A stretch of DNA of 33,873 bases from Comamonadaceae bacterium. GTDB taxonomy: Bacteria; Pseudomonadota; Gammaproteobacteria; Burkholderiales; Burkholderiaceae_C. Shown piece after piece: positions 1-33,873 of this stretch. The position numbers and the translations under genes were made by a program. The notes beneath the pieces were generated by a model, which was given only the letters and a program-made list of their open reading frames with translations, searched no databases and was not told where the DNA came from. The stretch spans positions 1 to 33,873 of the forward strand of contig CANFPJ010000016.1 in assembly GCA_947448885.1 (NCBI GenBank). The letters run 5' to 3'. Numbering within the stretch: the first letter of the stretch is position 1; every line of letters begins with the position of its first letter.

Positions 1-1
1 G

Positions 2-146
2 CATCAGTCACTTTCGCAGCACCGATGGTGGGTGCGCCGCCCGACAACATCGGAGCGCAGCGACTGGCGGAGAGAGGCGTGCCCGCCAGCGGGGCGGGTT
101 CAGCAAACATGAGCGCCAAAGAAATTAGACTCTGACCCCAATTACC
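2..146. repeat. Long GC-rich repeat, copy 1
   Basis: This copy matches 178-321 almost base for base, with an offset of 175-176 bases, a few substitutions and about one indel. Inside it CCCGCC and GGCGGG face each other across a 5-base loop, and CCGATG pairs with CATCGG further 5', so it can fold into hairpins. It ends in TGACCCCAATTACC (133-146). No coding potential is seen. The TCTGACCCC-type end resembles sequences often seen beside REP-associated tyrosine transposases (RAYT), but no transposase lies in the window, so that link is inference. The copy may continue past the left edge. Confidence 0.8.
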
Positions 147-177
147 ATAGGGTGTCGGTTTGCAAGTTGTTGACGCT

Positions 178-321
178 CATCAATCACTTTCGCAGCACCG
201 ATGGTGGGTGCGCCGCCCGACAACATCGGAGCGCAGCGACTGGCGGAGGGCGGCGTGCCCGCCAGCGGGGCGGGCTCAGCCAACGTGGGCGCCAAAAAAT
301 TGGACTCTGACCCCAGTTACC
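178..321. repeat. Long GC-rich repeat, copy 2
   Basis: Second copy of the repeat at 2-146, separated from it by about 31 bases of unrelated sequence. It keeps the same inverted-repeat pairs and the end motif TGACCCCAGTTACC (308-321). The end motif is then partly repeated: CCCATTTACC at 321-330 and TGACCCCATTTACC at 331-344. The whole 1-366 stretch downstream of msrQ therefore consists of repeats and spacers and holds no gene I can support. Confidence 0.8.
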
Positions 322-366
322 CCATTTACCTGACCCCATTTACCTCGCTAGGACGGACTCAGCCCA

Positions 367-966
367 TCATGTGAACGAACGTTTGTGCCACCTGTGCCAC
401 AGGCGCCAGCCCAACAAGGTGGCCAAAATGGCGCCGTAGATCCACACCTCGGTTTGGTTGTTCTTGCCCGCTCGCATCCAGTAAAAATGCAGCACCGCCA
501 GTGCAGCCACGGCATACACGCTGCGGTGCAAGGCCTGCCAACGCTGTGCCCCCAGCCAGCGCACCGCTTTGTTGAACGATGTGGCCGCCAAGGCGCTCAA
601 AATCACCAAGGCCAAAAAGCCCACCATTATGAAAGGGCGCTTGGCGATATCGCGGGCAATGTCTTCCAAATCCAAGCCCATGTCGAGCCAGGCATAGCAC
701 AACATGTGCAAGGCAGCGTACACAAACACATTGACGCCCAGCATGCGCCGAAAACGCATCAGCAACGCTTGTCCGGTGATCACCCGCAACGGGGTCACGG
801 CCAAGGCCACACACAAAGCGCGCAAGGTCCAATCGCCAGATTGGCGGATCAAGGCTTCGGCGGGGTTGGGGCCTAACTGATCATGGAAGGCAGCCCACAA
901 CAACCAACATGCAGGCCATGCCAGCAACAGGCCCAAAAATGGTTTGGCCGCAGGGTGTCGCCACAT
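367..966 (-). CDS. msrQ: MsrQ, haem-binding membrane subunit of the MsrPQ methionine sulfoxide reductase
   Basis: MsrQ is the inner-membrane b-type cytochrome that passes electrons from the quinone pool (or a flavin reductase) to periplasmic MsrP, which reduces protein-bound methionine sulfoxide. The 199-residue product has the family length, several hydrophobic spans, the conserved N-terminal stretch QLGPNPAEALIRQSGDWTLR (residues 30-49), and histidines at 87, 147 and 160, spaced as the haem-ligand histidines of E. coli MsrQ (91, 151, 164). The ATG lies 9 bases after the msrP stop, so the two are cotranscribed. The family assignment is firm. Confidence 0.95.
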   Translation of the reverse strand: MWRHPAAKPFLGLLLAWPACWLLWAAFHDQLGPNPAEALIRQSGDWTLRALCVALAVTPLRVITGQALLMRFRRMLGVNVFVYAALHMLCYAWLDMGLDLEDIARDIAKRPFIMVGFLALVILSALAATSFNKAVRWLGAQRWQALHRSVYAVAALAVLHFYWMRAGKNNQTEVWIYGAILATLLGWRLWHRWHKRSFT

Positions 967-975
967 GGGAAGCCG

Positions 976-1983
976 TCAATAGTTTTTCTTCAAATCCATG
1001 CCGGCGTACAACTGCCCGACCTGCGCTTCGTACCCATTGAACATCAAGGTCTTGCGTTTTTTCGACAACAGGCCGTCCTCGCCAATGCGCCGTTCGGTGG
1101 CCTGGCTCCAGCGCGGGTGGTCCACGTTGGGGTTCACATTGGAGTAAAAACCATATTCGTGCGATGCGGCCTTGAACCAAGCAGTGGCCGGTTGCTTTTC
1201 CACGAAACGAATTTTCACAATGCTTTTGGCATTTTTGAAACCGTACTTCCATGGCACATTCAAGCGAATGGGGGCGCCATTTTGGTTGGGCAAGATTTCG
1301 CCGTACATGCCAAAGGTCAGCAGGGTCAAGGGGTGCATGGCCTCGTCCAAGCGAAGGCCCTCCACATAAGGCCACTCCAACACCCGCGAACCCACAAAAG
1401 GCATGGTTTTGGGGTCGGCCAAGGTCACAAATTCAACAAATTTGGCACTTCCCTGGGGCTCTACCCGCTTGATCAATTCGGACAAGGAATAGCCTATCCA
1501 AGGGATGACCATGGACCAACCTTCTACACAGCGCATGCGGTAGATGCGCTCTTCCATGGCACTCAGCTTGAGCAGGTCTTCGATATCCCATCGACCAGGT
1601 TTTTTCACCAAGCCTTCGATGTCCACTGACCAAGGTTGGGTTTTCAAAGAGTGGGCGTTTTTGGCGGGGTCGGCCTTGTCGGTACCAAACTCATAAAAGT
1701 TGTTGTAGGTGCTGGCGTCGGCATAGGTGGTGGGCTTTTCCATCGTGTTGGTCCCAGCCAAAGTCGATGGACGCGCGGCCAATGCTGCCAGCTTGCCTGG
1801 GCGCGCCAAGGCTTTATCGCTTTGGGCCAAAGCCTCACGCGAAGCCCAGCTCGCCAGCGCAGCCCCGGCCACCCCAGTGGCGAGGTGTTGCATCATTTGC
1901 CGGCGGTTGTGATGGGCGTGTTCGGGCGTGATTTCGCTGCCCAAGGGGTGGTTGTGTCCGTTGTTGAACTGTCGAATGAGCAT
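976..1983 (-). CDS. msrP: MsrP, periplasmic molybdopterin methionine sulfoxide reductase catalytic subunit
   Basis: MsrP repairs methionine sulfoxide in periplasmic proteins using a mononuclear Mo-molybdopterin cofactor. The 335-residue protein has a Tat signal with a long n-region (arginines 27-28 in NRRQMMQHL, then an Ala-rich hydrophobic stretch ending near ALAQ at 51-54), as expected for a cofactor folded in the cytoplasm. Cys152 in [10 protein letters not shown] is the expected Mo ligand, and SLSELI and GFKNAKSI are typical of the sulfite-oxidase-fold core. A GGAAGG Shine-Dalgarno lies just upstream of the ATG. It is the first gene of an msrP-msrQ operon, the usual order. Confidence 0.95.
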
Positions 1984-2025
1984 GGTGGCCTTCCGTCAAA
2001 TTGAAACCATTGTGCCTCATGTTCG

Positions 2026-2053
2026 AAAAAAAACCGGCCTCAAGGGCCGGTTT
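2026..2053 (-). terminator. Rho-independent terminator of the cytochrome c4 gene
   Basis: On the minus strand a 9-bp perfect stem (AAACCGGCC/GGCCGGTTT, 5-base loop) is followed by a run of eight T residues. It begins about 25 bases after the cytochrome stop codon and lies before msrP, so it should separate the two minus-strand units. Confidence 0.9.
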
Positions 2054-2078
2054 CGATGCGCGGGGCCAGTTCAAGTCA

Positions 2079-2705
2079 TCAGCGCAAGCCAGCGATGTAG
2101 TCCGACACCGCTTTGATTTCACGGTCATTGAGCTTGGCGGCCACCTGGGTCATGGTCAAGTTGTTTTGGCGCACACCATCTCTGAAACCGGTCAATTGGG
2201 CGGCTGAGTAGTCGGCATGCTGGCCACTCAGGCGGGGGTATTGGGAAGGCAAACCTGCACCATTGGGGCTGTGACATCCGGCACAGGCGGGGATTTGTCG
2301 ATCGGCAATGCCGCCACGGTAAATCCGCTCACCCAAGGCCACGGTTTGCTTGTCTTTGGCAAATCCCGGCTTGGCCTTTTGTTGGCCCAACCAAGCGGCG
2401 ATGTTTTTCATGTCCTCGGGGCTCAAAGCCGCCACCATGCCGGACATGATGGCGTTGGCGCGTTTGCCCGATTTGAACTCTTGCAACTGTTTATGGATGT
2501 ATTCGGGGTGCTGGCCCGCCAATTTGGGATTGGCTGGGGAACCCGAGTTGCCGTCTGCGCCGTGGCATGCCGCACACGGGGCAAAGCTGGCCTCGCCTTT
2601 GGCCACATCAGGGGCTTTGGCAGCAGGCGCCTTGTCAGCGGCGTGCAGACAAGTCATGGGCAAGGCAAGGGCGGCGGCAACGATAAAGGGGGCAAACAGC
2701 TTCAT
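2079..2705 (-). CDS. Dihaem cytochrome c4-type protein
   Basis: A periplasmic electron carrier of the cytochrome c4 family, which generally passes electrons from bc1 to terminal oxidases. The 208-residue product starts at MKLFAPFIVAAALALP, a typical Sec signal ending near LHAA. It has two homologous class I haem domains, with CAACH in the first and CAGCH in the second, each followed by a Met-containing distal segment (NAIMSGM and NNLTMTQ) as expected for His/Met ligation. The reading frame stays open upstream to 3017, but the ATG at 2705 puts the signal peptide at the N-terminus. The gene is divergent from engB and has its own terminator. Confidence 0.93.
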   Translation of the reverse strand: MKLFAPFIVAAALALPMTCLHAADKAPAAKAPDVAKGEASFAPCAACHGADGNSGSPANPKLAGQHPEYIHKQLQEFKSGKRANAIMSGMVAALSPEDMKNIAAWLGQQKAKPGFAKDKQTVALGERIYRGGIADRQIPACAGCHSPNGAGLPSQYPRLSGQHADYSAAQLTGFRDGVRQNNLTMTQVAAKLNDREIKAVSDYIAGLR

Positions 2706-2739
2706 GGCTTGGGTCAGTTGGGTGGCGCTAAACCGGTGG

Positions 2740-2749
2740 ATTCTACAAT
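2740..2749. promoter_or_regulatory. Overlapping divergent -10 elements between cytochrome c4 and engB
   Basis: The plus strand reads TACAAT at 2744-2749 (toward engB) and the minus strand reads TAGAAT at 2745-2740 (toward the cytochrome gene). Both are close to the sigma-70 -10 consensus. The -35 boxes are weak: a TTGGGT at 2718 is spaced about 20 bases from the plus-strand element. This is a sequence-based prediction only. Confidence 0.5.
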
Positions 2750-2793
2750 GCCCACTTGGGGTCCACGGGCCCCCCACCCTTGCCGGACCCGTG

Positions 2794-3585
2794 ATGACCC
2801 AGCCCCACCCACCTGCCCCGCCCACCCCAGCCCGCACCAGCAACGACCTGGCTGCGGCAGCCGACTTGGCCGGGCAGACCAAACAAGCCATGGGCTGGTT
2901 GCACACCACCCGGTTTTTGGTCACCGCCGCGCAACTGCACCACCTGCCCCAGTACCGCTTGCCCGAAATCGCCTTTGTGGGCCGCTCCAACGCGGGCAAA
3001 TCCACCTGCATCAACACCTTGACGCAGCAAAACCAGCTGGCTTATGCCTCTAAAAAACCCGGTCGCACCCAACACATCAATTTGTTTGCCCTGGGCCGCC
3101 ATGGCCAAACCGATGCGGTGTTGGCCGACCTGCCCGGCTATGGCTATGCGGCCGTGCCCAAGCAAGACAAGATCCGCTGGCAAAGGGTGATGGCCAATTA
3201 CCTGCTGACCCGCGACAACCTGTGTGGCGTGGTGTTGTTGTGCGACCCGCGCCATGGCATGACCGAGCTCGACGACATCCTGCTCGAGGTCATCCGCCCA
3301 CGGGTGGAGGCGGGGATGCAATTTTTGGTCTTGCTGACCAAGGCCGACAAGCTCAACCGCAGCGAAGCCGCCAAAGCCTTGTCCATCGCTCGGCTGCAAG
3401 CCGGTGGCGGACAAGTTCGCTTGTTCTCGGCCCTCAAGCGCCAAGGGGTAGAAGAAACCGCCTTGTTGCTCTCTCAATGGGTGGCCCATTGGACGCCCCC
3501 TGCAACGGTTGGCGTGGACTTGGGCGCTGGCACGGGCAATGATGTGGACGCCAATCAAGAGGACACCGATGGCGGTCATCGCTGA
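2794..3585 (+). CDS. engB: EngB/YihA-type ribosome-biogenesis GTP-binding protein
   Basis: A TRAFAC-class GTPase needed for late assembly of the large ribosomal subunit. The G motifs are in order: GRSNAGKS (63-70, P-loop), GRTQ (90-93, G2), DLPG (112-115, G3) and TKAD (G4). From the ATG at 2794 the product is 263 residues, longer than the typical ~200-220 because of a Pro/Ala-rich N-terminal extension of about 35 residues. An in-frame ATG at 2890 (MGWLHTTRF) would remove it, and neither start has a strong ribosome-binding site. The C-terminal tail after about residue 235 is low in conservation and overlaps the next gene by 17 bases. Confidence 0.92.
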   Translation: MTQPHPPAPPTPARTSNDLAAAADLAGQTKQAMGWLHTTRFLVTAAQLHHLPQYRLPEIAFVGRSNAGKSTCINTLTQQNQLAYASKKPGRTQHINLFALGRHGQTDAVLADLPGYGYAAVPKQDKIRWQRVMANYLLTRDNLCGVVLLCDPRHGMTELDDILLEVIRPRVEAGMQFLVLLTKADKLNRSEAAKALSIARLQAGGGQVRLFSALKRQGVEETALLLSQWVAHWTPPATVGVDLGAGTGNDVDANQEDTDGGHR

Positions 3586-4480
3586 AACCCGACACGCCTT
3601 ACCGCACGGCATCCACTTGAATTGCCGCCACAGCGGACAACCCGGACGACCGGTGCTGCTGTTTTTGCACGGATTTCCAGAAGGGGCGTTTGCCTGGGAT
3701 GCTTTGCTGGACCATTTCGCACAGCCTGAAAACGGCGGCTATTTTTGTGTGGCGCCGAATTTGCGCGGCTTTGAAACCTCCAGCACCCCCACGGACCCAG
3801 CCGCCTACCGCGCCAAATTCCTGGTGCAAGACATCTTGGCCTTGATCGACATCGTGAGTCCCGGTCAAGCCTTGGCCGCCATGGTGGCCCACGACTGGGG
3901 AGGCGCTGTGGCCTGGAACCTGGCCAACCAACACCCCGAGCGCTTGCAACGATTGGTGATCATCAACTCGCCCCACCCGGGTAGCTTTTTGCGCGATTTG
4001 CAAAGCAACCCAGCGCAACAAGTGGCCAGCGCTTACATGAATTTTTTGATCCGCCCCGATGCGGCGACCTTGCTGGCGGCCAAGGACTATGAACGCTTGT
4101 GGGGGTTTTTCAACACCATGGCCAATGGCCAAGCCAGTTGGCTGGATGCAGCCATGAAAGATCGGTACCGTGCCCATTGGTCACACGGCTTGGAAGGTGG
4201 TTTGAATTACTACCGCGCCTCGCCCCTGCGCCCGCCGCGGCCCGAGGACCCAGCGGCCAGCACGGTCAGCTTGCCCGACGCCATGCTGCGCATTGATGTG
4301 CCCACCATGGTCATTTGGGGTTTGCAAGACAAAGCATTGTTGCCATGTTTGATCGAAGGGCTGGACACTTACATCGCCGATTTGGAATTGCACACCTTGG
4401 CGGATGCCAGCCATTGGGTGGTGCATGAACAACCTGCCGTGGTGCAGGCCTACATCAGCGGTTTTTTGGACCGCGCGTAA
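3569..4480 (+). CDS. Alpha/beta hydrolase, epoxide hydrolase/haloalkane dehalogenase-like
   Basis: A 303-residue alpha/beta-hydrolase-fold enzyme. HGFPE (34-38) is the oxyanion-hole segment typical of epoxide hydrolases. The nucleophile elbow is AHDWGG with Asp109 in place of the serine of esterases, the mark of epoxide hydrolases and dehalogenases. A cap region follows with tyrosines (including YY before RASPLRPP), and ADASHW near the C-terminus carries the catalytic histidine. The ATG at 3569 has an AGAGGA ribosome-binding site inside the end of engB, so the two are translationally linked. The 3' end overlaps the convergent acyltransferase gene by 31 bases. The substrate cannot be read from sequence. 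Confidence 0.87.
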   Translation: MAVIAETRHALPHGIHLNCRHSGQPGRPVLLFLHGFPEGAFAWDALLDHFAQPENGGYFCVAPNLRGFETSSTPTDPAAYRAKFLVQDILALIDIVSPGQALAAMVAHDWGGAVAWNLANQHPERLQRLVIINSPHPGSFLRDLQSNPAQQVASAYMNFLIRPDAATLLAAKDYERLWGFFNTMANGQASWLDAAMKDRYRAHWSHGLEGGLNYYRASPLRPPRPEDPAASTVSLPDAMLRIDVPTMVIWGLQDKALLPCLIEGLDTYIADLELHTLADASHWVVHEQPAVVQAYISGFLDRA

Positions 4481-5340
4481 ACATCGGCGTCGCCCGGTGG
4501 CCGGGTTTTGAAGCGCTTGTGCACCCAAAAATACTGCGCAGGCATGGTGCGAATCCAATCGGCCAAACGCTGGTTCATCACAGCGGTATCGGCCAACACA
4601 TCGCCACTGGGCACATCGTCCCAAGCGGGGTGCACTTGCACCTCATAACCCTGGGATGTGAGATGCGTGGTGATGGGCACCACCCGGGCGCGGCCCAGCT
4701 TGGCAAAGCGTGTCAACGAAGTCAAAGTGGCCGAGGGCACATCAAAGAAGGGCACGAACACCGTGTCGTCCTCTCCACTGTCCATGTCGGGCAACAAATA
4801 CAAGACCTCGCCGCGGCGCAAGGCGCTGATCAATGCTTGCGCACCATCGGCGCGCTTGTTCAGATTGACATGACCAAAACGCTGCCGCCCTTGGGCAATC
4901 CAGGCATCCACGCCCACGTTGGCCTGCGGGGTGTAAATGGTGTGCAGGGGCCGATGGGTCGCCAAACTCAAAGCTGTCCAGCCCGCATCCAGGCCGACAA
5001 AGTGCGGCGCGAAAACCACCACGCCACCAGGTTGCTTCAAAGCAGTCTGGTCACCCACCCAATGAATTCGCTGGTGCACCACGCTGGCCGGCGCATGCCA
5101 CAACCAGCTTCGGTCCAACCAAGCCTGGGCAAAGTACACCAAACAATCTTTGGCCAAGCGTTCGCGCTGCGCCCATGGCAGGTCCGGAAAACACAAGGCC
5201 AAATTGACCCGAACCACCCGCCGCCGTGCGGGCACCACCCAAAACAGCAACCCACCCAACATCACACCCAGGGCCCGCACCCAAGGCAAGGGCATTCGCG
5301 CCAGCAAGCGCATCACCCCCAAACCCATGGCCGTGAACAT
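4450..5340 (-). CDS. LpxL/HtrB-type acyltransferase (second of a pair)
   Basis: A member of the lysophospholipid/lipid A acyltransferase family that transfers acyl chains to lipid A precursors at the inner membrane. The 296-residue product has a hydrophobic N-terminus, the HX4D motif (His113 to Asp118 in APHFVGLD), a conserved LLPDMD segment and the C-terminal AQYFWVHKRFKTRP typical of LpxL/LpxM. The ATG at 5340 comes 2 bases after the stop of the upstream paralogue; an in-frame TTG at 5346 would overlap that stop. Which acyl position it modifies is not shown by the sequence. Confidence 0.9.
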   Translation of the reverse strand: MFTAMGLGVMRLLARMPLPWVRALGVMLGGLLFWVVPARRRVVRVNLALCFPDLPWAQRERLAKDCLVYFAQAWLDRSWLWHAPASVVHQRIHWVGDQTALKQPGGVVVFAPHFVGLDAGWTALSLATHRPLHTIYTPQANVGVDAWIAQGRQRFGHVNLNKRADGAQALISALRRGEVLYLLPDMDSGEDDTVFVPFFDVPSATLTSLTRFAKLGRARVVPITTHLTSQGYEVQVHPAWDDVPSGDVLADTAVMNQRLADWIRTMPAQYFWVHKRFKTRPPGDADVYARSKKPLM

Positions 5341-5342
5341 GG

Positions 5343-6200
5343 TCAAAGCTCAATGCGCGGTTGCTTGTCCCGCGCATAGCCCCACAGGTACTGGCCAGGG
5401 GCGCGCCGCACCATGGCTTCGATGTGTTGGTTCATCGCCAACACCGTTACTTCAAGAGAAACCTGCGCGCCGTGCAGGCCCGCATGATCCCAAGGTTCGA
5501 AATGGCTGATGAAACCCTGTCCTTTGGGCAAACGCTCGCACCAACCCATCACCACCTGCGCACCGGTTTGACGCGCCAAACGCACCGCCAAGGTGATGGT
5601 GTAAGCATCGCGACCAAAAAACCGCGACCACACACCTTGTCCCTGCGGCGGCACTTGGTCGGGCAGGATGGCGGTATAGCCACCTTGGCGCAAGGTGCGC
5701 AACAACTGTCGCACCCCGCTTTGATTGGCCGGTGCGGCTTGCAAAAAAGGGCGTTGGCGCGAACCGGCCACCAAATCGCGCAGCCAGGCTTTGCGCGCCG
5801 GCCGGTACATCACCCACATCGGGCCGTGCACAGGCCCCAAATGCTCGGCCATCATTTGGGCACCCAACTCCCAGCATCCCAAATGCGGGGACAACAAAAT
5901 CATGCCTCGACCTTGTTGCAAAGCATCGGTCACATGGTTCAAGCCATCCCAATGCAAAGGCACGTTCAAGGGTTGAGTAGCCGGGCGCATCCACAGCCAG
6001 GGCAACTCTGCCAGCACCATGCCGGCGGCGGCGACAGCCGGCTTCACCTGATCCCAGCGCAGACCTGCCGCTTGGGTGTTTTGCAAAAACCGATGGCGGT
6101 AACTGGCCGACGCCCACCAGACCATCCAGCCCAATGCGGCGCCCAAGGTTTGCAACCAAAGCAAAGGCAGTCGAGAGAGCAGGCGGAAAAATGCGGTCAT
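5343..6200 (-). CDS. LpxL/HtrB-type acyltransferase (first of a pair)
   Basis: The 285-residue paralogue of the downstream gene, and first in a two-gene minus-strand operon. It has a hydrophobic N-terminal anchor (FFRLLSRLPLLWLQTLGAAL), the catalytic HX4E motif (His106 to Glu111 in SPHLGCWELG), ILPDQVPPQG as the equivalent of the LLPD segment, and GQYLWGYARDKQP near the C-terminus. In the family HX4E and HX4D variants are both active. It is divergent from metK, a common arrangement in Comamonadaceae. The pair probably adds the two secondary acyl chains of lipid A, but the order of action is inference. Confidence 0.9.
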   Translation of the reverse strand: MTAFFRLLSRLPLLWLQTLGAALGWMVWWASASYRHRFLQNTQAAGLRWDQVKPAVAAAGMVLAELPWLWMRPATQPLNVPLHWDGLNHVTDALQQGRGMILLSPHLGCWELGAQMMAEHLGPVHGPMWVMYRPARKAWLRDLVAGSRQRPFLQAAPANQSGVRQLLRTLRQGGYTAILPDQVPPQGQGVWSRFFGRDAYTITLAVRLARQTGAQVVMGWCERLPKGQGFISHFEPWDHAGLHGAQVSLEVTVLAMNQHIEAMVRRAPGQYLWGYARDKQPRIEL

Positions 6201-6252
6201 GGTGGGTGAGGTGCAGCGCAGCCAAACTTCGAGGTGGAGGTTCGGTTTTGGC

Positions 6253-6258
6253 TACAAT
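6253..6258 (+). promoter_or_regulatory. Predicted metK promoter -10 element
   Basis: TACAAT in the context GGCTACAATCTG matches the sigma-70 -10 consensus at five of six bases. The -35 is poor: TTCGAG at 6228-6233 is 19 bases upstream. The predicted start point is near 6264-6266, giving a leader of about 140 nt before metK. Confidence 0.55.
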
Positions 6259-6265
6259 CTGAATT

Positions 6266-6334
6266 GTCGCTGAGTTACTGAACAACTTGCAGGGCGACCG
6301 CCACCTCGGTGGCAAAGGATTGGGGCCACCCCAA
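6266..6334 (+). ncRNA. Candidate structured 5' leader of metK
   Basis: Immediately downstream of the predicted start point three stems can form in series. The first is GTCGC/GCGAC (6266-6270 with 6294-6298), enclosing AGTT/AACT. The second is GCCAC/GTGGC with a CTCG loop (6300-6313). The third is TTGGGG/CCCCAA with a 3-base loop (6320-6334). I do not recognise a known SAM or SAH riboswitch consensus here. This is a hand-folded candidate only; random GC-rich DNA can also give short stems. Confidence 0.3.
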
Positions 6335-6406
6335 ACCATCTGCTAAAGCGTTCGCCAGACTCCTGAAGTTGGCAACGCGTCAACATCAACCACATGGAGT
6401 TTTATC

Positions 6407-7585
6407 ATGGCGAACGACTATCTCTTCACATCCGAATCTGTTTCCGAAGGTCACCCCGACAAGGTCGCTGACCAAGTGTCGGACGCGATTTTGGATGCCA
6501 TCTTCAAGCAAGACCCACGCAGCCGCGTGGCCGCAGAAACCTTGTGCAACACTGGCCTGGTGGTGTTGGCCGGTGAAATCACCACCAACGCGCATGTGGA
6601 CTACATCCAAGTCGCCCGCGACACCATCAAACGCATCGGCTACGACAACACCGAATACGGCATCGACTACAAAGGCTGTGCCGTGATGGTTTGCTACGAC
6701 AAGCAGTCCAACGACATCGCCCAAGGTGTGAATCATGCGTCTGACGACCACTTGAACACTGGCGCTGGCGACCAAGGCCTGATGTTTGGCTACGCTTGCA
6801 GCGAAACCCCCGACCTGATGCCTGCGCCCATTTACTACGCCCACCGTTTGATGGAGCGCCAAGCCCAATTGCGCCGCGATGGCCGCTTGCCGTTTTTGCG
6901 CCCCGACGCCAAAAGCCAAGTGACCATGCGCTATGTCGATGGCAAGCCCCACAGCATTGACACGGTGGTCATTTCTTCACAACACGCCCCGGAGATGAGC
7001 TTGGGCGACAAGATGAAACCCGAGTTCAATGAGGCCATCATCGAAGAAATCATCAAGCCCGTGCTGCCCAAAGAGTGGCTCAAGGACACCAAGTACCTGA
7101 TCAACCCCACCGGTCGCTTTGTGGTGGGTGGCCCGCAGGGCGACTGTGGCCTGACCGGTCGCAAAATCATCGTGGACACCTACGGCGGCGCTTGCCCCCA
7201 CGGCGGTGGCGCGTTCTCGGGCAAGGACCCCTCCAAGGTCGACCGATCAGCGGCTTACGCAGCGCGTTATGTGGCCAAGAACGTGGTCGCTGCCGGCTTG
7301 GCCACCCAGTGCCAAGTGCAAGTGGCTTATGCGATTGGCGTGGCCCGCCCGATGAACATCACCATCAACACCCACGGCACCGGCGTCATCGCTGACGACA
7401 AAATCGCCGCGCTGGTGAACGAGCATTTCGACCTGCGCCCCAAAGGCATCATCCAAATGCTGGACCTGCTGCGCCCCATCTATGAGAAGACTGCCGCTTA
7501 CGGCCACTTTGGCCGCAACGAGCCCGACTTCACTTGGGAGCGCACCGACAAGGCTGCCGCTCTGAAAGCTGCAGCCGGTCGCTGA
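6407..7585 (+). CDS. metK: S-adenosylmethionine synthetase
   Basis: Makes S-adenosylmethionine from methionine and ATP, releasing phosphate and pyrophosphate, in the cytoplasm. The 392-residue protein is full length and near-canonical: SEGHPDK (13-19, with the catalytic His16), the family hexapeptide GAGDQG, and the Gly-rich phosphate loop GGGAFSGKD starting at 266, followed by [11 protein letters not shown]. The ATG is preceded by TGGAG at a good distance. It is flanked upstream by a possible structured leader and downstream by a strong terminator, so it is probably a single-gene transcript. Confidence 0.98.
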
Positions 7586-7610
7586 AAACGGGGTCGCGGC
7601 CCCCATGGTT

Positions 7611-7646
7611 AAAGCGGGTGGTGCTTTGGGCATCACCCGCTTTTTT
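7611..7646 (+). terminator. Rho-independent terminator after metK
   Basis: A 10-bp stem (AAAGCGGGTG/CACCCGCTTT) with a 13-base loop is followed by six T residues at 7641-7646, about 25 bases after the metK stop. The A residues on the 5' side give a shorter T run on the other strand, so it may also serve the convergent lysR gene. Confidence 0.9.
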
Positions 7647-7673
7647 CTTGGCCAGATGAATGGGCGCAGCCTG

Positions 7674-8570
7674 TCATCCCAAGGGTTGGGGCACGAGCTT
7701 GGGTGACATGTATTCAACCAGGCAGTCCAAAAACACCCGCACCTTGGCCGGGAGCAAGCGGGTGGTGGTCACAGCATAGGCCTGTGCCGATGGAGGTGAC
7801 CAATCGGGGAGAACATGCACCAAGCGTTGCGCGGTCAAATCGTCTTGCACCCATTCGTGGGCTGTGATGGCAATGCCTTGGTCGCGCAAAGCCAATTGCT
7901 GCAACAAGCCCCGGTTATTGGCCACAAAAGTGCCCCCCACTTGTACAACCTCGCTGCGCCCATCCGCGTGGTGCAAAGCCCAAGGCGCATCCTTCATGCG
8001 CAGGCAATCGTGATCGCGCAAATCTGCGGGCAGCATGGGTGCCTTGTGCGATTGCACATAGCCTGGCGAAGCCACCAGCAAGGTCTTTAACTGGGCAATC
8101 GGACGCGCAATCAAACGGGTGTCCTTGGGTGGCCCCATGCGAATCGCCATGTCCACACCTTCGCCCATCAAGTCGGCTTGGTTGGGTGAGAGGTCCAGGT
8201 CAAATTGAATGCGGGGGTAGCGGCGCGCAAAGTCGGCCAGCACCGGGCTGAGGTAAATCACGCTGAAATCCACGGGCATCGATACCCGCAACACGCCGCT
8301 GGGCTGGGTGTGCAGCTCGCTCAGCGCTTGATGGGCCAACTCGGCCTCTTCAATGATGCGCTTGCAGTTGTCAAAGTACAAACGCCCACCTTCGGTCAAC
8401 TCCACCCGCCGCGTGCTGCGATTGAACAAACGCAAGCCCACATCGCGCTCCAACTCGGCAATCCGCCGCGACACCGTGGAGGGGGGTATGTCCAGCACCT
8501 CGGCGGCACGGCGAAAGCTGCTGGTTTTGGCCACCTGTACGAATAAATGCATATTTTTAAACGTTTCCAT
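7674..8570 (-). CDS. LysR-family transcriptional regulator
   Basis: A 298-residue LysR regulator from the ATG at 8570 (METFKNMHLF). The N-terminal winged helix-turn-helix covers about residues 1-60, with SSFRRAAEVLDIPPSTVSRR followed by GLRLFNRSTR and a Leu/Thr-Glu-Gly turn. The rest is the periplasmic-binding-like effector domain (from about residue 90, GVLRVSMPVDF). It belongs to the group typified by DhcR/AaeR-like regulators, but the effector is unknown. An in-frame TTG at 8597 is less likely. It is divergent from the membrane protein and NmrA-like genes, which are its likely targets by the usual LysR arrangement. Confidence 0.93.
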   Translation of the reverse strand: METFKNMHLFVQVAKTSSFRRAAEVLDIPPSTVSRRIAELERDVGLRLFNRSTRRVELTEGGRLYFDNCKRIIEEAELAHQALSELHTQPSGVLRVSMPVDFSVIYLSPVLADFARRYPRIQFDLDLSPNQADLMGEGVDMAIRMGPPKDTRLIARPIAQLKTLLVASPGYVQSHKAPMLPADLRDHDCLRMKDAPWALHHADGRSEVVQVGGTFVANNRGLLQQLALRDQGIAITAHEWVQDDLTAQRLVHVLPDWSPPSAQAYAVTTTRLLPAKVRVFLDCLVEYMSPKLVPQPLG

Positions 8571-8677
8571 GGGTTTATTGTGCCATTTATAAAACAATTA
8601 ATTCCATTAAATCGTCTTTATCTACTTTTATGCACCTATCACAATGCACCCATCTCAACTCTCCAGGGACTCACATC
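8571..8677. promoter_or_regulatory. Divergent intergenic region between lysR and the membrane-protein gene
   Basis: This 107-bp stretch is markedly richer in A and T than its surroundings, especially 8576-8632 (for example TTTATAAAACAATTAATT). That suits divergent promoters and a LysR operator. I could not fix a specific T-N11-A box or -10/-35 pair with confidence. CCAGGGA near 8663-8669 serves as the ribosome-binding site of the downstream gene. Confidence 0.5.
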
Positions 8678-9184
8678 ATGAACATGAACGCCACCCCCAA
8701 CGACGCGCCTTTGCGCACCCCCGCCAAAGTAGGCGCCGGTTTGTTTGTTTTGTGGAGCATCCTCCACATTTGGGTCGGGGTCGAAGGCCTGCACCAGTAC
8801 TTGGCAGGCAGCCCGATGAGCCAGTGGGCCATGCTCCTGGGCGGTCGCGCCATGCCGCGCGAGGCTTTTGTGCACGCCAGCGATGCCGCCACCGCTTTTG
8901 CCCACGGGCAATTGATCGTGAATTTCGCCGTGGATGTGGGCGGCTACGGTGTCCTTGGCTTGTTTGTGTCTTGGATGATTCTCAAGGGCCCTGCTTGGTT
9001 GGGTTATGTCATCGGCGTGTGGGTGATCGGCATCGCCGACCTCGCGTTTTTGTTCAGCATGGTCACCCCTGGGGTGATCGAACTCAACGCTGGCACCGTG
9101 GGCGGTCCGGTCATTTGGTTTTTGGCGCTGCTGATCACTCCGTTTGGCTTGCCCCCAATCAGCAAAACACCCACCCCTTCTTGA
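8678..9184 (+). CDS. Small integral membrane protein of unknown function
   Basis: The 168-residue product from the ATG at 8678 (MNMNATPNDAPL) has about four hydrophobic segments: near residues 20-40 (GLFVLWSILHIWVGV), 75-100, 105-125 (YVIGVWVIGIADLAFLF) and 140-155. There is a His in the first segment and no signal-peptide cleavage site. I do not recognise a functional family. It precedes the NmrA-like gene by 21 bases and is probably cotranscribed with it, divergently from lysR. Confidence 0.75.
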   Translation: MNMNATPNDAPLRTPAKVGAGLFVLWSILHIWVGVEGLHQYLAGSPMSQWAMLLGGRAMPREAFVHASDAATAFAHGQLIVNFAVDVGGYGVLGLFVSWMILKGPAWLGYVIGVWVIGIADLAFLFSMVTPGVIELNAGTVGGPVIWFLALLITPFGLPPISKTPTPS

Positions 9185-9205
9185 TGTTCAAAAAAAGGTT
9201 TGACC

Positions 9206-10093
9206 ATGTCCACTGAATCTGTACTTGTTCTCAACGCCACCGGCAAGGTCGGTCGCCAGGTTTGCCGCGCTCTGTGCGAGGCGGGCTTTGCGGTGCATGG
9301 CACCACCCGCTCAGCAAACAGCCACTTGCCAGCCCTGGGCGTGAACCCTGTGGTGTGCAACTACACGCAGCGCGCTGACCTTGACCGCGCCTTGGCACAA
9401 ACCGGTGCCCGCAAAATGTTTGTCATCACCGACTTTTTTGGTGCTGCCAAAAAGAGTGCGGCGCTTGAATTGGCCCAAGGTCAAATCGCCATTGACGCGG
9501 CCAAAGCCGCGGGGGTTGACCACTTGATTTTCATGAGCGTGGCCGACTTAGAGATGTTTGACGAGCACGTCACCCATTTGCACGCCAAGGTGGCGCTGGA
9601 GAAATACCTGCGCGCCTCAAGTGTGCCTTTTTCCATTTTGCGGCCCTGCGCATTTTTTGAAAATTTGGACGATCCGGCCAACTGGAACCCGCTCAAAAAA
9701 GGGGTGGTCAAGTTTTTAAGCCTTAAGCCCTGCAAGTTCTGCGCAACCTACGACATTGGCCGCGCCGCGGCGATCCAACTCAAAAACCCCGCCCAATGGC
9801 TGGGCAAAACCTTGGACGTGATCGGCTGGGAAGGTGACTTGACGCAAGTGGCCGCAGCTTTGCAAAAAGTCAGCGGCATGCCCGTGAAAGCCAAATTGGC
9901 CATGCCGATTTTTCTGCGCCGCCTTTTTCTCAAAGACATTCACCACATGTTTTTGTATTACGAAGAACAAAAAGGCCCGCGCGGCACGCCCGAAGCATTC
10001 AAACAAATCCTGCCCGACGCCTTATCGGCCGAGGGCTGGTTTCGCTTTCATGGGCGCTATGCCAATGGGGAACCGATTGCGCCAACGGTCTGA
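9206..10093 (+). CDS. NmrA-like NAD(P)-binding Rossmann protein
   Basis: A 295-residue atypical short-chain dehydrogenase of the NmrA/NAD(P)H-binding group. The N-terminal NATGKVGRQVCRALCEAG (about 10-27) is the dinucleotide-binding loop, followed by a TTRS segment that can bind the 2'-phosphate of NADP. DHLIFMSVADLEMF and FSILRPCAFFENL are the expected core strands. The Tyr-x3-Lys of classical SDR enzymes is not seen in the usual place; instead HAKVALEKYL occurs, as in NmrA-like proteins. An AAAAAAGG ribosome-binding site precedes the ATG at 9206. It may be a redox sensor or a reductase; the target is unknown. Confidence 0.85.
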   Translation: MSTESVLVLNATGKVGRQVCRALCEAGFAVHGTTRSANSHLPALGVNPVVCNYTQRADLDRALAQTGARKMFVITDFFGAAKKSAALELAQGQIAIDAAKAAGVDHLIFMSVADLEMFDEHVTHLHAKVALEKYLRASSVPFSILRPCAFFENLDDPANWNPLKKGVVKFLSLKPCKFCATYDIGRAAAIQLKNPAQWLGKTLDVIGWEGDLTQVAAALQKVSGMPVKAKLAMPIFLRRLFLKDIHHMFLYYEEQKGPRGTPEAFKQILPDALSAEGWFRFHGRYANGEPIAPTV

Positions 10094-10104
10094 TGGCAGC
10101 GCGG

Positions 10105-11073
10105 TCAATCGACTTTGATCTTGGCGTCTGTGATGACCTTGCGGTAAGCGGCTAAGTCTTTGGCCAGGGTTGCACCCAAATCAGCCGCCGATGAACTTTT
10201 GGGCTCGTAGCCCAGGTCTATCAAACGTTGGCGCAGTGCCGGTTGCGCCAACACCTTGACCAGGGCTGCGTTGAGTTGTGCGACCACCGCTGTCGGTGTG
10301 CTGGCCGGCACAAAGATGCCTTGCCAACCTTCGTAGTCAAAGCCGGGCAAGCCTGCTTCGGCGAGCGTAGGAACCTCCGGGATCAGAGACAAGCGCTTGG
10401 TGCTGGTCACGGCCAAGGCCAAGGCCTTGTATTTACCCGCCTTGAGGTGGGGCAGAGAAATGGCCAAAGTGTCCATGGCGATGGGGATCTCGCCCGATAG
10501 GAGGGCCACGTTCATGGGCGCGTTGCCTTTGTAAGGCACATGGAAAATATCGATGCCAGCCGCACTCTTGAACATCTCCATGCCCAGGTGCAAAGGCCCG
10601 CCCGGGCCCGATGAGCCATAAGCCAGTTTGCCCGGTTGCGATTTGGCCGCAGCCACCAATTCAGCCACCGTCTTATAGGGCGACTGCCCGTTGACCAAAA
10701 TCAACATGGCATAGGTGGCCACACTGGAAACCGGTTTGAAATCTTTCACCGCATCCCAATCGATTTTTTGCAAATGGGGCAAAGCGGCCTGGCCATTGTT
10801 GGCAAACAACAGGGTATAGCCGTCTCCCGCCGACTTGGCCACCACGGAGGCACCCAATGCGCCGCCCGCGCCCGCTCGGTTGTCGACCAACACGGGTTGC
10901 TGGAGTTCTGCCGACAAACGTTCGGCCACCGCGCGGGCCACAGCGTCCACGCCGCCACCCGCCGGAAAGGGTACGACCAATTTGATGGCTCTTTGCGGGT
11001 AGTCTTGGGCGAACACCGGCCCATGCAGCAACCAGCCACACAAAAGCAAGCAAGCGAATTTAAATGTCTGCAT
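10105..11073 (-). CDS. Bug/TctC-family periplasmic solute-binding protein (Bug-1)
   Basis: A 322-residue tripartite-tricarboxylate-transporter-type binding protein. From the ATG at 11073 it has a Sec signal (MQTFKFACLLLCGWLLHGPVFAQ) and then the Bug signature: AIKLVVPFPAGGGVDAVAR with the ligand-contacting Gly-rich loop, NRAGAGGALGASVVAKSAGDGYTLL, and FHVPYKGNAP. Bug proteins bind carboxylates, amides or aromatic acids and are very often orphans in Burkholderiales. It is the last gene of the long minus-strand cluster, 55 bases after the SMP-30 gene. No TctA/TctB membrane genes lie in the window. Confidence 0.93.
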   Translation of the reverse strand: MQTFKFACLLLCGWLLHGPVFAQDYPQRAIKLVVPFPAGGGVDAVARAVAERLSAELQQPVLVDNRAGAGGALGASVVAKSAGDGYTLLFANNGQAALPHLQKIDWDAVKDFKPVSSVATYAMLILVNGQSPYKTVAELVAAAKSQPGKLAYGSSGPGGPLHLGMEMFKSAAGIDIFHVPYKGNAPMNVALLSGEIPIAMDTLAISLPHLKAGKYKALALAVTSTKRLSLIPEVPTLAEAGLPGFDYEGWQGIFVPASTPTAVVAQLNAALVKVLAQPALRQRLIDLGYEPKSSSAADLGATLAKDLAAYRKVITDAKIKVD

Positions 11074-11128
11074 GATCGAGTCTTTGATGTAATGCCTGGC
11101 GGCGGTGATAACGGTGTGGCGCATCCGC

Positions 11129-12169
11129 TCAATAGGCCACGGCCCCTTGCGTATTGACGAACAAGGCATACAGCGAATGGCTGCTGGTCATGTACAAGCG
11201 GTTGCGTTGCGGCCCGCCAAAAGCCAGGTTGGCGCAACGCTCGGGCAGGTGGATGTGGCCAATGGCCTGGCCTTGGGGATTGAACACCCGTACCCCGTCC
11301 AAAGCCGCCAAGTCAGCGCCCACTGAGCCGTCACTGCCCCAGCCACACCAGATATTTCCGTCCACGTCCACCTTGATGCCATCCAAAGCACCCGGTCCTT
11401 GGGCGTCAATGAGCAGGGTTTTGTCTGTCAGGGTGCCGCTTGCGTTGGCGCGGTAGCGCCACACCAAGCGGTGCGGTTTGGCGCGCGACTCCACCACATA
11501 CAAGTGGCTTTGGTCGGGGCTGAAGGCCAGGCCATTGGGGCCTTGCAGGTCACTCACCACCACGCTGAGGGCGCCGGTTTGGCCATCAATGCGGTAAACG
11601 TTTTGCCCCAATTCGGGTATGGCGGGCTCGCCCTCCCAATGGCCGCTGATGCCAAACACCGGGTCGGTGAACCAAATGCTGCCGTCTGCTCCGCACACAA
11701 TGTCGTTGGGCGAGTTCAGGCGCTTGCCCTCAAAGCGATCGGCCAGCACGCTGATGCGCCCATCATGCTCGGTGCGGGTGACCCGCCGCCCCAGGTGTTC
11801 ACAAGCCAATAAGCGGCCTTGGCGGTCGCGGCACAGACCGTTGGCGAACTGCGACGGGGCGCGAAAAACACTGGTGTGCCCACTGACCTCATCAAAGCGC
11901 AGGATGCGGTTGTTGGGGATGTCTGAAAACAACAAAGCACGGTGGTCCCCGAAATAAACCGGTCCTTCGGCCCAACGCAAGCCGCTGGCCAATTGCTCGA
12001 CACCCGCACTGAACAAACGGTAGCGGGCAAAAGAGGGGTCGATGATTTCAATCGCCGGGTCGGGCGAACGGTGCGCCGCCACAAAGTTCACGTGCGCGCT
12101 GGCAGACACGGCCGTGTGGGGTTGGTTGCGCCAGATGTCGGTGTCTTGCGGGGGAAAGGCTGTGCTCAT
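11129..12169 (-). CDS. SMP-30/gluconolactonase-like lactonase
   Basis: A 346-residue six-bladed beta-propeller of the SMP-30/gluconolaconase/LRE family, which hydrolyses sugar or other lactones using a divalent metal. The expected metal ligands are all present: Glu68 in RWAEGPVYF, Asn155 in LNSPNDIV and Asp263 in LDGIKVD; Asn212 in GPNGLAFSPD lines the site. No signal peptide is seen, so it should act in the cytoplasm. It lies between the NTF2-like gene and Bug-1 in the cluster, where a lactone intermediate from ring cleavage or sugar-acid breakdown would be a logical substrate. That role is inference. Confidence 0.9.
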   Translation of the reverse strand: MSTAFPPQDTDIWRNQPHTAVSASAHVNFVAAHRSPDPAIEIIDPSFARYRLFSAGVEQLASGLRWAEGPVYFGDHRALLFSDIPNNRILRFDEVSGHTSVFRAPSQFANGLCRDRQGRLLACEHLGRRVTRTEHDGRISVLADRFEGKRLNSPNDIVCGADGSIWFTDPVFGISGHWEGEPAIPELGQNVYRIDGQTGALSVVVSDLQGPNGLAFSPDQSHLYVVESRAKPHRLVWRYRANASGTLTDKTLLIDAQGPGALDGIKVDVDGNIWCGWGSDGSVGADLAALDGVRVFNPQGQAIGHIHLPERCANLAFGGPQRNRLYMTSSHSLYALFVNTQGAVAY

Positions 12170-12235
12170 ATCGGGGTGGCTCCTAAAGAGGTGGTCTCAA
12201 CGCGGTGCTCAAACCAGTTGACCACTGCGCAGGGC

Positions 12236-12820
12236 TTAGCCCCGCAACCAGTCTTGCGCCATATGGTAGAGCTGCGTTTGTTCGGGTGAATTGTGTTGTA
12301 CCAGGTCGGGCGTGATGGTCGCGCCTTGCAAAGACTGCATGTAGGTGATGTGGCAATAGGCTTTGGGCAAACGCGACAAGCGCTCGGCGTCCAGCTTCAA
12401 CACAGCGCTGGGGTCCACTGGGTCCATGCGGTCTTTTTCATGGATGGGGTGGCGCTGCTGGATGCACCAACGGCCCTGGTGACGCACAAAAAAGTCCAAA
12501 AACCGGCCCCAAGCAGTGATGTCAACCGCCACCCCATCCAGCGCGGCGCGCAGCATCAGCACCATGCGGGTTTCGGCCAAAGCTTTGTCACCCAAGATCT
12601 CGATGCTGCTGGCGCCAATCGAATGCAAAGACTGTGGGGCTTGGGGGTTGTTTGCGCCTTTGATCGAGGCAGCGATGAAGTCCTCTGCGCTGCCCACCAT
12701 CCAGGTGGTTTTGACACTGGCACCCGGCGCATAACAGCGGCGCAATCCCTCCCACTGGCGGGTGTCGCGGCACAGCGCCCAATGGCGCACCACTTGCTCA
12801 ATGGCGTGAGCGTCAGTCAC
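12236..12820 (-). CDS. NTF2/SnoaL-like protein A (SnoaL_4 type)
   Basis: A 194-residue alpha+beta-barrel protein of the NTF2-like superfamily. The N-terminal AIEQVVRHWALCRDTRQWEGLRRCYAPGA is the usual helix pair, and AWGRFLDFFVRHQGRWCIQQR is the core sheet. A C-terminal HEKDRMDPVDP block (with a following L-D) is shared with the protein at 23114-23719. The family includes ring-hydroxylating dioxygenase beta-like proteins, isomerases and dehydratases, so the reaction is not determined. The start is GTG at 12820, overlapping the Bug-2 stop by 8 bases, so the two are translationally coupled. Confidence 0.8.
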   Translation of the reverse strand: MTDAHAIEQVVRHWALCRDTRQWEGLRRCYAPGASVKTTWMVGSAEDFIAASIKGANNPQAPQSLHSIGASSIEILGDKALAETRMVLMLRAALDGVAVDITAWGRFLDFFVRHQGRWCIQQRHPIHEKDRMDPVDPSAVLKLDAERLSRLPKAYCHITYMQSLQGATITPDLVQHNSPEQTQLYHMAQDWLRG

Positions 12821-13790
12821 CTGAAATGCCTGCTTGCTTTAAAAAGCGCGTCCATTTTTCGGCCTCGGCGCGTGAATAAATTTCAGCTTCCGGGACCGAC
12901 ATGCCCATCATGCGCCAGCCCCCTTTTTCCAAGCGCTGGCGCAACTCGGGCTGGGCGGTGACCTTGGCCAGGCCTGCGCGCAGTTTCTCCAATACCGCTG
13001 CGGGGGTTTTGGCCGGGGCAAAAATACCAATCCAACTCTCCATCTCCAGACCATCCACGCCGGCCTCGCGGGCGGTGGGGATTTGCGGCATGGACAACTC
13101 GCGCCGGGTGCCAGAGGTGGCCAAGGGTTTGATGCGACCGGCCTCGATCAGTGGTTGAGCGGTGGTGGTGTTGTCAAAGAACAAATCGACCCGCCCGCCC
13201 AACATGTCGGTGTAGGCCGGTTGGGCGCCTTTGTAGGGAATCTCCACGATGTCCACTTTGGCCAACTGTTTGAACAACACCCCAGCCACGTGTTGGCCTG
13301 ACCCGGCACCCCCTGTGGCCAAGCTCAATTTGCCTGGGTTTTGCAGGGCAAAGGTGATGACTTCCTTCAAGGTGTTTTGCGGCAGGTCTTTGCGCGCCAC
13401 CAAGGTGTAGCTGAAGCTGGCCATCAAGCCCACCGGCGTGAAGTCGGCGGCACTGTACTGTGGGCTCTTGTACAGCCCCAGGTTGAGCGCCATGTTGGCC
13501 AAGCCGCCGACCACCAAGGTGTAGCCATCGGGCGCCGAGTTGGCCACAAACTGCGTGCCCACCAAGGTGCCTGCGCCCGTGCGGTTTTCGACCACCATGG
13601 ATTGGCCCAGTTCCTGACCCAGCCGTTCAGCCACCAACCGGCCAATCACGTCATAGCCACCACCCGGCGCGGTGGGCACGATGATGCGAATGGGTTTGCT
13701 GGGATAGGGGGTTTGCGCCAACACTGGGGTTGCGCTCAAACACGCGGCCAAACAGGCCGACAACATCAAACGGCGTTTCCATGGGTTCAT
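12813..13790 (-). CDS. Bug/TctC-family periplasmic solute-binding protein (Bug-2)
   Basis: 325 residues from the ATG at 13790, with AAGGGA as ribosome-binding site. It has a Sec signal (MNPWKRRLMLSACLAACLSA ending at VLAQ), IRIIVPTAPGGGYDVIGR for the first ligand loop, NRTGAGTLVGTQFVAN then APDGYTLVVG, and IPYKGAQPAYTDMLGGRVD for the second loop. Many of these blocks (SYTLVARKDLP, GSGQH, GAQPAYTD) recur in Bug-3 at 23723-24700, so the two are close paralogues and may bind related ligands. The frame is open upstream to 13880, but the signal peptide fixes the start. Confidence 0.93.
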   Translation of the reverse strand: MNPWKRRLMLSACLAACLSATPVLAQTPYPSKPIRIIVPTAPGGGYDVIGRLVAERLGQELGQSMVVENRTGAGTLVGTQFVANSAPDGYTLVVGGLANMALNLGLYKSPQYSAADFTPVGLMASFSYTLVARKDLPQNTLKEVITFALQNPGKLSLATGGAGSGQHVAGVLFKQLAKVDIVEIPYKGAQPAYTDMLGGRVDLFFDNTTTAQPLIEAGRIKPLATSGTRRELSMPQIPTAREAGVDGLEMESWIGIFAPAKTPAAVLEKLRAGLAKVTAQPELRQRLEKGGWRMMGMSVPEAEIYSRAEAEKWTRFLKQAGISGD

Positions 13791-13913
13791 GTGGTTTCCC
13801 TTATCGAGTTCATGCCGCAATAAATCCCAGCCGCACCACCGTTGACCAGGGGCAACAGGGCGCCGTGAAGGTTGGCTCACCCATCGCTGGATGAGTCAGC
13901 TCAGCCCACACCC

Positions 13914-14933
13914 TCAAGGCATGGTGTGCTTGAGGGCGCGCTCGAAGTACGACAGGTCTAAGAATTTTTCAGGGGCTGGGGCTTGACCACCCCATTGGCC
14001 CTCGATGTCCGCTCGCAAGGCCAACACATTCTTGAAACCTTGCAGATCCAGCGCACAGTCTTTGGACAAGCCGCTACCGGGCAGCATCAACTCGCGATAG
14101 GTCAATTCGGTGAGCCGGTCGTCGAGTTTGAGTTCGCGCTTGAGCACCGCCAGCACCTGGGTCTTTTGCAGGGGGTCTTGGGCTGCGCGGCAACCTTCGA
14201 TATAAGCCGCCATGTATCGCTCAAGCGCCGAGGCGTTGGCCTTGGCCCAAGGCCGCATCACGAACGCACCCACCGCTTGGTAAGGTCCGTACAGCTCAAT
14301 GGTTCGCCCCAGGCTTTTGGCACCTCGGTCGCGGGCGATGAAATTCCAGGGCGGGTTGAGCATGGTGGCTGCACCCGCAGGGGTGTCCAGCCCTTTGGTG
14401 CGGGTTTCAGACCCGCCCAAGGGGTCGAGCTGGTAGTCGCGACCATCGAGCAAACCTGCGTTCTTGAACACCTTGCGCCCGATCAAAGCGTAAGCGGTAT
14501 TGGGCGCATCCACCACATAAGTGCGGCCACGGATATCAGCGGGCTTGTTGATGTCTTGGCGCACCAGCAACTCGTTCATGCCACCGTCGCCACCGGCAAT
14601 GATGATGACGTCGTTCTTGGCCACTTCGATCATGGCCACAGCGTTGTCCACCGCGGCGTGGGCGATTTCAAAACGGCCCGCCGCCAAACCCGCGCGCTGC
14701 TGATCCGAGTTGGGCGTGAACTGCATCTCCAAGCTGATGCCACGGCGCTGGAAATATCCTTTTTCCAAACCCATATAAATGGGAATGTTGCTGCCACCGC
14801 GAAACACGTTGACGCGCAAGGTGACCGGGTCATTGGCCGGGGCCACCACAGGGCTGGGTGCGGCACAGGCCGCCAACAACGCCAAGGCGGCCCAAATGGG
14901 AGAGTGCTTCAATCGTTGCAGCAAGGGTTTCAT
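13914..14933 (-). CDS. NMT1/SsuA-type ABC substrate-binding lipoprotein
   Basis: A 339-residue periplasmic binding protein. From the ATG at 14933 the N-terminus MKPLLQRLKHSPIWAALALL runs into LLAAC with Cys23, a lipobox. Then comes TLRVNVFRGGSNIPIYMGLEKGYFQRRGI, the typical opening of the NMT1/SsuA/TauA family, and FEIAHAAVDNAVAMIEV and AGGDGGMNELLVRQD for the ligand region. AGGAG precedes the start at good spacing, 16 bases after the amidohydrolase stop. Proteins of this type bind sulfonates, pyrimidine precursors or aromatic acids. No matching SsuB/SsuC-type ATPase and permease lie in the window. Confidence 0.87.
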   Translation of the reverse strand: MKPLLQRLKHSPIWAALALLAACAAPSPVVAPANDPVTLRVNVFRGGSNIPIYMGLEKGYFQRRGISLEMQFTPNSDQQRAGLAAGRFEIAHAAVDNAVAMIEVAKNDVIIIAGGDGGMNELLVRQDINKPADIRGRTYVVDAPNTAYALIGRKVFKNAGLLDGRDYQLDPLGGSETRTKGLDTPAGAATMLNPPWNFIARDRGAKSLGRTIELYGPYQAVGAFVMRPWAKANASALERYMAAYIEGCRAAQDPLQKTQVLAVLKRELKLDDRLTELTYRELMLPGSGLSKDCALDLQGFKNVLALRADIEGQWGGQAPAPEKFLDLSYFERALKHTMP

Positions 14934-14949
14934 CCAGTTGCTCCTGTGG

Positions 14950-16053
14950 TCAGCGGGCCAGCAAACGGTTGGCGTTGCCTTGCTGAATTTGCGCCAGGAC
15001 CTGGGCATCCAAACCCAATTGGGTCAGGGCGGCGGCTTGGGTGTCCATGGCCACATAGGGGTAGTCGCTGCCGTACACCACTTGGGTCGATGGGATGAGC
15101 TTGAGCAAGGCTGCCATCGGTGCCGGGTGGGTCGCGTTGGCGGTGTCGTAGTAGAGGCGTTTGAGTTCGGCCTCAATGCCGTTGGGTGCGAACATGGCGG
15201 CGTTTTTGGCGTTGCCATGGAAAAAGTTAACCCGGCCCGCCAGCATTGGGATGGTGCCGCCGGCGTGCGAGAACAACCATTTGATGTCGCGGAACTTGGC
15301 TAAGGTGCCTGTCAGCAGCAAATTGACCACGGCGCGGGTGGTGTCGTGCGGCACCTCAATCACTGCCGGGAAGGTGCCTGTGTTCAAGCGCCCACAGCAA
15401 CTGGCCGCCAAGGGGTGGAAATACACCACCGCTTTGCGCCGGTTGAGTTCTTCAAAAATGGGCGCAAAGTCGGGGTGACCTGGCCATTTGTCACCGTAAT
15501 TGGTTTGGATGCCCACGCCGTCGGCTTTGAGCACATCAAATGCGTATTCAATCTCTTTGAGTGTGCTGGGCACATCGATCATGTTGAGCGCGGCAAACAA
15601 ACCAAAACGCCCTTTGAAGTCGCGCACCATCTCGGCGCCGTAGTCGTTGACCGAGCGCACCATTTCAATCACTTTGGGCAATGGCATGTCAAACCACACG
15701 CCCGGGGTGGAGGCCATCGACAAAATCGATTTGCGCACACCGGCTTTGTCCATGTCGGCCACGGCACCTTCGCGGGTCCAGCGCTCTTGCTGCGGGAAGT
15801 GGGGGATCTTGCGCTGATCTTCCCAATCAAACCATGCCTTTTGATAAGCCGGCGGATAGTAATGGTGATGGGTATCGACCAAGCCTGCGCCACTTTGTGC
15901 CGACACCGAAGCGCCAGAAAGCCCCAAAGCGCTCAAAACGCCCAAGCCGCCAATGCCCTTGAGCACTTGTCGCCGCTGGGGTTGATCGGGGGTGCACCCG
16001 ATGCATGTCAACGAGTGGTGTGTGCATGAACCTGAAAGCAGCGATGTGAACAT
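14950..16053 (-). CDS. Tat-exported amidohydrolase_2 family protein
   Basis: A 367-residue metal-dependent TIM-barrel protein related to ACMSD, LigI/LigW and gamma-resorcylate decarboxylases. The N-terminus has a long n-region with QRRQVLKGIGGLGVLSALG (arginines 27-28), a Tat signal ending near VSAQ. The mature part opens with LVDTHHHYYPP: Asp60, His62 and His64 form the DxHxH metal motif. YFHPLAAS and FSHAGG give the later histidines and VYGSDYPY the final Asp. AAGGAG precedes the ATG. Family members decarboxylate or hydrolyse ring-derived acids. Export is unusual for them, and the substrate is unknown. Confidence 0.88.
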   Translation of the reverse strand: MFTSLLSGSCTHHSLTCIGCTPDQPQRRQVLKGIGGLGVLSALGLSGASVSAQSGAGLVDTHHHYYPPAYQKAWFDWEDQRKIPHFPQQERWTREGAVADMDKAGVRKSILSMASTPGVWFDMPLPKVIEMVRSVNDYGAEMVRDFKGRFGLFAALNMIDVPSTLKEIEYAFDVLKADGVGIQTNYGDKWPGHPDFAPIFEELNRRKAVVYFHPLAASCCGRLNTGTFPAVIEVPHDTTRAVVNLLLTGTLAKFRDIKWLFSHAGGTIPMLAGRVNFFHGNAKNAAMFAPNGIEAELKRLYYDTANATHPAPMAALLKLIPSTQVVYGSDYPYVAMDTQAAALTQLGLDAQVLAQIQQGNANRLLAR

Positions 16054-16083
16054 GAGCGTCTCCTTGTGGTTGATTTGTCTGGC

Positions 16084-17031
16084 TCAGGGTGAGGCGTGGG
16101 TGATGAAAGCCTCTGGTACGGCCTCACCCCACTGGGAATTGAGGCCTTCTTCGGCGGGCAGGTAGTTGGTGGGCGCATGGATGTTGAGCACATCGCTGTC
16201 GCTCCAATGCTCGTGCACCCGACCCCAGGGGTCTTGCCAGTAGTCATACACCTGGCTGCCCAACACATGGCGGCCAATGCCCCACACGTGTTTGTACTGG
16301 TCGCCTTTGCGCAGGTGCTGATGCCCGATCATGATGTCGTCAATGTCTTGGGCTTCGAAGGACAAATGGTTCAAGCCCACGTTGGGGCCATCAATGCACA
16401 AAAAAGTGTGGTGGTCGACATAGGTCTCACCGCGATCCACCCGGTTGAAAGAGGCAATCACGTTCTCTTTGTCACCGGCGTACACCTCGTCGGAGCAAAT
16501 CAAGCCAAACATTTCGCGGTACCACTTGATTTTTTCTTTGGCATTGGGCGTCATGATCACAGCGTGGGCCGCGCGCTTGACCTGAGAGGGACCGGCAGGC
16601 AAACGCATCAACTCACCAGCACGGCGCAGCTTGTTGTCACCGGTATTGACAATGGCTTTGCGCACCGGCAAGGGGGCCAGCTGCTGCATGCCACACATCA
16701 CCTCCATTTGGTAGCCATGGGGATCGCTGATGCGCACCCGCTTGCCGCCACCAGGCTCGTCAATGTTTTCAATGCCGCTGGCGCCAGGGGCTTTGGCAAA
16801 TTGTTTGAGTTGGTCTTCGTTGTCGACAAAAAAGCACAAGCCCACAAACTTGGAGGGGCCCAAATGGGTGACATGGATGTGGTGATTGGGGTCGGTCCCG
16901 CGCATGTACAACGCATCTTTGGTGCGCTCTGCACGGTGCATGCCAAATTTGGTCAGAAATTCTTCTGCCTCATCCAAGCTGGGCGACTGCAAGCGGCCAA
17001 AGGCCAGGTCAGTGACTTTTACATAGGGCAT
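16084..17031 (-). CDS. Two-domain extradiol (VOC, BphC-type) ring-cleavage dioxygenase
   Basis: A 315-residue type I extradiol dioxygenase, which opens catechol-type rings next to the hydroxyls with Fe(II) and O2. It has two vicinal-oxygen-chelate modules (about 5-125 and 150-290). In the second, His156, His222 (GLNHLSF) and Glu274 (VHEHWSD) match the 2-His-1-Glu metal triad. His255 (GIGRHVLGSQ) and Tyr264 (DYWQDPWG) keep exactly the spacing of the acid-base His241 and Tyr250 before Glu260 in BphC. All key residues are present, so activity is expected. GGAGG precedes the ATG, 17 bases after livF. The diol substrate is not identifiable. Confidence 0.9.
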   Translation of the reverse strand: MPYVKVTDLAFGRLQSPSLDEAEEFLTKFGMHRAERTKDALYMRGTDPNHHIHVTHLGPSKFVGLCFFVDNEDQLKQFAKAPGASGIENIDEPGGGKRVRISDPHGYQMEVMCGMQQLAPLPVRKAIVNTGDNKLRRAGELMRLPAGPSQVKRAAHAVIMTPNAKEKIKWYREMFGLICSDEVYAGDKENVIASFNRVDRGETYVDHHTFLCIDGPNVGLNHLSFEAQDIDDIMIGHQHLRKGDQYKHVWGIGRHVLGSQVYDYWQDPWGRVHEHWSDSDVLNIHAPTNYLPAEEGLNSQWGEAVPEAFITHASP

Positions 17032-17048
17032 GGTGCATCCTCCGGTGG

Positions 17049-17771
17049 TTAAGCCGCCTCGCCCAAATAGGCTTGGCGAATATGGGGCTGGGTCATCAAT
17101 TCTTTGGGGTTGCCAGTGGCAACAATGCGGCCGCCTTCAATCACGTAGGCACGCTGGGCCACTTCCAGGGCCAAGGCCGCATTTTGTTCAATGAGCAATA
17201 TGGACACGCCACTCGCGTGAATTTGTCCAATGGCTTCAAACACCTGTTGCGTCACCGATGGGGCCAAACCCAAAGATGGCTCATCGATCAGCAACAACTT
17301 GGGGTGGGCCATCAGCGCACGGCCAAAGGCGACCATTTGCTGCTGGCCACCCGACAAGGTGCCCGCGGCTTGCCAACGGCGCTCTTTGAGGATGGGAAAC
17401 AAGTCATACACCTTGGCCAGGGTTTGCTCGCGCAATGGACGCGCATAGGGCCGGTAGCAACCCATGTCCAGGTTTTCTTCCACCGTCATTCCGCCAAACA
17501 GCAAGCGACCCTCGGGGACGATGGACACATCCAGGTTGCACATTTGGGTGGCGTTGAGTTTGGTCACGTCCTTGTCACGCAGCATCAAGCGGCCAGAGCG
17601 CACAGGGAGCAAGCGCATGGCGGTGTTGATCAAGGTGGTTTTGCCAGCCCCATTGGGGCCGACGATGGAGACCAACTCGCCTTCGTTGATGTGAAAGTCA
17701 ATGTCCCACAAAGCCGGCGCGTCGCCATACGACACATTCAATTGGTGGGCGCTGAACAAAGCATCAGCCAT
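17049..17771 (-). CDS. livF: LivF-type ABC transporter ATP-binding protein
   Basis: A 240-residue ATPase of a branched-chain-amino-acid-type (HAAT) importer. The Walker A is GPNGAGKT (38-45), the signature is LSGGQ (139-143), and Walker B is LLLIDEP (159-165), with LIEQN carrying the switch region. MCNLDVSIVPEGRLLFGGMTVEENL is the LivF-type Q/loop region. The ATG at 17771 overlaps the stop of the fused livM-livG gene by 8 bases. HAAT systems also import aromatic acids, ureas and amides, so the ligand need not be an amino acid; the neighbouring catabolic genes suggest otherwise. Confidence 0.95.
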   Translation of the reverse strand: MADALFSAHQLNVSYGDAPALWDIDFHINEGELVSIVGPNGAGKTTLINTAMRLLPVRSGRLMLRDKDVTKLNATQMCNLDVSIVPEGRLLFGGMTVEENLDMGCYRPYARPLREQTLAKVYDLFPILKERRWQAAGTLSGGQQQMVAFGRALMAHPKLLLIDEPSLGLAPSVTQQVFEAIGQIHASGVSILLIEQNAALALEVAQRAYVIEGGRIVATGNPKELMTQPHIRQAYLGEAA

Positions 17772-19494
17772 GGGGCGTCCCCAAATAAGCGCTGACCACG
17801 GCCGGGTCATTCATCACCTCACGCGGCATGCCGCTGGCAATGACCTGACCATGGTTGAGCACGATCAAGCGATCGCACAGTTCGAGCACAGCGCGCATAT
17901 TGTGTTCAATGAAGATGATGGTGGAACCCCGTTGGCGGATTTCCCGCACCAGGGCCACCGCATTGTTGATTTCAGAGGGCGTGAGGCCGGCCAGCACCTC
18001 GTCGAGCAGCACCAAGCGCGGGGCCGAGGCCAAAGCGCGAGACAACTCCAAGAATTTGCGCTGGTGCAAATTCAGCTCAGTGGGCAAGGACCGCGCCCGA
18101 TCGGCCAAGCCGACAAACTCCAGCCAATACATGGCCTGGGCGGCCGCTTCAGCGCGCGACAACTGGGTGCCACCAAACATGCCCGCCAGGGTGGTGTTTT
18201 CCAACACCGTGAGGTTCACAAAGGGCCGCGGAATTTGATAGGTGCGGGCGATGCCCGCATGCGCCGCCCGGTATGAGGGCAATGGCACCAGATCTTCGCC
18301 TTGGAACAGTATGCGCCCCGCCTCGGGCTTGTACAAACCGCTGATGACGTTGACCATGGTCGACTTGCCCGAACCGTTGGGGCCGACCAAACCCAAAATT
18401 TCACCGCGCCGGGCCTCCAAGCTCACATTTTGCAAGGCCTTCACGCCGCTGAACGACTTGGAAACATGGTCGATGGTGAGCAACACATCGCCCGCGTCGC
18501 CACGGGCGGTGATGACCGCTGGCGCCACCGGTTGGGGCAAAGGCGGCAAGGCACGCTGGCTTTTGAAGCGCTTGATCAGCTGCCCCAAAATGCCATCGGG
18601 CATGAACAAAATCACCACGATCAAAATCAATCCGATCATTGCACGGCCCACCACCGCGTAATCACCTGCCGTGAAGGCATACAACAGGGCGGTGATCGCC
18701 GTGGCGCCCACCGCCGGGCCCAGCCAATGGCGCGAGCCACCGAGCACACTCATCAGCACCACGTTGAGCGGCACCACGATGTTGAACACCTCACTGGCCG
18801 TGACATAAGACACGAACAAGGCATGGATGCCACCGGCCACACCCGCAAACGCGCATGAGATGGCCAAGGCCTGCAACTTGAAGCGGTAGGTGGGCACACC
18901 CTGCACCTCGGCCACGTCTTCATCGTCGTGGATGGCAAACAAGCCCGAACCCAAACGGGCGTTGTAGATGTAGTAGGCCGCCCACAGCACCAGCAACACC
19001 AAAGCCAAGGCCAACAGATAAAAAGTCGCCGAGGGCGACGGCCCAATGGCGGGAATCGGCACGGCCGACAAGTAAACGCCGGGGCCGCCATCAATCGGCG
19101 TGTTGAGGATGATGGTGGCGATGACGAATGTCACGGCCAAGGTCAGCAAGCCAAACAACTCACCGCGCAAGCGCCGCAAACGAAACACCACCGCACCCAA
19201 GCCCACGCCAAACAAAGCAGGCACCAAAGCCGCCATGGGCAAGGTGTACAAGAAAGGCCAATCAAACTTGCTGGCCAAGACCGCCGTGGTGTACATGCCC
19301 AGGCCAAAAAATGCGCCATGGCCAAATGAGAAGTAGCCTGAATAGCCCGACAAGATGTTCCAAGACGTGGCCAGCACCACCCAGTGAAAGATCAAGTAAA
19401 GGAAAGACTCGTAAAACGCCGGTAGTTTGAGCAAAGGCAAGGCCGCCAAGGCAGCACCCACCACCACGAACATGGCCAAGACCCGCTTGTTCAC
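17764..19494 (-). CDS. Fused LivM-LivG: HAAT permease joined to ATP-binding domain
   Basis: A 576-residue single polypeptide. Residues ~1-308 are a LivM-type permease with about eight to ten hydrophobic spans and the GYFSFGHGAFFGLGMYT motif. Residues ~336-576 are a LivG-type ATPase with Walker A GPNGSGKS (371-378) and Walker B LVLLDE (494-499). The ABC signature is degenerate: ELNLHQRKF stands in place of LS(Y/G)GQ, and DEV replaces DEP. Such fusions and signature variants occur in proteobacterial HAAT systems. The start is taken as GTG at 19494, just past the livH stop, with GGAAAG in front. It pairs with LivH and LivF to make one importer. Confidence 0.93.
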   Translation of the reverse strand: MNKRVLAMFVVVGAALAALPLLKLPAFYESFLYLIFHWVVLATSWNILSGYSGYFSFGHGAFFGLGMYTTAVLASKFDWPFLYTLPMAALVPALFGVGLGAVVFRLRRLRGELFGLLTLAVTFVIATIILNTPIDGGPGVYLSAVPIPAIGPSPSATFYLLALALVLLVLWAAYYIYNARLGSGLFAIHDDEDVAEVQGVPTYRFKLQALAISCAFAGVAGGIHALFVSYVTASEVFNIVVPLNVVLMSVLGGSRHWLGPAVGATAITALLYAFTAGDYAVVGRAMIGLILIVVILFMPDGILGQLIKRFKSQRALPPLPQPVAPAVITARGDAGDVLLTIDHVSKSFSGVKALQNVSLEARRGEILGLVGPNGSGKSTMVNVISGLYKPEAGRILFQGEDLVPLPSYRAAHAGIARTYQIPRPFVNLTVLENTTLAGMFGGTQLSRAEAAAQAMYWLEFVGLADRARSLPTELNLHQRKFLELSRALASAPRLVLLDEVLAGLTPSEINNAVALVREIRQRGSTIIFIEHNMRAVLELCDRLIVLNHGQVIASGMPREVMNDPAVVSAYLGTPHG

Positions 19495-19495
19495 A

Positions 19496-20353
19496 TCAAA
19501 TCTTTCCGGGGCGCAACAACAGCACCGCAATCAACAGGGAAAACGAAACCAAGGGCGCCCAAGCTGGGGCGGTGACGGCCATGGTGGCCGCCTCCGACAT
19601 GCCAATCACAATGCCAGCGATCAAGGGGCCCACCGGGTTGCCCAAGCCACCAATCATGACTGCGGAGAAGACCACCCCAATCCAGGCATAAATTTGCGAT
19701 GGGGCCAAAGTAAAACTCAAGGCCAAACAAGCCCCAGCCACACCGGCAAAAGCCGAGGCCGCACCCGACAACAGCAATGCGAGCATGGGCTCATTGACCC
19801 CAAAAGCAGCCGCCATCTTGGGGTTCTCAGCCATGGCCCGCATGGCCTTGCCAATCGGGGTGTAGCGCAACACCGCCCAAGTGGCCAGCGCCAAGCCCAC
19901 CGAGATCAACAACGTGAGCAACTCGGGCAAGGGGATGTACATGGCACCGATCTTGAACTTGACATCGGCGTAATGCGACTCCAGTTTGCGGTAATCGGCG
20001 GTCCACACCCACTGGATAAAACTCTCGATGATGACCGTCAAGCCAAAGGTGACCAACAGCGAGTTGAAAGGCGTGACCTTGAAACGCGCAAACACCCAGT
20101 GCATCGCCATGCCAAACACAAAAAAGCCGGGGGCCACTATCACCAGGGTGATCAGCGGGTCCACCCCAAAACTGCTGGACAGTTGATAGGTGAGGTAGGC
20201 GCCCAAAAACGACAGGGCAAAGTGGGCCAAATTGATTTGGCGCAACATGCCCCAGGACAAGCTCAAACCAAGTCCGAGCAAACCATAGAGGCCACCGATA
20301 AAAAGCCCGGACAGCAAAGACTGTCCGAGCAGCTCAAGGCTGGGAAACTGCAT
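19496..20353 (-). CDS. livH: LivH-type ABC transporter permease
   Basis: A 285-residue inner-membrane permease with about eight hydrophobic segments. Family features are GLYGLLGLGLSLSWGMLRQINLAHF (about 21-45) near the N-terminus, the coupling-helix-like TPIGKAMRAMAENPKMAAAFGV in the cytoplasmic loop, and FSAVMIGGLGNPVGPLIAG near the C-terminus. The ATG is 13 bases after the livK stop and the gene ends 1 base before the livM-livG start, so it is in the same operon. Confidence 0.95.
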   Translation of the reverse strand: MQFPSLELLGQSLLSGLFIGGLYGLLGLGLSLSWGMLRQINLAHFALSFLGAYLTYQLSSSFGVDPLITLVIVAPGFFVFGMAMHWVFARFKVTPFNSLLVTFGLTVIIESFIQWVWTADYRKLESHYADVKFKIGAMYIPLPELLTLLISVGLALATWAVLRYTPIGKAMRAMAENPKMAAAFGVNEPMLALLLSGAASAFAGVAGACLALSFTLAPSQIYAWIGVVFSAVMIGGLGNPVGPLIAGIVIGMSEAATMAVTAPAWAPLVSFSLLIAVLLLRPGKI

Positions 20354-20366
20354 TCAGATCAAAGCA

Positions 20367-21581
20367 TCAAGGCAGCAAATGTTTCACGCCAGGCTTGGCC
20401 GATGCGCGCGGCCAAATCACGACCCATTCGCCGTTTTGCACCTGCTTGACCTTGGAGAGGTCTTCGCCGTAGTTGTTGGTGCCATCAAAGCGCATCGGGC
20501 CTTGGATGGTGTTGACGGTGTTCTTTTTCAACCAAGCGGCCAAGGCTTTGTCGTCAAAACTCTTGGCACCATTGACCGCCGCTTCCAGCACCTGCCAAGC
20601 CGCATATGAGGCCGCCGCCTGCGTGTCGATCATGGTGTCCGGCAAACCAGCCTTGGCAGCGCGTTCATTGAAGATTTTGGCAAACTCGGTGGCGCCAAAG
20701 TTGCTCATCATCGGGGCGTGCTGCTCAAAAATCGTCATCGCCAAGGCGTTTTTCGCGTCAGGTGACTTGAGCATGGGGCCAGGGGCCGGCAAGAAGTGGA
20801 ACATTTGCGGCGCGGCGTAATCGATCTTCTTCATCGCGTCGAGCAACAGCATGCCTTCCAAAGCAATCACACCACCCCAAATGAAATCGGGCTTGGCTTC
20901 TTTCAAGCGGCTGGCAATGGCCCCAAAGTCGCGGTTGCCAAAATCCCACTCCAAATACAACACTTCAGTCAAGCCACGCTTTTTGGCAATGTCGCGAGCA
21001 CCCACCGACATGAAATGCACCGAAGGGAATTTGGACGTCACGATGGCAATGGTTTTGGGCGGCTTGGGGCCGGCGGCCAATGCATCAAACACCAGGTTGG
21101 GACCCGTCACCTCAGGTGAGGGGCCGGTGGCCCAAGTGGGGAATTGCATGTCGTACTTGGCCAAGCTGGGGATGCCAAAGGTGTGATGCACCAACACCTT
21201 GTTGTAGCGTTGAGCCACACCCATGGCCGACAAAATATTGGCGGTGGCGTAGGGGCCAATCAGCAAATCAGCCTTGTCAACCGTGACAATTTGTTCATAC
21301 AAGGTGCGGGCCAAATCGGGCTTGGACTGGTCGTCCTTGAGCACCCACTCGACGGGGCGGCCCAACAAGCCATTTTTCTTGTTCAGCTCTTCCACATAAA
21401 TTTCACCCACCAATTTGTGGATCAAGGCGGTGGCCGACAAAGGACCGGTCAGGGCCAAGGTGCCGCCCACTTTGACGGGGGTGCCCGAGGGCGCGGCCAG
21501 CGCCGACGTGCCGATGGCCATGGCAGCCATGGCCGTGAAGGCCAACACGCTGCGGCGAGAAGAAGATGCGAAATTTGTCAT
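20367..21581 (-). CDS. livK: LivK-type periplasmic binding protein of the HAAT importer
   Basis: A 404-residue binding protein of the Peripla_BP_6 type. The N-terminus carries SSRRSVLAFTAMAAMAIG, a hydrophobic signal with paired arginines, possibly Tat, ending near ALAAP. VKVGGTLALTGPLSATA is the usual start of the mature domain; VDKADLLIGPYATANILSAMGVAQRYN gives the hinge-proximal region. TGGAG precedes the ATG. As the only binding protein here followed directly by its own permeases and ATPases, it sets the specificity of the importer. The gene symbol reflects the system, not the ligand. Confidence 0.92.
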   Translation of the reverse strand: MTNFASSSRRSVLAFTAMAAMAIGTSALAAPSGTPVKVGGTLALTGPLSATALIHKLVGEIYVEELNKKNGLLGRPVEWVLKDDQSKPDLARTLYEQIVTVDKADLLIGPYATANILSAMGVAQRYNKVLVHHTFGIPSLAKYDMQFPTWATGPSPEVTGPNLVFDALAAGPKPPKTIAIVTSKFPSVHFMSVGARDIAKKRGLTEVLYLEWDFGNRDFGAIASRLKEAKPDFIWGGVIALEGMLLLDAMKKIDYAAPQMFHFLPAPGPMLKSPDAKNALAMTIFEQHAPMMSNFGATEFAKIFNERAAKAGLPDTMIDTQAAASYAAWQVLEAAVNGAKSFDDKALAAWLKKNTVNTIQGPMRFDGTNNYGEDLSKVKQVQNGEWVVIWPRASAKPGVKHLLP

Positions 21582-21648
21582 GATTTACTCCAGTGGCTTT
21601 CAGCGAACATCATATTCAGAAAAAGCAGCGAAACAATCAGCGTAAACC

Positions 21649-23010
21649 TTAGTGGTTCTGCATCAACTGGTTCAAATCGCGCATGATTCGCTGACCCGAT
21701 GCGCCCAAGGCCGCTTGTTGGCGCACCATATCGGTGAACAACACCTTGCCATGGCGTTTTTTGGCCTGGCCAGCCACCCACACCGAGTCGATGTTGGCCA
21801 AACTGGTTTGGGTCACCACGGTCGACACTGGGTCATGCACCGGCATCATGTTCAGGTCATCGGCGCGCACCATCACGATATCGGCTTGCTTGCCCGGGGT
21901 GAGTGAGCCAATGCGGTCTTGCATTTTCAGCATCTTGGCGCCCTCCAAGGTGATCCATCCCAAGGCTTCACGCGCCGTGATGGTGGTGGTGTCGGGCAAT
22001 TTTTGATGCTCGACTTTGGACTGGGCATTGTCAAATGCCCGTTGCGAGGCCAAGGCCATTCGCGCCACGGTGAACATGTCACCGCTGATGCAGGATTCCA
22101 AATCCACCCCCAAAGACGGCTGGGCGCCCATGCTGCGCAAACGTCCGGTGATGGCAAAACCATGGCCCTGGAACATTTCGGTCTCTGGGGTGAGTGAAAA
22201 GCTCACCCCTTGGTCAAGCATGAAGCGCAATTGCGCATCGGTCAAATCGTTGCCGTGCACGATGTTGTTGTTGTCGCCCAGCAAGCCTTCTTTGGCCAAC
22301 CGGTCCCAACCATCGGGCACGCGGGCCGCAGCGCCGGCGCAGTGCATGCTGGCGATCAAACCAAACTCGCGGGCGAGTTTGAAATCGTCCACCGCCACGT
22401 CATAGGTGGAGTAGTGCGGACCCAAAATGGCCAAGCCCAGGGACAGCAAGCTGTCTTGGCTGGCAAAGCGGGTTTTGAGCAAGCGCTCAACCTCGCTGCG
22501 CGGATGCGGCACTTCCCAAAACGGTTTCTGACCCGGCTTGGGATCGGGCTTGGGAGAACCATGAAAGAACACCGCCCGAATGCCCGATGCCGCCAAGCCA
22601 TCAATGCCGGCATCGGTGTGTGCCGGCGTGGGGTTGTTGTGGCACCAGTCGGCCAAGGTGGTGGTGCCGCCATTGATTTGATTCAGTGCACCCACCAAGT
22701 TGGCAATATAAATGTCCGATGGCTGAAATAAGGTGGCCAAACCCGCGTGCATCTTTTTAAAGTATTCGATCACCGTCCAGTTCGCTGCCACACCGCGCAA
22801 TCCCGTTTGCCACGTGTGCATGTGGGCGTTGATCAAGCCCGGGATGACGATGGTGCCACTCGCATCGACCACTTGCGCGTCATCGGCTTGGATGTGCGGG
22901 GCAATGGCGGCAATGCGCTCACCATCGATGAGCACATCACCTTGGGGCAAGTCGCCAATTTGGGGATCCATCGACACAACGGTGCCACCGCGAATGAGGG
23001 TTTTGGACAT
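21649..23010 (-). CDS. AtzA/TrzN-like amidohydrolase (cytoplasmic metal-dependent deaminase/hydrolase)
   Basis: A 453-residue amidohydrolase-superfamily protein resembling the chlorohydrolase/SAH-deaminase/guanine-deaminase group. The small beta-sandwich domain flanks a TIM barrel: INAHMHTWQTGLRG has His63 and His65; His223 (SMHCAG), His252 (VHGND) and Asp303 (SLGVDLES) complete the metal site. The usual glutamate three residues after the beta-5 histidine (HxxE) is absent: Gly226 is there. TPETEMFQGHG (274-284) marks a subgroup variant. GEGAG-like AGGAG precedes the ATG. It is the promoter-proximal gene of the long minus-strand cluster, 67 bases before livK. Likely acts on a C-N bond of a ring, but unproven. 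Confidence 0.88.
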   Translation of the reverse strand: MSKTLIRGGTVVSMDPQIGDLPQGDVLIDGERIAAIAPHIQADDAQVVDASGTIVIPGLINAHMHTWQTGLRGVAANWTVIEYFKKMHAGLATLFQPSDIYIANLVGALNQINGGTTTLADWCHNNPTPAHTDAGIDGLAASGIRAVFFHGSPKPDPKPGQKPFWEVPHPRSEVERLLKTRFASQDSLLSLGLAILGPHYSTYDVAVDDFKLAREFGLIASMHCAGAAARVPDGWDRLAKEGLLGDNNNIVHGNDLTDAQLRFMLDQGVSFSLTPETEMFQGHGFAITGRLRSMGAQPSLGVDLESCISGDMFTVARMALASQRAFDNAQSKVEHQKLPDTTTITAREALGWITLEGAKMLKMQDRIGSLTPGKQADIVMVRADDLNMMPVHDPVSTVVTQTSLANIDSVWVAGQAKKRHGKVLFTDMVRQQAALGASGQRIMRDLNQLMQNH

Positions 23011-23113
23011 GTTCGGCTCTCCTGATGAAATTGCAGGGCGGATTACATCACGACCTGAGAAGTTGGCTAAGATGCGCCGCTTCGATCAACCCTCATCACC
23101 CTGCGAGATTTCC
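23011..23113. promoter_or_regulatory. Divergent intergenic region driving the long minus cluster and the NTF2-Bug-3 pair
   Basis: This 103-bp gap is the only place from which both catabolic units can be read outward. On the minus strand AGGAG serves the amidohydrolase start. On the plus strand TAAGAT at 23068-23073 is a possible -10, with no good -35. No regulator gene adjoins it, so control of the cluster cannot be assigned from the window. Confidence 0.45.
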
Positions 23114-23719
23114 ATGACCCCTGAAATGCAACAACAACTGCGCATCCGCCAACTGGTGGAGAACTGGGCGGTGTACCGCGACGCTGGGCTGTGGGACCGT
23201 TTTCGCACCGTCTGGCACGATGATGGCGTGATGATGGCCACTTGGTTTCAAGGCCCATTCGAAGACTTCATCCGCGTCACCATTGAAGGCTGGAACAAGG
23301 GTGTGAGCATCCTGCACTTTTTGGGCGGATCGGCCATCGATGTGCAAGGCACGCGGGCCATTGCCCAAACCAAAATGACCATCTCTCAACGCGGTTTGGT
23401 CGAAGGCTGTTTGTGCGATGTGGTGTGCACCGGGCGGTTTTACGATTTTTTTGAAGAACGCGAAGGCCGTTGGGGCTTGGTGCACCGCCAGCCCATTTAT
23501 GAAAAAGACCGCATCGACCCGCTGGACCCGGCGGCCAAACTCGAACTCGACCAAGCCGCCTTGGCCACATTTCCCGAGGGCTATCGCCACTTGGCCTACA
23601 TCCAAACCCGGATTGGCTACAACGTGAAAATGGACATGCCCATGCTCAAAGGCGAAGGCGTGCAAGACCTGTACCGCCGTGGCGCCAACTGGTTGGCCGG
23701 CAAACCCTTGGAGCGCTGA
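23114..23719 (+). CDS. NTF2/SnoaL-like protein B
   Basis: A 201-residue NTF2-like protein from the ATG at 23114 (MTPEMQQQLRIRQLVENW). It parallels the protein at 12236-12820: the same helix pair with VYRDAGLWDRFRTVWHDDG, RFYDFFEEREGRWGLVHR in the sheet, and the C-terminal YEKDRIDPLDPAAKLELD block, with a similar YRHLAYIQ after it. No signal peptide is seen. It is followed 3 bases later by Bug-3, so it forms an operon. The enzymatic role, if any, is unknown; SnoaL-type isomerase or dehydratase activity is possible. The frame is open upstream to 22733, but that part overlaps the divergent gene and is not expected to be translated. Confidence 0.82.
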   Translation: MTPEMQQQLRIRQLVENWAVYRDAGLWDRFRTVWHDDGVMMATWFQGPFEDFIRVTIEGWNKGVSILHFLGGSAIDVQGTRAIAQTKMTISQRGLVEGCLCDVVCTGRFYDFFEEREGRWGLVHRQPIYEKDRIDPLDPAAKLELDQAALATFPEGYRHLAYIQTRIGYNVKMDMPMLKGEGVQDLYRRGANWLAGKPLER

Positions 23720-23722
23720 AAC

Positions 23723-24700
23723 ATGCTCAACCGCCGCCTCACCTTGACCGCTTTGGCCACCAGCGCCTTCGTTGCTGCACCCTGGGCCCTGGCGCAAGAG
23801 CCCTACCCCAATCGCGCCATTCGGGTCATCGTGCCCCAACCGCCCGGGGGTGGCTTTGATTTTGTGGCCCGCGTGCTGGCAGACAAATTGGCCTTGGTGT
23901 TCAAAAGTGGCGTGGTCGTTGAAAACCGCACCGGCTCTGGCACCTTGGTGGGCACCGAGTTGGCCGCCAAGGCCGCGCCCGATGGCTATACCTTGTTGAT
24001 GGGCTCGGTGTCCAACCTGGTGCTCAATGCGGGCTTGTACAAAAGCCTGAGTTACGAGCCGCTGAAAGACTTTGAACCGATTGGCTTGGCCGTGGCCTAC
24101 AGCTACACCTTGATGGGTCGCAAAGACCTGCCCTTCAACAGCCTGGCCGAATTGGTGGCGCATGCCCGCGCCAACCCCGGCAAGCTGACCTATGCGTCGG
24201 CAGGCAACGGCTCCGGTCAGCACATCTTGGCCGCCGCTTTGTGGCATTTGGCGGGGGTGCAACTCACCCATGTGCCGTACCGCGGCGCTCAACCGGCCTA
24301 CACCGATTTGTTGGGCGCGCGGGTGGATGTGTTTTTCGACCTCTCCTCCACGGCCCGCCCACATGTGGACGCGGGCAGCGTCAAGCCATTGGCGGTGTCC
24401 GGCGCTGCGCGCTTGCCCATTCACCCCGCTGTGCCCACCTTGCGCGAAACCGGCGTGGCGCCCCTGGAGTTGGAATCCTGGTTTGGTTACTTCGCGCCGG
24501 CCAAAACCCCGGCCGCCGAACTCAACCGCTTGCGCACCGAGTTGCGCAAAGTCATCACCGCACCCGATGTGGTGGAGCGTTTTGAAAAAGCTGGCGGTCG
24601 GCCCATGGCGGTCATGGGGGACGATGCCAAAGCGCTGCAAAAGCGCGACATCGAGCGCTGGGTGCCATTGATCAAAGCCGCCGGCATTCAACCGGAGTGA
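23723..24700 (+). CDS. Bug/TctC-family periplasmic solute-binding protein (Bug-3)
   Basis: 325 residues with a Sec signal (MLNRRLTLTALATSAFVAAP to ALAQ). The first ligand loop is IRVIVPQPPGGGFDFVAR, followed by NRTGSGTLVGTELAAKAAPD, YSYTLMGRKDLPFN, GNGSGQH and VPYRGAQPAYTDLLGARVD. It is strikingly like Bug-2 and sits beside an NTF2-like gene as Bug-2 does, pointing to a duplicated pair. The start is 3 bases after the NTF2-like stop, with GGAGCG in the end of that gene as ribosome-binding site. A terminator follows at 24749. Confidence 0.93.
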   Translation: MLNRRLTLTALATSAFVAAPWALAQEPYPNRAIRVIVPQPPGGGFDFVARVLADKLALVFKSGVVVENRTGSGTLVGTELAAKAAPDGYTLLMGSVSNLVLNAGLYKSLSYEPLKDFEPIGLAVAYSYTLMGRKDLPFNSLAELVAHARANPGKLTYASAGNGSGQHILAAALWHLAGVQLTHVPYRGAQPAYTDLLGARVDVFFDLSSTARPHVDAGSVKPLAVSGAARLPIHPAVPTLRETGVAPLELESWFGYFAPAKTPAAELNRLRTELRKVITAPDVVERFEKAGGRPMAVMGDDAKALQKRDIERWVPLIKAAGIQPE

Positions 24701-24748
24701 TGGCCTGGGTGCGGCCCAGCCCCCCCTGTAAAACCCTAGCCAGCGAGG

Positions 24749-24783
24749 CCCATGCGTTTGATAGCATGGGTTGTCGTTTTTTT
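24749..24783 (+). terminator. Rho-independent terminator after Bug-3
   Basis: A 7-bp stem (CCCATGC/GCATGGG) with an 8-base loop at 24749-24770 is followed by TTGTCG and then a run of seven T residues to 24783. It ends the NTF2-Bug-3 unit 48 bases after the Bug-3 stop. The rest of the gap to 24871 shows nothing beyond the next ribosome-binding site. Confidence 0.75.
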
Positions 24784-24871
24784 CACCCAAAGCCCTGGAT
24801 CGCGCCCAGACGACCGATCGACCATCTCGGCGCATTCCTTCAACACAATCTCCCCTACAAAGGTGCATGGC

Positions 24872-25708
24872 ATGAAACGCTTCCTCTCTCACATGGGCCT
24901 GCTGGTCGCCCTATTGACCGCCTGGATGGGCTTGGCATCTGCGGCCTTAGCCCAAGGCTCGGGCAAAACCGAATTGCTCTGGCTGGGCCAAGCGGGCTTT
25001 CGGATCAAGACCCCTGGTGGCAAGATCATCGTCATCGACCCCTGGCTCAGCGGCGGCCCCAAGACCCCAGCACCTTACAAAACCGACTTTGCGGCCCTTG
25101 GAAAAATTGATGTGCTGCTGGTCACCCATGGGCATGTGGATCACCTCGGTGATGCCCCTGCTCTGGCCAAGCTCAATAACACCATCCTGTACGGCCCTGC
25201 CGACATGGTGACCCCGCTGATCACCCTGGGTTTGATCCCCGCCAACTTGAGCCATCGCTTCAACAAAACCGGGCATGTCAAACCAGCGCCTGGCATCAAA
25301 GTCACCGCCGTGGCGGCTGAGCATTCCTCCCTCATCGTGCACCCCAACCCGGTCACCGGCAAACTCGAATCGCACCCCGCTGGGGAAGCCGTGGGCTACA
25401 TCATTGAAATGGAAAACGGCTTCAAAATTTGGCACATGGGCGATACCGGTTTGTTTGGTGACATGAAGTTCATCAGCGAACGCTACAAACCCGATTTGGT
25501 GCTGATGCCGATTGGTGGCAACTTCACCATGGACCCCGAAGACGCCGCCTGGGGTGCGCGCCAATGGATCAACCCCAAAATGGTCATCCCCATCCACTAC
25601 AACTCCAACCCTTTGGCCAAAGGCACCTTGGCTGAATTTCAAGAGGCCATGAAAGGCAGCCCCATCAAGGTGATTCCCATGAGCGAAGGCCAAACCGTTG
25701 AATTTTGA
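24872..25708 (+). CDS. Exported metallo-beta-lactamase-fold hydrolase (UPF0173-like)
   Basis: A 278-residue metal-dependent hydrolase. From the ATG at 24872 it has a signal peptide (MKRFLSHMGLLVALLTAWMG to AALAQ), then ELLWLGQAGFRIKTPGGKII typical of the UPF0173/YtkL group, and THGHVDHLGD with His86, His88, Asp90 and His91 for the two metal ions. HMGDTGLFGDM and VIPIHYNSNP supply the later ligands. UPF0173 proteins are usually cytoplasmic and of unknown function, so the signal peptide is worth noting. AAAGG lies upstream of the start. It lies 42 bases before Bug-4. Confidence 0.88.
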   Translation: MKRFLSHMGLLVALLTAWMGLASAALAQGSGKTELLWLGQAGFRIKTPGGKIIVIDPWLSGGPKTPAPYKTDFAALGKIDVLLVTHGHVDHLGDAPALAKLNNTILYGPADMVTPLITLGLIPANLSHRFNKTGHVKPAPGIKVTAVAAEHSSLIVHPNPVTGKLESHPAGEAVGYIIEMENGFKIWHMGDTGLFGDMKFISERYKPDLVLMPIGGNFTMDPEDAAWGARQWINPKMVIPIHYNSNPLAKGTLAEFQEAMKGSPIKVIPMSEGQTVEF

Positions 25709-25750
25709 TCGGACCTGGTAGGGGCTGGGTGATTTTCGGAAGGGGAATAC

Positions 25751-26713
25751 ATGAAACGTTGGCACCATGGTTTCATGGCCTGGATGGCCATGTCGTTGGC
25801 GATGAGCGCATGGGCGCAGGGTTCGTCCACCGTGCGCTTGGTGGTGCCCTTTGCCACCGGTGGGCCCACCGACATTGCTGCCCGTGTGATTGCCCCGCTG
25901 TTGTCGGAGGCCTTGGGAAAAACCGTCATTGTGGACAACCGGGTGGGTGCCACAGGTGCGATTGGCGCTGAATTTGTGGCCCGCGCCAACCCCGATGGCC
26001 AAACCATTTTGTTCGGGACCAGCAGCATCATGGCGGCCAACCCCGCCTTGGTGGCCAAATTGCCCTACGACCCGGTGAATGACTTTGCGCCGGTGGGTCA
26101 GGTCGCCACCATCGAGAACATCCTCGTCGTGCACCCCTCGGTTCCGGCGAGCAATGTGCAAGAGTTCATTCGCCATGCGCGCGACAACCCTGGCAAATTG
26201 TTTTATGGCTCATCGGGCATGGGCAGCACCTACCACTTGGGCGCTGAGCTGTTCGCGAATCAGGCCAAGGTACAAATTTCGCATGTCCCTTACAAAGGGC
26301 AAGGCCCTGCCGCCCAAGATTTGCTGGCTGGGCATCTGCAACTGATGTTTGATGCTTTCAACTCGGCTTACCCCAACATCAAGGCTGGTCGTGTCAAAGC
26401 CCTGGGCATTGCCAGCGCCAAACGCCACCCCGATTTGCCCGACCTGCCCACCATCTCTGAGCAAGGCCTCAATGGCTATGTGACCACCATTTGGTTGGCT
26501 TTGTTTGTGCCCGTCAAAACACCCAAGCCGGTGATCGACAAGTTGAACCAAGCGCTGATGGGCATCATGCAGCAAGCCGACGTCAAAGACAGATTCACCA
26601 AGCTGGGCATGCAAGCAGCCCCATTGACACCGCCAGAGCTCGATCAGATGCTCCGCAAAGAGCTGGCCATGTGGACCCGCGTGGTCAAAGAAAACAACAT
26701 CAAGGCCGAGTAA
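25751..26713 (+). CDS. Bug/TctC-family periplasmic solute-binding protein (Bug-4)
   Basis: 320 residues, with a strong GGAAGGGGA ribosome-binding site. The signal runs MKRWHHGFMAWMAMSLAMSA to WAQ. VRLVVPFATGGPTDIAARVI is the first loop: the middle glycine of the usual PGGG is changed to give TGGP, a known variant. NRVGATGAIGAEFVARANPDGQTILFG and VPYKGQGPAAQDLLAG follow. It is probably cotranscribed with the metal-dependent hydrolase gene. It ends 47 bases before the end of the convergent cytochrome gene, with no obvious terminator between. Confidence 0.92.
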   Translation: MKRWHHGFMAWMAMSLAMSAWAQGSSTVRLVVPFATGGPTDIAARVIAPLLSEALGKTVIVDNRVGATGAIGAEFVARANPDGQTILFGTSSIMAANPALVAKLPYDPVNDFAPVGQVATIENILVVHPSVPASNVQEFIRHARDNPGKLFYGSSGMGSTYHLGAELFANQAKVQISHVPYKGQGPAAQDLLAGHLQLMFDAFNSAYPNIKAGRVKALGIASAKRHPDLPDLPTISEQGLNGYVTTIWLALFVPVKTPKPVIDKLNQALMGIMQQADVKDRFTKLGMQAAPLTPPELDQMLRKELAMWTRVVKENNIKAE

Positions 26714-26760
26714 GCAGACAGCCTCTGCGGGGCCATGCTGGGGTCATCACCGACCAGCGC

Positions 26761-27447
26761 TCAATCCCATTCCATCAGCGAGGCCGCCACCAGTCGATTG
26801 GTCACACCACGCACGCCGGGCACTTGGGCTGCAATGTCTTGCGCTTGTTGCACCCATTCACTTTTTTCAACAGCCCCCGCCAAGGTGATCTGGCCCTGTG
26901 CATTGCTGACCTTGATGCCCACGCCGCGCAGCGTCACCACGCCGTCGTAGGTTTCAATCCTGTTTTGGGGTTGCCCCAAAGCGCTGCGCAACAACTCAGC
27001 AATGTGTTGGCTCAATGCCAGAGGGTCGTTCAAAGGCGGCACGGTGGCAGCGCTTCGGTTGGGAATGGCCGCAGCTTGGGCTTGGGCTGCGGCATGGATC
27101 GGAACCTGTGCACTTGTGGTGACCCCCACTTGGATCATCATGTGATCAAAAGCGGCTTTGACCTGAGCCTCACTGAGATGGGCAAAGCCACCCTTGGCCA
27201 CCATGGCCGAATTGGGCTTGCCCTGCAAGGCCACTTGGTACAAGGCATCCACACCGCGCAGTGCACGCTGCTGCCAATCGCGTTGGTCCTGCAAACGAGG
27301 CGCCTGGCCCGTCCCACTGTCGTGACAAACGCTGCAGGTGTCGCGGTAAATTTGCGCACCGGCTGTGTTTTGCGCCATGACAGATAAGGCTTGCCCCGCC
27401 CAAACCATCACCCAGCAGGCACGCCAAAACCCGGTACCCCGCCCCAT
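26761..27447 (-). CDS. c-type cytochrome fused to a BON domain
   Basis: A 228-residue exported protein. The N-terminal hydrophobic stretch (about 8-25) ends at VMAQ. A class I cytochrome domain of the c5 kind follows, with CSVCH at 38-42 and Met82 in NSAMVAKGG as probable distal ligand. An Ala/Pro-rich linker (about 112-140) leads to a BON domain (about 145-222) with VTLRGVGIKVSNAQGQITLAGAV and VPGVRGVTNRLV. BON domains bind membranes or other envelope components, so the fusion suggests a tethered electron carrier. The ATG at 27447 comes 2 bases after the stop of the hydrolase gene upstream, so they form an operon. Confidence 0.85.
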   Translation of the reverse strand: MGRGTGFWRACWVMVWAGQALSVMAQNTAGAQIYRDTCSVCHDSGTGQAPRLQDQRDWQQRALRGVDALYQVALQGKPNSAMVAKGGFAHLSEAQVKAAFDHMMIQVGVTTSAQVPIHAAAQAQAAAIPNRSAATVPPLNDPLALSQHIAELLRSALGQPQNRIETYDGVVTLRGVGIKVSNAQGQITLAGAVEKSEWVQQAQDIAAQVPGVRGVTNRLVAASLMEWD

Positions 27448-27449
27448 GG

Positions 27450-28556
27450 TCAAGTCCCCAAATACACCGCATCGGGCCGCGAAAAATACGCTTCCAACAG
27501 GTGGTAAACCAACAGGTAGTTTTTAGACCGGGTGCTGGTGTGCGCAATGCCGGGCATCACGGTGAACTGCTTATCCGGGTTGGGCAGTTTGTCGAAAAAT
27601 GCAGCCAAGTCTGCGAAGCTGGCAATGCCATCGTACTGACCGCGCATGATCAAGGTGGGAACGGTGATTTTTTCGGGATCGCACAGGGGCAAATTGGCCG
27701 ACATGTCCACATAGGTTCCGGTCGGCACCGAACTGTCCAAGGCCAAGACCGCATCGGCAAACGCTTCCACCACGCTCATGTCACTGGTGCCTGGGTGGTC
27801 TCGGGTGAAGATGCTGCGGATCATGGCACGGTCGATGGGCCGCCGGTTGCTGGCCAAATAAGCGGGCAAGCGCTTGCGCCGATCGGCCAGGGTGGGGCTG
27901 CCTTGACCGGTCCACACAAAAGCGTCCAATGCCAAGCGCTTGACCCGTTGCGGATGGTTTTGCGCAAACAAAGCCGCGCGCAAGCCACCCGAAGACGCGC
28001 CATACAGCAACAAGGGTTCACCGCCATTGAGGCCCAAAATGTATTCGCTGACCGCTGCCAAATCGTCTGCGCCACAAGCCACATTGGCATTGACCGGGCG
28101 GGCTTTATCCGAGCGGCCATAGCCTTCGCAATCGAAGCACCAGACGTCATACCCCAAACGGGCGAACCAATCCATCAAAGACGATTGGGGTCGACCTGCA
28201 ATTTGCAAATCAAATACCGGGGTTGAAGCCATGGAAGACCCATGGACAAACACCACCGTGCCCCGGTATTGTGCGCTGCGCACCGAGCCCACCATGTCGG
28301 CGCGCTGCTTGCGCCACATGAACAGGCGCACAGCCACGCCGTCAACACGTTTGTGGGTCCAGTGCTCGCGCCCCACCACCTCAGCCAAAACGGGTTTGTC
28401 TGGGGCCTGAGCCTGTGCTGTCGGGGCAGCCAAGCCGACACCCAAAGTGACGCCGCCAAGTTGGGTCAAAAATCCACGCCGTGCGCTGTGTGTGTCGCCC
28501 TCAGCGAGTTGCTCCGTCTGCGATGGGCTTGTCTTGGAGATGGGGTCGATGCTCAT
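27450..28556 (-). CDS. Tat-exported alpha/beta hydrolase
   Basis: 368 residues from the ATG at 28556 (MSIDPISKTS), with AGGGGA in front. Arginines 26-27 in SARRGFLTQLGGVTLGVGL form a Tat signal ending near TAQAQ. TVVFVHGSSMASTPVFDLQ is the oxyanion segment; GASSG (186-190) is the nucleophile elbow with Ser188; GQYDGIAS supplies the acid and PGIAHTS the histidine, giving a complete Ser-Asp-His triad. WCFDCEGYGRSD is the usual strand 4 loop. The periplasmic substrate is unknown. It is first in a two-gene operon with the BON cytochrome, which suggests oxidation follows hydrolysis; that is inference. Confidence 0.87.
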   Translation of the reverse strand: MSIDPISKTSPSQTEQLAEGDTHSARRGFLTQLGGVTLGVGLAAPTAQAQAPDKPVLAEVVGREHWTHKRVDGVAVRLFMWRKQRADMVGSVRSAQYRGTVVFVHGSSMASTPVFDLQIAGRPQSSLMDWFARLGYDVWCFDCEGYGRSDKARPVNANVACGADDLAAVSEYILGLNGGEPLLLYGASSGGLRAALFAQNHPQRVKRLALDAFVWTGQGSPTLADRRKRLPAYLASNRRPIDRAMIRSIFTRDHPGTSDMSVVEAFADAVLALDSSVPTGTYVDMSANLPLCDPEKITVPTLIMRGQYDGIASFADLAAFFDKLPNPDKQFTVMPGIAHTSTRSKNYLLVYHLLEAYFSRPDAVYLGT

Positions 28557-28747
28557 GTGGCGAATCCCCTGCGAAATGATTTCGAGGTCATGTGTGGTCT
28601 TCCAGCATTCGGTGTGATGGCTCGGTCGAGGACCCAGCCATTGAACCGCCGGAACCAGCGGCGACTCAACAGGGTTAACCCTTGCGACCAGCCCCCATCG
28701 CGACAGCGGCAAAGGGTGAGAATATTCATTTCAATCGAACCCCCTTC

Positions 28748-29536
28748 ATGAAGTCTTTTCTCACACCATTCATCCAAGGAGTTTGTCTGATGGTTTCTGC
28801 TGCCTCATTTCAGGCCCATGGCCAAACGGCGGATCTGTTGGCACCCACGGGGACGTTGCGTGCATCCATCAATTTGGGCAACCCCTTGCTGGCCCATACC
28901 GATGCCCTCACCGGCCAGGCAGCGGGTTTGTCGGTTGACTTGGCGCAGGCCCTGGCGCATCGCTTGGGGGTACCGCTGGCGCTGAAGGTTTTCAATGCCG
29001 CAGGCAAGTCGGTGCAAGCCCTGAGCGAAGGCCAGGCCGACATTGGCTTTTTTGCCTTGGACCCGCTGCGCGGCGAAGGCGTCTTGTTCACACAAGCCTA
29101 TGTGTTGATCGAAGGCAGTTACTTGGTTCGCAGCCAATCGCCGGTGACGCAGAACGATCAGGTCGATCGACCCGGCGTGCGCGTGATGGTGGGCAAAGGC
29201 AGTGCCTATGACTTGTTCCTCAGCCGACACCTGCAACAAGCGACCATTTTGCGAGCACCGACCTCACCCGAGGTGGTCACTGAATTTTTGTCTCAAGGGG
29301 TTGAGGTCGCCGCTGGTGTTCGCCAGCAACTCGAAGCCGATGCCCAACAGCAACCCGGCTTGCGTTTGCTGCCGGGTCGCTTCATGGTCATCGAGCAGGC
29401 CATGGCGGTGCCCAAATCCCATGGTGCGCAAGCAGCGGCGCAACTCGATCAATTTGTCGCCGAGATGAAACGCAATGGCATGGTGGCCCAATCTTTGCAA
29501 AAAAACCGTGTCCAAGGGGCAAGCATCGCCCCTTGA
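28748..29536 (+). CDS. Family-3 ABC-type periplasmic binding protein, orphan
   Basis: 262 residues from the ATG at 28748 (MKSFLTPFIQGVCLMVSAAS, signal ending near AHGQ). TGTLRASINLGNPLLAHTDA, then GQAAGLSVDLAQALAHRLGVPLAL and EGQADIGFFALDPLRGEGVLFT, is the standard layout of SBP_bac_3 amino-acid/opine binding proteins. No permease or ATPase adjoins it. It is divergent from the Tat hydrolase across a 191-bp gap (28557-28747) in which I see no clear promoter beyond an AT-rich AGAATATTCATTT near 28718-28730. It could serve as a chemosensory or sensor partner rather than a transporter part. Confidence 0.85.
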   Translation: MKSFLTPFIQGVCLMVSAASFQAHGQTADLLAPTGTLRASINLGNPLLAHTDALTGQAAGLSVDLAQALAHRLGVPLALKVFNAAGKSVQALSEGQADIGFFALDPLRGEGVLFTQAYVLIEGSYLVRSQSPVTQNDQVDRPGVRVMVGKGSAYDLFLSRHLQQATILRAPTSPEVVTEFLSQGVEVAAGVRQQLEADAQQQPGLRLLPGRFMVIEQAMAVPKSHGAQAAAQLDQFVAEMKRNGMVAQSLQKNRVQGASIAP

Positions 29537-29556
29537 GTTGGACACCGGCCTGTGCG

Positions 29557-30282
29557 CTAGCCTGTGTGGGGCTGGGGCAGGGCAAAGCGTGTGTACAAAG
29601 GGTCATCCAGCCCGGCCTGGGCAAACCCTTTGGCCCGCAGTTGGCACGAAGCACATTCGCCACAAGGCTGGCCCTGCGGGCCCGGGTCGTAGCAACTGCT
29701 GGTGAGTGCATGGTCCACGCCCAAACCCACACCGGTTTGAATGATTTGCGCTTTGTCCATGGCCATCAAGGGGGCGTGAATCGTCAAGCGTTGGTGACCT
29801 TCAACGCCGGCCTTGGTGGCCAAATTGGCCATGCGCTCAAACGCCTGGATGTATTCAGGGCGGCAATCCGGGTAGCCCGAGTAATCGAGGGCATTGACCC
29901 CCATGAAGACATCAAAGCTGCCCAAGGTTTCCGCCCAGGCCAAAGCAAAACTCAGAAACACCGTGTTGCGTGCAGGAACGTAAGTGATCGGGATGCCGCC
30001 CACAGCGGGGTGCGCTTGCGCACCTTTGGGCACGGCCACATCCGCTGTCAATGCCGAGCCGCCGAATGCACGCAAATCCACATCGATGGTGATGTGGTGC
30101 TTCACACCCATGGACTGGGCCACGGCCTGCGCCGCTTGCAACTCCACCACATGGCGCTGTCCGTAGCGAAAACTCAGGGCGTGCACATCGAACCCCCGCT
30201 GCTGGGCCATGGCCACCACCGTCGACGAATCCAAGCCCCCACTGAACAAAACAACGGCTTTGGGCAAGGGGGTGGCAGACAT
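29557..30282 (-). CDS. queC: 7-cyano-7-deazaguanine synthase
   Basis: Converts 7-carboxy-7-deazaguanine to preQ0 with ammonia and ATP, a step in queuosine tRNA-modification synthesis. The 241-residue protein has the PP-loop SGGLDSS (14-20), [28 protein letters not shown], and the Zn-binding cysteines in SSCYDPGP and CGECASC. It is full length. It lies alone between two binding-protein genes; no queD, queE or queF and no preQ1-type riboswitch is seen upstream in the gap 30283-30438. Confidence 0.97.
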
Positions 30283-30438
30283 GCGATGCTTTCAAAAATA
30301 GGGCTGGGGATGGGGGTGTGAACTCGTCCTGTCAGGCCAGTTTGCACACCGCCTAGTTTATGATGCCCAGCCCAGTCAGGCGCCATCACCCGATTCACCC
30401 AAACATCTGCTCACACCGCTCCCAAGCCAGGAAACCCC

Positions 30439-31419
30439 ATGAAATCCACGCGTCGAATTTTCTCGTTGTTGGCCCTTTTTTGCGCCACCTCGGTGTGGGC
30501 CCAAGCCGACTTCCCCAGCAAGCCCATCCGCTTGTTGATTCCTTTTCCGCCTGGGGGCGGTACCGACTTTGTGTCGCGCGTGGTGGGCTCCAAACTGGCC
30601 GAACTCACCAAGTGGTCGGTGGTGTTGGAGAACATGCCGGGGGCCGGTGGCAATTTGGCAATTGCCGCCGCAGCCAAGGCCGCGCCCGATGGTTACACCA
30701 TCGTCATGGGGCAAAGCGACAACATGATGTTGGGCCCATGGCTGTATCCCAATGTGGGCTATGACACCGTGAAGAGTTTCACGCCCATCATCCAAGCCAC
30801 CGTGGCCCCACTGGCCATTGTCAGCAACGCACAACCGGTGGGTCAGCAACACCGCATCCAATCCCCCGCCGACATGGTCGCCAAGGGCAAAACAGCCAAT
30901 GGCTTCACCTGGGCATCGGCGGGCAATGGCACGGTGGGCCATTTGTACACCGAGCAATTCAAACAGGCCACGCAAACCAAATTGCTGCATGTGCCCTACA
31001 AAGGCGCTGCGCCGGCTTTGAACGATGTGATCGGAGGCTCGGTGGACTTGGCCATTTTGTCGGTGCCTTCGGTGCTGCCCTTGGTCAATGGCGGCAAGCT
31101 CAAGCCAGTGGCCGTGACCACGGCGAAACGCTCGCCCATGCTGCCCGACACGCCCACGCTGGATGAAGCGGGCATCAAAGGCATTGATGTGGGCATTTGG
31201 CTGGGCTTGTTCGCGCCAGTGGGCACACCAGCGGCCATCGTGGCGCGCTTGAATGCCGAGATCAACAAGGTTTTGGCCTTGCCCGACGTGCGTGAAAAAA
31301 TTGCCAATGGTGGCGCCACGGCCGTGGGGGGCAGCGCCGAAGAGTTTGGTCAATTCGTTCGCGCCGACTATGCCCGCTGGGGCAAGATTGCCAAAGAGTC
31401 CAACATCAAACTCGACTGA
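30439..31419 (+). CDS. Bug/TctC-family periplasmic solute-binding protein (Bug-5)
   Basis: 326 residues with signal MKSTRRIFSLLALFCATSVW ending in AQA. IRLLIPFPPGGGTDFVSRVV is the first ligand loop, then ENMPGAGGNLAIAAAAKAAPD and VPYKGAAPALNDVIGGSVD. The ribosome-binding site is AGGAAA. It is the first gene of a three-gene operon with the CoA-transferase (3 bases on) and the HMG-CoA-lyase-family gene, so its ligand is probably the free acid that those enzymes use. Confidence 0.93.
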   Translation: MKSTRRIFSLLALFCATSVWAQADFPSKPIRLLIPFPPGGGTDFVSRVVGSKLAELTKWSVVLENMPGAGGNLAIAAAAKAAPDGYTIVMGQSDNMMLGPWLYPNVGYDTVKSFTPIIQATVAPLAIVSNAQPVGQQHRIQSPADMVAKGKTANGFTWASAGNGTVGHLYTEQFKQATQTKLLHVPYKGAAPALNDVIGGSVDLAILSVPSVLPLVNGGKLKPVAVTTAKRSPMLPDTPTLDEAGIKGIDVGIWLGLFAPVGTPAAIVARLNAEINKVLALPDVREKIANGGATAVGGSAEEFGQFVRADYARWGKIAKESNIKLD

Positions 31420-31422
31420 GCC

Positions 31423-32601
31423 ATGCAACTCGACGGCATCCGTGTGTTGGACCTGACACGCATTTTGTCGGGGCCGTTTGCCGCCATGTTTTTGGCCGAC
31501 ATGGGTGCCGAAGTGATCAAGGTCGAGGACCCGGCCATGGGTGACCCAGTGCGCCAACAGGGCGCGGCGGTCAATGGTTATTCCTTGTACTTCGCGACCT
31601 TCAACCGCAACAAAAGGTCGCTCACCCTGGACCTGCGCCACCCTGAATCCAAAGCGCTATTGAAGCAACTGGTGCAACGCTGCGATGTGGTGCTCAACAA
31701 CTTTAGACCGGGTGTGATGGACGACATGGGCTTGTCTTGGGCCGCCTTGCAACACATCAAACCCGACATCATCAGCTGCCACGTGACCGGTTTTGGGCTG
31801 GATGGGCCGTATGCGCAACGCCCCTCCTTTGACTTCATCGCCCAGGCCATGAGCGGCTTCATGAGCGTGAACGGCTTTGCCGATGGCCCGCCCATGCGGG
31901 CCGCGCCGCCCATCTCCGACTTGATCGCCGGTTCTTACGCCGCCATGGGGGTTCTGGCCGCTTTGGTGCGCCGGGGTCGCACAGGTCAGGGCGAAGAGGT
32001 GACCACCTCCCTGACCGACAGCATGACCAGCATGTTGGCATTTTTGGCCACCAATTACTTTGCCAACGGGCAATTGCCCCAACGAACCGGCAACGACCAT
32101 GCCCTGGCCTCGCCCTATGGTTTGTTTGAAGCCAGCGATGGGCAAATCGCTGTGGCCCCATCCAACGACAGTTTTTATGTCAAGCTGCTCGCCGCTTTGG
32201 ATTTGCAACACCTCAAAGACCGTCCCGAGTTTGCCAACAACGCGTTGCGCTTTGAGCACCGCAGCGCCATCAATGGCGAGATCAATGCATGCACGCGCTT
32301 GATGCCGGTGGCGCATTGGATCGAGGTGATCAACCGGGCCGGCGTGCCCTGTGGCCGCGTTTTGAATGTGGCCGAGGTGTTTGACGACCCACAAACCCAG
32401 CATCAGCAAATGCGCGTGACCATTGACCACCCCCAACACGGGGCCTTGGACGTGTTGGGCTTCCCGATCAAATTCACCCAAGCACCCTGCACCATGCACC
32501 GCCCCCCACCCGACTTGGGCGGCGACACCGATGCGATACTTCAAGAATTGGGTTTGGCTCCAGCACAAATCCAAAACTTGCGCCGAGCCAAAGCCATTTG
32601 A
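31423..32601 (+). CDS. CaiB/BaiF family (class III) CoA-transferase
   Basis: A 392-residue formyl-CoA-transferase-type enzyme that moves CoA between carboxylic acids. GIRVLDLTRILSGPFAAMFLADMGAEVIKVE (5-35) is the signature start; NRNKRSLTLDLR (61-72) and CDVVLNNFRPGVMDDMGL follow. Asp166 in PPISDLIAGSYAAMGVLAAL aligns with the catalytic aspartate (Asp169) of formyl-CoA transferase. Full length. The family includes succinyl-CoA:3-hydroxy-3-methylglutarate transferase (SUGCT), which would fit the lyase gene that follows 22 bases later. The donor and acceptor are not shown by sequence. Confidence 0.94.
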   Translation: MQLDGIRVLDLTRILSGPFAAMFLADMGAEVIKVEDPAMGDPVRQQGAAVNGYSLYFATFNRNKRSLTLDLRHPESKALLKQLVQRCDVVLNNFRPGVMDDMGLSWAALQHIKPDIISCHVTGFGLDGPYAQRPSFDFIAQAMSGFMSVNGFADGPPMRAAPPISDLIAGSYAAMGVLAALVRRGRTGQGEEVTTSLTDSMTSMLAFLATNYFANGQLPQRTGNDHALASPYGLFEASDGQIAVAPSNDSFYVKLLAALDLQHLKDRPEFANNALRFEHRSAINGEINACTRLMPVAHWIEVINRAGVPCGRVLNVAEVFDDPQTQHQQMRVTIDHPQHGALDVLGFPIKFTQAPCTMHRPPPDLGGDTDAILQELGLAPAQIQNLRRAKAI

Positions 32602-32623
32602 TCCACCACACCCCTCACTGCCC

Positions 32624-33571
32624 ATGAACGCCCAGACCCAAGCCCCCCACATCATCGTCACCGAAGTCGGCACGCGCGATGGCTTTCAAGCCGAACCCGA
32701 CTTCATCCCCACCGAGCGCAAAGTGGAAGTCATCAATGGCTTGATAGACGCGGGTGTGCAAAGCTTTGAAACCACGTCGTTTGTGTCGCCCCGGGCCGTG
32801 CCCCAAATGGCCGATGCCATGCAGGTGATGGCACAAGTGCGGCGCAAGCCCGGTGTGCGCTTGACTGGCTTGGTGCCCAATGCCCGAGGGGCCGAGCGCG
32901 CTGCCGCCGCCCGAGTGGACATGATGGCCTGCTTTGTCTCCGCCTCTGAAACCCATTGCCAAGCCAATTTGAACAAGTCCAAAGCCGATGCCTTGGCCGA
33001 TGTGCACGAATTCACCCCCATTGCACGCCAGTTCAACATCCCTGTGCGCGGTGCCGTGGCCACCGCTTTTGGCTGTCCTTTTGAGGGCGAGGTCGCCACG
33101 CAAAGCGTCCTCGACGTGATCGCCTCCTACCACGCAGCGGGCATTCGGCACGTTTCCTTGGGCGACACCACCGGCATGGCCACACCGCCTGTGGTGCGCC
33201 GCACGGTCAAAGCCATTCAACAGCAGTTCCCCGATGTGCTGATCGCCCTGCACTTTCACAACACCCGCGGCATTGGCTTGGCCAATGTGATGGCTGGCCT
33301 GGACCTGGGCGTGGTGGAGTACGAATCCTCCATTGGTGGCCTGGGCGGTTGCCCATTTGCCCCCGGTGCGACGGGCAATATCTGCACGGAAGACTTGGTT
33401 TATTTGCTGCACGAATCTGGCTTTCACACCGGCATCGACTTGGAAGCGGTCGCCGCAGTGGCGCGGTCGGTGCAAGACTGGATGGGCAAACCCTTGCCAG
33501 GACAGTACATGAAATCCGGCCCCCGCTTGAAACAATCCGACCTGTCCTCGGTGCGCCGCGCCGTCGGATAA
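32624..33571 (+). CDS. HMG-CoA lyase-family enzyme
   Basis: A 315-residue TIM-barrel lyase of the DRE-TIM metallolyase family, which cleaves 3-hydroxy-3-methylglutaryl-CoA to acetoacetate and acetyl-CoA. EVGTRDGFQ (14-22) gives the Arg-Asp pair; LHFHNTRG has His210 and His212 as metal ligands; GGLGGCPFAPGATGN holds the catalytic Cys243 and the signature loop. The classic EVGPRDGLQ has Thr for Pro and Phe for Leu here, so a related 3-hydroxyacyl-CoA (for example citramalyl- or dimethylmalyl-type) cannot be excluded. The ATG at 32624 is chosen because residues from there match the family start. Confidence 0.92.
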   Translation: MNAQTQAPHIIVTEVGTRDGFQAEPDFIPTERKVEVINGLIDAGVQSFETTSFVSPRAVPQMADAMQVMAQVRRKPGVRLTGLVPNARGAERAAAARVDMMACFVSASETHCQANLNKSKADALADVHEFTPIARQFNIPVRGAVATAFGCPFEGEVATQSVLDVIASYHAAGIRHVSLGDTTGMATPPVVRRTVKAIQQQFPDVLIALHFHNTRGIGLANVMAGLDLGVVEYESSIGGLGGCPFAPGATGNICTEDLVYLLHESGFHTGIDLEAVAAVARSVQDWMGKPLPGQYMKSGPRLKQSDLSSVRRAVG

Positions 33572-33577
33572 AACGAG

Positions 33578-33601
33578 GGGTCGCCCTGGGTGGACCCATT
33601 T
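33578..33601 (+). terminator. Weak terminator candidate after the lyase gene
   Basis: GGGTC (33578-33582) pairs with GACCC (33593-33597) across a 10-base loop and is followed by ATTTTCC. The stem is short and the T run is only four, so this is a weak call. Confidence 0.3.
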
Positions 33602-33666
33602 TCCTGAATTGAGGCTCGGGCTGAGCGCACGGGTATTCACGTACGACCCTGGAGAAGAATCTCCAT

Positions 33667-33786
33667 ATGATGAGTCCACCATGGGTTTGCGCACCCTGCT
33701 TGCGCCCTTTCGAGACGGCATGGTTTGAGTCCCTGGGCATGGAAGTCAGCCGTCAGTTGTTGGCGCAAGAAGCGGTGGTGTGCTGA
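33667..33786 (+). CDS. Possible 39-residue small protein
   Basis: The frame from ATG at 33667 to TGA at 33784-33786 gives a 39-residue peptide with a CAPC motif near residue 8 (WVCAPCLRPFETAWFESLG) and a terminal Cys. About 70% of its third codon positions are G or C, as in neighbouring genes. GGAGA (33652-33656) could be a distant ribosome-binding site, but it pairs with TCTCC (33661-33665) in a hairpin directly before the start. I do not recognise the product; it may be a remnant or chance. Confidence 0.25.
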   Translation: MMSPPWVCAPCLRPFETAWFESLGMEVSRQLLAQEAVVC

Positions 33787-33829
33787 TCCACCAAGCAATG
33801 ACCTTTTCAACCCACATGAGGAGACAAGC

Positions 33830-33873
33830 ATGAAAAGAACCTGGATTTCATCCATCGCACTGGCCGCCTTGGC
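33830..33873 (+). CDS. Start of an exported protein gene, cut by the window edge
   Basis: ATG at 33830 with AGGAG eight bases upstream gives MKRTWISSIALAALA before the window ends. The two N-terminal basic residues and the hydrophobic run are those of a signal peptide. Given the neighbours it could be another periplasmic binding protein, but only 14 full codons are visible, so the family is unknown. Confidence 0.6.
   Translation, partial: MKRTWISSIALAAL

Follow-up and report, generated by a model that had tools for sequence, protein, structure and literature searches.

What compound is taken up and broken down by a long run of catabolic genes on one contig of a Comamonadaceae bacterium? The contig was analyzed whole as the window (CANFPJ010000016.1, 33,873 nucleotides) and comes from a genome that is 88.49% complete, with 3.35 Mb in 215 contigs. 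Judging by record titles, several relatives were sampled from lakes and rivers, and we know of no assigned substrate for many of the ring-opening pathways in bacteria of this sort. None of the matches listed in a search of open-access papers (titles and abstract openings) dealt with this gene set. The reading favored here, to which we give an even chance, is that the cluster works as a unit in the catabolism of a carboxylated aromatic compound, one that carries two ortho hydroxyls from the start or acquires them on the way.

The cluster and its conserved core

The original prediction described eleven codirectional minus-strand genes at 10105-23010, a span that holds 12 ORFs (Table 1). The codirectional arrangement is upheld, as are the short gaps and overlaps (-59 to 67 bases from ORF to ORF); the gap at Bug protein 1 alone would widen to about 120 if that gene began at a later Met, still ahead of its signal peptide. 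Pfam matches bear out the family assignments, including a complete HAAT importer with a binding protein, two permease domains and two ATPase domains, LivM and LivG being fused in a 588-aa ORF. The SsuA/NMT1-like gene probably starts about 75 bases inside its ORF, and the divergent SnoaL_4 gene may begin at 23114, which leaves 103 bases between it and the first cluster gene. Between positions 10000 and 23800, 1 promoter-like site was found versus 4.0 expected and 21 terminator-like sites versus 19.8 expected, numbers that carry no weight for or against a single transcript. Near the start of livH, a hairpin of 11 pairs with a T-run (20305-20330) resembles a terminator but was set aside, as it is explained by the conserved protein stretch LGQSLLSG; its stem is present in 8/8 close homologs compared and missing in 3/3 at 55%. 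The window gave no Rfam match at the gathering threshold and no tRNA.

Table 1. Genes of the cluster and its divergent neighbors
Feature	Coordinates	Strand	Basis
AmidoH1, Amidohydro_1, PRK08204 subfamily, first gene of cluster	21649..23010	-	Pfam, NCBIfam
LivK-type periplasmic binding protein, Peripla_BP_6, core	20367..21581	-	Pfam, NCBIfam
LivH permease, BPD_transp_2, core	19496..20353	-	Pfam
LivM-LivG fusion (LivMG), permease + ATPase, core	17764..19530	-	BPD_transp_2 41-306, ABC_tran 366-512, BCA_ABC_TP_C 562-587
LivF ATPase, ABC_tran, core	17049..17810	-	Pfam, NCBIfam
EDO, type I (VOC) extradiol dioxygenase, Glyoxalase/dioxygenase, core	16084..17031	-	Pfam, residues, model
AmidoH2, ACMSD-like Amidohydro_2, twin-arginine signal preceded by Cys pair C17/C20, core	14950..16053	-	
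SsuA/NMT1-like lipoprotein	13914..15008	-	Pfam NMT1
TctC/Bug solute-binding protein 1	12813..13880	-	Pfam TctC
SnoaL_4 (NTF2-like) protein	12236..12820	-	Pfam
SMP-30/gluconolactonase-like protein, SGL	11129..12169	-	Pfam
TctC/Bug protein 2, last gene of cluster	10105..11169	-	Pfam
Divergent SnoaL_4 gene	23114..23719	+	93% homolog, same place in L007
Divergent TctC/Bug	23723..24700	+	90% homolog, same place in L007
Metallo-beta-lactamase-fold protein	24752..25708	+	67-72% homologs in L045, L060

Six genes form a core, LivK-LivH-LivMG-LivF-EDO-AmidoH2. Two further species of the genus (G048 and G056) have exactly these six between a hemL-like gene with a 159-aa ORF and a DUF6172-DEAD box pair, and in 15 other genomes the same flanks stand 8-618 bases apart without the block. 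The flank survey covered 30 loci (DUF6172 was matched in 44/61 genomes), with 2 occupied, 15 without the block and 13 uninformative. Flank-gene names, small VOC proteins, the FAH of L012 and the gene set of L045 and L060 were read by eye and then checked. LivK (E<=1e-80) and AmidoH2 (at least 65%) occur together in 14 of the 61 genus genomes, LivK alone in 3 and AmidoH2 alone in 0; the 61-genome samples count the source genome unless stated otherwise. Leaving it out gives 13, 3 and 0 (p=1.1e-10), and such p-values overstate the case because the genomes compared are incomplete relatives of one another and the thresholds were chosen after the hits were seen. The block is rare: EDO at 53% or more is found in 6/61 genus genomes and EDO in 7/399 genomes of the family sample, six of them at 38-44%, the source genome being counted in both. 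Present or absent as a whole, it makes a small testable package of two enzymes and one importer.

Gene order is preserved from LivK to SMP-30 in L006 (genome G002), from AmidoH1 to SsuA in L007, and from AmidoH1 to EDO and then SsuA in L011 and L012; L009 keeps the order but is interrupted by three genes. L039/L040 and L063/L064 (genomes G012, G019 and G050) hold a second and more distant form: the HAAT importer is at 52-61% and has LivM and LivG fused, AmidoH2 is at 65-67%, and the VOC dioxygenase next to that AmidoH2 is a different one, which in L040 and L063 is at 27-28% relative to EDO. Other loci are sparser. EDO is the sole window gene found in 8 of 17 loci (L013-L020), several of which are short contigs; in L008 it is followed by just the first part of AmidoH2 and then other genes; and no AmidoH2 homolog follows it in the Hylemonella-named loci. 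One genome (G018) has its AmidoH2 homolog 25 kb away from LivK, and in another (G058), where no EDO was found, LivK-LivH-LivMG runs to the contig end. In L045 and L060, 5-6 kb separate homologs of the divergent metallo-beta-lactamase-fold protein from those of AmidoH2. The expectation of a conserved uptake-and-catabolism unit, which a gene set never found together in a related genome would contradict, stands for the core, as G048 and G056 against the 15 block-free sites demonstrate; the tail (SsuA, Bugs, SnoaL, SMP-30) varies in composition between loci.

Enzymes of the cluster and candidates for missing steps

Ring opening by EDO is well supported by its residues and modeled fold. H156, H222, E274, H207, H208, H255 and Y264, which we take to be the 2-His-1-Glu metal site and catalytic His/Tyr, are invariant in 28/28 sequences (matches covering 85% without stops, including the window's own copy, L109), in keeping with the intact active site that had been predicted. 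Together with the two-domain VOC fold, these are the features of a type I (VOC) extradiol dioxygenase. The model (pLDDT 89.8) resembles homoprotocatechuate and catechol 2,3-dioxygenases in Foldseek (E 1.1e-19 to 1f1x, 2.9e-19 to 1mpy, 3.9e-20 to 7q2a). Its scores fall under the NCBIfam equivalog cut-offs for HpaD (65.6/321.4 bits), catechol 2,3-dioxygenase (62.3/320.2) and BphC (48.9/366.45).

A ring hydroxylase and a hydrolase/dehydrogenase for the ring-opened product are absent from the window, as first noted, and candidates were located elsewhere in the genome: 19 places for FAA_hydrolase, 9 for Ring_hydroxyl_A and 29 for FAD_binding_3, many of the last weak. A companion operon of the source genome, reductase-VOC-LivK2-VOC-FAH, is also found in G048 and G058, and its FAH, which scores under the HpaG cut-offs, could supply the hydrolase that the window lacks. 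An FAH gene sits inside the cluster in the Hylemonella-named loci; in 5/5 plasmid loci viewed, among the matches listed (15 of 38 records), one also lies at most three genes away from an EDO relative. A flavin hydroxylase adjoins an EDO relative in Microvirga and in L021. A maleylacetate reductase route was discarded for the source genome, where one query with the Skermanella enzyme, without positive control, found no homolog.

AmidoH2 carries a Tat-type signal, with an RR motif ahead of a hydrophobic stretch, and is predicted to be exported, as originally proposed. Its homologs at 55% or more have RR, or KR in 2, before the hydrophobic stretch in 19/19, a set that takes in the window's own copy and L008; a Tat-like stretch is missing from 3/26 distant homologs. 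A control with somewhat altered criteria (RR alone, 35 upstream residues, ORFs left untrimmed at the start) gave 0/18. H62, H64, H213, H263 and D330, presumably the counterparts of the ACMSD metal ligands, are invariant in 15/15 and make up an HxH, H, H, D site. The best PDB match is an unnamed metal-dependent hydrolase (E=2e-21), followed by ACMSD (1.3e-19), and NCBIfam gave no match at 0.001. The confidence of the model (pLDDT 70.9, residues 1-55 below 50) was considered too low to justify searching with its fold.

A Cys pair lies directly before the twin-arginine motif in 17 of the 19 close homologs, or 16/18 distinct N-termini, since the N-terminus of L008 repeats that of L007. Among the matches listed (titles and abstract openings of open-access papers), none concerned Cys pairs in Tat n-regions. 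As a long shot, the pair might serve as a built-in check, on metal state, on redox state or through chaperone docking, so that only loaded enzyme passes through Tat, with the pathway starting outside the cytoplasm and its product going through an aromatic-specific HAAT pump to ring opening. In that case, a family of exported amidohydrolases would carry, in its Cys-marked Tat signal, an export checkpoint of a new kind.

The AmidoH1 protein belongs to PRK08204 (607.7 bits, cut-off 391). Its metal ligands H63/H65, H223, H252 and D303, an HxH, H, H, D set, are kept in 13/13 sequences (the window and 12 homologs), and the catalytic Glu of HxxE is replaced by HCAG or HQGG in the same 13/13. Among the five PDB relatives listed, four align at HxxE and all four have the Glu (3hpa, 3lnp, 4f0r, 7ww2), AtzA and TrzN themselves lying outside the alignment. 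The C-N hydrolysis once ascribed to an AtzA/TrzN-like enzyme is doubtful, both because this Glu is absent and because plasmid relatives sit with an intradiol dioxygenase and a maleylacetate reductase in 3/4 contexts viewed, among the matches listed (10 of 76 records at E<=1e-60).

A proposed pathway and its rivals

In the favored reading, AmidoH2, as a Tat-type ACMSD-like metalloenzyme, would act in the periplasm and probably trim the substrate by decarboxylation or hydrolysis. The product would be bound by LivK and imported by the LivH/LivMG/LivF pump, a catechol being made, if needed, by a hydroxylase encoded elsewhere. EDO would open the ring beside the two hydroxyls, and an FAH-family hydrolase, from the companion operon here and from within the cluster in the Hylemonella-named loci, may cleave the acid formed by ring opening and so feed central metabolism. 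As accessories, AmidoH1 and the genes of the tail could widen the range or handle side products.

It is possible, if somewhat unlikely, that the functional unit is the six-gene core only, with AmidoH1 and the tail added in this lineage to serve other substrates. The core stands by itself in G048 and G056, where AmidoH1 was not found; of the 9 other genomes of the genus that have AmidoH1, 7 lack EDO and 2 (G018, G034) carry a 53% EDO on a different contig, and AmidoH1 and EDO share only 3/61 genomes (p=0.05). Bug protein 2 is absent from the otherwise collinear L006, and Bug genes are common across the loci read. Against such a patchwork, AmidoH1 adjoins LivK in L007, L011 and L012 as it does in the window; an SsuA homolog comes after EDO in L010-L012, and after EDO or AmidoH2 in L006, L007 and the window; and genomes with AmidoH1 tend to have LivK too (p=0.00077 when the source genome is left out, a value overstated by related, incomplete genomes and post hoc thresholds). 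Far less plausible is the idea that the importer simply transports branched-chain amino acids and stands beside aromatic genes by chance. LivK, LivH, LivM, LivG and LivF match their families, but LivF (246.1 bits, cut-off 441) and LivK (63.7, cut-off 477) score far under their NCBIfam models. Where the Leu/Ile/Val-binding protein has S79, T102, Y202 and E226, presumably its ligand contacts, LivK has T113, G136, V238 and P267 in one pairwise alignment, so that 3/4 of the ligand residues are not preserved. The importer block also moves together with EDO and AmidoH2, and a LivK paralog is found inside the FAH operon.

A nitrogen-bearing ring is a possible substrate, and the N-heterocycle was not accepted as established. 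We consider it unlikely that AmidoH1 removes nitrogen from an aromatic or heterocycle that EDO then opens, or, as a variant, that AmidoH1 itself opens a dihydroxypyridine ring, as KpiC does. Metal ligands without a hydrolytic Glu are compatible with changed chemistry. In L046, genes that match the AndAd anthranilate dioxygenase small subunit and glutamine synthetases at scores below cut-off lie 8-10 kb from a 67% AmidoH1 homolog, and in Bosea a 41% AmidoH2 homolog has an isochorismatase-family gene as its neighbor, with HAAT and creatininase genes close by. Quinolinate is a ligand of two Bordetella Bug proteins, according to the available part of PMC11452294. On the other side, the intradiol dioxygenase and maleylacetate reductase of the plasmid contexts point to a benzenoid route, and Pfam revealed no hydroxypyridine-specific enzyme among the 40 window ORFs searched. 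KpiC of Arthrobacter is an Amidohydro_1 protein reported as an extradiol dioxygenase in the available part of PMC7356986; its nearest characterized relative there is an enamidase at 28%, so it may fall outside the AmidoH1 subfamily. The riboflavin/lumichrome pathway, as far as the available part of PMC12746152 describes it, was rejected, as no P450 or thiamin enzyme was recognized among the window ORFs searched.

Relation to known systems

The favored catabolic unit for a carboxylated aromatic compound is closest in outline to several known systems and differs from each. Like homoprotocatechuate and catechol meta-cleavage operons, it has a VOC extradiol dioxygenase with the 2-His-1-Glu site and fold, and an FAH-family partner in relatives and the companion operon. 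Unlike them, its EDO and companion FAH fall below the HpaD and HpaG cut-offs, no semialdehyde dehydrogenase was seen in this cluster, and a HAAT importer and a Tat-type Amidohydro_2 protein are added. AmidoH2 is of the same family as the ACMSD/LigW-type decarboxylases and has invariant residues that presumably correspond to the ACMSD metal ligands, but it bears a twin-arginine signal peptide with a Cys pair. The 4-hydroxypyridine kpi cluster of Arthrobacter, as described in the available part of PMC7356986, likewise combines Amidohydro_1 and FAH-family proteins in a ring-opening pathway; here, the VOC dioxygenase is separate and the cluster has no flavin monooxygenase. Plasmid clusters of Paraburkholderia, Bosea and Skermanella, which we read as hydroxyquinol-type, include a 61-64% AmidoH1 homolog, whereas they rely on intradiol ring cleavage with maleylacetate reductase.

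Organization of the cluster and its core block

The cluster consists of 12 minus-strand ORFs with inter-ORF gaps of -59 to 67 bases. The gene content of the original prediction stands, but its count of eleven does not. A divergent group (SnoaL_4, Bug, a metallo-beta-lactamase fold, and Bug) has a possible start 103 bases upstream. The window is one complete contig of a genome that is 88.49% complete. No TctA or TctB was found among the 40 window ORFs searched against Pfam. The Oxidored_molyb and cytochrome c pair has the layout of a sulfite-dehydrogenase-like unit. The stem of the livH hairpin is conserved among close relatives, probably because of the protein sequence.

Coordinates of the cluster, the companion operon, and other features
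Feature	Location	Coordinates (strand)	Content
Cluster, genes 1-5 in transcription order	Window	10105-23010 (-), whole cluster	AmidoH1 (Amidohydro_1, PRK08204 subfamily), LivK, LivH, fused LivM-LivG (LivMG), LivF
Cluster, genes 6-8	Window		EDO (VOC extradiol dioxygenase), AmidoH2 (Amidohydro_2, twin-arginine signal), SsuA/NMT1-like lipoprotein
Cluster, genes 9-12	Window		Bug, SnoaL_4, SMP-30, second Bug
AmidoH2 Cys pair	Window; homologs in L034-L065, L109-L136	14950-16053 (-)	N-terminus
Hairpin	Window	20305-20330 (-)	Strong, terminator-like, with T-run; inside livH start
TctC/Bug proteins	Window	10105-31419	Five on one 34-kb contig
Oxidored_molyb protein	Window	976-3017 (-)	Adjoins cytochrome c protein
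Companion operon	L038, window's genome (G000:C37)	8613-13062	Fer2/FAD/NAD reductase, small Glyoxalase-family protein, LivK2 (LivK paralog), second such protein, FAH (FAH-family hydrolase)
FAD_binding_3 protein	L050, G048	13268-14410	Within ~3 kb of companion operon
AMP-binding ligase	L049, G058	4556-6181	Within ~3 kb of companion operon
Set repeated within genus	L045; L060	2905-9904; 1443-8619	Metallo-beta-lactamase fold, GST, Amdase-family, flavin monooxygenase, two Bugs, AmidoH2 homolog

EDO, AmidoH1, LivK, and AmidoH2 were sought in 61 sampled genomes of the genus, and the neighborhoods were then read. Two genomes (G048 and G056) carry exactly LivK-LivH-LivMG-LivF-EDO-AmidoH2, with a hemL-like gene and a 159-aa ORF on one side and, on the other, a DUF6172 gene and then a DEAD-box helicase. 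DUF6172 was detected in 44 of the 61 genomes; among 30 loci fetched, two are occupied by the block, 15 have the same flanks without it, and 13 are uninformative. The 159-aa ORF lies 57-79 bases off in eight of the block-free sites, and hemL 8-618 bases off in the other seven. With two occupied sites against 15 block-free ones, the six core genes are thus present or absent there as one block, and the tail genes (SsuA through the second Bug) are outside it.

Across the 61 genomes, LivK (E<=1e-80) and AmidoH2 (at least 65% identity) occur together in 14, LivK alone in three, and AmidoH2 alone in none; excluding the window's genome, the counts are 13, three, and none (p=1.1e-10). EDO (at least 53%) is accompanied by both in six of six genomes. 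EDO and AmidoH1 occur together in only three of 61 (p=0.05). These p-values are optimistic because the genomes are related and incomplete and the thresholds were chosen after hits were seen.

A pattern-based scan of genome contigs for close relatives of EDO gave 25 candidate stretches, of which 17 were confirmed as loci. One locus (L006) keeps the window order from LivK through SMP-30, and another (L007) keeps AmidoH1 through SsuA, plus the divergent SnoaL and Bug. Two Hylemonella-named loci (L011 and L012) have AmidoH1 through EDO, then SsuA and an FAH hydrolase, and L008 has EDO plus only the first part of AmidoH2. L009 has the importer and then EDO, separated by a DUF4440/SnoaL-like gene, an opposite-strand malonic semialdehyde reductase, and a pcaF-type thiolase, the reductase and thiolase each scoring above its family cut-off. 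Its source (CAMAWC010000010.1) is a MAG titled Bordetella parapertussis, a title that looks doubtful; importer and EDO are at 70-84% identity.

Three genomes, G012, G019, and G050, have a second version (L039, L040, and L063/L064), which supports importer, AmidoH2, and dioxygenase as a recurring team. Its HAAT importer with fused LivMG is 52-61% identical to the window's, and two of these genomes carry it on a single contig together with a 65-67% AmidoH2. G050 has the two parts on separate contigs, with LivF and a partial LivMG still beside AmidoH2. AmidoH2 is adjoined by a different VOC dioxygenase, whose complete copies are 27-28% identical to EDO; in L040 a cyclase-family gene comes next.

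The dioxygenase and its Tat-type partner

EDO keeps its metal and catalytic residues unchanged across 28 of 28 sequences, the window copy among them, at identities as low as 28%. Its predicted structure (pLDDT 89.8) matches 3b59, AphC, and homoprotocatechuate and catechol 2,3-dioxygenases. Because it scores far under the cut-offs of all three extradiol equivalogs matched, family membership does not reveal its substrate. Plasmids yielded 38 matching records, and five loci were viewed among the 15 matches listed. An FAH gene lies within three genes of the EDO relative in all five; a flavin hydroxylase adjoins it in one, and an amidohydrolase adjoins it in one and is two genes off in another. In L020 the EDO neighborhood includes genes for an AMP-binding ligase, an alpha/beta hydrolase, and a ring-hydroxylating beta subunit, as well as an iron alcohol dehydrogenase-family gene.

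AmidoH2 has an intact metal site in 15 of 15 sequences. All 19 homologs of at least 55% identity have a Tat-like stretch, and 17 have C-x-C or C-x-x-C within 32 residues ahead of RR/KR; the remaining two also carry Cys in that stretch, two or three of them, but spaced differently. Among 23 homologs below 55% with a Tat stretch, the motif is present in 11 and absent in 12. Applied to 18 other Tat-like ORFs from the loci read, a slightly altered rule finds no such Cys pair ahead of RR in any of them. Across 15 aligned sequences C17 and C20 do not vary, within a poorly conserved signal region.

Companion operon, proposed route, and AmidoH1

The companion set recurs in G048 and G058 at 76-88% identity. 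G048 also has the whole core; G058 has LivK-LivH-LivMG running to the contig end, with no EDO found in the genome search. In G056, a LivK homolog of 64% identity sits at the end of a contig. The companion reductase is BenC-like (score under cut-off). In L045 and L057, the same reductase and small protein are no more than ~4 kb away from an AmidoH2 homolog. The companion set links the two loci and offers a candidate for the hydrolase that the original prediction found missing. No permease gene was found alongside LivK2 within the 16.8 kb read; LivK2 may therefore feed the window's pump. In one pairwise alignment, LivK does not retain three of four ligand-contact residues of the Leu/Ile/Val-binding protein (T102 is G, Y202 is V, and E226 is P), and the fourth, S79, is T. 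In the window's genome, Ring_hydroxyl_A matches 9 places, FAA_hydrolase 19, and FAD_binding_3 29, and many of the FAD_binding_3 matches are weak. By eye, the L050 FAD_binding_3 protein resembles salicylyl-CoA hydroxylase and the L049 ligase an aryl-AMP ligase.

The sequence data establish the six-gene block, the conserved residues of EDO, and the companion operon. In the route proposed from them, AmidoH2 would process the substrate, probably in the periplasm. LivK and the HAAT pump would then import the product, an enzyme encoded elsewhere would hydroxylate it, and EDO would open the ring ahead of FAH hydrolysis. On this reading, the cluster is best described as a catabolic module of the meta-cleavage kind whose Tat-type partner is unusual.

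The C-N hydrolysis proposed for an AtzA/TrzN-like AmidoH1 is doubtful because the HxxE Glu is replaced by Gly (residue 226) in 13 of 13 sequences, despite intact metal ligands (H63/H65, H223, H252, and D303) in all 13; the position is Glu in four of four PDB relatives aligned there. AmidoH1 scores above the PRK08204 cut-off and under every other among 25 listed of 62 families. A nitrogen link may still hold, since AndAd-like and glutamine-synthetase-like genes (both under cut-off) lie 8-10 kb from a 67% AmidoH1 homolog in L046. Among 76 plasmid records matched at 1e-60, four were viewed, three of them beside an intradiol dioxygenase and a maleylacetate reductase. The fourth, from Variovorax (Bug, amidohydrolase, hypothetical, NTF2, Bug, GMC, and AmidoH1), is much like the window's set. 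Another Amidohydro_1 protein, KpiC of Arthrobacter, is reported to be an extradiol dioxygenase (PMC7356986).
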